Below are positions 1 to 64,000 of a DNA stretch of 64,000 bases, one piece after another. The translations under genes were made by a program, and so were the position numbers. The notes below the pieces were generated by a model. That model had not been told where the DNA came from. It saw only the letters and a program-made list of their open reading frames with translations, and ran no database searches. The stretch is from an uncultured Flavobacteriaceae bacterium. Lineage in GTDB: Bacteria; Bacteroidota; Bacteroidia; Flavobacteriales; Flavobacteriaceae. The stretch's first letter is position 1. Every line of letters begins with the position of its first letter. The stretch lies in NCBI GenBank assembly GCA_947502975.1, contig CANNBV010000001.1, positions 1,054,001 through 1,118,000 on the forward strand, in the 5' to 3' direction.

Positions 1-524
1 GATGTTTCTATAGGTTTCACACTAAGCGATTGTCCGTCTCTAGTAGGAACTGCAAGAGCTAGAGCACCGTCTAAAACAACATATTCACCTGTTAATAATA
101 ATTTGCCGTTACTTCTAAATATCTGTGATTTTTTTTTGCTTTCTAATGGAGTGCCTTCGAGTGCCTCAGGCACCAAATCGTCTTTCATTTTCATGGTGTC
201 CGCAGCTCTCGCGGTGTCTGAGGTTCTCGAAGACACCTTGTCCCTGTAAGCAACAGAGAGCTTAGGCAAATTATCATAATTCTTTTCAATTAATGCTTCC
301 TTTTTATTTCTGCTCCAACCTTGAATTTGCTTTTCTCTGTAAAAAGCTTCATCTACTCTTGTAAATTCTTCTGCGTAAACCAACTTAACAGGTAATCTCT
401 TTTTCGTATGATTTGCACCTAAACCATTTTGGTGTTGATTTAATCGCTTTTCTAAGTCAATGGTACTTCCAGTGTAGTAACTTCCATCAGAACATTCTAA
501 TATGTAAACGTAAGCTTTGGTCAT
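1..524 (-). CDS. GIY-YIG nuclease domain fused in frame to GHMP (mevalonate-type) kinase, 3' end beyond window
   Basis: I read this frame by hand: it is open from the ATG at 522-524 to the left edge (174 codons). Residues 1 to about 92 are a GIY-YIG domain (YVYILECSDGSYYTGS, then DLEKRLNQHQNG and a YREKQIQGW segment). From about residue 138 it reads as the start of a GHMP kinase (SNGKLLLTGEYVVLDGA), the form found in flavobacterial mevalonate-pathway kinases. The neighbouring HMG-CoA reductase gene supports the kinase role. The linker (about residues 93-137) is encoded by two REP-like palindromes and an A9 run (complement of 129-137). Kinases of this family normally begin a few residues before SNGK, so the native start seems lost. 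In-frame ATGs at 192-194 and 186-188 could give a kinase without the nuclease domain. The domain calls are firm; whether the fusion is made as one protein is unknown. Confidence 0.85.
   Translation of the reverse strand, partial: MTKAYVYILECSDGSYYTGSTIDLEKRLNQHQNGLGANHTKKRLPVKLVYAEEFTRVDEAFYREKQIQGWSRNKKEALIEKNYDNLPKLSVAYRDKVSSRTSDTARAADTMKMKDDLVPEALEGTPLESKKKSQIFRSNGKLLLTGEYVVLDGALALAVPTRDGQSLSVKPIET
151..173. repeat. REP-like palindrome, copy 1
   Basis: Six-base arms GTGCCT and AGGCAC enclose an 11-base centre containing tcgag. The centre and arms match the palindrome at 213-237. It lies inside the linker of the GIY-YIG/GHMP kinase reading frame, where it encodes VPEALEGT. Confidence 0.7.
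213..237. repeat. REP-like palindrome, copy 2
   Basis: Seven-base arms GGTGTCT and AGACACC enclose 11 bases with ctcga in the centre. Its reverse complement aligns with copy 1, so the two are versions of one element. A half copy (gtgccttcgagt) lies at 532-543, just upstream of the GIY-YIG start codon. Confidence 0.7.
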
Positions 525-597
525 TTTAAGTGTGCCTTCGAGTAGATTTTGAGTTTTTTCAATAAACTCCTCAGACAACAGATATTTATATTAATTT

Positions 598-1914
598 TTA
601 ACTTCTCAATTTTTCTAAAGCTGATACTACCGCACTATGTGTTACCGTTTCTGTTTTAAAATATTCAACTAAATTTTGTTTTTCAGAATCATTTGCTTCA
701 AACTGATTCAAAATATTCATCAAATGCATTTTCATGTGTCCTTCTTGAATTCCAGTGGTAGTCAAAGAACGTAAAGCTGCGAAATTTTGTGCTAAACCAG
801 CAACAGCTACAATTTGCATCAATTCTTTAGCTGTGGGTTTCCCCAACATTTCCAATGCTAATTTTACTAAGGGGTGTAAGCCAGTTAGTCCACCAACGGT
901 TCCTAAAGCCAAGGGGATTTCTAGCCAAAATTTAAAAATACCATCTTTAACTTCAGCATGCGACAAGCTACTATAACTACCGCCTCGAGATGCGTAGGCG
1001 TGAACACCAGCTTCTACAGCTCTAAAATCGTTACCAGTTGCCAAAACAACAGCATCGATACCATTCATTATACCTTTATTATGTGTAACGGCTCGAAATG
1101 GTTCAACTTCCGCAATTTTAACGGCCTCAGTAAATTTCTTTGCGAAAGCTTCTCCTGAGATTTTTGAGTTTTCAGCCAATGCTTCAACTGGACAACTCAC
1201 TTCAGCTTTAACTAGGCATTCTGGAACATAATTAGAAAGAATGCTCATGATGATATCGATGTGCCTTTCTTCTGAAGAAAAGCCATCAAAATACAACGCT
1301 TTAGTTTTAAATGTTTTTGCAAATTGTTCCAAACATGAGTTGATAAAATTGGCTCCCATAGCATCTAAGGTTTCAAAAGACGTATGCAGTTGATAATAGC
1401 CTTCAATATCGGATGTTTTATCTCGTAACTCTATATCTAAAATTCCACCGCCACGTTTTTCCATATTAGAGGTTATGGGGCTTGCTTCTTCTAGCAATTG
1501 TGGTTTTATAAAAGTAAAATAGGCTTCTAAATGTTTCTGATTTCCATAAAATTTAAAATGAACTTGTCCAATTTTTTTAGTTGAAATCACTTCAGTTTTA
1601 AACCCGCCTCTATCCATCCAAAACTTAGCAGCTTTGCTTGCTGCTGCTACAACTGAACTTTCTTCAATAGCCATTGGAATTGTATAGGTATTGCCATTTA
1701 TTATGAAATTTGGGGCTACACCTAATGGTAAATAGTAATTGGTAATGGTGTTTTCAATAAACTCATCATGGAGTTGTTGTAATTTTTCATCAGCATTCCA
1801 ATATTGTGTCAAAATCTGTTTTGCATTTGTGTCATCAGAAAAATATGTTTTAACGATCCAATCAATTTTTTCAGACTTAGAAAGTTTAGAAAACCCAGAA
1901 ATTGTTTTACTCAT
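598..1914 (-). CDS. mvaA: Hydroxymethylglutaryl-CoA reductase, class II
   Basis: This enzyme interconverts HMG-CoA and mevalonate using NAD(P)H and supplies the mevalonate route to isoprenoids. The class II signatures are visible: EESSVVAAASKAAK near the N-terminus (catalytic Glu), THNKGIMNGIDAVVLATGND with the catalytic Lys, then the catalytic Asp in the GND segment, and TTGIQEGHM with the catalytic His near the C-terminus. I chose the ATG at 1912-1914 (MSKTISGFSK, 438 aa) because the eight extra residues of the longer frame are not typical of the family. The next gene downstream on the same strand is a GHMP kinase, also of the mevalonate pathway, so the two are probably co-transcribed. Class II enzymes were first described as degradative, but in flavobacteria a biosynthetic role is expected. 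Confidence 0.95.
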   Translation of the reverse strand: MSKTISGFSKLSKSEKIDWIVKTYFSDDTNAKQILTQYWNADEKLQQLHDEFIENTITNYYLPLGVAPNFIINGNTYTIPMAIEESSVVAAASKAAKFWMDRGGFKTEVISTKKIGQVHFKFYGNQKHLEAYFTFIKPQLLEEASPITSNMEKRGGGILDIELRDKTSDIEGYYQLHTSFETLDAMGANFINSCLEQFAKTFKTKALYFDGFSSEERHIDIIMSILSNYVPECLVKAEVSCPVEALAENSKISGEAFAKKFTEAVKIAEVEPFRAVTHNKGIMNGIDAVVLATGNDFRAVEAGVHAYASRGGSYSSLSHAEVKDGIFKFWLEIPLALGTVGGLTGLHPLVKLALEMLGKPTAKELMQIVAVAGLAQNFAALRSLTTTGIQEGHMKMHLMNILNQFEANDSEKQNLVEYFKTETVTHSAVVSALEKLRS

Positions 1915-2153
1915 ATTAGCATGCTTTTTAAAGTGCAAAGATACTACTCTTGGTACGAAAATTGAACATCTGCATAAACGGCGTTATTTAACTGTTAATA
2001 ATTTCGGTTAATTACATAATTTTTAGTAAACTTGGAATCGGTTTGTCAATTGACTAGTTTTTTGAGTAAAATGTCTATAATTTGTAATATTATTTCAATA
2101 AAATAGATAGAAATGCAAGTTGATTTACCATCAAATACGATATAAATATACAT

Positions 2154-4385
2154 ATGAAATATTTAAAATTCTCTCTTAGCGTTTGCCTATTCATTTCTCT
2201 TTCATTTACAGCGCAAACCAAAGAAATTACCCTTGAAGCTATTTGGAGTGGCGCTTTTAGAACCGAAGGAATGGATGTGCTACATTCTATGAAAAACGGA
2301 CAGAAGTATTCTGTTTTAAATTTTGATAGGGCTACGCGCTCTACATCAGTAGATATCTACGATTATGAGACGTTAAAAAAGGTGGAAACTCTGGTGTCTT
2401 CATCTAATATAGCAGAACTGAATTATTTTACAGATTATACATTTAGTCATGATGAGCAAAAGCTGCTTTTAGCTACAGAAGAAGAGTCTATCTACAGGCG
2501 TTCTTCTTTAGCTTATTATTATGTATATGATATAAATAGTAAAAGTGTTAGCAAAGTAGCTGAAGAAAAAATCCAAGAGCCTACATTTTCTCCAGATGGT
2601 TTAAAAATAGCATATGCTTTAAACAATAATTTGTATGTGAAGGATTTAATCGCCAATACTGTTAAGCAAATAACTTTTGATGGTGAAAAAAATAAAGTTA
2701 TCAATGGTATTACGGATTGGGTTTACGAAGAAGAATTTGCTTTTGTTCGTGCATTTGATTGGAATAAAGCTAGTAATAAAATAGCGTTTATAAGATTTGA
2801 TGAAACTAATGTGCCTGAGTTTTCGATGGATATTTATGGGGAAGCATTATACCAAACTCAGCAGGTGTTTAAATACCCCAAAGCTGGCGAGAAAAACTCT
2901 GATATTTCACTTCATATTTATAGTTTGAGTGATGATAAACTTACAGATGTTAAAGTGAATAAATCTTACAGTGATTTTTATATTCCAAGAATTGAGTGGA
3001 CTAACGATGCTGATATTTTAAGCGCGCAATACATGAATCGTAATCAAAATGAATTGGATTTATGGTTTATAAATGCTGAAGACAACACTTCAAAATTAGT
3101 ATTAGCTGAAAAAGATAAAGCATATATTGACGTAACAGATAACTTGACATTTTTAAAAGACAATAGCTTTATTTGGACAAGTGAAAAAGATGGTTACAAT
3201 CATATATATCACTATTCGAAAAGTGGAGATTTAAAGAATCAAATTACAAAAGGGAATTGGGAAGTCACTAATTACTATGGATATGATGAAAACAATAACA
3301 CTATTTTTTATCAATCCACAGAAAACGGATCTATTAATCGTGATGTGTATAGCATAAAGTTAAACGGACGTAATAAGAAGCGATTAACAAAAACAGACGG
3401 AACAAACAGAGCATCATTTAGTGCAGATTTCTCATATTTTATAAACACGTTTTCTAGTGCTACAACACCACCCGAATATAGCTTAAACAGCGCTGCATCG
3501 GGTAATCTTATTAAAAGTATAAAGGATAATGATAAGCTTGCTCAGAAAGTGTCAGATTTCAAAACTTCTAAAAAAGAGTTTAGTACCATACATGTAAATG
3601 GTAATGATTTAAATATGTGGATGATTAAGCCGTCTAGTTTTGATGCTTCAAGAGCCTATCCACTTTTTATGACGCAATATTCAGGTCCTGGTTCACAGTC
3701 GGTTTCTAATAGTTGGAATGGCACTAATGATTACTGGTATCAAATGCTAGCACAACAAGGTTATGTTGTGGTTTGTATCGACGGGAGAGGCACAGGTTTT
3801 AAAGGTGCAGAATTCAAAAAAATTACGCAAAACGATTTAGGTAAGTATGAAGTTGAAGATCAAATTCAAGCCGCAAAACAATTAGGTGAATTACCGTATA
3901 TTGATGCGAGTAGAATTGGTATTTGGGGCTGGAGTTATGGTGGTTTTATGAGTAGTAATTGCTTGTTTAAAGGTAATGATGTGTTTAAAATGGCTATAGC
4001 AGTAGCACCAGTAACGAGCTGGCGTTTTTATGATACGATTTACACAGAGCGTTATTTAGGGACACCACAAAATAATCCTGATGGGTATGATGAAAATTCA
4101 CCTATAAACCATGTAGAAAAATTAAAAGGTGACTTTTTATTGGTTCATGGGACAGCAGATGATAATGTACACGCACAAAACACTATGCGATTAGTGGAAG
4201 CATTGGTTCAAGCTGATAAGCAATTTGATTGGGCGATGTATCCAGATAAAAATCATGGGATTTACGGAGGAAATACGAGACTTCATCTCTATAAAAAAAT
4301 GACTAGCTTTATCAATGAAACATTAGGTGATAGAATAGAGCAACCTAAAGAAAATCAAGAGGTTGAATCAAAGATAAAAGGGTAA
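2154..4385 (+). CDS. Dipeptidyl peptidase IV (S9B prolyl oligopeptidase family), exported
   Basis: A serine exopeptidase that removes X-Pro or X-Ala dipeptides from peptide N-termini, here in the periplasm. Residues 1-22 form a signal peptide ending near SFTAQT. The N-terminal half (about 40-500) is the DPP-IV beta-propeller and the C-terminal third is an alpha/beta hydrolase. The catalytic triad reads as Ser594 in GWSYGG, Asp670 in HGTADDNVH and His701 in PDKNHG. At 743 aa the length is normal. Two POT peptide transporters start 23 bases downstream in the same direction, so the enzyme probably produces dipeptides for them. The C-terminal tail after about residue 720 is hydrophilic and unremarkable. 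Confidence 0.95.
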   Translation: MKYLKFSLSVCLFISLSFTAQTKEITLEAIWSGAFRTEGMDVLHSMKNGQKYSVLNFDRATRSTSVDIYDYETLKKVETLVSSSNIAELNYFTDYTFSHDEQKLLLATEEESIYRRSSLAYYYVYDINSKSVSKVAEEKIQEPTFSPDGLKIAYALNNNLYVKDLIANTVKQITFDGEKNKVINGITDWVYEEEFAFVRAFDWNKASNKIAFIRFDETNVPEFSMDIYGEALYQTQQVFKYPKAGEKNSDISLHIYSLSDDKLTDVKVNKSYSDFYIPRIEWTNDADILSAQYMNRNQNELDLWFINAEDNTSKLVLAEKDKAYIDVTDNLTFLKDNSFIWTSEKDGYNHIYHYSKSGDLKNQITKGNWEVTNYYGYDENNNTIFYQSTENGSINRDVYSIKLNGRNKKRLTKTDGTNRASFSADFSYFINTFSSATTPPEYSLNSAASGNLIKSIKDNDKLAQKVSDFKTSKKEFSTIHVNGNDLNMWMIKPSSFDASRAYPLFMTQYSGPGSQSVSNSWNGTNDYWYQMLAQQGYVVVCIDGRGTGFKGAEFKKITQNDLGKYEVEDQIQAAKQLGELPYIDASRIGIWGWSYGGFMSSNCLFKGNDVFKMAIAVAPVTSWRFYDTIYTERYLGTPQNNPDGYDENSPINHVEKLKGDFLLVHGTADDNVHAQNTMRLVEALVQADKQFDWAMYPDKNHGIYGGNTRLHLYKKMTSFINETLGDRIEQPKENQEVESKIKG

Positions 4386-4408
4386 TTACTAACTAATCAA
4401 CATTATTT

Positions 4409-5983
4409 ATGGCAACATCAGTATTAAAGCCGCATCAAAGGGAACTATTTGGACAACCCATTGGATTATATATTTTATTCTTAACGGAAATGTGGGAGCG
4501 TTTTTCATACTATGGCATGAGAGCGCTTTTAGTTTTATATATGACAACTTCAACATTAGGTGATGATGTGAGAGGCGCCGGATTAGGTTGGACGAGCAAA
4601 GAGGCTTTGGCACTATATGGATGGTACACTATGTTAGTCTATGTAATGTCTATTCCTGGTGGAATGATAGCAGATAAACTTATTGGTCAAAAAAAGGCAG
4701 TATTGTGGGGAGCGATAGTTTTATGTCTTGGTCATGGTGTTCTCGTACTTACTGATATTTGGGCATTTTATACAGGTCTTGGTCTTGTTATTTTAGGAGT
4801 TGGTTTATTAAAGCCCAATATCTCTACTATGGTCGGAGGCCTATATAAAGAGGGAGATATAAGAAGAGATAAAGGTTTTAGTATATTTTATATAGGTATT
4901 AATTTAGGTTCGCTTTTAGCTACAATTTTTGTTGGAATAGTAGTAGCAAAATGGGGTTGGCATGCTGGATTTGGTCTTGCTGGAATTGTTATGGTCTTAG
5001 GATTGATTAATTATATAATTGGACAGAAATATTTAACTCAAGTAGGGAATTACGAACCACCAAAAGCTGATGATGCTAATGAAGTGTCTTATGGGAAGCT
5101 ATATTCAAAGTTATTTAGTTCTCCCAAACAGCTTGTAATAACAATATTATTATTAGTTGTATCATTAATCGGTTGGTATTTTATGGATTGGGGTTATGGG
5201 CTGTTGTTTGTCTTTCTTACTGCTATTGCTGCTTTGTTAATGATGATTTATAAAGAACTGGAAACTCAAGTATATAAAGATCGCTTTTTAGTATTACTAT
5301 TATCATTTATAATGGTGATAATTTTCTGGGGGGCTTTTGAGCAAGCTGGAGGTTTGATGAATTTATATACCGAAACAAATACAAATAGAAATTTCTTTGG
5401 ACTCTTTGAGATTCCGACAGTAATGTTTCAAAGTTTAAATGCAGGTTTTATTATATTATTTGCCACTTTGGTTGCTAGTATATGGGCAAAGCGAAAATTG
5501 AAGGGTAAAGAAGCTTCTTCTTTGTTTAAAATGGCTTTAGGTATAATAATTATGGGCTTTGGTTTTCTTTTTATGGTATTTGCCGCTATGGAATTTCAGA
5601 AATCAGGGACATCTAGTATGATTTGGTTAGTATTGGCATATTTATTTCATACTATTGGTGAATTATGTATTTCACCTGTTGCATTATCATTTATTACAAA
5701 ATTAGCTCCAGTTAAGTATGCTTCACTAATGATGGGAGTTTATTTTGCATCCACAGGTTTAGGAAATAAGGTAGCAGGAATTGTTGGTGAATCAGCATCA
5801 GATTATGGAGAATATGCTGTTTTCTTAGGGATTCTAATTTTTACTGTAATTATAGGCGGATTATTTATTCTGCTTCTGAAACCCCTAAAAAGGTTAACAC
5901 ATAGAGCTGAAGATAATGAACGTATAATGCACAATGACGAAACCGAAGGTTTTGAATTAGCTGATGCGGATATAAACGATTAA
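4409..5983 (+). CDS. POT/PTR2-family proton-coupled di/tripeptide transporter
   Basis: An inner-membrane proton symporter for di- and tripeptides. The POT signature FLTEMWERFSYYGMRALL lies near residues 24-41 and carries the ExxER proton/peptide-coupling motif. The second POT motif is KGFSIFYIGINLGS near 155, and FHTIGELCISPVA lies in the C-terminal half. Hydrophobic segments fit 12-14 membrane helices. The gene starts 23 bases after the DPP-IV stop and ends 12 bases before a second POT gene, so the three form an operon. The substrate is known only at family level. Confidence 0.93.
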   Translation: MATSVLKPHQRELFGQPIGLYILFLTEMWERFSYYGMRALLVLYMTTSTLGDDVRGAGLGWTSKEALALYGWYTMLVYVMSIPGGMIADKLIGQKKAVLWGAIVLCLGHGVLVLTDIWAFYTGLGLVILGVGLLKPNISTMVGGLYKEGDIRRDKGFSIFYIGINLGSLLATIFVGIVVAKWGWHAGFGLAGIVMVLGLINYIIGQKYLTQVGNYEPPKADDANEVSYGKLYSKLFSSPKQLVITILLLVVSLIGWYFMDWGYGLLFVFLTAIAALLMMIYKELETQVYKDRFLVLLLSFIMVIIFWGAFEQAGGLMNLYTETNTNRNFFGLFEIPTVMFQSLNAGFIILFATLVASIWAKRKLKGKEASSLFKMALGIIIMGFGFLFMVFAAMEFQKSGTSSMIWLVLAYLFHTIGELCISPVALSFITKLAPVKYASLMMGVYFASTGLGNKVAGIVGESASDYGEYAVFLGILIFTVIIGGLFILLLKPLKRLTHRAEDNERIMHNDETEGFELADADIND

Positions 5984-5995
5984 AACCTTTTAATT

Positions 5996-7780
5996 ATGAG
6001 TACCGATATTGAAAATCTTTTTAAAGACAAGGTAATTGGTCATCCAGCTGGACTATTCGTGATATTCTTCACCGAAATGTGGGAACGCTTTTCATTCTAT
6101 GGGATGAAAATACTTTTGGTTTTATTTCTCACAGCTCCTTATTTGAGTGATAATCCAGGTTGGGAATGGTCTCGGGAAAATGCCTTGGCACTAATAGGAA
6201 CATATTCTTCATTACTATATTTAACACCAATAGTAGGAGGATGGCTAGCCGATAAAATTACTGGTTACAAGTGGGCAGTGATTATTGGCTGTTTTATTAT
6301 GATGTTAGGACATGCGGCAATGGTGTTTGAGACCACATGGTCGTTATATTTAGGTTTGGCTCTATTGGTTATAGGTACAGGTTTTTTCAAGCCTAATATG
6401 ACTTCTATGATTTCTGAAATGTATAAAGGGAAAGAATCAAAAAAAGATGGCGCATACACTATTTACTACATGGGGGTGAATGCAGGTGCGTTTTTTGGTA
6501 TGATGCTTTGTGGATATTTAGCAGAAAATATTGGTTGGAGTTATGGTTTTGGATTAGCTGGTATATTTATGTTAGGAGGATTAATCCAGTTTTGGCTAGC
6601 TAAAGACTTGTTCGGGCAAATAGGAGAAAAGCCTTCTAAAATTCATGAAGTTGAATTGCCACAAAATATTAATGAGGAGGCTCCTTTCGAAAATTTTGAA
6701 AAAGACAATAACGAAAAGTTAAACCCTTTTACCAGATTAGATAAAATTTTAATCGTGTTATCTGCTTTAGGAGGTTTACTTTATTTATTTAATGATCCTA
6801 TTTCAAAAATTGGAAATGTAAACTTGTTGCCTTTTAATTTAGGAAATTTAGATGGCTCTAACGCCACAATTTTGATTGCATTAGTTTTGTTTCTTTTTCT
6901 GATTATTTCGAGAATGTCCAGATACGACAATATTACTCGTGATAAGATAATTGCAGTCTCAGTATTCGGAATATTCACTGTATTTTTCTTTGGAGCTTTT
7001 GAGCAGTCTCTGGGTTCGATGACACTATTTGCAAGAGATTACACGGCAAGAGCATTAACGGGTAATTCAGCATTAATTTTTAAAATTATTGATACTGTTC
7101 TTACTATTGTTCCTCTAGCTATTATAACTTGGGTGTTATATTTATTGTTCAAAAAAACTTACTCTAAAATCCCATATTCTAATATTGTACTAGCTGCAAC
7201 CTTTGCATTTTTGTGGTATGTGGTTTTTTACAAGGTTAATAATGAATTTAGTAAAGAAACAACTGAAGTAGGTGCGTCTTGGTTTGGAATTTTAAATTCA
7301 TTTTTTATTATCACTTTAGCGCCATTATTTTCTAAATGGTGGGAGAGTAAGTACAACCCAAGTGTAGCGATGAAATATGGTATTGGGTTAATCTTACTAG
7401 GACTAGGGTTTGGTATTTTAGTATTTGGAACATTGGGTATTCCGCAAGGAGCCAAAACTGCATCAGTAAGTATGATATTTTTGATATTAGCTTATTTATT
7501 CCATACAATGGGAGAGCTGTGTATTTCTCCTGTAGGATTGTCTTATTTAAGTAAATTAGTACCCGGTAGAATGATCGGTTTTATGTTTGGAATATGGTAT
7601 TTAGCTATAGCTATAGGTCAGAAAGCAGCTGGAACTATGGGCGGTATGATAGATAGTATCACAGAACAGTATTCTCTTAGTACATTTTTCTTGATATTTA
7701 CGTTAGTTCCAGCAGGTGTTGGAGTTATTTCCATACTATTAAACAGGGTCTTGAAAAAACTAATGCACGGTGTGCGTTAA
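5996..7780 (+). CDS. POT/PTR2-family proton-coupled di/tripeptide transporter (second copy)
   Basis: A paralogue of the upstream transporter. It has FFTEMWERFSFYGMKILL at the N-terminus, AYTIYYMGVNAGAFFG as the second POT motif and FHTMGELCISPVGLS near the C-terminus. It is 594 aa, about 70 longer than its neighbour; part of the excess is a charged loop around residues 215-245, between the two six-helix halves. The two copies are clearly diverged, so they probably differ in substrate range and are not a recent duplication. It is the last gene of the DPP-IV/POT operon and is followed by a strong terminator. Confidence 0.93.
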   Translation: MSTDIENLFKDKVIGHPAGLFVIFFTEMWERFSFYGMKILLVLFLTAPYLSDNPGWEWSRENALALIGTYSSLLYLTPIVGGWLADKITGYKWAVIIGCFIMMLGHAAMVFETTWSLYLGLALLVIGTGFFKPNMTSMISEMYKGKESKKDGAYTIYYMGVNAGAFFGMMLCGYLAENIGWSYGFGLAGIFMLGGLIQFWLAKDLFGQIGEKPSKIHEVELPQNINEEAPFENFEKDNNEKLNPFTRLDKILIVLSALGGLLYLFNDPISKIGNVNLLPFNLGNLDGSNATILIALVLFLFLIISRMSRYDNITRDKIIAVSVFGIFTVFFFGAFEQSLGSMTLFARDYTARALTGNSALIFKIIDTVLTIVPLAIITWVLYLLFKKTYSKIPYSNIVLAATFAFLWYVVFYKVNNEFSKETTEVGASWFGILNSFFIITLAPLFSKWWESKYNPSVAMKYGIGLILLGLGFGILVFGTLGIPQGAKTASVSMIFLILAYLFHTMGELCISPVGLSYLSKLVPGRMIGFMFGIWYLAIAIGQKAAGTMGGMIDSITEQYSLSTFFLIFTLVPAGVGVISILLNRVLKKLMHGVR

Positions 7781-7805
7781 TCGAAAAAACCGTTAAAAAA
7801 TATTC

Positions 7806-7833
7806 AAAAAGCACCTGTTTAGGTGCTTTTTTT
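7806..7833 (+). terminator. Rho-independent terminator after the DPP-IV/POT operon
   Basis: The arms aaaaagcacct and aggtgcttttt pair around a short ttt-containing loop and are followed by a run of T. It lies 26 bases after the second POT stop codon. Confidence 0.85.
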
Positions 7834-7867
7834 GTAAGTTCGGCATATCATTTGCAACAAATCAGTT

Positions 7868-8329
7868 ATGAAAAAAACGATATACCTACTTTTTATTAGT
7901 GCCTTTTTGATGCTGAAAGGGAATGCTCAAGATCAAGTTTGGCATACGGATATGAATTCGGCTGTTCAAATTTCAGTTAGTGAAAACAAACCATTACTTA
8001 TGTTTTTTACGGGTTCAGATTGGTGCGGTTGGTGTAAAAGACTTCAAAAAGAAGTGTTTCTAACATCTGATTTCAAGGAATGGGCAAAAGATAATGTTGT
8101 TTTGGTAGAATTAGATTTTCCACGGAGAAAAAAGATTGATAAAAATATTCAGATTCAAAACCATCAATTACAGAATATTTTCAAAGTAAAAGGTTATCCC
8201 ACCATTGTATTCGCTATGCCTGAAAATACTGAAGGTAAAAAGATAAACCTTAATCATAAAGGAAGTTTAGGCTATGTAAAAGGAGGAGCAGAAAAATGGT
8301 TAAAAACAGCTAAAAGTATTATCAATTAA
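7868..8329 (+). CDS. Exported thioredoxin-like protein (WCGWC)
   Basis: A small periplasmic thiol-disulfide protein. Residues 1-20 are a signal peptide (MKKTIYLLFISAFLMLKGNA, then QDQ). The redox site is Trp52-Cys-Gly-Trp-Cys56 inside FFTGSDWCGWCKRL, followed by a DF region and the cis-Pro segment KGYPTIVF near residue 117. The CGWC pair is typical of thioredoxin-fold DUF255/thioredoxin_7-type proteins and differs from classical CGPC thioredoxin. A second thioredoxin-like gene starts 14 bases downstream. The partner proteins cannot be told from sequence. Confidence 0.88.
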   Translation: MKKTIYLLFISAFLMLKGNAQDQVWHTDMNSAVQISVSENKPLLMFFTGSDWCGWCKRLQKEVFLTSDFKEWAKDNVVLVELDFPRRKKIDKNIQIQNHQLQNIFKVKGYPTIVFAMPENTEGKKINLNHKGSLGYVKGGAEKWLKTAKSIIN

Positions 8330-8343
8330 AAGAAAATTTAGTT

Positions 8344-8895
8344 ATGAAAAAGATAACTCTCATATTTACATTTATAGTTACCATTTCTTTTTTAAGTCTA
8401 GATGCACAAGAGATAAATTGGGTGTCATTAGAAAAAGCCATTGAGCTTCAAAAGAAAACCCCTAAAAAAATTATGATGGATGTCTACACCGTATGGTGTG
8501 GCCCATGCAAGATGTTAGACAAAAACACATTTCACAATGCCGATGTTGTAGCATATGTGAATGCGAATTATTATGCAGTTAAGTTTAATGGAGAAGGCAA
8601 TGATGTTGTGGAGTATAAAGACAAAACGTTTTCTAATCCAAGTTATAATGAGGCGCGCGCAAAAACGAGAAATAGCGCCCATGAGCTAGCAAGATATTTG
8701 CAAGTAAGTGCATATCCTACAATAGTGTTTTTTGATGAGGACGCTGGTGTTATTGCTCCTATTCGTGGTTATCAGCAACCTAAACAATTAGAGTTATATC
8801 TTAAAATGTTTAAAAATGACGACCACAAAGAGATTAAAACTCAAGAAGATTTTAACAAATATTACAAGGCTTTTAAAGCTGAATTTAAAGGCTAA
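8344..8895 (+). CDS. Exported thioredoxin-like protein (WCGPC)
   Basis: The second thioredoxin-fold protein of the pair, with a signal peptide MKKITLIFTFIVTISFLSLDA followed by QE. The active site is Trp51-Cys-Gly-Pro-Cys55 (VYTVWCGPCKML), with the cis-Pro motif SAYPTIVFF near residue 125. Compared with a minimal thioredoxin, about 30 extra residues lie between the active site and the cis-Pro strand (HNADVVAYVN to SAHELARYL). It is probably co-transcribed with the preceding gene and acts in periplasmic thiol reduction. Its specific target is unknown. Confidence 0.88.
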   Translation: MKKITLIFTFIVTISFLSLDAQEINWVSLEKAIELQKKTPKKIMMDVYTVWCGPCKMLDKNTFHNADVVAYVNANYYAVKFNGEGNDVVEYKDKTFSNPSYNEARAKTRNSAHELARYLQVSAYPTIVFFDEDAGVIAPIRGYQQPKQLELYLKMFKNDDHKEIKTQEDFNKYYKAFKAEFKG

Positions 8896-8897
8896 AA

Positions 8898-10940
8898 TTA
8901 ATACTCAAGAATAAAGGCTCCCTTTTTACTAGTTTGATGAAAAGGAAGTTTTCGGTTTTTACAGATGACTTCCCAACGTTCTACATAAGATTTGTAATTG
9001 CTCCCATCTGCAATAATTAGTTTAGGTTTTAAGGAATCAATTAAACGGTTCAGGTTTACTTTTGGAGATTGCCTTAAAAGTACGTAGTCTGCTTTAAAAC
9101 CATTAACATTATAAACCCCCAAACTATCTACTACTAAAAGTTTCTTGTTGTTTAAAATATAAATAGGTGCTATACTATCTTGTGCATCACCTTTTAGATG
9201 TGTCTTGACAGTATAGTTTCTGACAATAGTGTTGGTAGAAGCAGTAATGCTATCAAAATCATTAGCAAACCTAATTTTGTCATTTTTAACATGCCCTAGT
9301 AGTGAATATCTACTTTTATGAAATACTATAAATTGTTTTTCGGGATTAGCGTATTCAGTATAAATAAAAACACATTGTACAATGCCAATAACAATTAATA
9401 GATATTTTAAATTAGTGTAATTCTTTCGAAAAAGCCATTTAAAAGCAGCGATTATCAATGCGTAAAAAGCTATAACATATAGCACACTAAAAGGAATATC
9501 TTGAAATATAAAAGCTTCTTGTTGAGAAACCCAATTCACAAAATTATTCATTAAACTAATACTGTATCCAAAGATTGATGCTAGAATATTGGGAAGAAGG
9601 TTTAAAACAGCGAGGGCAATAACTATTATTCCAAGCCCAAGGATAAAACCTAACAATGGAATAATAACTAAATTAGAAATAAAGAACAGCCCTGGAAATT
9701 GATGGAAATAGTATAAGCTTACAGGTATAATGCCAAATTGCGCAGCAATAGTTACTGTTAAAGTATGCCAATATGTATCTAAAAGCCAATTTTTGGGTTG
9801 CCATAACTTATATAATAAAGGGTCTATTGTAACAATAGATAAAACTGCCAGATAACTCAACTGAAAACCAACATCAAATATAAATAGAGGTTTAATTAGA
9901 AGAATAATTAAAATCGAAATGGCCAATGTGTTATATATGTTTGTTGGTCTTTTTAAATTCATTCCAATCGCTACTATACTAAACATGGTGACGGCTCTGG
10001 TGACTGAGGCAGATAATCCAGCAATTACTGCGAAACTCCAAAGTAATACAACCAATACGATGGTTTTTATAAGCCTGCCGTGTTTAAAACGCTCTAGAGG
10101 TTTAAGTACAAAGCTTAAAATGATTAAAATTATACCTACATGTAACCCTGAAACTGCAAGAATATGTATAGCTCCTGCATTGGTGTAGCTATTGTAAACT
10201 TCTTCGCTAATGTCCTGTCGTTGTCCGAGTAAAAGTGCATTTATTATGGCTAATTCATCAGGCTTAAAATTATAAGTTTTAAGCTTGGTATTAATATGAG
10301 TTCTAATGCTATTTGCGATTCCAAAAAGCGTAGTTTTATCAGTATCAAGTTTTAAAAGAGAATGGGGTTCAATAAATAATTGATGATAGATGTACTTTTT
10401 TTTAAGGTAACTTTTATAATCAAATTGCCCAGGGTTTAAAGGGGCATTTAAATTTTTGAAATCTGTTCTTATAAGAAAAACATCGTCAACTTTTAAATCA
10501 CTTACAATAGTATCATTTGAAATATTTATAATTGATTTCCCAGAGACATTTTGATCATCAATTTTGAAAATATCTATAACATATTTATCAGAATAAGTAC
10601 TAGGTTTTAAAACTTCTCGAATTCTAAATGTAATGGTATGCAATTCGTTTAAATCTTCAGAAATATATTTTGAATAGTGATTTGAAAAATTCTTTTGATT
10701 ATGAAGATTTACAGTAAGAATTCCAATGGAGATCATGGTTGAAAAAACAATAAAACCAAACCAGATATTTTTAGAAAATTGTTTTTTACTAACGAGAAAG
10801 ATGATGAAGGTTAATAGAACAAGAAGGGATGTCGATAAAATAGAGGTAAATAGAGGGATGTCGATAAAATAGCCTAATATAATACCAACTATAAGACATA
10901 TGGTAAGCTTTATTATTGTAAAGTTAAGCAGTTTCATCAA
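8898..10940 (-). CDS. comEC: ComEC/Rec2-family competence membrane protein
   Basis: A polytopic membrane protein related to the DNA-uptake channel ComEC. Residues 1-60 contain paired membrane helices, followed by a soluble DUF4131-like segment (about 90-200). The conserved competence-domain motif HILAVSGLHVGIILI lies near residues 259-273, and several more helices run to about residue 520. The C-terminal 150 residues are soluble but lack the HxHxDH metal site of the metallo-beta-lactamase domain of longer ComEC proteins. At 680 aa this is the shorter form. It lies 17 bases after an NlpC/P60 gene on the same strand. Natural competence of the organism is not shown by this gene alone. Confidence 0.88.
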   Translation of the reverse strand: MMKLLNFTIIKLTICLIVGIILGYFIDIPLFTSILSTSLLVLLTFIIFLVSKKQFSKNIWFGFIVFSTMISIGILTVNLHNQKNFSNHYSKYISEDLNELHTITFRIREVLKPSTYSDKYVIDIFKIDDQNVSGKSIINISNDTIVSDLKVDDVFLIRTDFKNLNAPLNPGQFDYKSYLKKKYIYHQLFIEPHSLLKLDTDKTTLFGIANSIRTHINTKLKTYNFKPDELAIINALLLGQRQDISEEVYNSYTNAGAIHILAVSGLHVGIILIILSFVLKPLERFKHGRLIKTIVLVVLLWSFAVIAGLSASVTRAVTMFSIVAIGMNLKRPTNIYNTLAISILIILLIKPLFIFDVGFQLSYLAVLSIVTIDPLLYKLWQPKNWLLDTYWHTLTVTIAAQFGIIPVSLYYFHQFPGLFFISNLVIIPLLGFILGLGIIVIALAVLNLLPNILASIFGYSISLMNNFVNWVSQQEAFIFQDIPFSVLYVIAFYALIIAAFKWLFRKNYTNLKYLLIVIGIVQCVFIYTEYANPEKQFIVFHKSRYSLLGHVKNDKIRFANDFDSITASTNTIVRNYTVKTHLKGDAQDSIAPIYILNNKKLLVVDSLGVYNVNGFKADYVLLRQSPKVNLNRLIDSLKPKLIIADGSNYKSYVERWEVICKNRKLPFHQTSKKGAFILEY

Positions 10941-10957
10941 GGCCTAATTTACTAAAA

Positions 10958-11500
10958 TTACTCTAGTACTCGACGCACTTCTGTAAAAGCAGATTTCCAA
11001 TAGGTTTCATTTAATGAAGAAATTATCACACCTTTTGAGGTTGTGGCATGAATAAAATAAATAGCATTATTTTTTATTTCTACAACAAGCCCAACATGAT
11101 TAATAAAATTCCTTCTGTTTTTTCCAGTTTTAAAAAACAATAAATCTCCTTTCAATGTTTCTCTAAGGGTTATTTTCTTTCCTTTTTTAGCTATATCTCG
11201 GGAAATTCTTGGAAGATAAATTTGATATGCTTTAAAGGATTCGTGTACTAATCCGGAACAATCCATTCCTTTTTTTGTGGTTCCGCCCCATTTGTATCGA
11301 GTTCCTAAAAATTGTTTAGAATACTCTATAATTTGAGAAGAAGTAGAGATGTTTTTAATTTTCGGATTAGATGTTTCAGAAGTTTTTGGTGTATCTCTTT
11401 GCTCTACCTTAGATTTTTTGGTTACTACTTTGGGACGTTTAGAAGATTTGCAAGAATTAAAACTTATCAGTATTACTAAAACAAAGATGAAATTTCGCAT
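10958..11500 (-). CDS. NlpC/P60 (C40) peptidoglycan endopeptidase lipoprotein
   Basis: A cell-wall hydrolase of the NlpC/P60 family, which usually cuts gamma-D-Glu/DAP bonds in peptidoglycan stem peptides. A signal peptide ends at a lipobox with Cys17 (LISFNSC). A charged linker covers 18-50 and the catalytic domain about 55-180. The catalytic residues read as Cys81 in GMDCSGLV, His135 in NHVGLVVE and His151 in FIHATTSKG. The protein is predicted to be anchored in the outer or inner membrane facing the periplasm. It precedes comEC on the same strand. Confidence 0.9.
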   Translation of the reverse strand: MRNFIFVLVILISFNSCKSSKRPKVVTKKSKVEQRDTPKTSETSNPKIKNISTSSQIIEYSKQFLGTRYKWGGTTKKGMDCSGLVHESFKAYQIYLPRISRDIAKKGKKITLRETLKGDLLFFKTGKNRRNFINHVGLVVEIKNNAIYFIHATTSKGVIISSLNETYWKSAFTEVRRVLE

Positions 11501-11548
11501 TGTGAAAAATAGTGAAATTATTGTAAATTTGAGAAAAGCTAGATTAAA

Positions 11549-11875
11549 ATGATTTGTTTAAATATTCTTGGAGATTACGGGTATTCATTTCAGAGTTTTT
11601 CTTTGTTAGGGCTTTTATTAATGATTTTCATTATTGTGTTTTTTGTTTTTTTACAATGGCTTATTTCGGGAAAGTCAATTAGTTTTAAAGTAAAAGAAGA
11701 CCAGAATTTAGGCAATTATACTTTAAATCTTAAACATGAGGAAATAATTGTCATTCCTGAAACTGAGAAGAGAGTGAATATATTGACTAAGATATTAGTT
11801 TGGGTTTTATCGGCATTTCTGATTTTCATACCGCTTTCTAAGTTATTAGGAATTGGTGATTATTGGTTTATGTAA
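11549..11875 (+). CDS. Small membrane protein of unknown function
   Basis: A 108-residue protein with two hydrophobic segments, about residues 17-40 (LLGLLLMIFIIVFFVFLQWL) and 82-104, separated by a soluble stretch of some 40 residues. I recognise no family. It is divergent from the NlpC/P60 gene (48 bases between starts), and its 3' end overlaps the convergent lpxB by 16 bases. The composition of the translation looks like a real flavobacterial membrane protein, not a shadow frame, because no other gene covers this stretch. Confidence 0.65.
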   Translation: MICLNILGDYGYSFQSFSLLGLLLMIFIIVFFVFLQWLISGKSISFKVKEDQNLGNYTLNLKHEEIIVIPETEKRVNILTKILVWVLSAFLIFIPLSKLLGIGDYWFM

Positions 11876-12972
11876 TCATAAATCAACTTCGCAGTTTTCT
11901 CGCTGGCACCTTTTCCACCGAGTTTTTGTTCTAGTTCATAATAATCAGTAAACATTATACTGCGATTTTTGTCATTCAAAACCCTTTCCAACTCAGTTTT
12001 TAATCGCTTCTTGTTAAAATCATTTTGAATCAATTCCGTCACTACTTCTTTATCCATAACTAAATTCACTAAAGAAATAAACTTTAAAGTGATAATCCGT
12101 TTTGCAATATGATATGAAATGGCACTTCCTTTATAGCAAACTACTTGCGGAACTTTAAACAATGCAGTTTCTAGAGTAGCTGTGCCCGAAGTTACCAATG
12201 CCGCATAGGAAACACTCAATAAATCATATGTTTTATTGGCAATAAAACTAACGTTATTATGCTTTATAAAAGTCTGATAAAATTCAAAATCTTGACTTGG
12301 TGCACCAGCTATCACAAATTGGTAATTTGGAAAATCAGGTATCATACTTAGCATCACTGAAAGCATTTTGGTAATCTCTTGTTTTCTACTTCCAGGAAGT
12401 AATGCAATTATAGGTTTATCGTTAAGATTGTGGGTTTCTCTAAATGTCTTAGGATTAACCTGAATTCTGTTTGCAATCGCATCAATTAAAGGATGACCTA
12501 CAAATTCTACATTGTAGTCATACTTTTTGTAAAATGGTTTTACAAATGGTAAGATTACAAACATGTTGTCAATATCACGTTTTATAGCTTTTACTCTGCT
12601 GGCTCTAGATGCCCAAACCTGCGGGGAAATATAGTAATTGGTCTTGAAACCTTGAGTTTTTGCCCATTTTGCTATACGTAAATTAAACCCAGAGTTGTCA
12701 ATAAAAATTACCACATCGGGATTGAAATTTGCAATATCACTTTTACAAAACGAAATAAGTTTGAAGATTTTACGAAGGTTTAGCAATACTTCAGTAAACC
12801 CCATAAAAGCACGTTCTTTATAGTGTTTTACTAAAACACCACCAGCTTCTTGCATTAAATCACCGCCCCAAAATCTAATATCAGCACCTGCATCAACATG
12901 CAACAATGCTTTCATTAAATTTGAGCCATGTAAGTCTCCGGAAGCTTCTCCAGCAAGAATGTAATATTTCAT
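11860..12972 (-). CDS. lpxB: Lipid-A-disaccharide synthase
   Basis: A glycosyltransferase (GT19) that joins UDP-2,3-diacylglucosamine and lipid X to form the lipid A disaccharide at the cytoplasmic membrane. Family features are MKYYILAGEASGDLHGS at the N-terminus, FWGGDLMQEAGG, the ISPQVWASR segment, VGHPLID, LLPGSRKQEI and the late TSGTATLETALF. Its length of 370 aa is normal. The gene is followed on the same strand by nothing closer than the NlpC/P60 gene, and lies downstream of a small membrane gene and surE. The surE-orf-lpxB order is common in flavobacteria. Confidence 0.95.
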   Translation of the reverse strand: MKYYILAGEASGDLHGSNLMKALLHVDAGADIRFWGGDLMQEAGGVLVKHYKERAFMGFTEVLLNLRKIFKLISFCKSDIANFNPDVVIFIDNSGFNLRIAKWAKTQGFKTNYYISPQVWASRASRVKAIKRDIDNMFVILPFVKPFYKKYDYNVEFVGHPLIDAIANRIQVNPKTFRETHNLNDKPIIALLPGSRKQEITKMLSVMLSMIPDFPNYQFVIAGAPSQDFEFYQTFIKHNNVSFIANKTYDLLSVSYAALVTSGTATLETALFKVPQVVCYKGSAISYHIAKRIITLKFISLVNLVMDKEVVTELIQNDFNKKRLKTELERVLNDKNRSIMFTDYYELEQKLGGKGASEKTAKLIYDYINQ

Positions 12973-13024
12973 TTTTATAATGGGTTGAACGCAGTCACGT
13001 TCTATTTACTATTTCAAAATTTAA

Positions 13025-13306
13025 TTAAAATAATTTTATCACAAACGTAAACACAGCTATAAACACGGTGATTAATAAAACACCTCTAGCTCTATAATCT
13101 TGTTTTTTCTTAATAAAAATAAAGAAGGCTATTAGGTTTAGAACAGCACCTAAACTAATTAGTTTGCCTAAAAAACCTTCTGTATAAGCTGCTTTTATTA
13201 CTGTGATAAAATCATCACCATCACCCAAGAGTTGTGAAGTGATAAATAAGCCTATTGCATTGGCTATTAAACCGACAAAAATTCCAATTCCAAGTTCTTT
13301 TTTCAT
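13025..13306 (-). CDS. Conserved small membrane protein between surE and lpxB
   Basis: A 93-residue protein with three likely membrane helices: about 5-24 (LGIGIFVGLIANAIGLFI), 47-66 (LISLGAVLNLIAFFIFI) and 74-93. KKKQDYRARG forms a positive loop between the last two. I do not recognise a named family. It starts immediately after the surE stop codon (stop at 13307) and so is translationally close-packed with surE; lpxB follows 52 bases later. An envelope role is only a guess from context. Confidence 0.7.
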   Translation of the reverse strand: MKKELGIGIFVGLIANAIGLFITSQLLGDGDDFITVIKAAYTEGFLGKLISLGAVLNLIAFFIFIKKKQDYRARGVLLITVFIAVFTFVIKLF

Positions 13307-14095
13307 TTATGTGTTTTCAATATCATTAAAATTCCAAGTGTTCAAATCGTCTAAAAAACTATGCGCTGTGAGATCAAACTGCACAGGAACAATAGAAATA
13401 TAGTTGTTTTCTAGTGCCCACTCATCAGTATCTTCGCCACCGTCTAAATTCACGAACTTTCCGGTAAGCCAATAATAATCTCTTCCTTGTGGGGTCTTAC
13501 GTTTATCAAATTCTTCCACCCAATTAGCGCGTGCTTGTCTACAAATTTTTATGCCTTTAATAGCAGATTGAGGAATATCGGGTATGTTAACATTTAATAC
13601 AACTCCTTGCTTTAATCCATGTTGCAATACATTTTCTGTAATGGTTTTTACAAAAGTTTTGCAAGCATCAAATTTTGCGCTCCATTTATAATTTAGTAAA
13701 GAAAAACCAATTGCAGGAATACCTTCAATACCCGCTTCAATAGCTGCACTCATGGTTCCAGAATAAATAACATTTATTGAAGAGTTTGAGCCGTGATTAA
13801 TCCCAGATACGCATATGTCAGGACGCCTGTCAAGAATTTCACGAACTGCCAATTTTACACAATCTGCCGGTGTGCCAGAACATGTGTATTCTAAATGTGT
13901 TGCGTTTGGCACTTCAATTTGTTCAACGTATAATGTAGAATCCACAGTAATAGCATGTCCTTTCGCGCTTTGAGGACTGTCTGGAGCTACTACTACAACA
14001 TCACCAATGGTCAGCATCACGTCAATTAGGGTACGTATACCTTGGGCAGTAATACCATCGTCATTTGTAACTAAAATCAAAGGTTTCTTCAACAT
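13307..14095 (-). CDS. surE: 5'/3'-nucleotidase SurE
   Basis: A metal-dependent survival-protein nucleotidase acting on nucleoside 5'- and 3'-monophosphates in the cytoplasm. The N-terminal motif LVTNDDGITAQGIRTL carries the two Asp ligands, GHAITVD follows, and GINHGSNSSINVIYSGT with AAIEAG carries the Asn ligand and the SurE signature. The 262-aa length is typical. It heads a minus-strand group with a small membrane protein and lpxB. The 163 bases to the divergent prc gene must contain both promoters. Confidence 0.95.
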   Translation of the reverse strand: MLKKPLILVTNDDGITAQGIRTLIDVMLTIGDVVVVAPDSPQSAKGHAITVDSTLYVEQIEVPNATHLEYTCSGTPADCVKLAVREILDRRPDICVSGINHGSNSSINVIYSGTMSAAIEAGIEGIPAIGFSLLNYKWSAKFDACKTFVKTITENVLQHGLKQGVVLNVNIPDIPQSAIKGIKICRQARANWVEEFDKRKTPQGRDYYWLTGKFVNLDGGEDTDEWALENNYISIVPVQFDLTAHSFLDDLNTWNFNDIENT

Positions 14096-14258
14096 AAAAT
14101 CAGCTTAATTTTAAGCACTGCTAAAATACATAATTTCTTATGTAAAGTCTTGTTTTGTTTGCTTTAACAAAAAATTAGGGGGATGTCCGTTCAATGGCAC
14201 GGTTTTTTCAGTATTTTAGTGAATTGATAAATGAATTAAAAGGCTTTTATTTAAGAAT

Positions 14259-16406
14259 ATGAAAGATATGATGAAAAAGAATTATAAGGTTTTACTGTTA
14301 GTGTTGTTATTGGCGTTTGCTTCATGCAGCTTTACTTCAAAAACATTTGACGATACTGATAAGGATAAATTGTTAATACAAGTAATAACTTATGTATTAC
14401 AAAACTGGCATTTTGATCCTATAAAGATGAATGATAAATTTTCTGAGGAATTATTTAATGATTACATCGAGCGTGTCGATCCAGGGAAACGTTATTTCTA
14501 CAAATCAGATTACAAAGAATTTGAGAAGTACAAAACAGATTTAGATGATCAATTAAAGGCATTTGATATTACATTTTTTAATGTGGTACATAATCGAATG
14601 ATGGAGCGTATTGAGGAAACAAAAAACATATATAAAGATGTGTTATCTCAACCTTTTGACTATTCTATTGATGAAGTTTTTGATACAGATTATGACAAGA
14701 TTGATTTTGTTAGTAACAAAAAGGAGATGAAAGAGCGTTGGAGAAAACAATTAAAGTTTTCTACTATATCAAACTATGATGATCTTAAACAACAGGAAAA
14801 ACAGGCCAAAGCAAAAGATTCTGAATATGTAATGAAAACCGATACTGAAATTGAAAAAGAAGCCCGGGAGGCGGCACTAAGGTCTATAAATATATATTTT
14901 TATGATAATCTTGATGACCTAACCCGAGAAGAATGGTTTTCAATGTATGTAAATGCTATTGTTGAAGAGTTTGATCCACATACCTACTATTTGGCGCCTA
15001 GAGATAAAGAAGGTTTTGATACGCAAATGTCTGGAAAGTTAGAAGGTATTGGCGCTAGATTGACGAAAAGCATGGATTATATCAAAATTGTGGAATTAAT
15101 TTCTGGTGGTCCAGCATGGAGAAGTCAATTGCTTGAAGTTGAGGATGTTATTTTGAAAGTAAAGCAAGAAGATGAGGAGGTTGGAATTGATATAGTTGGT
15201 ATGCGTATTGGTGATGCTATTAAATATATTAAAGGACCAAAGGGTACCAAAGTAACTTTGACGATTAAGAAAGTAGATGGTACTATAGAAGATGTGACTT
15301 TAGTAAGGGATGTAGTAGAATTAGGAGAAACTTATGCCAAGGCATCAATAGTTGAAAAGGATAATAAAAAGTATGGTATTATCAATTTACCTCGTTTTTA
15401 TGTAGATTTTGAAGATTATAAAAACTTGAATGCTGCTATTGATGTTCGTAAGGAAATTGAGCGTTTAAAAGCAGAAGGAATGGAGGGCTTAATTTTGGAT
15501 TTAAGAAATAATGGAGGAGGGTCGTTGCCAGCAGTCGTTGATATGGCAGGTCTTTTCATAAAAGAAGGTCCAGTGGTGCAAGTACGTTCTACAGGAGCTC
15601 CAAAAGAAGTACTTCGAGATAGAGATCAATCTATAGCTTGGGATGGTCCATTAGTGATTTTGGTTAATGAATTATCTGCTTCTGCTTCTGAAATTATGGC
15701 TGCAGCAATGCAAGATTATAAGCGTGCTATTGTAATTGGTAGCAAACAAACTTATGGTAAAGGAACTGTGCAAAATGTTTACCCTCTTAATAGTATGGTT
15801 AGAAATAATACAGGAGGAGACTTAGGCGCATTAGCTTTTACAACCCAAAAATATTATAGAATTAATGGAGGCTCGGTTCAGTTAGAGGGTGTTAAGAGTG
15901 ATGTGCAAGTTCCAGGGCGTTTTAGTTTTATTGAAGTAGGCGAGAAAGAAAAAGAAAATCCGTTACCATATGATGAAATTGATCCTGCTGAATATCAAAC
16001 TTGGGATAATTATTTTGATTATGATAAAGCTATAAGCAAGAGTAAAGAACGTATGAGTAGTAATAATCAGTTGAAGTTAATAGAGGAAAACGCTAGATGG
16101 GTAAAGCGTCAAATTGATGAAACAGAATTTTCTTTAAACTACGAATCGTATAAAAAACAAATAGAATTGAATGAAGAAGAAGCTAAACGTTTCGATCCAA
16201 TTTCAAGTTATAAAACAAATTTAACCTTTTCACCTACAAATTTTGAAAAGCAATTGTTCGCAAGTGATACTACCAATTTGCAAGAGAAACGTGAGAGATG
16301 GTATAAGAGTCTAAGTAAGGATGTTTATGTTGAAGAAGCAGTAAACGTGCTCGAAGATTTAAAAATGGCTTATAGTATTAAAAAGGTTGCTAAGGTAAAA
16401 GACTAA
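14259..16406 (+). CDS. prc: Tail-specific (C-terminal processing) protease, S41, lipoprotein
   Basis: A periplasmic protease that degrades or trims proteins from the C-terminus. A signal sequence with a lipobox (LLAFASC) suggests lipid anchoring. The N-terminal domain is followed by a PDZ domain (about 255-345, GKLEGIGARL onward) and the S41 peptidase core. The catalytic dyad reads as Ser475 in SASASE and Lys501 in TYGKGTVQ, with spacing close to that of the E. coli enzyme. The C-terminal 150 residues are the charged Prc-type tail. A length of 715 aa fits. An ABC permease gene starts 6 bases downstream. Confidence 0.95.
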   Translation: MKDMMKKNYKVLLLVLLLAFASCSFTSKTFDDTDKDKLLIQVITYVLQNWHFDPIKMNDKFSEELFNDYIERVDPGKRYFYKSDYKEFEKYKTDLDDQLKAFDITFFNVVHNRMMERIEETKNIYKDVLSQPFDYSIDEVFDTDYDKIDFVSNKKEMKERWRKQLKFSTISNYDDLKQQEKQAKAKDSEYVMKTDTEIEKEAREAALRSINIYFYDNLDDLTREEWFSMYVNAIVEEFDPHTYYLAPRDKEGFDTQMSGKLEGIGARLTKSMDYIKIVELISGGPAWRSQLLEVEDVILKVKQEDEEVGIDIVGMRIGDAIKYIKGPKGTKVTLTIKKVDGTIEDVTLVRDVVELGETYAKASIVEKDNKKYGIINLPRFYVDFEDYKNLNAAIDVRKEIERLKAEGMEGLILDLRNNGGGSLPAVVDMAGLFIKEGPVVQVRSTGAPKEVLRDRDQSIAWDGPLVILVNELSASASEIMAAAMQDYKRAIVIGSKQTYGKGTVQNVYPLNSMVRNNTGGDLGALAFTTQKYYRINGGSVQLEGVKSDVQVPGRFSFIEVGEKEKENPLPYDEIDPAEYQTWDNYFDYDKAISKSKERMSSNNQLKLIEENARWVKRQIDETEFSLNYESYKKQIELNEEEAKRFDPISSYKTNLTFSPTNFEKQLFASDTTNLQEKRERWYKSLSKDVYVEEAVNVLEDLKMAYSIKKVAKVKD

Positions 16407-16412
16407 GGCTTC

Positions 16413-17507
16413 ATGAGTAATATTTCAAACTCACTAAAAAAATTAGCGCTCCAAAAGTTTAAAAAGAACTTTTGGGGCGTTTTCAGTTTCGGTTTTATAG
16501 TTTTTGTAGGATTGGTGTCGATTTTTGCCTATGTTTTTGCTCCTGATAATTCTCAGTATGCTAACCAAATGCATTTGTCGATTCACTCTAAAGCCCCCGG
16601 GTTTAAGGTTGAGATGCTCACCATACCATCCAAAGTAAAAAATAAACAAACAGCTTTTGGAAAAATATTTTTTGGAATTAAAAATACCGATACTGAAGTC
16701 CCGATTTCCAGTTACAGTTTAGATACTAAAAACTTGAATTATACCGAGTATGCTTCAGACGGATTAGAAGGTGTTGAAAAATCGATACCATTATCTAGTT
16801 TTTATAGTACAGATATTAAAGACTTTATAAAAGAGAAAAGTTTTGTTTTTGGGACTGACAAATACGGACGTGATTTGTTAAGTCGTGTTTTAGTAGGTGC
16901 TAGGATTTCATTTTTTATTGGTTTTGTGGCAGTTTTTATTTCATTAGTCATTGGAATTCTAATGGGAAGTTTAGCCGGTTATTTTGGAGGAAAAGTAGAT
17001 GCAGCTATTATGTGGATTATAAACGTTACATGGTCTATCCCTACATTGCTTTTGGTGATAGCCATAACCTTAGCCTTAGGAAAAGGGTTTTGGCAAGTGT
17101 TTATTGCGGTAGGATTAACCATGTGGGTAGAGGTGGCGCGTGTAGTGCGTGGCCAGATAATTAGCACAAAAGAAATGCAATATGTTACAGCAGCAAGAGC
17201 TTTGGGTTATAACGATTTCAGAATTATTACGAAGCATATTCTCCCAAATATAATGGCGCCGGTTATTGTTATTTCTGCAGCAAATTTCGCAGCAGCTATT
17301 TTAATAGAAAGCGGACTTAGTTTTTTGGGAATAGGAGCGCAACCACCAATGGCAAGTTGGGGTGCAATGATTAAAGATCATTACAATTATATTATTCTGG
17401 GGAAACCCTATCTAGCTATGATACCAGGACTTTGTATTATGAGTTTGGTAATGGCGTTTATGCTGATTGGTAATGCCTTAAGAGATGCCTTGGATGTAAA
17501 AAGTTAA
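16413..17507 (+). CDS. Peptide/nickel-type ABC transporter permease (OppC/DppC family)
   Basis: An inner-membrane permease subunit of a binding-protein-dependent transporter. After the first helix (about 25-47) there is an unusually long periplasmic segment (about 50-150). The BPD permease core carries the FGTDKYGRDLLSR motif typical of OppC-type subunits, and the EAA loop reads EMQYVTAARALGYNDFRII with ILPNIMAP. No partner permease (OppB), ATPase or binding protein is nearby, so the rest of the transporter must be encoded elsewhere. The gene sits 6 bases after prc and its last 4 bases overlap the convergent esterase gene. Confidence 0.9.
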   Translation: MSNISNSLKKLALQKFKKNFWGVFSFGFIVFVGLVSIFAYVFAPDNSQYANQMHLSIHSKAPGFKVEMLTIPSKVKNKQTAFGKIFFGIKNTDTEVPISSYSLDTKNLNYTEYASDGLEGVEKSIPLSSFYSTDIKDFIKEKSFVFGTDKYGRDLLSRVLVGARISFFIGFVAVFISLVIGILMGSLAGYFGGKVDAAIMWIINVTWSIPTLLLVIAITLALGKGFWQVFIAVGLTMWVEVARVVRGQIISTKEMQYVTAARALGYNDFRIITKHILPNIMAPVIVISAANFAAAILIESGLSFLGIGAQPPMASWGAMIKDHYNYIILGKPYLAMIPGLCIMSLVMAFMLIGNALRDALDVKS

Positions 17508-18748
17508 TGTTTAACAAGTTTTACGTTTTTATTCAAGTGATTAATTTCATCAGATATTTTAACAACATAGATTCCCGAAGGATAGTTGAAATCTAATGTA
17601 ATTTTGTTTGTCCTTGTTGGAGCACTTGAGTAAACTAAGCTTCCAGAAATACTAAAGATTTTAAAGGATAGTTTGTACTCTTTTATATTGGATACATTTA
17701 ATTCAGTTTGTGTAGAATTAAGGTGTAAATTGACGGTATCTAAACTATAGTCAATAGATGAATTGTCTAAAGTTGTTGGACATAAAATGTTATTAAAAAA
17801 AATAGTGCACTCATTTAATACATTGTTTGAAGCAGTTATATCATTTAAATAACTTACATGTGAATTACTGTTAATAGCTATTAATGTGTTTTCGATGGCT
17901 TCAGAAGTAGCCTTTAAATGTATTGAGCTGCTGCCACTAGCGTTAATAATATTGGAGCCAAAAAATGTGAGAAACCCATTTCCGTATGGTACTACTGTGT
18001 CATTAATGTCATGAGCAGAAAATATTGGTGGGTCGTTGCTGTCTATTAAATTGGTATCAAGGATGGCTCCAGAGAAGTTGATTACCCCATTAACACTTGA
18101 ATCAAACAGAAGGTTAGTGCTACTGTTACCCTCAATTCCTCCATTATTAGATATAGCTGTACTAATAACTGTACTCAACGTGTCATCAGAATCTATAAAA
18201 GCTACATGATTTGCTACAATGGCGCCAGCTGAAATACCTCCAACAAAAATTTGATCAGGGTCTATTTTATATGTGTTAGATGAAGCTGCATCTTCTTTAA
18301 GAAATCGAACTGCAGCTCTCATGTCCGAAACACTTTTTATGATTTGGTCTACTATTTCACTTTCTTCAGGAAACGGAAATACAGGGCCATCATATAACCT
18401 ATAGTCTATAGCTACCGTAACAAAACCTCGTTGAGCGAAAAAGGAGCATAAGCCCTCCATTTCTCCTCGTGTTCCTGTTACAAAAGAGCCTCCAAAAGCA
18501 AGTAAAATTACTGGTCTTGTAGAGGCTGAGTCATTATTAGGTTCGTAGATATCCATGAATAAATCAGTATTATTTCCTTGAACAGTAGTATTGTTTCCAA
18601 ACAATACATTTTTCGTTGATATAACTGTTGAAAAAAAATCGGTTACATATCTATTCGAACTACAACTTGTATGTTGATTTTGCCCTAAACAATCTATGCT
18701 AAAAACAAAGAATAAGATAAAGGAAAATACTAGAGTGTACCTATACAT
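17504..18748 (-). CDS. Secreted alpha/beta-hydrolase (carboxylesterase type) with T9SS sorting domain
   Basis: A secreted esterase-like enzyme. A signal peptide covers about residues 1-22 (ends SIDCLGQ). The hydrolase core has LLAFGGSFVTG in place of the usual HGG oxyanion segment and the nucleophile elbow GGISAG near residues 170-175. It probably also has Asp in HDINDTVVPYG and His in NSHVSY as the rest of the triad. The last 75 residues form a type IX secretion C-terminal domain (YKLSFKIFSISG, then SGIYVVKISDE and a KLVKH end). This is the only clear T9SS substrate in the window. The substrate is unknown. Confidence 0.85.
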   Translation of the reverse strand: MYRYTLVFSFILFFVFSIDCLGQNQHTSCSSNRYVTDFFSTVISTKNVLFGNNTTVQGNNTDLFMDIYEPNNDSASTRPVILLAFGGSFVTGTRGEMEGLCSFFAQRGFVTVAIDYRLYDGPVFPFPEESEIVDQIIKSVSDMRAAVRFLKEDAASSNTYKIDPDQIFVGGISAGAIVANHVAFIDSDDTLSTVISTAISNNGGIEGNSSTNLLFDSSVNGVINFSGAILDTNLIDSNDPPIFSAHDINDTVVPYGNGFLTFFGSNIINASGSSSIHLKATSEAIENTLIAINSNSHVSYLNDITASNNVLNECTIFFNNILCPTTLDNSSIDYSLDTVNLHLNSTQTELNVSNIKEYKLSFKIFSISGSLVYSSAPTRTNKITLDFNYPSGIYVVKISDEINHLNKNVKLVKH

Positions 18749-18838
18749 CTGTTTGAATTTTTTGCAGTATAAAAATATTTTTTTTAAAAAATGAATTCTA
18801 AAAAAGCAGGTGAAACACCAATAAATTGTTATAAAGTC

Positions 18839-19435
18839 CTAAACTTGAACATTTAGTTCTGCTATATAAGCTAAAACATCATCTTTACCTATTGACTTTG
18901 ACGATGATGTAATGAAATAATTTGGCATTTCCTCCCAAAACTCAAGCATTACTATTTTGTAATCAGTAACATGATTTTCAATAGCTTTTGGCTTTAATTT
19001 GTCTGCTTTTGTGAAGATAATTGAAAATGGAATATTATGTTCTCCTAGCCAATTCATAAACTCTAAATCTATAGGTTGAGGTTTGTGACGAATATCGACT
19101 AATACAAAAGCGGTAACTAATTGCTCTCGGTAGCTAAAATATTGAGTAATAAATTTTTGAAATGTTTTTTTAGAGCTTTTAGAAACCCGAGCATATCCAT
19201 ACCCTGGCAAATCTACGAGATGCCAGTTTTTATTAATTAGAAAATGATTAATTAACTGAGTTTTTCCTGGTTTGCCTGATGTTTTTGCTAGATTTTTTCG
19301 TCCAGTAAGCATGTTGATTAAAGAAGATTTTCCAACATTACTTCTGCCAATAAAAGCATACTCTGGTAAACTGCTTTTTGGGCATTTATCTACATCAGAA
19401 TTACTAACAACAAATTCAGCAGATTTAATTTTCAT
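18839..19435 (-). CDS. engB: Ribosome-biogenesis GTPase EngB (YihA/YsxC)
   Basis: An essential small GTPase that acts in late assembly of the large ribosomal subunit. The Walker A (G1) is GRSNVGKSSL near residues 31-40, G2/G3 are in GKPGKTQLINHF and VDLPGYGYARV, and G4 is TKADK near 142-146. The 198-aa length is typical. A short FPRRRES-type palindromic repeat lies in the gap just upstream of its start, and an alpha/beta-hydrolase gene lies beyond it on the same strand. Confidence 0.96.
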   Translation of the reverse strand: MKIKSAEFVVSNSDVDKCPKSSLPEYAFIGRSNVGKSSLINMLTGRKNLAKTSGKPGKTQLINHFLINKNWHLVDLPGYGYARVSKSSKKTFQKFITQYFSYREQLVTAFVLVDIRHKPQPIDLEFMNWLGEHNIPFSIIFTKADKLKPKAIENHVTDYKIVMLEFWEEMPNYFITSSSKSIGKDDVLAYIAELNVQV

Positions 19436-19444
19436 CGTTTTTTC

Positions 19445-19464
19445 ATTCCCACGGAGGCGAGAAT
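19445..19464. repeat. Short imperfect palindrome of the attccc-cggaggcg-gaat type
   Basis: Arms attccc and gagaat flank acggaggc, with one mismatch in the arms. Repeats of this kind are scattered through many bacterial genomes; when read through they encode FPRRRES. It lies between engB and the alpha/beta-hydrolase gene. Confidence 0.5.
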
Positions 19465-19502
19465 CTCTTATTTAGAACTTATTAGTTTTTTTATTCGGAA
19501 TT

Positions 19503-20282
19503 TTAAAACTCACGTTTAGTTAACCACGCATCCAAAATTTTATTAAATTCATCAGGATGTTCCATCATTGCAGCGTGTCCACATTTATCAATCCAATACA
19601 AATCAGAATCTGGTAACAATTCATGGAATTCTTCAGCAACTTCAGGTGGTGTAACATTATCATTTTTACCCCAAATTATACAAGTTGGTGTGTCCATTTT
19701 AGGTAAGTCCTTTGCCATATTATGGCGTATAGCACTTTTAGCAATGGCTAGGGTTTTAACTAATTTATTGCGGTCATTTACAGTAGCATAAACTTCATCT
19801 ACAATGTCTTTGGTGGCCACTTCAGGGTCGTAAAACACATCTTGTGCTTTCTTTTTAATCACTTCATAGTCACTTCGCTTAGTGTATCCACTACCCATAG
19901 CACTTTCATAAAGTCCAGAACTCCCAGTTATTATCAAACCTTTTACTTTTTCAGGATATAATTTTGTGTGATACAATCCAATATGTCCACCTAAGGAGTT
20001 ACCAAGTAGAATGACTTCTTTAAGCCCTTTAAATTCTATAAAGTCATGTAAATATTTTGCAAAACTTTTCACGTTAGTCTTTAAGAGAGACATGGTGTAA
20101 ATTGGTAATTCTGGAATTATAACTTTATAGCCTTTATGACTAAAAAAATGTTTTACAGCTTCAAAATTACTCAAGCCACCCATCAAACCATGTAAAACTA
20201 CAATAGGTGTACCTTCACCAACTTCTATATAACTGTAGTTTTTTTCTTTTCGTAAGCTATTCCCCATTAACTTTTTCTTCAT
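19503..20282 (-). CDS. Alpha/beta-fold hydrolase
   Basis: A cytoplasmic alpha/beta-hydrolase. The oxyanion segment VLHGLMGGLSNF is near residues 29-40, the nucleophile elbow is GNSLGGHIG, Asp is in WGKNDNVTPP, and the catalytic His is in DKCGHAAMMEHP near the C-terminus, giving a complete triad. I prefer the ATG at 20280-20282 (MKKKLMGNSL) because the six residues before it are not expected, although the frame extends to 20300. A relative of meta-cleavage-product hydrolases and similar esterases is possible; the substrate cannot be assigned. Confidence 0.85.
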   Translation of the reverse strand: MKKKLMGNSLRKEKNYSYIEVGEGTPIVVLHGLMGGLSNFEAVKHFFSHKGYKVIIPELPIYTMSLLKTNVKSFAKYLHDFIEFKGLKEVILLGNSLGGHIGLYHTKLYPEKVKGLIITGSSGLYESAMGSGYTKRSDYEVIKKKAQDVFYDPEVATKDIVDEVYATVNDRNKLVKTLAIAKSAIRHNMAKDLPKMDTPTCIIWGKNDNVTPPEVAEEFHELLPDSDLYWIDKCGHAAMMEHPDEFNKILDAWLTKREF

Positions 20283-20493
20283 CCGATTCGTTAAAAACAA
20301 ATATAGTTAAATCATTCATATTTCGAGAGTTTTAATTCTGCCTAAAAGATGCCTATTAAAAATCGCTGTTGTTAACAGCGGTTCATAAGTTGCTTCTCCA
20401 CTTTTTAATTCATTGATAATTAAAGTGAAAGGCCCTTTAGATGTCTTATAAATCGGATTAAAACCGCAATGATTTGAAAAATTATTAACAAAA

Positions 20494-20518
20494 GTGGTAG
20501 AAAGTGGTAAATGGTGGT
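20494..20518 (+). promoter_or_regulatory. MraZ operator: three GTGGT repeats at 10-base spacing
   Basis: GTGGT occurs at 20494, 20504 and 20514, each separated by five bases. MraZ is known to bind direct repeats of this G-rich pattern with 10-base period upstream of its own operon. It lies 50-75 bases before the mraZ start and just upstream of a candidate promoter. Confidence 0.8.
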
Positions 20519-20527
20519 AAATTTTGA

Positions 20528-20535
20528 TATATTTG
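20528..20535 (+). promoter_or_regulatory. Candidate Bacteroidetes -7 promoter element of the dcw operon
   Basis: TATATTTG matches the Bacteroidetes sigma-A -7 consensus TAnnTTTG. It lies 33 bases before the mraZ start codon and ten bases after the MraZ operator, so bound MraZ would cover the upstream promoter half. Confidence 0.55.
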
Positions 20536-20567
20536 AAACTTAAACACCAAAATCTGAATCGGTTATA

Positions 20568-21035
20568 GTGCATTCATTAATAGGAACATACAATTGTAAA
20601 GTTGACGCCAAGGGACGTATGATGATCCCTGCTGGTATGAAAAAGCAGTTGATGCCTATTTTGGATGATGGATTTGTGTTGAGACGTTCTGTGTTTCAAA
20701 AATGTTTGGAATTGTATCCAATGGCTGAATGGCAGTTACTGATGCAAAAAATGAACAAGCTGAACAGATTTAAGAAAAAGAATAACGATTTCATCAGAAG
20801 ATTTAGTGCTGGTGCGAGAATTATTGAGGTAGATGGAAATGGTAGATTGTTGATTCCAAAGGATTTAACAGTATTCGCTAATATTTCAAAAGACATTGTA
20901 ATCTCGCCTTCGATAAATATTATCGAAATATGGGATAAGGACTTATATGAGCAATCTATTGACGATGCTGCTCTGGATTTTGCTGATTTAGCTGAAGAAG
21001 TAATGGGGCAAGACGATAGTGACGATGTATCATAA
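20568..21035 (+). CDS. mraZ: Transcriptional regulator MraZ
   Basis: A DNA-binding repressor of the division and cell-wall operon, made of two AbrB-like MraZ domains. The N-terminal copy is IGTYNCKVDAKGRMMIPA (residues 4-21) and the second is GARIIEVDGNGRLLIPKDL near 80-100. The start codon is GTG at 20568; the protein is 155 aa. It is the first gene of the dcw cluster, preceded by its own predicted operator, and it overlaps rsmH. Auto-repression is inferred from the operator and from the known behaviour of the family. Confidence 0.96.
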   Translation: MHSLIGTYNCKVDAKGRMMIPAGMKKQLMPILDDGFVLRRSVFQKCLELYPMAEWQLLMQKMNKLNRFKKKNNDFIRRFSAGARIIEVDGNGRLLIPKDLTVFANISKDIVISPSINIIEIWDKDLYEQSIDDAALDFADLAEEVMGQDDSDDVS

Positions 21036-21918
21036 TCCAGTTTTATTAAAAGAAACCGTTGATGGTTTGGATGTAAAACCTGATGGTGTTTATGTAGATG
21101 TCACTTTTGGTGGTGGTGGTCACAGTCGGGAAATTCTAAGTAAGCTAGGAGAGAATGGAAGGCTTTTGGCTTTCGATCAAGATCTTGATGCTTTAGCAAA
21201 TAGTATAGATGATAAGAGATTTACGTTGATAAATGAAAATTTTAGATATGTAAAACGGTTTTTGAGATTTCACGGTGTAAAAGAGGTTGATGGGGTTTTA
21301 GCAGATTTTGGGGTGTCTTCTCATCAGTTTGATGTTGCGGAACGAGGATTTTCTACCAGGTTTGAAGCGAAACTAGATATGAGGATGAATCAACAAAATG
21401 AATTGTCTGCTTATCATGTGGTAAATGAGTATGAAGAGAACCGTCTTAAGCAAGTTTTGCTAGAATATGGAGAGTTAAGGTCGGCACCAGCTATGGCAAG
21501 AATGATTGTTGCTGAAAGGCAAAATGAACTGATTGTAACTAGTGATCAGTTGAAAAAGGTGTTGCGAAAGTTTTTGTCACCACGCCATGAGAATAAAATT
21601 TTGGCACAAATATATCAAGCTATACGTATTGAGGTGAATCAAGAAATAGAGGCGTTAAAGGAGTTTTTGCAGCAAACACCAGAAATTTTGAAACAAGGCG
21701 GGCGTTTGAGTTTTATATCCTATCACTCTCTGGAAGATAGATTGGTAAAGCGCTTTATAAGAAATGGATTGTTTGAAGGGGAGCCAGAGCGGGATATGTT
21801 TGGAAACTTTGAAGTGCCATTGAAAAAAGTGAATGGTTTAATAGTGCCAACACAAGATGAGATTAAGCTGAATAGTAGGGCTAGAAGTGCAAAATTAAGA
21901 ATAGCAGAGAAGCTTTAG
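21025..21918 (+). CDS. rsmH: 16S rRNA (cytosine-1402 N4)-methyltransferase RsmH
   Basis: An S-adenosylmethionine-dependent enzyme that methylates N4 of C1402 in 16S rRNA. Signatures are YHNPVLLKETVDGL at the N-terminus, the SAM site VDVTFGGGGHSREIL, GVLADFGVSSHQFD and the late SYHSLEDRLVKRF. I prefer the ATG at 21025 (MYHNPV), which matches the usual start of the family; an in-frame GTG lies two codons upstream at 21019. It overlaps mraZ by 11 bases, indicating translational coupling. The next gene, ftsL-like, is 150 bases away because a repetitive element intervenes. Confidence 0.95.
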   Translation: MYHNPVLLKETVDGLDVKPDGVYVDVTFGGGGHSREILSKLGENGRLLAFDQDLDALANSIDDKRFTLINENFRYVKRFLRFHGVKEVDGVLADFGVSSHQFDVAERGFSTRFEAKLDMRMNQQNELSAYHVVNEYEENRLKQVLLEYGELRSAPAMARMIVAERQNELIVTSDQLKKVLRKFLSPRHENKILAQIYQAIRIEVNQEIEALKEFLQQTPEILKQGGRLSFISYHSLEDRLVKRFIRNGLFEGEPERDMFGNFEVPLKKVNGLIVPTQDEIKLNSRARSAKLRIAEKL

Positions 21919-21940
21919 TAGATGCTGTTTTTGGCTGATA

Positions 21941-22029
21941 GACCCGCGTTAGGGATTGAACGGCATGTTTGAAATCCCCGACGAAGGAGGGATTGAGTAG
22001 TGAAAGCCTGATCCGAAAGGGGAACGCCC
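21941..22029 (+). ncRNA. Structured intergenic repetitive element of Bacteroidetes (cccgcgttagggat type)
   Basis: Begins gacccgcgttagggattga and ends ggaacgccca. GCGTT (21946-21950) pairs with AACGC (22023-22027) to close the element, and agggatt pairs with aatccc inside it. From memory, elements with these same ends (cccgcgttagggat at one end, aacgccc at the other, and agtgaaagcc inside) are common between genes in flavobacterial genomes. Its role is not known to me. Here it sits inside the dcw operon, so it is probably transcribed. Confidence 0.6.
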
Positions 22030-22068
22030 AAAATATAAAATAGAACTAGCTGAATTTGTGATAAAAAG

Positions 22069-22386
22069 ATGAAGAAAAACATCTATAACATTTTAAAAGG
22101 AACATTTCTGGTAAGTGACGATTCGTTTAAAAACTGGCGCATCATCATTTTTATTTCGGTTCTGGCTATTGTAATGATTGCGAGCTCGCACAGTGCGGAT
22201 GAAAAAGTACATGAGATTGCAAGATTGGAAAATGAGGTAAAAGAAATGCGATCTGCATTTGTGGATGGGCGATCTAGATTGATGAAATTGAAAATGGAAT
22301 CTGCGGTGGTGGCAAAAATGAAAGAAAAAGGGTTGGCGCCTTCTGTAATTCCGCCTAAAAAGATAAAAGTAAAAACACAAAATTAA
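22069..22386 (+). CDS. FtsL-like division protein
   Basis: A 105-residue bitopic membrane protein in the position of ftsL, between rsmH and ftsI. It has a cytoplasmic N-terminus, one membrane helix (about 25-41, IIIFISVLAIVMIASSH), then a coiled-coil-like periplasmic segment rich in Glu/Lys/Leu (HEIARLENEVKEMRSAF). Sequence conservation with E. coli FtsL is too weak to see by eye, so the call rests on topology and gene order. It ends 4 bases before the ftsI start. Confidence 0.85.
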   Translation: MKKNIYNILKGTFLVSDDSFKNWRIIIFISVLAIVMIASSHSADEKVHEIARLENEVKEMRSAFVDGRSRLMKLKMESAVVAKMKEKGLAPSVIPPKKIKVKTQN

Positions 22387-22390
22387 AACT

Positions 22391-24403
22391 TTGGCAGTAA
22401 GCGAAAAGCACATATTAAACCGATTGTATTTCATAGCTGTATGCATGTTCCTTTTTGGTATTGCTGTTATGGTGAAGTTGGGTAATATTCAGTTTGTGCA
22501 AGGTGATGAGTATCGTGCCAAAGCAGAGGAGCGCATTGTAAAAGACTTTGTGATTCCTGCTAATCGTGGTAATGTGTATTCGGTTAACGGGAATTTATTG
22601 GCGACTTCAATCCCTAAATATGATATCCGTTTTGATGCTTTAACACCAAACACTTCAATTTTTGAAGATAACATAAAGTCGCTTTGTGATTCTTTAGCAA
22701 AGTTTCCTGGTAAAAAAACATCATCTCAATACCAAAGCTTGATTAGAAAGGCTAGAGCTAATAAAAACAGATATTTTCTGTTGGCTAAAAATATGGGGTA
22801 TTCTGAATATATGAGAATGCGAACCTTTCCTTTGCTGAAGATGAGTCCGTTTAAAGGTGGCTTAATTGTAGAGCAAAATACAAAACGAGAGCATCCAATG
22901 GGTGGTATTGCGCAGCGTACCATTGGGTATGAACGTATTGATGAGCAAGGAAATGTGACACGTCCGGGAATAGATGGTGCTTTTGGAGTGAAGTATTTAA
23001 GGGGAAAAGATGGGAAACATGCAAAACAGCAGATAGGGAAGAATCAATGGAAACCAATAAGTGACAATACTAAAATTGAACCTCAGGATGGTCTAGATGT
23101 TTACACGACAATAGATGTTAATATTCAGGATATAGCACATCATGCGTTGTTGAATCAGTTAGAAAAGTATAAGGCAGATCATGGTTGTGCTGTGGTTATG
23201 GAGGTCGAAACAGGTGAAATAAGAGCTATTGTTAATTTGGGGCGAAATACAGAAGGGAACTATTACGAACGTAGGAATTATGCGGTTTGGGAAACACATG
23301 AACCTGGTTCTACATTTAAGCTGATGGCGCTGGCTGCTGGTTTTGAAGATAAAGTTATAGATACAAGTGATATTGTTGATACTAATAATGGTAGAATTGT
23401 TTTTTATGGTAAACCTGTTGAAGATTCTAATCATAGAGGCTATGGTGAAATATCAATTTCAAAAGCGTTTGAAGTTTCTTCTAATACTGGAATTGTACGT
23501 GCGATATATGATGCTTACAAGGATAAACCTGAAAAATTTGTAGATAGGTTATATAATATGAACTTGAATGATAGCCTGAATTTACCAATTATTGGAGAGG
23601 GAAGGGCTATCATCCCAGACCCAAGAATAAAAAATAAACGTTGGAGTGGTATTGCTCTGCCTTGGATGGCTTTTGGGTATGGTGTGTCTTTTACGCCTTT
23701 GCAAACATTAACATTTTACAATGCAGTGGCGAATGATGGTGTGATGGTGAAGCCTCGATTTTTAAGAGAGGTTAAAGAGTTTGATAAAACCATCGAGCCG
23801 TTTGAGAAGGAAGTGATTAATAAACAAATTTGCTCGAAGGAAACTATTGGTAAACTTCAGCAGTTATTAAAAAATGTAGTAGAGAAGAAACATGGTACAG
23901 GGCATAGGTTATATTCTAAAACCTTTTCTATGGCCGGAAAAACAGGTACTTGTCAAAAAGACTATAGAGATAAAGAAAAGCTGAATTACATTTCTTCGTT
24001 TGCAGGCTTTTTTCCTGCTGAAAACCCTAAATACTCGTGTATTGTAGTGATTCATGAACCAGATAAAGAAGTTGGTTATTATGGTGCTGACGTTTCGGGT
24101 CCTGTTTTTAAAAGTATAGCACAAAAAATATTTACAGATACGCCTCTTATAGAAGAAGTAGAATCCTTAGAAGTGAAACATGCTGCCGTTGAACAGCAAT
24201 TTGAAAACTATTACAATACAGCGCAAACTTACAAAACCATAATGCCTAATGTAGTTGGATTACCTGCTATGGATGCTGTAGCGTTACTTGAAAATATGGG
24301 GTTAAAGGTGAGTTTTAAAGGCGCTGGTCTGGTGAAAAAGCAGTCAGTTGCCAAGGGGCAAAAAGTGAAAAAGAATCAAAATATTGTTTTAGAAATTTCG
24401 TGA
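22391..24403 (+). CDS. ftsI: Penicillin-binding protein, division transpeptidase with PASTA domain
   Basis: A septal peptidoglycan DD-transpeptidase (class B PBP). A single N-terminal helix (about 12-30) anchors it in the inner membrane. The PBP dimer domain follows (about 50-220). The catalytic motifs are Ser307-Thr-Phe-Lys310 in EPGSTFKLM, an SSN triad in EVSSNTGIV, and KTG in AGKTGTCQ. A PASTA domain occupies about 615-670 (MPNVVGLPAMDAVALLE). The start is TTG at 22391, four bases after the ftsL-like stop. Its last four bases overlap the murE GTG start. In Bacteroidetes, FtsI commonly carries the PASTA domain. Confidence 0.94.
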   Translation: MAVSEKHILNRLYFIAVCMFLFGIAVMVKLGNIQFVQGDEYRAKAEERIVKDFVIPANRGNVYSVNGNLLATSIPKYDIRFDALTPNTSIFEDNIKSLCDSLAKFPGKKTSSQYQSLIRKARANKNRYFLLAKNMGYSEYMRMRTFPLLKMSPFKGGLIVEQNTKREHPMGGIAQRTIGYERIDEQGNVTRPGIDGAFGVKYLRGKDGKHAKQQIGKNQWKPISDNTKIEPQDGLDVYTTIDVNIQDIAHHALLNQLEKYKADHGCAVVMEVETGEIRAIVNLGRNTEGNYYERRNYAVWETHEPGSTFKLMALAAGFEDKVIDTSDIVDTNNGRIVFYGKPVEDSNHRGYGEISISKAFEVSSNTGIVRAIYDAYKDKPEKFVDRLYNMNLNDSLNLPIIGEGRAIIPDPRIKNKRWSGIALPWMAFGYGVSFTPLQTLTFYNAVANDGVMVKPRFLREVKEFDKTIEPFEKEVINKQICSKETIGKLQQLLKNVVEKKHGTGHRLYSKTFSMAGKTGTCQKDYRDKEKLNYISSFAGFFPAENPKYSCIVVIHEPDKEVGYYGADVSGPVFKSIAQKIFTDTPLIEEVESLEVKHAAVEQQFENYYNTAQTYKTIMPNVVGLPAMDAVALLENMGLKVSFKGAGLVKKQSVAKGQKVKKNQNIVLEIS

Positions 24404-25863
24404 GTATACTAAAAGACATATTGTATAAGGTTAATATTAATGCTGTTGTTGGGAGTACAAATATTTCTGTAAATGCTATTGATTTTGATTCAAGAAATAT
24501 AGTAGAAAACGATGTGTTTGTCGCTATTAAAGGCACACTAACAGATGGTCATAACTATATAGATGTCGCTATAAAACAAGGTGCAAAAGCTATAATATGT
24601 GAAACTTTGCCTACTGATTTAATTGATGGTATAACTTATATAGAGGTTAATAGCTCAAACAAAGCACTAGCAATAATGGCTTCAAATTATTTCGACTCCC
24701 CATCGGATAATTTGAAGCTTGTTGGTGTGACAGGGACTAATGGTAAAACAACAGTTACCACATTGTTATATCAGTTGTTTAAAAATGCAGGGTACAAAGT
24801 AGGGTTGCTTTCAACAGTGAAAATTTTGGTTGATGATGTCGAATATAAAGCAACGCATACAACACCAGATTCAATTACTATTAATAAGTATTTGAAGATG
24901 ATGAATGAAGCAGGTGTAGAATTCTGTTTCATGGAAGTAAGTTCTCATGGTATTCATCAAAGTAGAGCTGAAGGATTACGATTTGAAGGTGGTGTATTTA
25001 CAAATTTATCACATGATCATTTAGATTATCACAAGACGTTTGCTGAATATCGTGATGTTAAAAAATCATTTTTTGATGGTTTAGGAAAGCATGCATTTGC
25101 ACTATCTAATACTGATGATAAGAACGGATTAGTGATGTTGCAAAATACAGCAGCAAAAAAATATACGTATGCGCTTAAGGGGTATTCAGATTATAAGGCC
25201 CAAATTTTAGAAAATGAGTTTAGTGGTTTATTACTTTCTATTGATGGAAGTGAAGTATGGACACGTCTTATCGGAAATTTTAACGCCTACAATGTTTTAG
25301 CAATTTATGCAACAGCAGAATTGTTAGGTCTAGAGAAAGTTGAAATTTTAAGATTGATTAGTGAGTTGCAAAGCGTTAGCGGGCGCTTTCAATATTTAGT
25401 TTCTGATGAAAAAATTACAGCTATTGTTGACTATGCGCATACACCTGATGCATTAAAAAATGTATTAGAAACTATTAACAGCATTCGAACTAAAAACGAA
25501 GCATTAATCACAGTAGTGGGTTGTGGAGGTGATCGCGATAAAACAAAGCGACCTAAAATGGCACATATAGCTTCAGAATTGAGCACTAAAGTGATTTTTA
25601 CAAGTGATAATCCAAGAAGTGAAGTTCCAGAAGCTATTATCGAGGATATGGAAAAAGGTGTAGAGCCTCAAAACTTTAAAAAAACATTGTCCATTGTTGA
25701 TAGAAAACAAGCGATTAAAACTGCTTGTCAGTTAGCAGAAGCGAATGATATCATTGTAATTGCTGGAAAAGGACATGAGACGTATCAAGAAATTAAAGGA
25801 GAACGATTTGATTTTGATGATTTTAAAACCGTTCAAGAATTATTAAAACAGTTGCAAAAGTAA
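24400..25863 (+). CDS. murE: UDP-MurNAc-L-Ala-D-Glu:meso-DAP ligase MurE
   Basis: A cytoplasmic ligase that adds the third amino acid to the peptidoglycan precursor. The ATP-binding loop is GVTGTNGKTTVTTLL near residues 108-122, FMEVSSHGIHQSR carries the family signature, and DNPR in TSDNPRSEVPE is the motif that selects meso-diaminopimelate over lysine. Length 487 aa. The start is GTG at 24400, overlapping the ftsI stop (gtga). Followed by mraY after 53 bases. Confidence 0.96.
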   Translation: MSILKDILYKVNINAVVGSTNISVNAIDFDSRNIVENDVFVAIKGTLTDGHNYIDVAIKQGAKAIICETLPTDLIDGITYIEVNSSNKALAIMASNYFDSPSDNLKLVGVTGTNGKTTVTTLLYQLFKNAGYKVGLLSTVKILVDDVEYKATHTTPDSITINKYLKMMNEAGVEFCFMEVSSHGIHQSRAEGLRFEGGVFTNLSHDHLDYHKTFAEYRDVKKSFFDGLGKHAFALSNTDDKNGLVMLQNTAAKKYTYALKGYSDYKAQILENEFSGLLLSIDGSEVWTRLIGNFNAYNVLAIYATAELLGLEKVEILRLISELQSVSGRFQYLVSDEKITAIVDYAHTPDALKNVLETINSIRTKNEALITVVGCGGDRDKTKRPKMAHIASELSTKVIFTSDNPRSEVPEAIIEDMEKGVEPQNFKKTLSIVDRKQAIKTACQLAEANDIIVIAGKGHETYQEIKGERFDFDDFKTVQELLKQLQK

Positions 25864-25916
25864 ATACCATTCAGACACTGAACTTGTTTAAGTGTAAGAA
25901 TCTCAAATAAAGATAG

Positions 25917-27158
25917 ATGTTATACTACCTATTTGAATATTTAGAAAAAGAGTTTCAGTTTCCTGGAGCATCGCTTTTTGGTTTTTTAACCTTTAGAGGT
26001 GCCTTGGCAATGATTCTGTCATTGTTGATTTCAACAATTTATGGAAAACGTATTATCCGTTTTTTACAGAAGAAGCAAATGGGGGAAACCATTAGAGATT
26101 TGGGTCTTGCTGGTCAAGCAGAAAAGGCAGGTACGCCAACTATGGGAGGTATTATTATCATTTTAGCAACGTTAATCCCTGTATTTCTATTAGCAAAATT
26201 AGAGAATGTATACATCATATTATTGATAGTAACCACAGTTTGGATGGGTATAATTGGGTTTCTAGATGATTATATCAAAAAATTTAAAAATGATAAAGAA
26301 GGATTAAAAGGGCGTTTTAAAGTGCTGGGGCAAATTGGCTTAGGGCTTATTGTAGGATTGACGTTGTATCTTAATGATGGTGTTACCATAAAAGAGCAAC
26401 TCCCAGAAGTAGAACAGCAAGTTTTATTAGAAAAGAACCCGAATTTACCTGTAAGTCAGCTGTTTGGAAAAGAGCATCAGTCTACTAAAACCACAATACC
26501 ATTCGTGAAAAACAACGAGTTTGATTATGCTAATCTTATTACATGGATAAGTGAAGATTTAGCCGATTATGCTTGGGTAATCTTTGTTTTAGTCTCAATA
26601 TTTATAATAACTGCTGTATCAAATGGAGCAAACCTTACTGATGGTATAGATGGCCTAGCAGCAGGGACTTCTGCAATAATAGTATTGACTTTAGGGATTT
26701 TTGCTTGGGTTTCTGGTAATATCGTTTTTTCAGATTACCTCAATATTATGTACATCCCCAGAGTAGAAGAAATTACGATTTATATAGCTGCTTTTGTGGG
26801 CGCTCTAATTGGGTTTTTATGGTACAATACGTTTCCTGCTCAGGTATTTATGGGAGATACGGGGAGCTTAACAATTGGTGGTATTATAGCGGTTATAGCC
26901 ATTGCTGTTAGAAAAGAATGGTTGATTCCTGTATTGTGTGGAATTTTTCTTGCTGAAAATTTATCTGTAGTCATGCAGGTGAGTTGGTTTAAATACACAA
27001 AAAAGAAATACGGTGAAGGACGGCGCATTTTCAAAATGTCTCCTTTGCATCATCATTATCAAAAATTAGGATATCACGAGAGCAAAATTGTTACAAGATT
27101 TTGGATTGTGGGTATCCTACTCGCTATCATTTCAATAGTAACATTGAAAATTAGATAG
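25917..27158 (+). CDS. mraY: Phospho-MurNAc-pentapeptide transferase MraY
   Basis: An integral membrane enzyme that transfers phospho-MurNAc-pentapeptide to undecaprenyl phosphate, forming lipid I. The active-site Asp pair is in GFLDDYIKK, with [20 protein letters not shown] and the cytoplasmic [11 protein letters not shown] near the C-terminus. Ten or so helices are visible. At 413 aa it is longer than proteobacterial forms because of a loop of about 60 residues (near 155-215, including [15 protein letters not shown]), a feature I associate with Bacteroidetes. It ends one base before murD. Confidence 0.96.
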
Positions 27159-27159
27159 C

Positions 27160-28491
27160 ATGAAAAGGCTGGTGATTTTAGGAGGAGGAGAAAGTGGTGT
27201 AGGTACAGCACTCTTAGGAAAAGCTAAAGGATATGATGTTTTTGTTTCTGATAAAGGAAAAATAAAAGCATCATATAAAAAAGTTCTTATACATAATGAG
27301 ATTGAATGGGAAGATGAGCAGCATACTGAAGCTAAAATACTGAACGCTGATGTAGTGATGAAAAGCCCTGGAATTCCTGAAACTATAGCGTTAATTAAAA
27401 AAATTAGAGCGCACAAGATTTTGATAGTTTCAGAGATTGAGTTTACATCGAAATTCACTCCTGCGACACTAGTTGGTATTACGGGAAGCAATGGGAAAAC
27501 TACTACAGCTACATTAACGCATCATCTATTGAAAGATGAATTGAATGTGGGTTTAGCTGGTAATATTGGTGATAGTTTTGCAAATCAACTCCTTGAGAAA
27601 GATTACGAGAACTATGTGCTAGAAATTAGCAGTTTTCAACTAGATGATATTATAGATTTTAAACCTAAAATAGCTGTAATTACCAATATCACACCTGACC
27701 ATTTAGACAGATATAATTATCAATTTGAGAATTATGTGAATGCTAAATTCAGGATAGCTATGAATCAAACTAGTGATGATTATTTGATTTATGATGCTGA
27801 TGATGAAGTTATAATAAATCACTTAAAAAACAACCCAGTTCAATCGACATTATTACCATTTTCATTAGAAAAAAAAATTGAAAATGGAGCATATTTTGAA
27901 AATAACAAACTAATAATAACTATAGAAAACGATAAATTTATTATGCCAACAACCAACTTAACCTTAGAAGGGAAACACAATATTAAAAATGCAATGGCTG
28001 CAGCTACTGTAGCACACTTACTTAAGATTAGAAAACAAACCATACGTGAAAGTTTGGAGAATTTTCAAGGTGTAGAACATCGTTTGGAGCAAGTGCTTAA
28101 AATTAATAAAGTGCAATACATTAACGATTCTAAAGCTACAAACGTTAATGCAACTTATTTTGCATTAGAAAGTATGGATGCACCTACGGTTTGGATTGTT
28201 GGAGGTGTGGATAAGGGTAATGATTATCGTGAGTTGTTTTCTTTTGTAAACGAAAAAGTAAAAGCTATTATTTGTTTGGGTGTTGATAATGAAAAGTTGA
28301 TGGATGCTTTTGGAAATATGGTAGATATTATCATTGAAACTCAATTTATGAGCGAAGCGGTAAAAATTGCATATAAGATTGCTGAAGCAGGTGATAATGT
28401 ATTATTATCTCCAGCATGTGCAAGTTTTGATTTGTTTGAAAACTACGAAGATAGAGGGCGTCAATTTAAAGATTCGGTAAGAAACCTATAA
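27160..28491 (+). CDS. murD: UDP-MurNAc-L-Ala:D-Glu ligase MurD
   Basis: A cytoplasmic ligase adding D-glutamate to UDP-MurNAc-L-Ala. The N-terminal nucleotide-binding segment is VILGGGESGVGTA, the ATP loop is GITGSNGKTTTATLTHHLL near residues 106-124, LEISSFQLDDI follows, then NITPDHLDRY, and the C-terminal domain carries YINDSKATNVNAT. Length 443 aa is normal. The start is one base after the mraY stop, and ftsW begins 18 bases after its end. Confidence 0.96.
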   Translation: MKRLVILGGGESGVGTALLGKAKGYDVFVSDKGKIKASYKKVLIHNEIEWEDEQHTEAKILNADVVMKSPGIPETIALIKKIRAHKILIVSEIEFTSKFTPATLVGITGSNGKTTTATLTHHLLKDELNVGLAGNIGDSFANQLLEKDYENYVLEISSFQLDDIIDFKPKIAVITNITPDHLDRYNYQFENYVNAKFRIAMNQTSDDYLIYDADDEVIINHLKNNPVQSTLLPFSLEKKIENGAYFENNKLIITIENDKFIMPTTNLTLEGKHNIKNAMAAATVAHLLKIRKQTIRESLENFQGVEHRLEQVLKINKVQYINDSKATNVNATYFALESMDAPTVWIVGGVDKGNDYRELFSFVNEKVKAIICLGVDNEKLMDAFGNMVDIIIETQFMSEAVKIAYKIAEAGDNVLLSPACASFDLFENYEDRGRQFKDSVRNL

Positions 28492-28509
28492 AGAAAATCA
28501 ATACGTAGC

Positions 28510-29697
28510 GTGCAGCATATATTTAAAAATATAAAAGGAGATCGGTTAATATGGGCAATAGCGGCACTATTGGCTATTTTATCGTTTTTACCAGTCTACA
28601 GTGCTGCGAGTAATTTGGCGTATCGTGGTGGCGGAAGTAATACGTTTACCTTTTTTATTAAGCATTTTGTACACTTATTGCTTGGGTTTTCTATAATGTA
28701 TGTTGTGCATAAAATTCCTTATCGTTATTTCAGAGGTTTATCATTGATTATGATTCCTGTAGTTTTAGTATTACTTGCTATTACGATATTACAGGGCGAA
28801 ACTATTGGAGGCGCAAGTGCAAGTAGGTGGATAAAATTTGGAGGAATGTCCTTCCAACCATCAACACTAGCTTCAGTAGTTTTGATGGTGTATGTGGCTA
28901 GGTATTTGTCTAAAATGAAGGATAAGGTAATAGCATTCAAGTCGTCTATTTTACCATTGTGGGTGCCAGTGTTTTTGGTGTTAGCGTTAATTTTACCTTC
29001 TAATTTTTCTACAACAGCTATCATATTTACTATGGTATTGGTGTTGGTGTTTTTAGGAGGTTATCCTGTGAAATATTTAGCAATAATATTGGGGTCTGGA
29101 TTAGTTGGATTAACTTTTTTTGTATTAGTTGCTAAAATGACTGATGGGCCTTTGAATAACAAAGTTACCACGTGGGAAAATAGAATTAAGAATTACTGGA
29201 ACGGGGAAGATACTGAAGCTGATTATCAAATTGAAAAGGCTAAAATAGCAATAGCATCAGGAAAAATTAAAGGTGTTGGTCCAGGTAAGAGCATTCAAAA
29301 GAACTTTTTACCTCAATCGTCTTCCGATTTTATTTTTGCAATTATCATTGAAGAATATGGGTTGATAGGTGGGTTCTTTATTATGCTATTGTATTTATGG
29401 TTACTATTTAGAGTAGTTATTGTGGCGCAGAAATCAGATACTATTTTTGGAAAGCTCTTGGTTTTAGGAGTTGGCTTACCCATAATTTTTCAGGCTTTAA
29501 TAAATATGGCTGTTGCGGTAGAATTATTTCCAGTAACTGGTCAAACATTGCCTTTAATTAGTAGTGGAGGTACATCCATTTGGATGACTTGTCTTGCAAT
29601 TGGTATTATACTAAGTGTTAGTGCACGACGAGAAGAAATAAAAGAGCAAGAAATAAACGAAGATAATCCACTAGAGATACTTTCAGAAACCATATAG
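28510..29697 (+). CDS. ftsW: Peptidoglycan glycosyltransferase FtsW
   Basis: A SEDS-family septal glycan polymerase in the inner membrane, partner of FtsI. About ten helices are visible over 395 residues. SEDS features include [19 protein letters not shown] (the conserved extracellular loop with the Gln-Pro-Ser motif), [16 protein letters not shown], and [12 protein letters not shown] near the C-terminus. The start is GTG at 28510. It sits between murD and murG, one base before murG. The assignment as FtsW and not RodA rests on its place in the dcw cluster. Confidence 0.95.
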
Positions 29698-29698
29698 A

Positions 29699-30802
29699 AT
29701 GTCAAGTAATAAGCAATATAAAATTATTTTATCTGGAGGTGGCACAGGAGGTCATATTTATCCAGCTATTGCTATTGCAAACGAATTAAAATCAAGATAT
29801 CCAGAAGCTGAGTTTTTGTTTGTTGGAGCAAAAGATAGAATGGAAATGGAGAAGGTGCCACAGGCTGGGTATAAGATTAAAGGCTTATGGATTTCGGGAA
29901 TTCAAAGAAAGTTAACACTAAAGAATTTAATTTTTCCGTTTAAAGTAGTAAGTAGTCTTTGGAAAGCACGAAACATTATAAAGTCATTTAATCCAGATGT
30001 TGCCATTGGAACAGGGGGATTTGCAAGTGGGCCATTATTGCAAATGGCAGCATCAAATAAAATTCCAACTTTAATACAAGAACAAAATTCTTACCCAGGA
30101 ATTACAAATAAAATACTGTCAAAAAAAGCACAAAAAATATGTGTGGCATATGAAGGGTTAGAGCGATTTTTTCCAAAAGAAAAAATTAAAATTACTGGAA
30201 ATCCTGTACGCCAAGATTTGTTAAGTATTGAAGGGAAAACAGTAGATGCTAAAAATCACTTTCGACTTAAACATGGAAAATATACATTACTGGTTTTAGG
30301 CGGAAGTTTGGGTTCAAGACGTATCAATCAGTTGATAGAAAAGGAACTGGATTTTTTAGATACTCAAAATGTAGAAGTTATATGGCAATGTGGTAAACTT
30401 TATTATCAGCAATATAAATTGTATGGCAACTCTAAAAATGTTCAGGTATATGAGTTTTTGAATAAGATGGATTTTGCTTATGCAGCAGCAGATATTATAA
30501 TATCGAGAGCTGGTGCAAGCTCCGTTTCAGAATTATGTATTGTGGGTAAACCGGTAATATTTATACCCTCTCCTAATGTGGCTGAAGACCACCAAACAAA
30601 AAATGCCATGGCTATTGTCAACAAAAAATCGGCTATGGTTATTCAAGAGGAAGATTTAGATGCCGATTTTGAGAATAAGTTTTCGCAATTAATAGCTTCA
30701 CAAGAAAAACAAAAGGAGCTAGGGAATAATATTAAAAAATTAGCACTAGTAAACGCCACAAAGGATATAGTGGATGAAGTAGAAATATTGTTAAATCAAT
30801 GA
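29699..30802 (+). CDS. murG: UDP-GlcNAc:lipid I N-acetylglucosaminyltransferase MurG
   Basis: A peripheral membrane GT28 glycosyltransferase that adds GlcNAc to lipid I to make lipid II. The N-terminal glycine-rich loop is [16 protein letters not shown], then [25 protein letters not shown] and GNPVRQDLL. The C-terminal UDP-GlcNAc site includes [11 protein letters not shown] and [17 protein letters not shown], followed by [12 protein letters not shown]. Length 367 aa. Its stop overlaps the murC start by four bases (atga). Confidence 0.97.
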
Positions 30803-32151
30803 ATTTAAATACTATACATAATGTGTTTTTTATAGGCATCGGTGGTATCGGTATGAGTGCTTTAGCGCGCTATTTTAAATCTATTGGAAAACATGTGTCG
30901 GGCTATGATAAAACACCATCTGAGATTACAGATAGCCTTGGTGCTTTAGGTATTTCAATTCATTTTGAAGATAATGTAACACTCATAGAAGCGCCTTTTA
31001 AGCATATTGAAAATACATTGGTAATTTACACCCCTGCAATTCCAAAAAATCATGAAGGATTGAATTACTTTGTGTCCAAAGGGTATCATGTGATGAAGCG
31101 TTCTCAAATTCTAGGTTTGATAACGGAACAAACGTTTTGCTTAGCAGTTGCAGGGACACATGGTAAAACAACAACAACAAGCATTCTAGGACATTTATTA
31201 TATCAAAGCGATGTGAAATTGACCGCGTTTTTAGGTGGTATAAGTGAAAATTATAATTCTAATTTAATTTTGAATGGCGATGAGGTTTCAGTTGTAGAAG
31301 CTGATGAATTTGATAGATCATTTTTAACACTTTCTCCAAATTTTGCATGTATCACCTCGATGGATGCAGATCATCTTGATATTTATGGTGATGCTTCAGA
31401 ATTAGAAAAGTCATTTGAAGATTTTTCAAAAAAGATAAAACCTAATGGTAAATTATTTGTTAGAAATGGTTTACCTATTGACGGAATTACCTATGGTATT
31501 GAAGATAACTCAGATTATACTGCTCAACATATAAAAATTGAAAAAGGAACTTATGTTTTTGATATAAAAACACCTAAAGGTATTATAAAAGATTTGAGGT
31601 TTAGTCTTCCTGGAAGGCATAATTTATCTAATGCAGTAATAGCAATGGCAATGGCTGCTGAATATGGTGTCTCTCACCAGCAGCTTGCCAAAGCTTTAGC
31701 TTCATATAAAGGAGTTAAGCGAAGATTTACGTATCAAATTAAAACAGATAATTTGGTGTTTATTGATGACTATGCACATCATCCAGAAGAAATAAATGCA
31801 GTGCATAGCGCTGTTAGAGAAATGTATCCTGATAAAAAGGTATTAGCTGTTTTTCAACCTCATTTGTATAGTAGAACTAGAGATTTTATTGATGATTTTG
31901 CACAAAGCTTATCACAGTTTGATGAATTGTTATTGCTGGATATCTATCCAGCTAGAGAGTTGCCCATTGCCGGAGTGACGTCAAATTGGCTGCTCGGTAA
32001 AATTGATAACACCAATAAAAAATTAGTGAGTAAGAAGCATCTAATTTCAGAAATACATAAAAGCGCTGCGGAAGTTATTTTAACCATTGGGGCTGGTGAT
32101 ATTGGAGAAGAAGTAAAACGTATTAAAAAAGAATTAAGCATTGCGAGTTAA
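30799..32151 (+). CDS. murC: UDP-MurNAc:L-alanine ligase MurC
   Basis: A cytoplasmic ligase that starts the peptide stem by adding L-alanine to UDP-MurNAc. [16 protein letters not shown] is the N-terminal fold signature, the ATP loop is [17 protein letters not shown] near residues 117-133, [10 protein letters not shown] follows, then DADHLDIYG and [12 protein letters not shown]. Length 450 aa. It overlaps murG upstream by four bases and ftsQ downstream by eleven, so translation is tightly coupled. Confidence 0.97.
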
Positions 32152-32860
32152 TTGGAATTACATAAAAATGATTGGTCTGCTTATTATGGTGGTGCTTCTG
32201 TATGCTTTTGCTTCTGTTAAAAATGATGCAAGAAAAACATCAAAACCAAATATTTCATTTATAGGTGAAAACAATCTTTTTATCACACATGAGACTGTTA
32301 GTAAATTGTTAATACAAAATCAAGAGGGCGTTAAAAATAAGGCTAAAGAAACTTTAGATTTGAATACATTAGAAAATGCCCTAAATTCTAATCCTATGAT
32401 AAAATCAGCGGAAGTGTATGTTGCTGTAAATGGTACACTTAACGCTGAAATTGAACAAAAAAGACCTATTGCAAGAGTGAGCACAAACGCATCATATTAT
32501 ATAGATGATGAAGGCGATTATATGCCATTATCATCTAATTATACTGCAAGAGTACCACTAGTTACAGGTTATGTTGAAAAAAATAATTTAAAAAATGTTT
32601 TTAAGGTTGCCCAGAAGGTAGAAATGGATAACTTTTTAAAACAACATGTTGTAGAGATTCACCAAAATACAAATGGTGCATTAGCCTTAAGATTAAGGAA
32701 ATGCAAGTTTATTGTAAATCTTGGGAGTTTACATTTTTTAGATAAGAAGATAAATAACTTAAAAGCCTTTTATAAAAAGAGTTTAAAGGAGAAAACATTA
32801 GATAAATATAGCAAAGTGAATTTGCAATTTGAGAATCAAGTAGTGTGTACCAAAACGTAA
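32141..32860 (+). CDS. ftsQ: Division protein FtsQ
   Basis: A bitopic divisome protein: a short cytoplasmic tail, one helix (about residues 7-24, IKMIGLLIMVVLLYAFA) and a periplasmic POTRA-like domain beginning near KPNISFIGENNLFITHETV. Length 239 aa is typical of Bacteroidetes FtsQ. The start is TTG at 32141 inside the end of murC. The assignment uses both topology and position between murC and ftsA, because sequence similarity in this family is low. Confidence 0.9.
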   Translation: MRVNWNYIKMIGLLIMVVLLYAFASVKNDARKTSKPNISFIGENNLFITHETVSKLLIQNQEGVKNKAKETLDLNTLENALNSNPMIKSAEVYVAVNGTLNAEIEQKRPIARVSTNASYYIDDEGDYMPLSSNYTARVPLVTGYVEKNNLKNVFKVAQKVEMDNFLKQHVVEIHQNTNGALALRLRKCKFIVNLGSLHFLDKKINNLKAFYKKSLKEKTLDKYSKVNLQFENQVVCTKT

Positions 32861-32863
32861 AAC

Positions 32864-34183
32864 ATGGAACATAATTTATCAGTAGGTTTAGATATTGGAA
32901 CCACCAAAATAGTGGCGATGATTGGTCGTAAAAATGAGTACGGCAAGCTCGAAATTTTAGGTATTGGTAAATCTAAAAGTTTAGGGGTGCATCGTGGCGT
33001 AGTAAATAATATCACGCAAACTATTCAATCTATTCAGCAAGCTGTTCAAGAAGCAGAAGCCACTGCAGAATTAAAGATTGAAGAGGTTACTGTGGGTATT
33101 GCTGGGCAACATATTCGTAGTTTGCAACATAGCGATTATATCACAAGACCAAATTCTGAAACTGTAATTGACGAAAATGATATAGATAGATTAATCAATC
33201 AAGTTCATAAGTTGGTAATGCTACCTGGTGAAGAAATTATACATGTGTTACCGCAAGAGTTTAAAGTTGACGGGCAAGCAGAAATTAAAGAACCCATCGG
33301 AATGTATGGTGGACGATTAGAAGCTAATTTTCATGTGGTTGTTGGACAAGTGTCTTCAATTAGAAACATTGGGCGTTGTGTGCAAAGTTCAGGCTTAAAT
33401 CTCGAAGGGATTACATTAGAACCTTTAGCATCAGCTAATGCCGTGTTAAGTCAGGAGGAAAAAGAAGCAGGTGTAGCGCTGATCGATATAGGTGGTGGAA
33501 CAACAGATTTAGCAATTTTCAGAGATGGCATTATTCGTCATACAGCAGTTATTCCTTTTGGCGGAAATGTAATTACAGAAGATATTAAAGAAGGGTGCTC
33601 CATTATAGAAAAGCAAGCAGAATTACTTAAAATAAAATTTGGCTCTGCATGGCCTGGTGAAAATAAGGATAATGAGATTGTTTCTATTCCGGGTTTACGA
33701 GGAAGAGAACCAAAAGAGATTACCCTCAAAAATCTCTCGAGAATTATTCATGCTCGTGTTGTAGAAATTGTGGAGCAAGTTTTTGCAGAGATTAAAAATT
33801 ACGGACACGAAGAACAAAAGAAAAAACTAATTGCAGGAATTGTATTAACGGGTGGTGGTAGCCAGTTAAAGCATTTAAAACAATTAGTAGAATATATTAC
33901 TGGTATGGATACTAGAATAGGGTATCCTAATGAACATTTAGCTGGAGATAGTGATGCAGATGTTACAAGCCCTTTGTATGCAACAGCTGTTGGTTTGGTG
34001 CTTGACGGACTAAAACGTAAAGAGCGTATAAAAGTTGAGCAAGAGGAACAAGAAGTATATGAAGAGCAAATTAAGGATGAAACGGTTAATGAAGAGGAAA
34101 TAGAAAAACCAGTAAAAGAGCGTAAATCGTTCTTGGATAAATTAACCGAACGCGTTAAGGATTTTTTAGATAACGCAGAATAG
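32864..34183 (+). CDS. ftsA: Division protein FtsA
   Basis: An actin-like ATPase that tethers FtsZ to the membrane and recruits later division proteins. Actin-fold motifs are GLDIGTTKIVAMIG at the N-terminus, IDIGGGTTDLAIF near 208-220 and IVLTGGGSQLKHL near 327. After a charged linker the extreme C-terminus (SFLDKLTERVKDFL) can form an amphipathic helix, as needed for membrane binding. Length 439 aa. It starts 3 bases after ftsQ and precedes ftsZ by 57 bases. Confidence 0.97.
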   Translation: MEHNLSVGLDIGTTKIVAMIGRKNEYGKLEILGIGKSKSLGVHRGVVNNITQTIQSIQQAVQEAEATAELKIEEVTVGIAGQHIRSLQHSDYITRPNSETVIDENDIDRLINQVHKLVMLPGEEIIHVLPQEFKVDGQAEIKEPIGMYGGRLEANFHVVVGQVSSIRNIGRCVQSSGLNLEGITLEPLASANAVLSQEEKEAGVALIDIGGGTTDLAIFRDGIIRHTAVIPFGGNVITEDIKEGCSIIEKQAELLKIKFGSAWPGENKDNEIVSIPGLRGREPKEITLKNLSRIIHARVVEIVEQVFAEIKNYGHEEQKKKLIAGIVLTGGGSQLKHLKQLVEYITGMDTRIGYPNEHLAGDSDADVTSPLYATAVGLVLDGLKRKERIKVEQEEQEVYEEQIKDETVNEEEIEKPVKERKSFLDKLTERVKDFLDNAE

Positions 34184-34240
34184 TGTGATAATTAACCATT
34201 GATTAAAAATAATATTTAGAACCCCAGAAAACAAGAATTT

Positions 34241-36211
34241 ATGAGCAGCAAAAACGAATTCGAAAGCATTGCATTTGATTTACCAAAAAATCAATCGAAT
34301 GTCATAAAAGTTATCGGTGTTGGTGGCGGTGGTAGTAATGCCATAAACCACATGTTCCAACAAGGTATTAAAGGTGTAGACTTTTATATATGTAATACCG
34401 ATGCGCAAGCTCTACAAAACAGTGGTGTGCCAAATAAAATTCAATTAGGGGTCAACCTAACTGAAGGATTAGGTGCTGGTGCAAATCCAGATATTGGAGA
34501 ACAATCTGCCGTTGAGAGTTTTGATGAAATTTCTCAAATGCTTGATACCAACACTAAAATGGTATTTATTACTGCAGGAATGGGGGGTGGCACAGGTACT
34601 GGTGCTGCGCCTATTATTGCAAAAATGGCTAAAGATAAAGACATCTTAACTGTTGGAATTGTAACGATGCCATTTCAGTTTGAAGGTAAAATGCGTTTGG
34701 AGCAATCTCAAAAAGGAATTGAAAAATTAAGAAGTGTTGTAGATTCACTTATCGTAATAAATAATAACAAACTTCGTGAAGTTTATGGTAACCTTGGTTT
34801 TAAGGCTGGGTTCTCAAAAGCTGACGAAGTGCTATCCACTGCTGCTCGCGGAATAGCTGAAGTTATTACACATCATTACACACAAAATATCGATTTACGT
34901 GATGCTAAAACTGTTTTAAGTAATAGCGGTACTGCTATTATGGGATCGTCTATTGCTTCTGGACAAAACAGAGCACAGGATGCTATCCGTAAGGCTTTAG
35001 ATTCACCATTATTGAATGATAATAAAATTACCGGAGCGAAAAATGTATTGCTGCTAATCGTTTCTGGTGCACAAGAAATTACTATTGATGAAATTGGGGA
35101 AATTAATGACCATATTCAAAATGAAGCAGGTCATGGTGCCAATATCATTATGGGGGTTGGTGAAGATGAAACACTAGAAGAATCAATTTCTGTAACTATT
35201 ATTGCAACAGGTTTTAATATTGAACAACAAGATGAGATTTCTAATACTGAAATCAAAAAGGTTGTCCATGCTTTAGAAGATGATTCTGAAAAGAAAGACA
35301 AGGAGCCAGTAATTATTGCGCCAATTGTTGAGTTAGAGAAAAAAGAACCCAATCCTGTTGTTAGACATACCTTAGACATAGAAGAAGTTGAAGAGGAAAT
35401 TACTTCCGCAGAAAAAGTTGTAGTTGAAAAACCTAAGCCTAGTGTTGCGCCTAGAGATATCACTTTAATTCCAACCTCGGAATTAATTAAAAATATCGAT
35501 GTAGTTTATGAAGAGGTAGATGCAGTTATTGAAGAAGATGATTTTATTATTAAACCAGTAACAACTATGGAAGTTAAAGAAGAAGAAGACTTTGTTGAGC
35601 CTGAGGAAGAAGAGCAACAAATAACTTTAACTTTTGATTTGCCATTGTCTACTGAAACAATAGAAGAGACAAAAGCAGAAGAAACAATCACCTATAGTCT
35701 TGATGAAGACGAAATAAAGGATATACCCGTAAATGATCATGTTGAGTTAATCACAGTTACAGAAACTAATGAAGAAGGTAATGATATAAGGTATGCTCTA
35801 GACGATTATGTAGAAGCAGAATCTTCAATGAACCAAATACAAACAGCTGCTAAAGAAGTGGCTGAGGAGATTCAAGAAGATATTGTGTTTGAAAAGAAAG
35901 TATTGAAAGAAGAAGCTGTTGAAGAAGAGGTAGCAGAAGATGTTGAAGCTACAGAATTACCAATTTCTGAAATATTAAAACAACGCACTGCAGAACGCAG
36001 ACGTAAGATGAAGGATTTCAACTATAAATTCAATAATGCAAAAATTGATGATATTGAGAAGGTTCCAGCTTACAAGCGTCAAGGCGTAAATTTAGATGAA
36101 GCTAAACATTCTTCTGAAACAAATATGTCTAGAACTAGTGTTGGTTTAGACGATAATGACGATATTCAAATTAGAACAAATAACTCTTTCTTGCATGATA
36201 ATGTAGACTAA
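34241..36211 (+). CDS. ftsZ: Division protein FtsZ, long acidic C-terminal linker
   Basis: A tubulin-like GTPase that forms the Z ring. The GTP-binding tubulin signature is GMGGGTGTGAAPI near residues 107-119, preceded by IGVGGGGSNAINHM and followed by the T7-region DLRDAKTVLSNSG. The globular domain ends near residue 330. A linker of about 300 residues follows, very rich in Glu and Asp, and the conserved terminal peptide NNSFLHDNVD ends the protein. At 656 aa it is much longer than the 383-aa E. coli protein, but long linkers are usual in Bacteroidetes. Last gene of the dcw cluster, with a terminator just downstream. Confidence 0.97.
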   Translation: MSSKNEFESIAFDLPKNQSNVIKVIGVGGGGSNAINHMFQQGIKGVDFYICNTDAQALQNSGVPNKIQLGVNLTEGLGAGANPDIGEQSAVESFDEISQMLDTNTKMVFITAGMGGGTGTGAAPIIAKMAKDKDILTVGIVTMPFQFEGKMRLEQSQKGIEKLRSVVDSLIVINNNKLREVYGNLGFKAGFSKADEVLSTAARGIAEVITHHYTQNIDLRDAKTVLSNSGTAIMGSSIASGQNRAQDAIRKALDSPLLNDNKITGAKNVLLLIVSGAQEITIDEIGEINDHIQNEAGHGANIIMGVGEDETLEESISVTIIATGFNIEQQDEISNTEIKKVVHALEDDSEKKDKEPVIIAPIVELEKKEPNPVVRHTLDIEEVEEEITSAEKVVVEKPKPSVAPRDITLIPTSELIKNIDVVYEEVDAVIEEDDFIIKPVTTMEVKEEEDFVEPEEEEQQITLTFDLPLSTETIEETKAEETITYSLDEDEIKDIPVNDHVELITVTETNEEGNDIRYALDDYVEAESSMNQIQTAAKEVAEEIQEDIVFEKKVLKEEAVEEEVAEDVEATELPISEILKQRTAERRRKMKDFNYKFNNAKIDDIEKVPAYKRQGVNLDEAKHSSETNMSRTSVGLDDNDDIQIRTNNSFLHDNVD

Positions 36212-36248
36212 GAAAGGCACTTCTGTGTTTAACCTCACTTAAGTTATG

Positions 36249-36285
36249 ATCCCGAAGAGTTTCCCTCATACTTTTCGGGATTTTT
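36249..36285 (+). terminator. Rho-independent terminator after ftsZ
   Basis: An 11-base stem, atcccgaagag with cttttcgggat, encloses an 11-base loop and runs into ttttt. It starts 37 bases after the ftsZ stop codon. Confidence 0.85.
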
Positions 36286-36294
36286 AGTGAAACT

Positions 36295-36362
36295 CAATTT
36301 TGACAAGCCTGAAAGGCGCAGTCAAAATTGCAAGTTGAACTAATCCCGCTGCTAAGCGGGAT
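36295..36362. repeat. Two tandem hairpins between ftsZ and yqeY
   Basis: The first hairpin pairs caattttgac (36295-36304) with gtcaaaattg (36321-36330) and holds an inner gcct/aggc stem. The second pairs atcccgct (36343-36350) with agcgggat (36355-36362). Neither is followed by a long T run. They may be dispersed palindromic repeats or extra transcript-end structures. Confidence 0.5.
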
Positions 36363-36430
36363 CTCATACTTATTTTTTGTTTAGATGTCTAACTTTTTTC
36401 TATCTTCGCAGCACTTTTAATAAAAAAGTT

Positions 36431-36883
36431 ATGAGTTTACAACAAGATATAATGGCAGCTCTCAAAGATGCCATGAAAGCAAAAGATCAAACCGCATTAA
36501 CAGCTTTAAGAGCAATAAAATCTGCAATTCTTTTGGCTAAGACTGAGAGTGGTGCTGGTGATGAACTTTCAGAAGAGCAAGAGCTTAAAATATTGCAAAA
36601 GCAAGTAAAACAGCGTAAGGATAGTGCATCTGTTTACTTAGAACAAGGTAGAGAAGATTTAGCTGCTCCAGAGTTAGCTGAAGCAGAAATTATTAGCCAA
36701 TTTTTACCAGAAGCTTTAACGGATGAAGAAATAGAGAAAGTAGTAGTAGCTACAATCGATCAGTTAGGAGCTGAAGGCATGAAAGATATGGGTAAAGTTA
36801 TGGGAATGGTAAGTAAACAACTAGCAGGACAAGCTGATGGCAAAACCATATCAACTATTGTAAAGGCTAAATTATCTAATTAA
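36431..36883 (+). CDS. GatB/YqeY domain protein
   Basis: A small helical protein related to the tail domain of the GatB subunit of tRNA amidotransferase. The family pattern is visible: QDIMAALKDAMKAKD, LRAIKSAILLAKTE, EQELKILQKQVKQRKDSA, ISQFLPEALTDEEI and GKVMGMVSKQLAGQADGKTIS. I chose the ATG at 36431 (MSLQQD, 150 aa) because the frame upstream of it encodes an unlikely hydrophobic leader. A tRNA gene begins six bases after the stop. The precise function is unknown; a tRNA-binding role has been suggested for the family. Confidence 0.92.
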   Translation: MSLQQDIMAALKDAMKAKDQTALTALRAIKSAILLAKTESGAGDELSEEQELKILQKQVKQRKDSASVYLEQGREDLAAPELAEAEIISQFLPEALTDEEIEKVVVATIDQLGAEGMKDMGKVMGMVSKQLAGQADGKTISTIVKAKLSN

Positions 36884-36889
36884 AATAAT

Positions 36890-36963
36890 GGCTGCGTAGT
36901 TCAACTGGATAGAATATCAGATTTCGGCTCTGAGGGTTGGGGGTTCGAATCCCTTCGCGGTCA
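36890..36963 (+). tRNA. tRNA-Arg (anticodon UCG)
   Basis: A full cloverleaf can be folded by hand. Acceptor GGCTGCG pairs with CGCGGTC with two GU pairs. The anticodon stem TCAGA/TCTGA carries loop TTTCGGC with anticodon TCG (reads CGN arginine codons). The variable loop is GGGTT, and the T arm is GGGGG-TTCGAAT-CCCTT. The discriminator is A and CCA is not encoded. Length 74. Confidence 0.92.
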
Positions 36964-36972
36964 CGAATAAAT

Positions 36973-37020
36973 AAAAGGGAAAAATAATTCGAGCTTGCTC
37001 AGAAATTATTTTTCCCTTTT
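36973..37020 (+). terminator. Rho-independent terminator after tRNA-Arg
   Basis: A 17-base perfect stem, aaaagggaaaaataatt with aattatttttccctttt, surrounds a 14-base loop. The 3' arm is T-rich. It begins 10 bases after the tRNA. Confidence 0.85.
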
Positions 37021-37021
37021 T

Positions 37022-37465
37022 ATTTTCAAAGCGGAGCTTTGAGGGATCACCGTAGCACAGCGGAGGTAATCCTTTCGTGAAATGTCAATAGCAATTAATA
37101 TATACAAAAGTGAAATCCATGTGCTTGAATTTGTAAGTAGAGATTTTATTTTTTCAAGGCGGTATTTTAATAATAGTTAACACCAAAACATCTTCTGTGT
37201 TTTATGGTGTATATAAAGGTTTAGGTTATATCATGGTTTTGGGTATTCAATATGAGCACTAGAATGATTTGTCAACCATTTATTATATGTAATTATTGTT
37301 AACTTTCTCTTTCTTAATTCAAAATGTAGTTTAAAATAAACTTGACTAAAACTTAATTCGTACTGGTAATTCCAGTTCAAACTAGGGTTTAATCATGTAA
37401 TTTGTTGAAGCTGTTTCAATTTATTCTATATTTAAATCCTTTAACTAACTAAATTTAGATATTAA
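37022..37465. other. 444-base intergenic region upstream of the sugar-acid PUL
   Basis: No coding frame is convincing here. It holds a small palindrome (caaagc-gga-gctttg, 37027-37041), an agggat/atcctt pair (37042-37074) and the inverted repeat at 37362-37376. The rest is AT-rich. The promoter of the transporter/dehydratase operon must lie in the right half. Confidence 0.6.
37362..37376. promoter_or_regulatory. Candidate operator: perfect inverted repeat ACTGG-taatt-CCAGT
   Basis: Five-base arms around five bases, 90 bases before the start codon of the sugar-acid transporter. The size and position suit a dimeric repressor of a sugar-acid operon. No regulator of that type (GntR, LacI) is encoded in the window. 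Confidence 0.45.
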
Positions 37466-38761
37466 ATGGGGGTTAATACTTTAAAACCAAAGACCAACAA
37501 ACGCTACGGTATTCTTGCCATGATATTTGTTACCGTAGTAATAAATTATTTAGATAGAACTAATATTTCGGTTGCGGCTTTTGCGCTTCGAAAGGATCTA
37601 GGTATTGATACTGTACAAATGGGGTATGTATTTTCTGCTTTCGGGTGGTTTTATGCATCATTACAAATTCCAGGAGGTATAATAGCAGATAAAGTCAAGT
37701 CAAGAATATTATATACTGTAATTCTTGCGTTTTGGTCTATTGCCACATTATTACAGGGCGTTGTTAATTCTTTTGTAGCGTTGTTAGGTCTTAGAGCAAG
37801 TATTGGTGTTTTTGAAGCACCTTCGTATCCTATAAATAATTTAGTGGTGAGTCGTTGGTTTCCAGAAAAAGAAAGAGCGTCTGCAATAGGAATTTATACG
37901 TCTGGACAGTTTCTTGGTTTAGCCTTTTTAATACCTATTTTAACTGTAATTCAAGAAGCTTATGGATGGCGAGGCCTGTTTATTATCTCTGGTATAATTG
38001 GTCTTGTTTGGGCTGTAATTTGGTATCTATTTTATAGAGATCCAAGAGATCATAAAACTGTTAGTGATTCTGAAATAGAATATATTGAACAAGGAGGCGG
38101 TTTGGTAGGCTCTAAAAATAAAGACAGTCAAAAGAAAAAATTTGATTGGAATGATTTTAAACAAGCTTTCATATATAGAAAGCTTTGGGGAATTTATTTA
38201 GGACAATTTTGCTTAGGAGCTACAACAATGTTTTTTTTAACATGGTTTCCAACATATTTAGTAGAGTTTAGAGGTTTGGATTTTATTAAATCTGGATTTT
38301 TAGCTTCGGTACCTTTTTTAGCTGCTTTTGTTGGGGTACTTTTATCAGGGTTTACTTCAGATTTTCTAATTAAAAAAGGAGTTTCAAATGAGATTGCAAG
38401 AAAAGCACCTATCATAACAGGAATGTTACTATCAACATGTATTATTGGCGCAAATTATACCAATGATACGTTTTTTATCATTTTGTTTTTAGCTATTGCA
38501 TTCTTTGGAACTGGTCTGGCAAGTATAGCATGGGTGTTTGTGTCATTAATAGCACCAAAAGAAAATTTAGGAATAGTAGGAGGAACTTTTAATTTTATAG
38601 GTGGGCTCTCTGGTATTGTGATACCTATAGTTATTGGGTATTTAGTACAGGAAGGAGATTTTAGTCCAGCACTCATATTTATTGCAGCTATAGCTTTTTT
38701 AGGGTTCTTTTCTTATACGTTTTTGGTAGGTAAAGTAGAACGAATAGTTCCAAAGAAATAA
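37466..38761 (+). CDS. MFS sugar-acid (hexonate/hexuronate) transporter, ACS family
   Basis: A proton-driven inner-membrane carrier of the anion:cation symporter family (relatives include DgoT, GudP and ExuT). Twelve helices fit the 431 residues. The family signature appears at once: NKRYGILAMIFVTVVINYLDRTNISVA. AFGWFYASLQIPGGIIADK and RASIGVFEAPSYPI follow in the first half. It begins an apparent operon with two enolase-superfamily dehydratases and a KDPGal-type aldolase, which strongly suggests that its cargo is a hexonate such as galactonate. That would mean the acid is formed outside the cytoplasm. The stop is seven bases from the next start. Confidence 0.9.
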   Translation: MGVNTLKPKTNKRYGILAMIFVTVVINYLDRTNISVAAFALRKDLGIDTVQMGYVFSAFGWFYASLQIPGGIIADKVKSRILYTVILAFWSIATLLQGVVNSFVALLGLRASIGVFEAPSYPINNLVVSRWFPEKERASAIGIYTSGQFLGLAFLIPILTVIQEAYGWRGLFIISGIIGLVWAVIWYLFYRDPRDHKTVSDSEIEYIEQGGGLVGSKNKDSQKKKFDWNDFKQAFIYRKLWGIYLGQFCLGATTMFFLTWFPTYLVEFRGLDFIKSGFLASVPFLAAFVGVLLSGFTSDFLIKKGVSNEIARKAPIITGMLLSTCIIGANYTNDTFFIILFLAIAFFGTGLASIAWVFVSLIAPKENLGIVGGTFNFIGGLSGIVIPIVIGYLVQEGDFSPALIFIAAIAFLGFFSYTFLVGKVERIVPKK

Positions 38762-38768
38762 TATTAAA

Positions 38769-39926
38769 ATGAAAATTACAGCAGTAAAACCATATCCTAT
38801 TAATGTAGGATCGGGAAGTCAATTAGTAGTAAAAGTTGAAACAGATTCTGGTATTTACGGATGGGGCGCATCTGGTCTATCCGGAAGAGAATATGCCGTA
38901 GTAGGGGCTATTCAACATTATGCGCCATTAATTATAGGAAGAAACCCTATGGAAATTGGAGCCATTTGGCAAGATTTATACCGAGGACAATATTTTGAAG
39001 GAGGACGTGTACTAACTGCAGCAATTTCAGCTATTGACATTGCACTGTATGATATTAAGGGAAAAGCATTAGAAGTTCCCGTATATGAATTGTTAGGTGG
39101 AAAACAACGAAATTTTGTACCATGTTTTGCTTCAGTTAGGTTTTCTACTTTTGATGCTTTAATAAACCAATCAAAAAAGATGGTTGATGAAGGCTGGGAT
39201 ATAATAAGACTTGCGCCAGCAGAGTTTGAAGATCAAGAAGATATTACACGTTTTGAACCAAGAGAATCTATTGCAAAATTAGCCGATTGGATGATTGCGT
39301 TACGTAAAGAAGTAGGAAATAAAGTTACTATTGGGTTAGATTATCACAGTAGGTTAACAGCAGCAGAAACGTATTCTTTTATGAATCGCATGCCAAAAGG
39401 AACATTAGACTTTATTGAGGAGCCTATTCGTGATGAAAATCCAGAGGCATACGAAAGTCTCAGAAAAATGGTTGATATACCTTTTGCTATTGGTGAAGAG
39501 TTTGCTAGTAAATGGCAGTTTTTGCCTTTTTTAGAACGAAATATTACACAATATGCACGTATTGATGTTTGTAATGTTGGAGGCATAACAGAGGCGATGA
39601 AGGTGGCTGCAATGGCCGAAGCACATTACATTGATTTAATGCCGCATAATCCACTTGGTCCAATTTGTACAGCGGCAACAATACATGTAGCGGCTGCTAG
39701 TCCTAATTTTAGTTGGCTAGAAGAGGTAAATACAGGTGCTCATGTGTCTACAAACGACCCGAAATTTTATCCAGTACAACCAAAATTAGATGGTCCAAGG
39801 TATCCTGTGCCAACTGCTCCTGGTTTAGGAGTTGAAGTCAATGAAGAACTAGTTGAAAGTAGTGATTTTGTGCCTGTTGAAATTCCAAGATTGAAACGAA
39901 ATGATGGTTCTCTAACGAACTGGTAG
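38769..39926 (+). CDS. Mandelate racemase/enolase-superfamily dehydratase (galactonate dehydratase-like)
   Basis: A cytoplasmic Mg-dependent sugar-acid dehydratase. The metal ligands read as Asp191 (GLDYHS), Glu217 (FIEEP) and Glu243 (IGEEF). His193 and His293 (MPHNPLGP) are the candidate acid/base residues. These spacings are the same as I recall for E. coli galactonate dehydratase (D183, H185, E209, E235, H285). It differs from the second dehydratase at 40583 in the GEE (not GER) motif and in the DYHSRL loop, so a related but different acid is likely. A 3,6-anhydrogalactonate cycloisomerase, also of this superfamily, is a second possibility. Length 385 aa. The aldolase gene follows after 25 bases. 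Confidence 0.85.
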   Translation: MKITAVKPYPINVGSGSQLVVKVETDSGIYGWGASGLSGREYAVVGAIQHYAPLIIGRNPMEIGAIWQDLYRGQYFEGGRVLTAAISAIDIALYDIKGKALEVPVYELLGGKQRNFVPCFASVRFSTFDALINQSKKMVDEGWDIIRLAPAEFEDQEDITRFEPRESIAKLADWMIALRKEVGNKVTIGLDYHSRLTAAETYSFMNRMPKGTLDFIEEPIRDENPEAYESLRKMVDIPFAIGEEFASKWQFLPFLERNITQYARIDVCNVGGITEAMKVAAMAEAHYIDLMPHNPLGPICTAATIHVAAASPNFSWLEEVNTGAHVSTNDPKFYPVQPKLDGPRYPVPTAPGLGVEVNEELVESSDFVPVEIPRLKRNDGSLTNW

Positions 39927-39951
39927 ATCAAGTTTTAGTAAATATTTTAGA

Positions 39952-40590
39952 ATGGATAGAAAGAAACGCGTTGCAATTATTGAGCGAGAAAAAATAGTAT
40001 TCGTTACGCGCTTAGCAGATCATACTAAAACACAATTGGTGCTAAAAAGTCTGATTGATGGTGGGGCTAAAGTCATGGAGATTACATCAAATACACCAAA
40101 TTTTGCTAACGAGATTTCTAAAGGAAGAATAGCTTTTCCTAATGTTTTAATAGGAGCAGGGACAGTTACAAATAAAATAATAGCAAAAGCAGCAATAGAA
40201 GCTGGAGCACACTTTTTAGTGACGCCAAATACAAATATTGAGTTAATTGAAATTGCTCATAACCACAATATTCCAATATTAATGGGAGCGTTAACACCAA
40301 CTGAGGTATGCGTGGCTTGGCAAGCAGGTGCCGATTTTGTGAAGCTTTTTCCCGCAGATATTATGGGGATTCCGTATTTTACATCAATAAAAGCGCCATT
40401 AAACAATGTCAAACTTTTAGCTGTGGGTGGCATTGAATTAAATTCAGTCAGTACTTGGATGAGTTCTGGTGCCCATGGAATAGGCATTGCCAGTGTTTTG
40501 TCTGAATCAATTTCTGATCAAAACGATTTAGATGCAATTAAGAAAAATGCAGAGGCATTTATTAATGAAATGAAGAAATTAAGTGAATGA
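39952..40590 (+). CDS. 2-dehydro-3-deoxy-phosphogluconate/-galactonate aldolase
   Basis: A class I aldolase that cuts a 2-keto-3-deoxy-6-phosphosugar acid to pyruvate and glyceraldehyde 3-phosphate. The Schiff-base lysine is Lys131 in DFVKLFPAD and the general acid/base is Glu43 in VMEITSNTP. At the position of Arg49 in the E. coli gluconate enzyme (EVTLR) this protein has Asn47, as I recall for E. coli DgoA (EIPLN). That favours phosphogalactonate as substrate. GAGTVTNK and AVGGIEL are further family motifs. The expected KDGal kinase is not in the window. The gene overlaps the next dehydratase start by eight bases. Confidence 0.88.
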   Translation: MDRKKRVAIIEREKIVFVTRLADHTKTQLVLKSLIDGGAKVMEITSNTPNFANEISKGRIAFPNVLIGAGTVTNKIIAKAAIEAGAHFLVTPNTNIELIEIAHNHNIPILMGALTPTEVCVAWQAGADFVKLFPADIMGIPYFTSIKAPLNNVKLLAVGGIELNSVSTWMSSGAHGIGIASVLSESISDQNDLDAIKKNAEAFINEMKKLSE

Positions 40591-41740
40591 TTTAAAAATT
40601 GAAAAAATTGAGTTATTCAAAGTTCCACCACGCTGGTTGTTTTTAAAAATAACAACAGCTTCGGGGATTTTTGGTTGGGGTGAACCTGTCGTTGAGGGTA
40701 AAGCCGATACAGTTGCAGCCTGTATTAAAGAGTTAGAGAAATTCATAATTGGTAGAAATGCTAATGAGATAGAAGATATTTGGCAAATACTTTATCGTGG
40801 AGGTTTTTATCGAGGTGGGCCAATATTAATGAGTGCTATTTCTGGAATTGATCAAGCATTATGGGATATTAAAGGGAAATATTTAAATGTTCCCGTTTAT
40901 GAACTTTTGGGCGGGGCCGTCCGACATAAAATGAAAATGTATTGTTGGATTGGAGGTGACAATCCTGGAGTTATTTTAGAACAGGCGCATGCGAAAGTAA
41001 ATGCTGGATTTAAAGCCGTAAAAATGAATGCCACTAGTGGAATGGATTGGATTTCATCTTTGAGCGATATCAAAAAAGTAGCACATAATATAAAGAGTTT
41101 ACGTGAGGAGTTTGGGTATGATTTAGATGTAGGACTTGATTTTCATGGAAGAGTGCATAAACCAATGGTGAAACGTTTGATAGATGAATTGGCGCCTTAT
41201 GAACCAATGTTTATTGAAGAACCTGTTTTAAGTGAAAATAATGATGCTTTAAGGCATATATATAGTTTTACGAGTATTCCAATAGCTACTGGTGAGCGTA
41301 TGTTTTCTCGTTGGGATTTTAAAGAGGTTTTGCATCAAGGTGTTGTGGATATTATCCAACCAGATTTAAGTCATGCTGGGGGTATTTCAGAAGTTAGAAG
41401 AATTGCTGCAATGGCAGAGGCTTATGATGTGACTTTAGCTCCTCATTGTCCATTAGGCCCGATTTCATTGGCCTCAGCATTACATGTAGATTTCGTTTCT
41501 GCAAATGCAATAATTCAAGAAAGTAGTATTGGTATTCATTATAATAATGACTATGATATTTTAGACTATTTATCAAACCCTGAACTCCTTAATATTAAGG
41601 ATGGTTATATAGCATTATTTCAAAAACCTGGCTTGGGTGTAGAAATAAATGAAGATAAGTTAAAAGAAGCTCAAAAAATAGGTCACGATTGGCATAATCC
41701 CATTTGGAGAGGAGAAGATGGAAATTTCAATGAGTGGTAA
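40583..41740 (+). CDS. dgoD: D-galactonate dehydratase
   Basis: An enolase-superfamily enzyme that dehydrates D-galactonate to 2-keto-3-deoxy-galactonate. The match to the DgoD family is close along the whole length: GLDFHGRVHKPM with Asp186 and His188, FIEEPVL with Glu212, GERMFSRWDF with Glu238, QPDLSHAGGISE, APHCPLGPISLA with His288, IGIHYN, and a final WRGEDG. Length 385 aa. It begins within the last codons of the aldolase. The first of two dehydratases in this operon (38769) is its diverged paralogue. The next gene, a sulfatase, follows closely. Confidence 0.9.
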   Translation: MNDLKIEKIELFKVPPRWLFLKITTASGIFGWGEPVVEGKADTVAACIKELEKFIIGRNANEIEDIWQILYRGGFYRGGPILMSAISGIDQALWDIKGKYLNVPVYELLGGAVRHKMKMYCWIGGDNPGVILEQAHAKVNAGFKAVKMNATSGMDWISSLSDIKKVAHNIKSLREEFGYDLDVGLDFHGRVHKPMVKRLIDELAPYEPMFIEEPVLSENNDALRHIYSFTSIPIATGERMFSRWDFKEVLHQGVVDIIQPDLSHAGGISEVRRIAAMAEAYDVTLAPHCPLGPISLASALHVDFVSANAIIQESSIGIHYNNDYDILDYLSNPELLNIKDGYIALFQKPGLGVEINEDKLKEAQKIGHDWHNPIWRGEDGNFNEW

Positions 41741-41753
41741 AACTAAGCAAATA

Positions 41754-43247
41754 ATGAAATATTTCCTTTTATTGATTGTGTCTTTTGTCTTAATTGGTTG
41801 TGATTCTGATAAAAAAGTTGAAAAACCAAATATCATTCTTTTTGTGGTGGATGACCTAGGGTGGACAGATTTGTCATCCTATGGAAGCGATTTGTATCAA
41901 ACACCTAATGTTGATAAGTTAGCAAAAAATGGAACGAAATTTACAAATGCTTATGCATCCTGTACTGTGTGTTCTCCATCTCGTGCCAGTTTAATGACAG
42001 GAAAATATCCTGCAAGAATTAATTGTACAGATTGGATAAGTGGTCACCAAAAACCATTTGCAAAAATGGCAATTCCAGATTGGACCGAACAGGTGAATTT
42101 AGATGAAGTTACCCTAGCGGAAACGTTAAAAAATGAAGGTTATAGCACTATACATTTAGGGAAATGGCATTTAGGAGAATCTGATAAGTTATGGCCAGAG
42201 TATCAGGGTTTTGATATTAATATTGGAGGGTGGTCTAAAGGAGCACCCCAAAAAGCAAACAACAGTAACGGTTACTTTTCACCATATGGTAACCTTAGAC
42301 TTGAAGATGGACCAGATAATGAATATCTTACAGAGCGTTTAACCCACGAAGCACTGCAATATCTAGAATCAAATAAAGGGAGTGAAGTACCTTTTTTTAT
42401 GAATTTTTGGTTTTATAATGTCCATACACCACTTCAAGCAAAAAAAGAAAAAGTCGACAAATACAGTGCACTTATAAAGGGTGAATCTAACCATAAAAAT
42501 CCAACCTATGCAGCTATGGTTGAGCATATGGATGATGCTATAGGCGATATCGTAAATAAACTTGAAAGTTTAGGGAAATTAAATAATACTATAATAATCT
42601 TTACGAGTGATAATGGAGGGCTAATTGGTAATTATGGATTTCCAAACGAGGTGACTTCAAATGTTCCACTCCGATCTGGTAAGGGTGATATTTATGAAGG
42701 TGGTGTTCGTGTGCCCTTTATTGCTCAATGGTTGAATAAAATTCCGAAAGGGAAATCAATTGATATCCCAATTATTTCACCTGATGTTTACCCTACGATT
42801 TTGGGCTTAGCTGATATAAATGGAGATCCAAACTATAATAAGGAAATGGATGGTGTCAGTTTTTCAGAAGCTTTGATAAAAGGAGATGACGTAGATCGAA
42901 AGGCTATTTTTTGGCATTACCCACATTATCATTTGGAGGGTGCAAAACCATATAGTGCCATTAGAAAAGGAGATTGGAAGTTGATTGAAGTTTTTGAGAA
43001 TAAAAGTATAGAGCTATATAATTTGAAAGAGGATATTGGTGAAACTCAAAATTTATTTTTCGAACAATCAAAAAAAGCAGAAGAACTGATGAATGATTTG
43101 AATGTTTGGAGAAATAAAGTCGATGCACAATTACCGGAAGAAAACCCAAACTATCAAGAAGATTTTGAATCATTTTATAAAAAAGGAAAGTGGTTGCAAA
43201 AATCTGATGGGGAATATCTAGAATACCTTAAAAAGAACCATTTATAA
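41754..43247 (+). CDS. Sulfatase (S1 family, formylglycine type), lipoprotein
   Basis: A periplasmic or surface sulfatase that removes sulfate esters from a glycan. The start at 41754 (MKYFLLLIVSFVLIGC) gives a clean lipoprotein signal; an in-frame ATG at 41718 overlaps dgoD and is less likely. The maturation motif Cys73-Ser-Pro-Ser-Arg (CSPSRASLMTGK) is the site of conversion to formylglycine. The metal site includes VVDDLGW and FTSDNGG, and GKWHLG carries the usual Lys and His. It is 497 aa, normal length. It lies directly downstream of dgoD, which links desulfation to sugar-acid breakdown. Its maturase is not in the window. The target sulfate position is unknown. Confidence 0.92.
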   Translation: MKYFLLLIVSFVLIGCDSDKKVEKPNIILFVVDDLGWTDLSSYGSDLYQTPNVDKLAKNGTKFTNAYASCTVCSPSRASLMTGKYPARINCTDWISGHQKPFAKMAIPDWTEQVNLDEVTLAETLKNEGYSTIHLGKWHLGESDKLWPEYQGFDINIGGWSKGAPQKANNSNGYFSPYGNLRLEDGPDNEYLTERLTHEALQYLESNKGSEVPFFMNFWFYNVHTPLQAKKEKVDKYSALIKGESNHKNPTYAAMVEHMDDAIGDIVNKLESLGKLNNTIIIFTSDNGGLIGNYGFPNEVTSNVPLRSGKGDIYEGGVRVPFIAQWLNKIPKGKSIDIPIISPDVYPTILGLADINGDPNYNKEMDGVSFSEALIKGDDVDRKAIFWHYPHYHLEGAKPYSAIRKGDWKLIEVFENKSIELYNLKEDIGETQNLFFEQSKKAEELMNDLNVWRNKVDAQLPEENPNYQEDFESFYKKGKWLQKSDGEYLEYLKKNHL

Positions 43248-43382
43248 GCGTTTGAAAAACCGTAAATAAAAGCTTTGCTTGAGTTTTGATTAGAATATCC
43301 AATGGAATGAACAGCATATTCATTATACTAACTTTAGTTATCAAACGACTTTACATATATTTAATTCAATAAAAAGTTATAT

Positions 43383-45680
43383 ATGAATAGTAGTTTCAAA
43401 ACCTTGTTTTACCTCCTAAAAATAATATTTGCTGTACTTTTTTTTGTGTTTTTTTGTTTTAGCTGTGAATCTCAAAAGAGTGAGCAAAAACAACCAAATA
43501 TCATTTTAATTATGGCAGATGATTTAGGGTTTGAGTGTATAGAAAGCTATGGAGGTACATCATATAAAACGCCTAACATCAATAAATTGGCAGAAACAGG
43601 TTTACAATTTAATAATGCTTATGCACAACCACTTTGCACCCCAACAAGAGTGGAACTAATGACTGGAAAATACAATTTTAGAAATTGGAAAGCTTTTGGC
43701 ATTTTAGATCCTAATGAGAAAACTTTTGGTCACTTAATGCAAGAGGCAGGTTATAAAACTTGTATAGTTGGTAAATGGCAATTGCAGAGTTATGATACTA
43801 TTGGTCATCCAGGTGCTAACCAAAGAAGAGGTTCTGGAATGATGGTGGGTCAGGCTGGGTTTGACGACTATTGTCTATGGCACACAGGACATCAGGAAGA
43901 TAAAGGATCTCGATATCCAAATCCAAAGATTTTACAAAACGGAAAACTCGTCCAGGATACCAAAGATAAATATGGTCCCGATATATTTACTAATTTCTTA
44001 AATGAATTTGTAAGCAAACAAAGTGATAAACCATTCTTTGTTTATTACCCTATGGCCCTAACACATGACCCATTTTCGCCAACTCCAGACAGTGATGCAT
44101 GGTCAAATTATGAAAAACGCTTTGAGAACATGCCAAATCACTTTGGAGATATGGTTGAGTATATGGATAAAGTTGTTGGGAATATTGTAAAAAATTTAGA
44201 GGAAAAAGGGCTTAGAGAAGAAACTCTAATATTATTTTATTCAGATAACGGCACGCATCAAAAAATAACATCTTTATTAAATAACAAGCCATACAAAGGA
44301 GGGAAAGGTTTGACGATTCAATCTGGAATTAAAGTGCCATTTATTGCCAACTGGTCTGGAAAAATTAAAGCGGGTACAAAAACAGATACATACGTTAGTG
44401 CAGTTGATTTTTTACCCACGGTTCTTGATGCCGCAGGTATTGAGATTACAAAAGAGCTTCAAACAGATGGACAAAGCTTTTTAAGTGTATTAAAGGGAGA
44501 ATCTAACCATAGAAGAGATTGGGTGTATATTGGTTACAATCCAAGACCAGGAATTGGTAAGGAACATTTTGAGTTACAAGAATTTGTATTAAACTCAAAA
44601 TATAAATTATATAGTGATGGGCGTTTTTTTAATACGGATGATGATGTATTAGAAGAAAAACCATTGAAAAAGACTGCTATTACAAAAGGTGAAAAAATTG
44701 TGGTTCAAAAGTTTAAAAACATACTAGATTCACTAAATAAATATCCTCCATATGGTTTTGTTGAGCGTTTAGATCCTGTTTTAGATGATATTATTGCAAA
44801 AAACGCAAAGCTTCAGTTAGTAGCAAGAGGGTTTAATTGGTCTGAAGGTCCGGTTTGGCTTCCAAAAGAGCAAAAATTGTTGTTTTCAGATGTGCCAGAA
44901 AATAAAGTGTACCAATGGAGTGAGAAAGAGGGGCTAAGTATTTATCTAACACCTTCAGGATATACAGGAAATAAAGAACATTCAGGAGGAAAAGGATCAA
45001 ATGGGCTAGCCCTGAATAAAGATGATGAATTAATTTTATGTCAACATGGAGATAGAGCAATAAGTAAATTGGTGAGTTTGAGTGATACTAAAACTCCAGT
45101 GTTTCAAAATATTGTTAATAGGTATAAAGGGAAAAAATTTAATTCTCCAAACGATCTAACTTTTGATAAAAAGGGTAATATGTATTTTACAGATCCTCCT
45201 TATGGATTACCTCAAGGTGATTTGGGAGAAATGGGCATGTTTGGTGTTTATTTTTACAGTCTACAAGGAGAAATTAAATTAGTGGATGGTGACTTAGCCA
45301 AGCCAAATGGCATTGTGGTGTCTCATGATGGTAAAACCTTATATGTGGCAGAATCTAATATTCCTAAGCCAATAATATGGGCTTATGACATTATTAATGA
45401 TGGTATTGTGGCGAATAAACGCGTATTTTTTGATCCAGGTGAAATCATAAGTAATAGCTTATTCAAACAAAATCCAGATGGTATTAAATTAGATAAAGAG
45501 GGCAACATATTTGTTGCAGCTGGGGATGGTGTTCTAATTATTACACCAGAAGGTATACACATCGGAACGATTAATATGGGACGATTAACAGGTAATTGTG
45601 AGTTTACAGATGACTACAAGTATCTATTTATTACTGCCGATAATTATTTGGTGAGAGTTGAATTAATGCCCGAGTTATAA
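43383..45680 (+). CDS. Sulfatase fused to SMP-30/gluconolactonase domain, lipoprotein
   Basis: A two-enzyme lipoprotein of 765 aa. A lipobox lies near residue 29 (FFCFSC). Residues about 38-440 are an S1 sulfatase: ILIMADDLGFE, maturation motif Cys85-Thr-Pro-Thr-Arg89, and YSDNGTH. The usual GKWHLG is GKWQLQ, so the His is Gln, as I believe occurs in some subfamilies. Residues about 470-765 are a six-bladed SMP-30/gluconolactonase domain. By comparison with human SMP30 its metal ligands are Glu488 (WSEGP), Asn642 (KPNG) and Asp699 (NPDG), with Asn590 (SPND) near the substrate. All are present, so both halves look active. The fusion suggests that desulfation and lactone opening occur together in the periplasm. 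Confidence 0.92.
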   Translation: MNSSFKTLFYLLKIIFAVLFFVFFCFSCESQKSEQKQPNIILIMADDLGFECIESYGGTSYKTPNINKLAETGLQFNNAYAQPLCTPTRVELMTGKYNFRNWKAFGILDPNEKTFGHLMQEAGYKTCIVGKWQLQSYDTIGHPGANQRRGSGMMVGQAGFDDYCLWHTGHQEDKGSRYPNPKILQNGKLVQDTKDKYGPDIFTNFLNEFVSKQSDKPFFVYYPMALTHDPFSPTPDSDAWSNYEKRFENMPNHFGDMVEYMDKVVGNIVKNLEEKGLREETLILFYSDNGTHQKITSLLNNKPYKGGKGLTIQSGIKVPFIANWSGKIKAGTKTDTYVSAVDFLPTVLDAAGIEITKELQTDGQSFLSVLKGESNHRRDWVYIGYNPRPGIGKEHFELQEFVLNSKYKLYSDGRFFNTDDDVLEEKPLKKTAITKGEKIVVQKFKNILDSLNKYPPYGFVERLDPVLDDIIAKNAKLQLVARGFNWSEGPVWLPKEQKLLFSDVPENKVYQWSEKEGLSIYLTPSGYTGNKEHSGGKGSNGLALNKDDELILCQHGDRAISKLVSLSDTKTPVFQNIVNRYKGKKFNSPNDLTFDKKGNMYFTDPPYGLPQGDLGEMGMFGVYFYSLQGEIKLVDGDLAKPNGIVVSHDGKTLYVAESNIPKPIIWAYDIINDGIVANKRVFFDPGEIISNSLFKQNPDGIKLDKEGNIFVAAGDGVLIITPEGIHIGTINMGRLTGNCEFTDDYKYLFITADNYLVRVELMPEL

Positions 45681-45718
45681 TACCTTTAGAGTCAAAATTA
45701 AACTAAATCTTATTTCTA

Positions 45719-48700
45719 ATGAAAAACCTATTGTTGTGCATGTTTTTAGTGGTTTTTCTTTTTAGTTGTGAAAAAGAGCCTTCAATAGAAAAGAGTAAGC
45801 CTTCAACCTCCTTCAATTTACGTTCTCATGAATTTACAGGAATAAATTTTTCTAATAATGTCATTGAAAACGATACACTAAACTATTTCACATTTCCATA
45901 TATGTACATGGGTGGTGGCGTAGCTATTGGTGATATTAATAATGATGGTTTATCTGATGTTTATTTCACCGGAAATATGTCAGAAAACAAGTTGTATCTT
46001 AATAAAGGAGATTTAAAATTTGAAGATATTTCACAAAAAGCAGGTGTAAGTGGTGGTGATAGATGGTATACTGGCGTAACAATGGTCGATATAAATTCTG
46101 ATGGATGGTTAGATATATATGTTTCTGTTTCTGGAATTTTTGGGACGACTAATAATCAATTATTTATTAACAATAAGGACAATACATTTTCTGAAAAAGC
46201 CAAAGAATATGGGTTAGATGATGAAACAGCATCAATACAAGCTACATTTTTTGATTATAATAATGATGGTTTTTTAGATGTATTTGTTGCTAACTATCCT
46301 GTCGTTAAGGTTAGTATGGGAAATAAGTATTACCATGCCTTAATGCAGGAGAACCGCATAGAAAATTCAGGACATCTATATAAAAATAATGGAAATAATA
46401 CATTTACAGATGTAACGGAAGCAACTGGTGTTAAAAACTTCGGAATGACCTTAGGTGTTGTAGTGTCAGACTATAATAATGATGGTTGGAAAGACCTGTA
46501 TTTATCAAATGACTTTAATGTGCCAGATTATTTTTATCTAAATAATGGAGATGGAACATTTAAGGAAGTCATACAAGAAGCTACAAATCATACCGCTATG
46601 TTTGGTATGGGAATAGACGTTGCCGATTTTAATAATGATAAATTACTTGATATAGTTCAACTAGATATGACACCATCTGATTATAAAAGATCAAAAACCA
46701 ATATGGCTAGTATGAATCCTGAGTCTTTTTATGAAGGAGTTGATTTAGGACTTCATTATCAATATATGCAGAACACTTTACAGTTAAACAATGGTGTTAA
46801 TAGAAATGGTGTGCCAATTTATAGCGATATTTCAAGACTTACAGGTTTGGCGACTACCGATTGGAGCTGGGGTACACTCTTTGCCGATTTTGATAACGAT
46901 GGATTAAAAGATATTATCATCACAAATGGTATGAAGCGTGATGTAAATAATAATGATGTGAATCAAAGAACAAATCTTAGTGATTTTTCTGATCTTAATA
47001 AATCTATTGATTATAAGCAATATCCAAGTACACCTTTAGATAATTATGTTTTTAAAAATGAAGGTAATTATAACTTTTTTAAAGCAAATGATTTGTGGAA
47101 TATAAGTTATAAAGGGTTTTCAAACGGTGTCTCCTATGGTGATTTAGATAATGACGGTGATTTAGATATCATAATAAATAATTTAGATGATACTGCATCT
47201 TTGTTTGAAAATAGTATGAATACTGAAACTGGAGGTAATTATTTAAAAATCAAATTGAATGGTTCTAAAAATAATTCTTTTGGATTGGGAGCCAAAGTAG
47301 AGCTTACCTCAAAAAAGAGTAAGCAGTTTCAAGAATTTACACTAACCAGAGGGTTTCAATCTAGTGTTGAACCTATTATTCATTTTGGATTAGGCAAAGA
47401 TGAAATAGTCGAAAAGGTTGCTATCACTTGGGCAAATGGCAATAAACAAACACTAGAAGGAATAGATGTAAATCAGCAATTAGTTTTAAGTTTTGAAAAT
47501 TCTAAAAAAATACATGCCGAAGAAAATATATCTAAAAACGGGTTTTTTAAAGATATAACAGTTGAAGCAGGAATTAACTTCAAGCATTCTGAAGATGATT
47601 ATGATGATTTTGCATTAGAGCCATTATTACCACATAAAAATTCTCAAATGGGACCAGCGCTAACTGTTGGAGATATAAATAATGATGGTTTAGATGATTT
47701 TTTTATTGGTAATGCATCAGGAAAATCAGGGCAAATGTTTATTCAAAAATCCAACGCAACTTTTGATGTGATTGATGGCCCTTGGCTAGATGATAAACAC
47801 CATGAAGATACAGGGGCATTATTATTTGATGTTGATGGTGATTCAGATTTAGATTTATATGTAGTTAGTGGAGGAAATGATCCTTCTAAAACTAGAAGTT
47901 ATTATCAAGATAGATTATATGTAAACACGCCAGAGGGATTTGTGAAATCTTTAAAGTCACTACCATTGATTGATACAAGTGGTTTGGTTGTGACAGCATC
48001 TGATTATGATAATGATGGTGATTTAGACCTATTTATTGGAGGAAGAATAATTCCGGGAAAATATCCATTTCCAGCAAAAAGCTACATTCTTAAAAATGAA
48101 GGCGGTAAAGACGAATCAGCCTATTTTTCTGATGTAACAAGCGAAGTGTTACCAGACTTAGCTGAAGCTGGATTAGTAACATCAGCATTGTGGGATGATT
48201 TTAATAATGATGGTAAAATTGATTTAATTGTTACAGGTGAGTGGATGCCCATTAGATTTTTTAAAAATACTGGAAATAAATTCAAAGAGGTGACTCAAGA
48301 CTTAGGCTTAGAAAATGACACTGGCTGGTGGTATAGTTTGCAGAAAGTTGATTACGATAATGATGGTGATATGGATTATGTGGCTGGAAACCTTGGATTA
48401 AATTATAAATACAAAGCAAAGAAAGAAGCACCTTTTGAAGTTTATGCTAATGATTTTGATGAAAATGGTAGTATGGATATAGTGCTTAGTTATCAAAAGA
48501 AAGGTGTTTTATTGCCTTTAAGAGGTAGAGAGTGCTCCTCCCAACAGGTACCAGCAATTAAACACCGATTTGAAACTTTTGAGCTTTTTGCTGATGCAAC
48601 TCTAGCTGATATTTACGGACAATCCATGTTGGATAAATCGTTGCATTATAAAGCTACAACCTTTGCGAACTCTTGGATTGAAAATAATGGAAATGGTAAA

Positions 48701-49039
48701 TATAGTCTACATCAATTACCAAAAAGAACTCAGTTTTCTTCTATAAATACAATGCAAGTTTTTGATATGAATGATGATGGGTTGTCTGAAATTATTCTTG
48801 GAGGTAATTTATACCAATCAGAAGTAGAAACACCCAGAAACGATTCAGATTATGGACTAGTACTATCCACGACATCAAATTCTCAACCAATCATACACCA
48901 ATCACAAGCAACAGGATTGTTTATTCAAGGTGAAATTAAAAAGATTCAACCTGTATATGTAGGAAAAGAAAAATCATTGTCATTTTTATTTGCTAAAAAT
49001 AATGATAGCCTAAAACTTTTTACACTTAATTCTGAATAG
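45719..49039 (+). CDS. Large FG-GAP/VCBS-repeat protein with UnbV/ASPIC domain, lipoprotein
   Basis: A surface or periplasmic lipoprotein (lipobox LVVFLFSC) of 1106 aa. Two beta-propeller-like blocks are visible, each with seven calcium-binding-type DxDxDG repeats: for example DINNDGLSDVY, DYNNDGFLDVF and DLDNDGDLDII in the first (about 60-500), and DYDNDGDLDLF, DFNNDGKIDLI and DMNDDGLSEII in the second (about 640-1050). An ASPIC/UnbV domain lies between them (about 505-590). Proteins of this CRTAC1-like family occur in many Bacteroidetes glycan loci but have no settled enzyme activity. A carbohydrate-binding or adhesion role is a guess. It precedes susC. Confidence 0.88.
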   Translation: MKNLLLCMFLVVFLFSCEKEPSIEKSKPSTSFNLRSHEFTGINFSNNVIENDTLNYFTFPYMYMGGGVAIGDINNDGLSDVYFTGNMSENKLYLNKGDLKFEDISQKAGVSGGDRWYTGVTMVDINSDGWLDIYVSVSGIFGTTNNQLFINNKDNTFSEKAKEYGLDDETASIQATFFDYNNDGFLDVFVANYPVVKVSMGNKYYHALMQENRIENSGHLYKNNGNNTFTDVTEATGVKNFGMTLGVVVSDYNNDGWKDLYLSNDFNVPDYFYLNNGDGTFKEVIQEATNHTAMFGMGIDVADFNNDKLLDIVQLDMTPSDYKRSKTNMASMNPESFYEGVDLGLHYQYMQNTLQLNNGVNRNGVPIYSDISRLTGLATTDWSWGTLFADFDNDGLKDIIITNGMKRDVNNNDVNQRTNLSDFSDLNKSIDYKQYPSTPLDNYVFKNEGNYNFFKANDLWNISYKGFSNGVSYGDLDNDGDLDIIINNLDDTASLFENSMNTETGGNYLKIKLNGSKNNSFGLGAKVELTSKKSKQFQEFTLTRGFQSSVEPIIHFGLGKDEIVEKVAITWANGNKQTLEGIDVNQQLVLSFENSKKIHAEENISKNGFFKDITVEAGINFKHSEDDYDDFALEPLLPHKNSQMGPALTVGDINNDGLDDFFIGNASGKSGQMFIQKSNATFDVIDGPWLDDKHHEDTGALLFDVDGDSDLDLYVVSGGNDPSKTRSYYQDRLYVNTPEGFVKSLKSLPLIDTSGLVVTASDYDNDGDLDLFIGGRIIPGKYPFPAKSYILKNEGGKDESAYFSDVTSEVLPDLAEAGLVTSALWDDFNNDGKIDLIVTGEWMPIRFFKNTGNKFKEVTQDLGLENDTGWWYSLQKVDYDNDGDMDYVAGNLGLNYKYKAKKEAPFEVYANDFDENGSMDIVLSYQKKGVLLPLRGRECSSQQVPAIKHRFETFELFADATLADIYGQSMLDKSLHYKATTFANSWIENNGNGKYSLHQLPKRTQFSSINTMQVFDMNDDGLSEIILGGNLYQSEVETPRNDSDYGLVLSTTSNSQPIIHQSQATGLFIQGEIKKIQPVYVGKEKSLSFLFAKNNDSLKLFTLNSE

Positions 49040-49265
49040 TTATTAAACTTATTATTGAATAATCACTATTTGTTTATCATTTTCATAATCTTTAAGTTGA
49101 ATTTTACTAAATAGTGAATTTTACTGCCCTTTGAATGTGTTTTCCTAAAATTTGACACGATATTCCCAACCAAAAAATCAATAAATAGGTTTCTTTGATA
49201 ATAGGTATAGTACATACTATACTCAAACCAATTAATTCAAACTAAATTCATTAAACTTAAACTTT

Positions 49266-52200
49266 ATGAAAAGAAAACTATTTTTTAGATTTTTTAAAAG
49301 TAGTGCTTTACTATTGCTGTTTTTTGCCATAGTAAACATGCAAAGCGCAAATGCGCAAACAATTTCTGGAACTGTTGTTGACGAAAGTGGTATAGGTATA
49401 CCAGGAGTTAACATCTTAGTTAAAGGGACGTCCACAGGAGCAGTTACCGATTTTGATGGTAATTTTAGTATTGCTGCAAAAAGTGGAGATGTTTTGGTTG
49501 CTTCTTATATAGGTTATGCTACTCAAGAAGTAACTGTTGGATCTCAAAGTAATGTTAATATTACTTTACAACAAGACTTAGAAAGTCTTGACGAGGTTGT
49601 TATTGTAGGATATGGTACTCAGAAGAAATCAGATCTTACTGGGGCTGTTGGTACAGTTAGCGGGAAGGATATTGATAACTTTACATTTACCGATGCTTCA
49701 CAAGCATTACAAGGTAGAGTTGCTGGTGTTAGTGTACAATCTACTGGAGGTGCACCAGGTTCAGGAGCTAATATTGTAATTCGTGGTGCTTCTACATTTA
49801 CTGATATCGGGCCTTTATTCGTTATCGATGGTATGATTACTGGAAGTATGACAAGTGTTAACCCATCTGATATTGAATCTGTTTCGGTGTTAAAAGATGC
49901 ATCAGCGTTAGCAATTTATGGTTCTCGTGCTGCTAATGGAGTTGTGATTATCACAACTAAAAAGGGTACAAGAGGAAAAATTAATATTGAGCTAGACGCT
50001 AGTTATGGTGTGCAAAATATTATAAATACTATTGACTGGGCTAATGCTAGACAATATGCAGACATAGTAAATAGAGCTAGAGATAACGATGGGCAAGCAA
50101 GGTTTCCTGCAAATGATACGCAGTTTGATCCTAATTACTCTAGTGATTTATATGGAGAATCAACAAGATCTGCAGCAATACAGAATGTGAATTTCCGACT
50201 ATCTGGAGGAGGTGAAAATACACTATATAGCCTTTCCTTTAATGATTATGATGAAGAAGGTGTAATTAAGTTTTCTGATTTTAAAAGAACTACCGTAAGA
50301 GCTAATGGAAGTTTTTCTAAAGGGAAATTTAAATTGGAAAGCACCATCGGTTTAACAAGAACTGTAAATAATCCAAATCCATATTTCAATAGAGAAAGAA
50401 ACCTTATACCAACAATAAGGTTGTTTAATGATGCTGGAGAATGGAGTGCTGATGATAGAGCAGATAGAGGTATAACTGGTATAGCTCTAGGAGCATTTTA
50501 TGGGCCAGGTACTATTACCAATGAGCTAGGTTTTGCTGCTTTAGAAGACAGAACTGCTACTAGAAACACAGTTTTGGGGAATGTTATTGGATCTTTTGAG
50601 ATTTTAGACGGTTTAACTGCTAAAGTTAATCTAGGTATAGAAAGTTTTTCAAACAATAACTTTAGGTTTAGTCCTGATGAACAAGTTATTTTTGATGGCT
50701 CTAATAGAGCATTTTCAGAGTTAAGTGAGACAAATACTAATTTTTTATCTACGTTAGTTGAAACTACCTTAAACTACAAAAAGACTTTTGATAAACATAC
50801 TATTGATTTGGTTGCAGGAGCAACAGAGCAAATTAATAATACCAGAAATTTAGGGGCCAATGCTATTAATTTTCCTAATAATGAGGTACGAGTGGCTTCA
50901 GCAGGGGAGATTCAAAGTGTAGGATCTGCTGATAATACATCAGTAATTCAATCTTATTTTGGAAGGTTAAATTATACATTCGATGACAGATATGTAATAA
51001 CAGCTACATTGCGTCGCGATGGTTCTTCTCTTTTTAGAGATGGTTTAAGATGGGGGTCTTTCCCTTCTGGAGCGATTGCATGGAATTTGAGTAATGAGTC
51101 ATTTATGGAAGACTTTGATGCTTTAACAAATATTAAAATTCGTGCTGGTTATGGAGAAATAGGTTCTAATAATGTGCCAATATATTCTACAGACCCAGTT
51201 CTAAACCTTTTTAGTGATTATGTTTTTAATAATACTCGTGTAAATGGTTATGCAATTACTAATAGTGTAAACCCTTTTATCACTTGGGAAACTACAAAAA
51301 CTACTAACATTGGTTTGGAGTTTAACGCTTTAAGTAATAAATTGAATGTTACTATGGATTATTACATTAAAGAAACTGAGGATATTCTAGTAGCAACACC
51401 ATTTTCTTTTATTACAGGTACGGGAAATGCTGTACCAGCAAATAATGGTAGTATAGAAAATAAAGGGTTTGAGTTTTTGGCAAACTATAGAGATCAAATA
51501 GGAGATCTTAGATTTGGAGCTACAGTAAATTTCTCTACTTTAAAGAATGAAGTTACTTCAATTGGAGATGGGGCTGCAATTAGACAAGGTTCTTTTACAT
51601 CAAATACAATTAATAGTACAAGAACAGATGTAGGACAACCTATAGGTTCTTTTTATGGGTATTTAACAGATGGTATTTATCAAACAGATGCTGAAGCAAC
51701 TGCAGCTAATGATCAACCAGGAAACCCAAGAGCTGGAGATTTAAGGTTTAAGGATGTAGATGGGGATGGTGATATCGATGAAGATGATCAAGTTTATCTT
51801 GGATCTGGTATCCCAACCTTTGAATATGGAATTAACTTAACTGCTGAATACAAGAACTTTGATTTAAGTCTATTTTTCAATGGAGTATCTGGTAATAAAT
51901 TATTGAATGGAACAAAATATAGAGGGTATTTTGATTTCAATGGTAATTATTTTGCAGATGCTTTAAACGCATGGACACCATCAAATACAAATACAAATAT
52001 TCCAAGAAATACTCAGGCAGATCCTGGATTTAATAGAAGAATGTCTGACTTCTATTTAGAGAATGGAGGTTTCTTCCGTTTGAGAAATGCTCAAATTGGG
52101 TATTCAATTCCAGATAACATACTTGAAAAAATAAAACTAGAAAAAGTAAGATTTTATTTAACTGCTATTAACTTATTTACTATTACAGATTATACTGGCT

Positions 52201-52325
52201 ATTATCCAGAAGTTGGTCGTAACGGTAGAGGAGCTAATGGAAGAAGTATACTTAATACAGGTGTAGATGAAGGATCTTATCCTACACCTAGAACCTTTCA
52301 ACTTGGCGTACAAGTTTCTTTTTAA
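49266..52325 (+). CDS. SusC-type TonB-dependent outer-membrane transporter
   Basis: The outer-membrane channel of the locus, importing oligosaccharides with TonB energy. A signal peptide covers residues 1-31 (ends SANAQ). A carboxypeptidase-like regulatory domain follows (about 32-115, ISGTVVDESGIGIPGVNI), then the plug (VVIVGYGTQKKSDLTGA, RVAGVSVQSTGG) and a 22-strand barrel ending in the aromatic residue of GVQVSF. Length 1019 aa. It is paired with the adjacent susD gene, ten bases downstream. The 226-base gap upstream probably holds a promoter controlled by the locus regulator. Confidence 0.96.
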   Translation: MKRKLFFRFFKSSALLLLFFAIVNMQSANAQTISGTVVDESGIGIPGVNILVKGTSTGAVTDFDGNFSIAAKSGDVLVASYIGYATQEVTVGSQSNVNITLQQDLESLDEVVIVGYGTQKKSDLTGAVGTVSGKDIDNFTFTDASQALQGRVAGVSVQSTGGAPGSGANIVIRGASTFTDIGPLFVIDGMITGSMTSVNPSDIESVSVLKDASALAIYGSRAANGVVIITTKKGTRGKINIELDASYGVQNIINTIDWANARQYADIVNRARDNDGQARFPANDTQFDPNYSSDLYGESTRSAAIQNVNFRLSGGGENTLYSLSFNDYDEEGVIKFSDFKRTTVRANGSFSKGKFKLESTIGLTRTVNNPNPYFNRERNLIPTIRLFNDAGEWSADDRADRGITGIALGAFYGPGTITNELGFAALEDRTATRNTVLGNVIGSFEILDGLTAKVNLGIESFSNNNFRFSPDEQVIFDGSNRAFSELSETNTNFLSTLVETTLNYKKTFDKHTIDLVAGATEQINNTRNLGANAINFPNNEVRVASAGEIQSVGSADNTSVIQSYFGRLNYTFDDRYVITATLRRDGSSLFRDGLRWGSFPSGAIAWNLSNESFMEDFDALTNIKIRAGYGEIGSNNVPIYSTDPVLNLFSDYVFNNTRVNGYAITNSVNPFITWETTKTTNIGLEFNALSNKLNVTMDYYIKETEDILVATPFSFITGTGNAVPANNGSIENKGFEFLANYRDQIGDLRFGATVNFSTLKNEVTSIGDGAAIRQGSFTSNTINSTRTDVGQPIGSFYGYLTDGIYQTDAEATAANDQPGNPRAGDLRFKDVDGDGDIDEDDQVYLGSGIPTFEYGINLTAEYKNFDLSLFFNGVSGNKLLNGTKYRGYFDFNGNYFADALNAWTPSNTNTNIPRNTQADPGFNRRMSDFYLENGGFFRLRNAQIGYSIPDNILEKIKLEKVRFYLTAINLFTITDYTGYYPEVGRNGRGANGRSILNTGVDEGSYPTPRTFQLGVQVSF

Positions 52326-52335
52326 AAAAAATAAT

Positions 52336-53919
52336 ATGAAAAACATGAAAAACATGAAAAAATTAAAGAACTCAGTTAAGATTACGTTGGTAATACTAGC
52401 AGTTTGCTTTATCAACTTAAATTGTTCAGAGGACAAGCTTGATCAAGTAAATCCTAACTCAATTACACCTGCATCTTTCTGGAAAACAGAGGCAGATGCA
52501 ACTAAAGGAGTTATTGGTGCTTATGCTCCATTTACCAATATTTGGTATTATACCAGATTTGAAATCTTTACTTCAGATTACAGAGATGATGTTATTAATG
52601 GATTTAATACTTCAGAGCGTACAGCAGTAGGTTATTTTAGTGGTACCCCAGATAGTAATGCAACGTTCTGGGTTTGGCAAGCACAATTTCAAGGTGTTGC
52701 CAGAGCAAATGAAGTTATTTTTAGAGTGCCTCAAATCGAGGGTATGGATGCAACTTTAAGAGATAACATAACAGGTGAGGGCTATTTTATTAGAGCGTTT
52801 AACTATTTTAATTTACTAAATAGCTGGAGAAATTTGCCGTTACTAACTGTGCCAACTTCAGAAATCCCTGATCTTACAGCTATTCCACAAGAGGATCCTT
52901 CTGTTATATGGGCACAGATTGAATCTGATTTACAGCAAGCACAAAACTTATTACCAGTTTCTTGGTCAGCAGATAACGCAGGAAGAGCAACTTCTGGTGC
53001 TGCTACAGGATTGTTAGGTAAAGTTTACTTATATCAAGGGAAGCATGCAGAAGCTAAAGCCGAATTTCAGAAAGTTATGAGCAGTGGTACATATCAATTA
53101 ATGGACGATTATGCGCATAACTTTACCGAAGAGTTTGAAAATAATGCTGAATCATTATTCGAAATTCAAATGGTATCCGATGGTAACGGTGGCTGGGGTG
53201 CAGACCGTGCTAATTCAGGAAAAGGTTCAGGATATCAACCAGATTTGGCGCCTATAGGCTATACAAATCAAAACGGTATGCGTGTAAATCAATGGGCTTT
53301 GGATTTATTTTTAGATGAGCAAACTATAAATGGCGAAATTGACCCAAGAACTTACACTACTTTTTTCTGGAATACAGAGGAAACCACAGACTATCAGGGT
53401 AAAACTTTAAGATCTAGAACATATGAGAATACCTCGTATACGGATGCATATTCCGCAGCTGACACAAACATTTACGGTAATAAATGGCAAGATTGGGAAT
53501 TTAATGGAAAAACTCAATCACTAGATGGAGGTTGGCATGGAGCTGGAAATAATTTAAGAATATTAAGATATGCTGATGTACTTCTAATGTTTGCTGAAGC
53601 TGAGTTTATGTTGAATGGTTCAACTCAAGCTGCTTTAGATGCTATTAATGAGGTTAGAGAAAGAGCAGATCTAGCTCCACATGCGTCGATCACTATGCAG
53701 GATATAGAAGATGAGAGAGTAAAGGAATGTACTTTTGAGCGTACCCGTTATTTTGATTTGTTACGTTGGGGTAGAGTTAAATCTAGAATTGTAGATAATC
53801 CTGATTTAAAGTCTGAAAGCGCAGGTACAGCAGCTTATAAGCCGGGTAGAGAGTATATTGCAATTCCTCAAAATGATATCGATAGAAACCCGCTTTGGTC
53901 ACAAAACGATGGTTATTAA
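52336..53919 (+). CDS. SusD-type surface glycan-binding lipoprotein
   Basis: The lid and binding partner of the SusC transporter. The start at 52336 gives MKNMKNMKKLKN followed by a hydrophobic stretch and a lipobox Cys30 (FINLNC). Three closely spaced ATGs (at 52336, 52345 and 52354, from a repeated atgaaaaac unit) could all serve. The TPR-type SusD fold shows in SFWKTEADATKG, GEGYFIRAFNYFNLLN, ATGLLGKVYLYQGKHAEAK and the C-terminal RNPLWSQNDGY. About 527 aa, normal for the family. Followed by a terminator, so susC-susD end a transcript. Confidence 0.95.
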   Translation: MKNMKNMKKLKNSVKITLVILAVCFINLNCSEDKLDQVNPNSITPASFWKTEADATKGVIGAYAPFTNIWYYTRFEIFTSDYRDDVINGFNTSERTAVGYFSGTPDSNATFWVWQAQFQGVARANEVIFRVPQIEGMDATLRDNITGEGYFIRAFNYFNLLNSWRNLPLLTVPTSEIPDLTAIPQEDPSVIWAQIESDLQQAQNLLPVSWSADNAGRATSGAATGLLGKVYLYQGKHAEAKAEFQKVMSSGTYQLMDDYAHNFTEEFENNAESLFEIQMVSDGNGGWGADRANSGKGSGYQPDLAPIGYTNQNGMRVNQWALDLFLDEQTINGEIDPRTYTTFFWNTEETTDYQGKTLRSRTYENTSYTDAYSAADTNIYGNKWQDWEFNGKTQSLDGGWHGAGNNLRILRYADVLLMFAEAEFMLNGSTQAALDAINEVRERADLAPHASITMQDIEDERVKECTFERTRYFDLLRWGRVKSRIVDNPDLKSESAGTAAYKPGREYIAIPQNDIDRNPLWSQNDGY

Positions 53920-53957
53920 TTAGTTAGATTTCATATACATTGTTTTAGTTTGAAAAG

Positions 53958-53990
53958 GCGGCTCAAGATGTTTCATGAGTCGCTTTTTTA
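53958..53990 (+). terminator. Rho-independent terminator after susD
   Basis: An eight-base stem (gcggctca with tgagtcgc, one GU pair) with a ten-base loop, followed by tttttt. It starts 38 bases after the susD stop. Confidence 0.8.
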
Positions 53991-54066
53991 TTATATTCAA
54001 TAATTTATAATTTAAAACAGTCCTTCTAGTACAATCATGAATAGATATTATTTCCATTATTCAAAA

Positions 54067-57000
54067 ATGAAACTGATTATAAAATATTCTATATATGTTT
54101 TAGTAGTATCGTTTTGGAATGGTACACTTTTAAGTCAAAATTCAAATCACTTTGAAAGAATTACTACAGATAATGGTTTATCTCAAAGTGATATTAATGC
54201 TATTCATCAGGATAAAGATGGTTTTATGTGGTTTTGTACTCATGATGGATTAAACAGATATGATGGCTATTCTTTCAAGATTTTTAAACCAGAAGCAAAT
54301 AATCCTAATAGCATTTCGAGTAACTTAATATTTGATATTGAAGAAGACCAAAATGCAAACTTATGGATTGGTACTACTGGAGGTGGACTTGTTTTTTTTA
54401 ATAGGTCTACAGAAGAATTTACAACATACAATAATGATCCGAATAACATAAACAGTATAAATAGTGATTATATATCTACAGTTTATCATGATAAGGAGAA
54501 TAGATTATGGATAGGGACTAACAATGGGTTGAATATGTTAGATTTAAATAATACCCGAAAATCTATAATATTCAAACGTTTTAAGGCCCAACAAGAACCG
54601 TTTGTTGCCAATATAAATATACGTTCGGTTAACGCTATATATGAAGATACAAAAGGACAAGTATGGATAGGTGGTTATGGCGGGCTCTATAAGTTATCTC
54701 GAGAATCTAATGGAGATACTTATTTTAGATATGTTAATAATGATATAGGTCTGCCGAATGTTGCGGTTAGAGAGATAAAAGAAAAAAACGGAAGATTACT
54801 TATTGCTACAAATAATGGACTGTACATTCAGTCAAAAAACTCAAATACTCTAAAAGTAGAGAGAGTAATAGAAGGATCATTTAATAATTTGCTTATCGAT
54901 AAAAATATTATTTGGACTGGTACTGAAAATGGTTTGTGGAAAATCGAATATGCATCATTAAATGATATGCCGCAGGTAACACATAAATTTATGTACGATC
55001 CTAAGGACCTTAATAGTATAAGTAAAAACAATGTTATTTCTCTTTTCAAAGATAAAACTGGAATTATTTGGGCAGGTACTAATGGGGGAGGTGTAAATAA
55101 GTTTGATCCTAGCCGAAAACAATTTGTTCATGTTCGCAAAACGTTGGATGAAAATAGTTTAAGCTATGATAAAATCAGATCGTTTTATGAAGATAGTAAC
55201 AATATACTTTGGGTAGGTACAGAAGGAGGAGGCCTTAATAGGCTAAATTCCAAACATAATTATAATCATTATTTAAAATATAATAATCTAAAGAATGTTT
55301 ACGCTATAGAAGAGTTAAAGCGAGGTAATAAAAAATATCTTTTGTATGGAGGGCAGGGTAATCCATCGCTTTTTGAATTAGATATTACCAATCCAAACCC
55401 TTCCGATGTCAAAAAAGCTAGGCCCATAACCGAATTCGGAAATAGTATTTTTTCACTTCTAAAAGATTCGCGAGGTTATTTATGGATTGGAACATATAAT
55501 GGTGGTTTGTATCGCTGGATTTTAGATGAACGGAGTATGGCATACAAAAAAACTAATTTTATCAATGATATTAATGATATGTATAGTATTTCAGGAAATA
55601 TCATTAGAAATATTTTTGAAGACAGTAATGGAAATATGTGGTTTGCTACCAATAATGGCTTAAGTATGCTATCAAAATCTGAAATAAATAAAGATGATTC
55701 GCAATTTACTGTTTTTAGGAAAGCCTTTAATGATGAGATGTCTTTAAGCCATAATTACATTTTGTCAATTCAAGAAGATAAAAATAATAATATTTGGGTT
55801 GGTACATTTGGTGGAGGTCTTAATAAACTTACTAAAAATGTAGATGGAGTATATGAAGTGGTGAATGTATATTCAGAAAAAAACGGACTTCCAAATAATG
55901 TTATTAAAGGAATATTAGAAGATAATGGAGGTAACTTATGGCTATCAAGTAATAAAGGGCTTTCAAAGTTTAATTCTGAAAGTGAAGAGTTTAAAAATTA
56001 TGATGTAAATGATGGGTTACAGAGTAATGAGTTTCAAGAGTTAGCATATATGAAAAGTGATAATGGCGATTTCCTTTTTGGAGGTGTCAATGGCTTTAAT
56101 GTATTTCAACCCATGGATTTAAGGGATAATACATTTATTCCTGAGACTGTAATCACAAAGTTTTTCGTATCAAATGAAGAGGTTAATGTAGGACAAAAAT
56201 TTGATGATAAAGTTTTACTTAATAAAACAGTTAATGAGACTGAACAAATCAACTTAAAGCATTTTCAAAATAATATTTCATTTGAATTTGCAGCATTACA
56301 TTACGCTGCTCCAGAAAAAAATAAATTTAAATACAAATTAGAGGGGTTTGATAATAATTGGGAATCTACTTCTGCTAGTAAAAGGTTTGCAGCTTATACA
56401 AATTTAGCTCCAGGAGATTATACTTTTAAAGTTAAGGCTTCGAATAATGATGGAATCTGGAATGATGGAGCCGCAAGTATTGCTATATTAATTAGTCCCC
56501 CATTCTGGATGACTTGGTGGGCATATGTTATATATAGTTTATTAATATTTGCGTTATTTTGGAGTATACAGTCTTACTTTAATTTACGATCTAAGCAAAG
56601 AGCGTCTGTAGAATTACAAAGAGAAATTGAACAAGTAAATAAGTTGAAACTACAGTTTTTTACCAATATCTCTCATGAATTTAAGACACCAATTACTTTA
56701 ATTCTTAATCCAGTAGAAGAGTTATTAGCATCTATTCAAAACAATTCAACTATCCAATCCAAATTAAAAGTGGTACAACGCAATGCTAATTCTTTATTGC
56801 GTTTGGTACATCAGCTTATGGAATTTAGGAGAATAGAGGTCGGTGAGACAAAACTAGGAGCAACACAATCTAATATAGTAAGTTTTGTTAGAGAAATTAC
56901 ACATTCATTTCAAGCTTCTGCAAAGAAAAGTGGTGTAAATATTTTTTTCAAAAGTGAATCAAAAAAAATTGATGCATGGTTTGATTGGGATAAGCTTGAG

Positions 57001-58245
57001 AAAATCATGAATAATTTAATTTACAATGCTATAAAATTCACCCCAGATAAAGGAGAAATAGTAGTTAGAATTAAAGAGTCTGGTGTTAATGACCAAATGC
57101 ATATTGAGAGTAGAGGTGTAATTGCAAATTATGTTAAAATTGAAGTAGAAGATAATGGTGTTGGAATGGATAGGGCGCAATTACCGTATGTGTTTCAGAG
57201 GTTTTATCAGGTAAATCAGTCGGATAAAGCAGCGCATAAAGGTTCTGGAATTGGTTTAGCTATCACTAAAGATTTGGTAGATCTTCATCATGGTGATATA
57301 CAAGTAGCTTCTGAACAAGGAAAAGGCACAACATTTACAATTAGATTGCCTTTAGGTAAATCGCACTTATTATCAGAGGAAATAGTGGAGGTTGATACCT
57401 ATAAGTCCATTAATGAAGATGCTTTTGATAAAGAAATGATAGATGAAGAAGGTTTCACCGAGCTGGAGACAGACATAAAGGATTTAAAAGGAAAAAGTGT
57501 AGTTTTAGTTGTTGATGATAATGCTGATATACGAGAGCTTGTAAAAGATGGCCTTTCGGAACATTACCAAATCATTGAAGCCGAACATGGAAAAGAAGCA
57601 CTACACAAAGCACTTAAAGAAATTCCAGATTTAGTGATAACCGATGTACTTATGCCAGAGATGGACGGCGTAGAGCTTACTCAGGAGATAAAAACCAACG
57701 TTAGGACTAGCCATATTCCTGTGATTATGTTAACAGCACTTAATTCTGTAGAACACAGAATAGAAGGGTTAGAGTCAGGAGCTGATGCATACATCCCAAA
57801 ACCATTTAAGATGAAATTACTCTCGGTAAGAGTGGCAAAACTTATAGCCTCCCGAGATTTAATGAGAAAGCGTTTTCAGACGGAAAAAGAAATAACACCA
57901 GAACATGTTACGCTTAATTCCATAGATGAAGAGTTCCTAAAGCAAATTATGAATCATATGGAGGAAAATATGGGTAATGAGCAATACTGGGTTGATGAGT
58001 TAGCATCAGATATGAATACTAGCCGTTCTACGTTCTTTAGGAAATTAAAGAAGCTAACGGGGCAAGCTCCAAATGATTTTATGCGTATGGTAAGATTAAA
58101 ACGAGCAGTTCAGTTATTAGAACAAAACGAGTTAACGATTGCTCAGGTGAGCTATAGGGTTGGTTTTGGAGATCCTGGTTATTTTGGAAAATGTTTTAAA
58201 CGAATGTATGGTGTAGCACCATCTCATTATTTAGTTAAAAGCTAA
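54067..58245 (+). CDS. Hybrid two-component system sensor-regulator (HTCS)
   Basis: A single-protein glycan sensor and transcription factor of 1392 aa. A signal/anchor segment near residues 1-24 is followed by a periplasmic sensor of two beta-propellers made of about 14 Reg_prop repeats (DKDGFMWFCTHDGLNRYDG type) and a YYY domain (about 735-805). One helix (about 816-838) crosses the membrane. Inside are the kinase His870 (NISHEFKTP), an ATPase domain (NGVGMD, GSGIGLAI), a receiver with Asp1193 (ITDVLMPEMDG) and a C-terminal AraC-type DNA-binding domain. I chose the ATG at 54067 (MKLIIKYSIY); another lies at 54037. It is expected to switch on susC/susD and the rest of the locus when it binds the glycan fragment. 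Confidence 0.95.
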   Translation: MKLIIKYSIYVLVVSFWNGTLLSQNSNHFERITTDNGLSQSDINAIHQDKDGFMWFCTHDGLNRYDGYSFKIFKPEANNPNSISSNLIFDIEEDQNANLWIGTTGGGLVFFNRSTEEFTTYNNDPNNINSINSDYISTVYHDKENRLWIGTNNGLNMLDLNNTRKSIIFKRFKAQQEPFVANINIRSVNAIYEDTKGQVWIGGYGGLYKLSRESNGDTYFRYVNNDIGLPNVAVREIKEKNGRLLIATNNGLYIQSKNSNTLKVERVIEGSFNNLLIDKNIIWTGTENGLWKIEYASLNDMPQVTHKFMYDPKDLNSISKNNVISLFKDKTGIIWAGTNGGGVNKFDPSRKQFVHVRKTLDENSLSYDKIRSFYEDSNNILWVGTEGGGLNRLNSKHNYNHYLKYNNLKNVYAIEELKRGNKKYLLYGGQGNPSLFELDITNPNPSDVKKARPITEFGNSIFSLLKDSRGYLWIGTYNGGLYRWILDERSMAYKKTNFINDINDMYSISGNIIRNIFEDSNGNMWFATNNGLSMLSKSEINKDDSQFTVFRKAFNDEMSLSHNYILSIQEDKNNNIWVGTFGGGLNKLTKNVDGVYEVVNVYSEKNGLPNNVIKGILEDNGGNLWLSSNKGLSKFNSESEEFKNYDVNDGLQSNEFQELAYMKSDNGDFLFGGVNGFNVFQPMDLRDNTFIPETVITKFFVSNEEVNVGQKFDDKVLLNKTVNETEQINLKHFQNNISFEFAALHYAAPEKNKFKYKLEGFDNNWESTSASKRFAAYTNLAPGDYTFKVKASNNDGIWNDGAASIAILISPPFWMTWWAYVIYSLLIFALFWSIQSYFNLRSKQRASVELQREIEQVNKLKLQFFTNISHEFKTPITLILNPVEELLASIQNNSTIQSKLKVVQRNANSLLRLVHQLMEFRRIEVGETKLGATQSNIVSFVREITHSFQASAKKSGVNIFFKSESKKIDAWFDWDKLEKIMNNLIYNAIKFTPDKGEIVVRIKESGVNDQMHIESRGVIANYVKIEVEDNGVGMDRAQLPYVFQRFYQVNQSDKAAHKGSGIGLAITKDLVDLHHGDIQVASEQGKGTTFTIRLPLGKSHLLSEEIVEVDTYKSINEDAFDKEMIDEEGFTELETDIKDLKGKSVVLVVDDNADIRELVKDGLSEHYQIIEAEHGKEALHKALKEIPDLVITDVLMPEMDGVELTQEIKTNVRTSHIPVIMLTALNSVEHRIEGLESGADAYIPKPFKMKLLSVRVAKLIASRDLMRKRFQTEKEITPEHVTLNSIDEEFLKQIMNHMEENMGNEQYWVDELASDMNTSRSTFFRKLKKLTGQAPNDFMRMVRLKRAVQLLEQNELTIAQVSYRVGFGDPGYFGKCFKRMYGVAPSHYLVKS

Positions 58246-58346
58246 ATTTTTACTTGTAGTAATTATGGTTATAGCTATTCTAACAACTTTTGGAAGTTAA
58301 TTATAGAGACTTCTACTATTTTTATAAATATTTAAAAAAAGAATAT

Positions 58347-60455
58347 ATGATTAAGATTTCATGGTTAAAATATCTTTCTATTGTAGTTTTTATAGCTTTA
58401 ATAACGTCATGTAATAAAAGCGAAAATCATCTAGTGTTAAATATTAAAAATGCTGATTTAAAAGAAGAACTAGGCTATGGATTTGATGTTCTCGAAAAGG
58501 CTGTAGAAATTAATAATATTCAACTAGAATATGCTTCAGAAGAAGTAAACTCAAACTTTATTATTAAACTTAAAGAGGATAAAAATTCTATAAAAAATGA
58601 TGGGTATAGCTTTGTGCAAGAAAATGGTGTTTGGACACTTTATTCTGATAGTAAAAGAGGTTTGCTGTATGGTCTTATGGACGTAGCAAAACAGGTTCAA
58701 AGTGTGAATAATGTTTCTGAGTTTACCGAAAAGCATATAAAATCGCATTATCCATTTAGAGCTATTAAGTTTAACTTACCTTGGTTTTCTTATAGAAGTG
58801 GAGAAAATCTTTCTTTACATTATGAAACTTGTCGAGATCTGAAATTCTGGGAATCTTTTTTAGATATGATGGTTGAAAATAAATTCAACGCTTTAACATT
58901 ATGGAATTTACATCCATATATTTTTATGGTAAAGCCTAAAAATTTTCCAAAGGCTTCTCCTTTTTCGGATAAAGAAATGGCAGAATGGCAACAGTTTTTT
59001 AAGTCTCTTTTTAAAATGGCTAAGGCTAGAGGTATAGAAACATATGTAGTAAACTGGAATATTTTTGTGTCTGAAGAATTTGGGAAAGAGTATGGTGTTG
59101 CAGATTATTCTAGTGCTGCGGGGTTTTGGGGTGATGGAGAAACTAATGATCTAGTAGAGCAATATACCAGAGAGATAGTAACTCAAACTATAAATGAGTA
59201 TGAAGACCTAACAGGTATAGGCATAACCCTTGGAGAGCGAATGGGAGGAATGACTTCTGAAGAACGCAGAGACTGGATTGATAGAACTATAATAGCTGGT
59301 TTAAAAAATGCAGATCGAGAAGCAAGATTAATTTACAGAGCGCCGCTTTCTGCAGGAACAACAAGTCATGGTACAGTAAGTGTTTCTACCGAGGAATTAA
59401 CTCGAAAAGCCATCGAAAGTATAGATTTGGAAGACGATATTCTTATAGAATTCAAGTTCAATTGGTCTCATGCACATTCATCTCCTAAAGTATCTATTGT
59501 TCATGGCGGGATTTTAACGGATACGTATTGGGAGCCAGAGCCTACTAATTATAAAGGTATTTGGACAATGCGTAATGAAGATTTCTTTGCATTGAGATGG
59601 GCACAACCAGATTTTATTCGAGACTTTATGAACTATAATAGCCAATCATATATCGGTGGTTGTATCATTGGCTCGGAAACGTATATTCCAGCTAAAGATT
59701 ACATTACAAAAGAAGAATTTAAGACTTGGGATTACGCATTCCAAAGGCAATGGTTGTTTTATAAAGTGTGGGGTAATCTTTTATATAACAAGAATACGAA
59801 AGATGAATATTTTGAAGATGCCATATCTGATAAATTTGGAATAGAAAAAGGGAAGGAGATTTTAAAAGCTTGGAAACTAGCATCAATGAATGCTAATAGA
59901 ATGGCTAGTTTTTTTCAAGGCACTTGGGACGCAACTATATATACAGAAGGTTTTACAACAGTAGGAGGGAAGTTTATAGATATCGATAAATTTATTTCAC
60001 AGCCAGTTTTAGATTCATCTTATGTGAATATTAAAGATTTCGTTCAAGGTAAACCATTAAGGAAAGGTCAAGTTACACCTTTGGAGTTAGCCAAAATCAC
60101 TGAAGACGAGAGTAATGAAGCCATAGGTATTATTACTGAAATAGAACATCAAAAAATAAGTCAAGAGCTTAAAATAGAATTGAATGATATTAAAGCTTGG
60201 AGTCATTTTGGATTGTATTTTGCCTCTAAAATTAGAGGAGGAGTCGCTTTAGAGTCTTTTAGGGCAAATGGTGATACAACAAAACAAAAGGAAGCTATAG
60301 AATATTTAAATAAAGCTTTACAATATTGGAAGGACTATACTTTAATCATGGAAAAATATAATTTGCCAGTAATACCATATCAATTTGATGCAGAATTTTC
60401 ATGGAGGAAACATATTGAGGATGCCGAGCGTGATATCGAAATAGCATCACAATAA
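58347..60455 (+). CDS. Putative glycoside hydrolase lipoprotein (TIM-barrel, uronidase-like)
   Basis: A 702-aa lipoprotein (start MIKISWLKYLS at 58347, lipobox Cys22 in LITSC; a longer frame from 58290 lacks a signal). The N-terminal 100 residues resemble the alpha/beta domain that precedes the barrel in GH67 and GH20 enzymes (LYGLMDVAKQVQ). A barrel core follows, with RAIKFNLPW, FNALTLWNLHP, ETYVVNWNIF, GIGITLGERMGG (candidate acid Glu) and EFKFNWSHAHSSP. The overall pattern is like proteins annotated as alpha-glucuronidase or alpha-galacturonidase families, but I cannot name the family. In context it probably trims a side group from the sulfated glycan. Confidence 0.6.
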   Translation: MIKISWLKYLSIVVFIALITSCNKSENHLVLNIKNADLKEELGYGFDVLEKAVEINNIQLEYASEEVNSNFIIKLKEDKNSIKNDGYSFVQENGVWTLYSDSKRGLLYGLMDVAKQVQSVNNVSEFTEKHIKSHYPFRAIKFNLPWFSYRSGENLSLHYETCRDLKFWESFLDMMVENKFNALTLWNLHPYIFMVKPKNFPKASPFSDKEMAEWQQFFKSLFKMAKARGIETYVVNWNIFVSEEFGKEYGVADYSSAAGFWGDGETNDLVEQYTREIVTQTINEYEDLTGIGITLGERMGGMTSEERRDWIDRTIIAGLKNADREARLIYRAPLSAGTTSHGTVSVSTEELTRKAIESIDLEDDILIEFKFNWSHAHSSPKVSIVHGGILTDTYWEPEPTNYKGIWTMRNEDFFALRWAQPDFIRDFMNYNSQSYIGGCIIGSETYIPAKDYITKEEFKTWDYAFQRQWLFYKVWGNLLYNKNTKDEYFEDAISDKFGIEKGKEILKAWKLASMNANRMASFFQGTWDATIYTEGFTTVGGKFIDIDKFISQPVLDSSYVNIKDFVQGKPLRKGQVTPLELAKITEDESNEAIGIITEIEHQKISQELKIELNDIKAWSHFGLYFASKIRGGVALESFRANGDTTKQKEAIEYLNKALQYWKDYTLIMEKYNLPVIPYQFDAEFSWRKHIEDAERDIEIASQ

Positions 60456-60508
60456 TAGTTTTATACTATTTACTTCTTTATTTTCGCTAGAGTATTTAAA
60501 TACCTCTT

Positions 60509-61378
60509 ATGCTATTTTTAGAGCAAAATGACTTTAGTTTTATTGGTAATATAATTTTAGCAATTCTGTTATTTGGGGTAGCATTCCTTTTTTTCTTATT
60601 TGTAAGGAAAATAATTACTACAATTTTGGATGGTATAGAAATGGTCTATGCGCTTTTTAGAAAAAGGCCTATTTTTATTCATTTTTATGTTTTTAAAAGG
60701 AATTTAAGTAATGAGCAAACTAAAATTTTAGAAGATGAATTTGCGTTCTACAGACGATTAGATAGCAAACGTAAAAGTTACTTTAGGCATCGTGTTGCAA
60801 CTTTTATAAAAAGGAAAGCTTTTGAAGGTAAAAAAGAATTTGAAATTACAGATGAAGTAAAAATATTAGTTGCTGCAACGGCTACAATGTTAACTTTTGG
60901 TTTTAGAAATTACCTGATAGGATATATTAAAAAGATACTTATCTATCCTACGGAATATTATTCAAGATTTAGTAAAACGACTAATAAAGGCGAGTTTAAT
61001 GCACGCCTAAAAATACTGGTGTTATCTTGGGATAACTTTATTGAGGGCCATAAAATTGAAGATGATAAACTAAATTTGGGCATCCACGAATTTGCGCATG
61101 CTATTCATTTTAATAGTATTAAGAGTGAAGATATTAATTCAATTTTATTTGTAGATACTTTTAATGAAATAAGAGATATGCTGTCTTCGAATACAGAATT
61201 GAAAACAATGTTAATAAATTCAGAGTTTATAAGGAGTTATGCTTTTACAAACGACTCGGAATTATTGGCCGTTATTATTGAAACATTTATTGAATCTCCA
61301 AGAGCATTTAAAATGCTTTTTCCTGATATTTATGTAAAAGTAAAGCAAATGCTAAATTTCAATTTTGCTGGTTATTAA
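60509..61378 (+). CDS. MtfA-like (M90) zinc metallopeptidase with N-terminal membrane anchor
   Basis: A zinc peptidase-like protein of 289 aa. One membrane helix lies near residues 14-38 (IILAILLFGVAFLFFLFV). The soluble part resembles MtfA: ILVAATATMLTFGF, YPTEYYSRF, then His193-Glu-Phe-Ala-His197 in GIHEFAHAIHFNS. E. coli MtfA is soluble and linked to glucose-transport control through Mlc, which flavobacteria lack, so the role here must differ. It is 54 bases downstream of the glycan locus but does not look like part of it. Confidence 0.82.
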   Translation: MLFLEQNDFSFIGNIILAILLFGVAFLFFLFVRKIITTILDGIEMVYALFRKRPIFIHFYVFKRNLSNEQTKILEDEFAFYRRLDSKRKSYFRHRVATFIKRKAFEGKKEFEITDEVKILVAATATMLTFGFRNYLIGYIKKILIYPTEYYSRFSKTTNKGEFNARLKILVLSWDNFIEGHKIEDDKLNLGIHEFAHAIHFNSIKSEDINSILFVDTFNEIRDMLSSNTELKTMLINSEFIRSYAFTNDSELLAVIIETFIESPRAFKMLFPDIYVKVKQMLNFNFAGY

Positions 61379-61459
61379 TAATGTTCATGATTTTTGTCAT
61401 ACTTTTTCTGCTACCGTATCTCTATTTTTATAAGTAACTAAACTAAATACTTTACTGGT

Positions 61460-61879
61460 ATGATACGAAAAGCACCAATATCTATGATAATGACTGGGGA
61501 TGTCATTACATTAGAGCGAGATGATAATTTAGAAAAAGCAGAAAGATTATTTAAAGATTATAAAATAAGACATATTCCTGTAGTGCAAGACAATGTAATT
61601 ATTGGAATGCTGAGCTATTCAGATTTATTAAGGTTGAGTTTTGCAGACGTAACAGGTGCTAATGACAATGCAGCCGATGTTATGGTATATAATATGTTTA
61701 CTATAGATCAAGTAATGAAGAAAAAAATAGTCTCTGTTTCTCCTTCAAATTCTATAAAAGAAGTAGCAGAAATACTTGCTAAAAAGGAATTTCATGCATT
61801 GCCAGTCGTAAATAATAATCAATTAGTTGGTATCGTAACTACTACAGATTTGATCAACTATTTATTACAACAGTTTTAA
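61460..61879 (+). CDS. Two-CBS-domain protein
   Basis: A 139-aa protein made of a CBS pair: first repeat about 1-60 (MIMTGDVITLERDDNLEKAE, IRHIPVVQDNVIIGMLSYSD), second about 75-139 (DQVMKKKIVSVSPSNSIKEV, FHALPVVNNNQLVGIVTTTD). CBS pairs bind adenine nucleotides and sense energy state. With no other domain, it must act on a partner protein. It overlaps the convergent rpe gene by four bases. Confidence 0.93.
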   Translation: MIRKAPISMIMTGDVITLERDDNLEKAERLFKDYKIRHIPVVQDNVIIGMLSYSDLLRLSFADVTGANDNAADVMVYNMFTIDQVMKKKIVSVSPSNSIKEVAEILAKKEFHALPVVNNNQLVGIVTTTDLINYLLQQF

Positions 61880-62538
61880 GAATTAGCAATTTGCTTTAAA
61901 TTTTTAATAGTTTCAGGCTGATTACTACTTTTAAACACATGACTACCAGCAACAAATACATCTGCACCAGCGTCAGCTAATTGTTTAATGTTTTTATCTG
62001 TAACTCCGCCGTCAATTTCTATATGGGTATCTAAACCTTGTTCCGTAATCATTTTGCGAAGTTTTTTAACACGATTATAGGTAATATCCTCAAATTTTTG
62101 TCCACCAAAACCAGGGTTTATCGACATTAATAATACCATAAAACATTCAGGTAGAATATCTTCTAAAACAGAGACAGGTGTGGTTAAGTTAAGTACTATT
62201 CCCGCTTTACACCCTGCAGCTTTAATTTGTCTAAGAGTTCTGTGTAAATGTACCGTAGATTCATAATGTACCGTAATAATATCTGCGCCAACCTTAGCAA
62301 ATTCTTCAATGTAACGCTCTGGTTTTTCAATCATTAAATGTACATCAAGAGGTTTGGTGGCGTGTTTTTTAATAGCTTGAATAACTGGCATGCCGTAAGA
62401 TATGTTCGGAACAAAATGGCCATCCATGACATCAATATGAAACCAGTCAGCTTCACTATTATTTACCATTTCTGTATCTCTTTGAAGGTTTCCAAAATCT
62501 GAAGCCAACATTGAAGGTGCAATTAGTTTAGAACTCAT
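61876..62538 (-). CDS. rpe: Ribulose-phosphate 3-epimerase
   Basis: A TIM-barrel enzyme of the pentose phosphate pathway that interconverts ribulose 5-phosphate and xylulose 5-phosphate. Motifs are APSMLASDFGNL at the N-terminus, ADWFHIDVMDGHFVPNISYG (metal/active site), LDVHLMIEKPERYI, MSINPGFGGQKF and IEIDGGVTDKNI. Length 220 aa is normal. It is preceded on the same strand by a BLUF gene, 44 bases away. Confidence 0.97.
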   Translation of the reverse strand: MSSKLIAPSMLASDFGNLQRDTEMVNNSEADWFHIDVMDGHFVPNISYGMPVIQAIKKHATKPLDVHLMIEKPERYIEEFAKVGADIITVHYESTVHLHRTLRQIKAAGCKAGIVLNLTTPVSVLEDILPECFMVLLMSINPGFGGQKFEDITYNRVKKLRKMITEQGLDTHIEIDGGVTDKNIKQLADAGADVFVAGSHVFKSSNQPETIKNLKQIANS

Positions 62539-62582
62539 ACTATTTAAATTTCGTTTTGCAAAAATAGGTTTTTATAAAAGTA

Positions 62583-62993
62583 TTATCCTATGGTTCGTAT
62601 AAAGTTTTCCACCATAGTTATCAATTTATTTGCAATTTGATTATCGGCATTTTTTAACCAATTCAAATACTCATTAAGCTCCTCAAATTCACTGCTACTT
62701 TTTACAATTGTAAACCCAAAATTATAATCTTCAAAAATACGTTGCTCTATGTCAATATTAATGACTTTAATAATATTTCTATGCCTTGTGTCTACAGCTA
62801 TACGATTATAGGTTTTATCAACATCATCTACCCTTCCTTCTAAAACTTGTAAATAATTTCCTTTATGATAAATTAAAATTCCAGAAATATCATTTTTTAA
62901 ATTGTTTTTTTTAGCTTTTGAGTATAAGCTTTTAATAGTGTCTAGCGACCCAGATTGGTTTGAGTCACTCATATAGCATATGGTCTTTAACAT
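62583..62993 (-). CDS. BLUF-domain blue-light photoreceptor
   Basis: A short protein of 136 aa that is nearly all BLUF domain (flavin-binding blue-light sensor). The key residues of the light-switching hydrogen-bond network are present by alignment with AppA: Tyr7 (ICYMS), Asn34 (KNDISG) and Gln49 (YLQVLEG). ISGILIYHKGNYLQVLEG and the later DTRHRNI are typical of the family. No output domain is attached, so it should act through another protein or through its C-terminal helices (about 105-136). It lies between rpe and rpoD on the same strand. Confidence 0.93.
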   Translation of the reverse strand: MLKTICYMSDSNQSGSLDTIKSLYSKAKKNNLKNDISGILIYHKGNYLQVLEGRVDDVDKTYNRIAVDTRHRNIIKVINIDIEQRIFEDYNFGFTIVKSSSEFEELNEYLNWLKNADNQIANKLITMVENFIRTIG

Positions 62994-63041
62994 TTGTGTT
63001 GTTAAGAATTCTATTTATGCTTAAAAATACTATAAAAAAAT

Positions 63042-63068
63042 GAACCCGCGGTAATCAGCCGCGGGTTC
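63042..63068 (-). terminator. Rho-independent terminator of rpoD
   Basis: A perfect 11-base stem (gaacccgcggt-type arms; gaacccgcgg with ccgcgggttc) with a short loop, followed on the minus strand by a run of seven T (complement of 63034-63040). It lies 73 bases after the rpoD stop. Confidence 0.88.
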
Positions 63069-63141
63069 TTTCATCAATCAAAAAACGAACAGTTATGTGT
63101 AACTGTTGTTACCTTAATTTAGTCGTAATTTAAAGCAATTA

Positions 63142-64000
63142 CTAACCTAAATATGTTTTTAATATTTTACTTCTAGACGTATGTTTTAATCTACGAATAG
63201 CTTTTTCTTTTATTTGTCTAACACGCTCACGAGTTAAATCGAAAGTCTCACCAATTTCTTCTAGAGTCATTGGGTGTTGATTTCCTAATCCAAAATATAA
63301 GCGAATTACATCCGCTTCACGAGGTGTTAATGTCTCTAAAGCACGTTCAATTTCCGTACGTAAAGATTCATGTAATAACTCTTTGTCAGGATTTGGTGAT
63401 TCACCAGAGTTTAAAACGTCATATAAATTAGAATCTTCACCTTCAACCAATGGTGCATCCATACTTACGTGGCGTCCAGAGTTTTTCATAGACTCCTTAA
63501 CATCATTAATCGTCATATCCAACTCTTTTGCAATTTCTTCAGCAGAAGGTGGACGCTCATGGCTTTGCTCCAAGAAAGCAAATGTTTTATTAATCTTGTT
63601 AATAGAACCAATTTTGTTCAATGGTAAACGTACAATACGCGATTGTTCAGCTAAAGCTTGTAGAATCGATTGACGAATCCACCAAACAGCATATGATATA
63701 AATTTAAAACCACGAGTTTCATCAAAACGCTGAGCTGCTTTAATCAAACCTAAATTACCTTCATTTATTAAATCTGGTAATGTTAATCCTTGGTTTTGGT
63801 ACTGTTTTGCAACAGAAACCACAAAACGTAAGTTCGCTTTTGTTAACTTTTCTAAAGCTATTTGATCACCAGCTTTGATACGTTGTGCTAACTCAACCTC
63901 TTCATCGGCAGTAATCAAATCTACCTTACCAATTTCCTGTAGATATTTATCTAACGATGCAGTTTCTCTGTTGGTAACCTGCTTCGTAATTTTAAGTTGT
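63142..64000 (-). CDS. rpoD: RNA polymerase primary sigma factor RpoD, 5' end beyond window
   Basis: The housekeeping sigma factor of the short Bacteroidetes type. The frame stays open to the right edge and the first visible residues are [20 protein letters not shown], so only one or two codons are missing. Region 1.2 and the core region 2 ([44 protein letters not shown]), region 3 and region 4 ([31 protein letters not shown]) are all present. There is no large region 1.1. It is the factor expected to read TAnnTTTG promoters such as the one upstream of mraZ. Confidence 0.97.

Follow-up and report, generated by a model that had tools for sequence, protein, structure and literature searches.

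Organization of the locus

The window (the whole stretch of DNA analyzed: 64,000 nucleotides, positions 1,054,001 to 1,118,000 of the forward strand of contig CANNBV010000001.1, assembly GCA_947502975.1, from an uncultured Flavobacteriaceae bacterium) carries a series of genes on its forward (+) strand, among which that at 43383 to 45680 encodes a predicted lipoprotein in which a sulfatase and an SMP-30/gluconolactonase (SGL) propeller share a single open reading frame (PF00884 and PF08450). Upstream of it are genes for a D-galactonate-type MFS transporter (37466 to 38761; TIGR00893, 403.8 bits with a cutoff of 395), an enolase-superfamily acid-sugar dehydratase, DgoD_a (38769 to 39926), a KDPG/KDPGal-type aldolase (39952 to 40590; PF01081, E = 5.7e-35, with all listed NCBIfam models below their cutoffs), a D-galactonate dehydratase, DgoD_b (40583 to 41740), and a second sulfatase in its own frame (41718 to 43247; PF00884, E = 2.7e-56). 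DgoD_b scores 616 bits with PRK14017 (cutoff, 311) and matches 3rr1 at E = 3.3e-141; DgoD_a falls below that cutoff at 280 bits, and matches 3rr1 at E = 1.2e-59 and DauB (5olc, 25th among its solved relatives) at E = 1.4e-38.

Downstream lie genes for an FG-GAP/ASPIC-UnbV protein (45719 to 49039; PF13517 and PF07593; CRTAC1, 9etn, E = 3.4e-17), which related loci also carry, adjacent to the fusion or not far from it, a SusC-like TonB-dependent transporter (49266 to 52325; PF07715 and PF00593), a SusD-like protein (52267 to 53919; PF07980 and PF14322), and a hybrid two-component regulator (54037 to 58245; PF07494, PF02518, PF00072, and PF12833). They are followed by an open reading frame (58290 to 60455) with no Pfam match, of which residues 37 to 341 are related to BPa0997 (6hze, E = 2.6e-20), which we take to be a glycoside hydrolase; a homolog is found near galactonate genes in the related locus L130. 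No sugar dehydrogenase of any kind, galactose dehydrogenase included, was found among the 12 cluster open reading frames scanned. Elsewhere in the genome, two proteins match the sugar dehydrogenase family PF07995 and, judged by family membership, could be the makers of a lactone. The genome has no match to the DGOK-type kinase family PF05035, the only kinase family searched.

A sulfatase and a lactonase in one frame

The fusion gene starts with ATG and runs without interruption through 765 codons. Its N-terminal region (43383 to 43466), read by eye from the translation, ends in a lipobox-like FSC (C28) and forms a helix at residues 4 to 26 in the structural model, an arrangement that resembles a lipoprotein signal; from the look of this N terminus, the product is predicted to be a lipoprotein. 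The AlphaFold2 model of the whole protein has a mean pLDDT of 90.5 and a pTM of 0.74.

The sulfatase domain (residues 38 to 353; 43494 to 44441) covers positions 1 to 301 of the 301 in the Pfam profile (E = 1.2e-53), a full-length match to the type I (formylglycine) sulfatases, and carries the maturation motif CTPTR at residues 85 to 89 (43635 to 43649). Foldseek matches this half to sulfatases, the best of which, 9fo1, is 27% identical; it is thus remote from characterized sulfatases. The query protein has 56 matches, some of them partial, within its own genome. The last helix of the sulfatase (residues 435 to 451; 44685 to 44735, assigned by DSSP on the model) directly precedes the propeller, and the same segment is present in locus L015 (see below). 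The propeller itself (residues 486 to 752; 44838 to 45638) covers positions 1 to 244 of the 246 in the SGL profile (E = 3.1e-38), and its closest match is the gluconolactonase 3dr2, with a TM score by target of 0.89.

Conservation of the presumed catalytic positions, whose individual roles are assigned by family, is extensive. In all 17 SGL fusions (the window protein included), D46, D47, C85, R89, K131, H228, D288, N289, and K308 are identical, and the C and R of the maturation motif are each kept in 77 of the 78 rows of a sulfatase tree. The third motif position is more variable: 11 of the SGL fusions have P there, and the other 6 have N. The histidine of GKWH is replaced by Q133 in the window protein and by Q in 76/78 tree rows, although it is present in the closest solved sulfatases when aligned (9fo1, 6prm, and 7stt). 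At the metal-ligand positions of the propeller, which align with those of 3dr2 and 3e5z, E488 is kept in 17/17 fusions, N590 and N642 each in 16/16, and D699 in 15/16 (one has G; L008 is cut off), and over 39 fused and lone propellers the counts are 39/39, 39/39, 39/39, and 38/39. The earlier note's description of a complete CTPTR-bearing sulfatase and a complete SMP-30/gluconolactonase in a single frame is thus borne out by Pfam, by residue conservation, and by the model; both folds are modeled with confidence and, apart from the Q at the GKWH histidine, their presumed catalytic positions are conserved, and the two enzyme activities are predicted.

Two lactonase families joined to one sulfatase clade

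Among relatives of the fusion protein (the best 80 of 93 were kept), sulfatase-SGL fusions occur at 17 distinct loci, which belong to Flavobacteriaceae, one Cytophagales metagenome-assembled genome (MAG), and one Opitutales MAG; this count leaves out longer frames with weaker SGL matches (G110, G121, G318, G356, G299, and G236). At nine further loci, three of which are near-copies, sulfatases of the same clade that group apart from these are fused to PF10282, a seven-bladed lactonase family; in all nine, the P of the maturation motif is replaced by N. In the tree, the sulfatases with an SGL partner fall into a single clade (15 rows, support 100/99) and those with a PF10282 partner into another (9 rows, 100/99), the latter being joined by the unfused L009 and L010 (96/87). 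The tree covers 15 of the 17 SGL fusions, omitting L135 and also L134, which is nearly a copy of L137; L082 was too short to be used. L019 is treated as PF10282-fused in the tree, but its contig ends inside the PF10282 domain and it falls below the threshold used for neighborhoods, where eight such loci are counted.

Because the same sulfatase clade has joined a different lactonase family, the sulfatase-lactonase fusion probably arose twice. We refer to PF10282 as a different family and not as an unrelated one, since hhalign shows a weak similarity to SGL (87.4%, E = 3.7e-6, 124 columns) between nonmatching parts of the propellers. The earlier note's linking of the two reactions in one protein gains support from the 17 loci together with this second fusion. 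In the 96 loci there are 216 sulfatase open reading frames and fragments, of which all 24 that are lactonase-fused have GKWQ, with no fusion among the 124 lacking GKWQ; these loci were chosen by similarity to the window protein, and the counts are no census. In three Rubripirellula relatives there is a different additional domain of some 200 amino acids, mostly beta in a weak model (pLDDT 57.5); it has no Pfam or PDB match and was rejected as a third lactonase.

Genomic context and lone lactonases

A galactose-like sugar, in line with the substrates that the earlier note listed for assay, is supported by the cluster's genes for a D-galactonate transporter and a D-galactonate dehydratase. A dehydratase homolog is present at 6 of the 16 other SGL-fusion loci and at 3 of 4 loci with a lone SGL gene, compared with 1 of the 68 loci in which no lactonase fusion was detected, a comparison made over unequal flanks and some short contigs. 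In the flanks examined, 10 of the 17 SGL-fusion loci lack the gene, and at L134, L137, and L140 the surroundings contain other sulfatases in its place. None of the eight PF10282-fusion loci has the dehydratase gene, and no shared pathway was recognized among ten scanned neighbors of the PF10282-fusion and related genes. Separate SGL genes are found near 1 of the 68 loci without a fusion and near 2 of the 8 with a PF10282 fusion.

In the sister cluster L021, the galactonate genes are accompanied by a lone lactonase gene, and the 20.9 kb examined contain no sulfatase; the lactonase is likewise alone beside galactonate genes in L015 and L136. We conclude from L021 that the lactonase half needs no sulfated substrate and that its coupling to a sulfatase is not obligatory. 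In L015, a segment corresponding to the last sulfatase helix precedes the lone propeller, with a score reached by 0 of 500 shuffles, and the sulfatase part was therefore lost there. The best helix-like segments of L143 (14/500 shuffles) and L021 (63/500) are at the same place and weak, and L136 (424/500) and L123 (184/500) have no trace of the helix. The proposition that all lone lactonases of the fused group keep this helix consequently holds clearly only for L015.

A proposed role in galactonate catabolism

We lean modestly toward a role as a bifunctional enzyme of the periplasm or cell surface, which would desulfate a galactose-derived substrate and open an aldonolactone ahead of galactonate import. 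We infer both activities, the location, the sugar, and the action of the two steps in sequence on one molecule to be as follows. The SusC/SusD pair would bring in the galactose-derived substrate, and the sulfatase half of a lipoprotein facing the periplasm or the cell surface would take off its sulfate ester. The propeller would open the lactone (1,4 or 1,5) of the corresponding aldonic acid, and the resulting D-galactonate would enter the cytoplasm through the neighboring MFS transporter, to be dehydrated by a DgoD-type enzyme to 2-keto-3-deoxygalactonate, which would then be phosphorylated and cleaved by the aldolase. The conserved catalytic sites, the modeled folds, the galactonate transporter and dehydratase, the second lactonase fusion, and the published cases of P36 and of a Pseudoalteromonas carrageenan locus (see below) tip the balance somewhat toward this role. 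It is weakened by the N-for-P replacement in 6/17 SGL and 9/9 PF10282 fusions, the ten SGL-fusion loci and the PF10282-fusion loci without a dehydratase, the lack of a sugar dehydrogenase among the scanned cluster genes and of a DGOK-type kinase match in the genome, the distance of the sulfatase from characterized ones, and the lone lactonase of L021.

The sulfated aldonolactone that the earlier note took to be implied does not follow of necessity, as the sulfatase may act on an oligosaccharide or a free sugar with the lactonase acting later, and L021 has the lactonase without the sulfatase. In a more specific version, which we consider unlikely, sulfated galactose would first be oxidized in the periplasm to sulfated galactonolactone, and the fused enzyme would desulfate it and open the lactone in one visit; if true, this would explain why one sulfatase clade twice picked up a lactonase. 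A sulfate on O4 would block the stable 1,4-lactone, and with such a substrate desulfation would free O4, with the tethered lactonase opening the 1,5-lactone before it rearranges.

A possible, if somewhat doubtful, alternative is that each half has its own molecule and its own stage: the sulfatase would trim an oligosaccharide and, much later, the lactonase would open unsulfated galactonolactone. Joining them would then do no more than ensure that the two are expressed together, anchored together, and kept in a fixed ratio at the membrane. L021, L015, and L136, in which a lone lactonase accompanies galactonate genes, fit this, as do published sulfatase-glycosidase fusions (PMC6388578, PMC8511951) and the separate lactonase and galactonate dehydratase genes of the carrageenan locus of Pseudoalteromonas carrageenovora (PMC6262041). 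Further, a GH2 gene adjoins the transporter gene in L130 and L021 (81% identical), and oligosaccharides are therefore probably cut in these clusters. By itself, however, a separation in stages fails to predict that the same sulfatase clade would join a second lactonase family.

We think it improbable that the propeller has lost its enzyme function and now serves the sulfatase for binding or docking. Beta-propellers do frequently have binding roles, and both the weak propeller-repeat similarity between the two lactonase families (which makes a general liking for propellers possible) and the additional domain in the Rubripirellula relatives are in keeping with docking. Nonetheless, the propeller's metal-ligand residues are conserved, its fold most resembles that of a gluconolactonase, and the lone propeller stays with galactonate genes. 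Sulfatase-fold proteins also include hydrolases of phosphate esters, and the Q for H in GKWH and the N that stands at the proline of the maturation motif in many members could reflect a sulfatase that acts on phosphate or another ester, or stays unmatured, with a non-sugar natural product as the lactone; given the canonical CTPTR of the window copy, the sugar-acid neighbors, and the other sulfatases nearby, we judge this very improbable. Finally, the chance that an assembly error joined two genes, which the earlier note had named as a possible refutation, is practically nil, because the identical frame and junction recur in independent assemblies: 12 genomes of the family have them at 13 places, and they are seen in other groups as well. 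Nothing in favor of such a chimera was found.

The sequences of most marine sulfatases are not known to reveal their substrates. For one sulfatase clade, a fused lactonase, whose reaction can be predicted and which comes from either of two families, offers a direct hint of what the sulfatase acts on, and the pairing of related sulfatases with two different lactonases points to a shared step in the breakdown of sulfated sugars. The fusion also lends support to the idea that sulfated galactans are broken down oxidatively by way of galactonate, alongside the usual galactose route.

Relationship to known systems

No sulfatase-lactonase protein was found in the open-access literature, and within that literature the earlier note's statement that such a fusion had no prior description meets no contrary case. 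Sulfatase-glycosidase fusions, and a lactonase with a galactonate dehydratase in a carrageenan locus, are already published. The solved structures closest to the propeller half, the XC5397 gluconolactonase (3dr2) and 3e5z, are single-domain entries, and those closest to the sulfatase half, the S1_16 and S1_19 carrageenan sulfatases (9fo1, 6prm, and 6psm), are about 27% identical to it or less and have no lactonase part. The sulfo-Entner-Doudoroff pathway resembles the route proposed here, with oxidation of a sulfur-bearing sugar to a lactone and then a lactonase, a dehydratase, and an aldolase, but it is cytoplasmic, acts on a sulfonate and not a sulfate ester, and includes no sulfatase.

In the dauA-D system of Zobellia, sulfatases and a 2-keto-3-deoxygalactonate route share one regulon; the starting sugar, however, is 3,6-anhydro-D-galactose, and the word lactonase is absent from the main text of the report (PMC5698469). 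Polysaccharide utilization locus (PUL) 7 of P. carrageenovora, a carrageenan locus, includes a sugar lactone lactonase along with a D-galactonate dehydratase, for which its authors suggest a possible De Ley-Doudoroff route, but there the lactonase and the sulfatases are described as separate genes (PMC6262041). Other fusions in sulfatase-rich bacteria join S1_7 to GH10 or GH32 and S1_15 to GH29, in a report whose main text does not use the word lactonase (PMC6388578). P36 of the ulvan pathway, an S1_25 sulfatase fused to GH78, differs from the window protein in having a glycosidase as the partner and another polysaccharide as the target, yet it resembles it as a Bacteroidota sulfatase joined to a second enzyme in one chain, and its two domains act in consecutive steps (PMC8511951).

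Architecture and recurrence of the fusion

The window ORF at 43383-45680 (+) is a single open frame of 765 aa encoding a complete sulfatase domain (residues 38-353; Pfam, E 1.2e-53) and a complete SMP-30/gluconolactonase (SGL) domain (residues 486-752; Pfam, E 3.1e-38). An AlphaFold2 model, made with an input alignment of 36 sequences from the window and fetched loci, has a mean pLDDT of 90.5 and a pTM of 0.74. In Foldseek the sulfatase part finds sulfatases (9fo1 best, at 27% identity), and the propeller part finds 3dr2, a Xanthomonas gluconolactonase (TM by target 0.89). ORF, Pfam, and Foldseek thus bear out the earlier note's claim of two complete domains in one frame.

The SGL fusion is present in Algibacter (L004), Jejuia (L005), Allomuricauda (L007), and an Opitutales MAG (L006), and in a Cytophagales MAG (L008), where it is cut off by the contig end. 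A search that used the junction and propeller as query, run over 397 genomes from the same family as the window, probably Flavobacteriaceae, located it in 13 places in 12 genomes, the sulfatase half being separately confirmed. Counting each distinct locus once, window included, gives 17 SGL-fusion loci; an assembly error joining two genes, a concern of the earlier note, is rejected because the same fusion recurs in other genomes and groups. In the sulfatase tree, the Opitutales copy (L006:9962-12253) clusters with Bacteroidota copies, a placement that points to horizontal transfer or to a binning error.

Conservation of catalytic positions

Nine sulfatase positions (D46, D47, C85, R89, K131, H228, D288, N289, and K308, window numbering) are identical in all 17 SGL fusions, and across 78 wider relatives each shows at most one other letter, gaps apart. 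The window copy has all the propeller metal ligands that had been claimed for it (E488, N590, N642, and D699); the first three are kept in every SGL-fusion row reaching them, and D699 in 15 of 16. From these kept positions, both halves look active. The GKWH histidine is replaced by glutamine (Q133) in 76/78 rows, and this residue therefore marks the clade.

The proline of the maturation motif C-x-P-x-R is present in the window and 10 other SGL fusions. Asparagine, unusual at this position among formylglycine-requiring enzymes, takes its place in 6/17 SGL fusions (L006, L130, L132, L135, L139, and L141), in all nine sulfatases fused to PF10282 (L014, L016, L019, L020, L022, L023, and L186-L188), and in 4/63 rows without a known fusion; it is also seen in L025, L028, and L039.

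Two lactonase families joined to one sulfatase clade

SGL-fused rows form one clade of the sulfatase tree (support 100/99), which takes in 15 of the 17 SGL fusions and has zero unfused rows within it. At the same sulfatase end, a separate clade carries PF10282, the seven-bladed Lactonase family (nine rows, 100/99, three of them, L020, L022, and L023, being near-copies); its members include Verrucomicrobiales and Planctomycetaceae. The unfused L009 and L010 cluster with this clade (96/87), and L018 more weakly (93/65). In a search of 584 genomes from two orders, 5 had the PF10282 fusion, a count that includes the two genomes from which the search started. The propeller similarity between the two lactonase families is weak and lies in non-matching parts, and each fused lactonase domain has stand-alone relatives of its own family, about 40 to 50% identical, which makes it more likely, on these comparisons, that the sulfatase clade acquired a lactonase twice rather than once with later change. 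A 770-aa frame (L170:256-2565) has PF10282 at its end and ∼400 residues without a Pfam match ahead of it.

A third group comprises three Rubripirellula sulfatase loci with another C-terminal domain of about 200 aa (L025:5251-5859, L028:11237-11845, and L039:1181-1789). This domain has zero Pfam matches (L025 and L028 scanned) and zero PDB matches (L025); its predicted structure, a weak model, appears beta-rich.

All 24 lactonase fusions carry GKWQ, and 0/124 sulfatases without GKWQ are fused, among 216 sulfatase ORFs and fragments from 96 loci that were fetched by similarity to the window protein, so that these counts describe a sample, not a census. A separate SGL gene lies nearby at 3/76 loci without an SGL fusion, a frequency that makes it a weak sign. 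In L186 this gene immediately precedes the PF10282 fusion; in L016 it is 3.6 kb upstream of the PF10282 fusion, two genes intervening; and in L012 a single gene separates it from an unfused relative. Of the 13 longer stretches examined around lone PF10282 relatives (∼50% identity), eight (L174, L175, L177-L181, and L183) also encode a nearby sulfatase of a different type, with GKWGL; this count may reflect genomes rich in sulfatases.

Lone propellers and probable loss of the sulfatase part

L021 keeps the cluster and its gene order; its propeller stands alone, and the stretch examined has no sulfatase. L015 and L136 are shorter versions, with a lone propeller and galactonate genes; the lone propeller of L143 has no galactonate genes in the stretch examined. 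In the propeller tree these four lone copies are interspersed among fused ones and, with L123, fall within a 21-row clade (96/91); the fused/lone label needs six changes. In L015 the sulfatase-ending helix still precedes the propeller (0/500 shuffles reach its score), and L143 and L021 have weak matches to it at the same place; the shuffle test gave no trace in L136 or L123. The simplest reading of these sequences would be an old fusion followed by losses of the sulfatase part, although the pattern may instead come from repeated fusion.

Gene cluster and possible function

The genes upstream of the fusion encode an MFS transporter of the D-galactonate type (TIGR00893, above its cut-off), a dehydratase of the enolase family that scores under the galactonate cut-off, an aldolase of the KDPG type, a clear D-galactonate dehydratase (616 bits versus a cut-off of 311; 3rr1, E 3.3e-141), as well as a further sulfatase. 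Downstream are an FG-GAP/ASPIC protein (45719-49039), a SusC/SusD pair, a hybrid two-component regulator, and a 721-aa ORF (58290-60455). This ORF has zero Pfam matches, its first half resembles BPa0997 (6hze, E 2.6e-20), and it is possibly an undescribed glycosidase. Its homolog in L130 is beside GH2, near galactonate genes. The FG-GAP/ASPIC protein resembles CRTAC1, and several loci have it close to SusC/D and the fusion. A GH2 gene adjoins the transporter in L130 and L021 (81% identity between the pair), and L131, L133, and L141 have GntR/FCD regulators together with the fusion. We read the cluster, from its predicted genes, as a galactan-type utilization locus ending in galactonate breakdown.

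We infer that the fusion protein would be located on the periplasmic side or surface, where the sulfatase half would desulfate a galactose-derived substrate and the propeller half would then open an aldonolactone to importable galactonate. None of the cluster ORFs scanned accounts for the lactone, for which two PF07995 sugar-dehydrogenase matches at other places in the genome would be candidate suppliers. In L006 the fusion is preceded by genes for a zinc alcohol dehydrogenase and an SDR. In L004 the opposite strand next door carries an SDR gene together with genes for an amidohydrolase-2, a dehydratase of the altronate/galactarate type, and a zinc dehydrogenase, a set reminiscent of a fucose-type oxidative pathway.

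Several observations count against this reading. A galactonate-dehydratase gene was not seen in the fetched flanks of 10/17 SGL-fusion loci, some on short contigs, or in any of eight PF10282-fusion loci; a search of the genome found no DGOK kinase; the maturation motif is variable; and with sulfatase relatives at 27% identity the substrate is not predictable.

Among 68 loci without a detected lactonase fusion, galactonate-dehydratase homologs occur only in L013, a Latescibacteria MAG, where the unfused relative also neighbors a GFO/IDH/MocA oxidoreductase. A cytochrome P450 (L021:919-2325) lies near the lone-lactonase cluster; 6-O-methylgalactose-demethylating P450s are known from use of red-algal galactans.

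Comparison with known systems

Full-text searching of the open-access literature found no sulfatase-lactonase fusion, and domain databases may well already show the architecture. One published carrageenan locus contains both a sugar lactone lactonase and a D-galactonate dehydratase (PMC6262041), and sulfatase-glycosidase fusions are described (PMC8511951 and PMC6388578). In one of these, P36 (PMC8511951), the two fused domains work in consecutive steps; there the partner of the sulfatase is a glycosidase, whereas in the window protein it is a lactonase.
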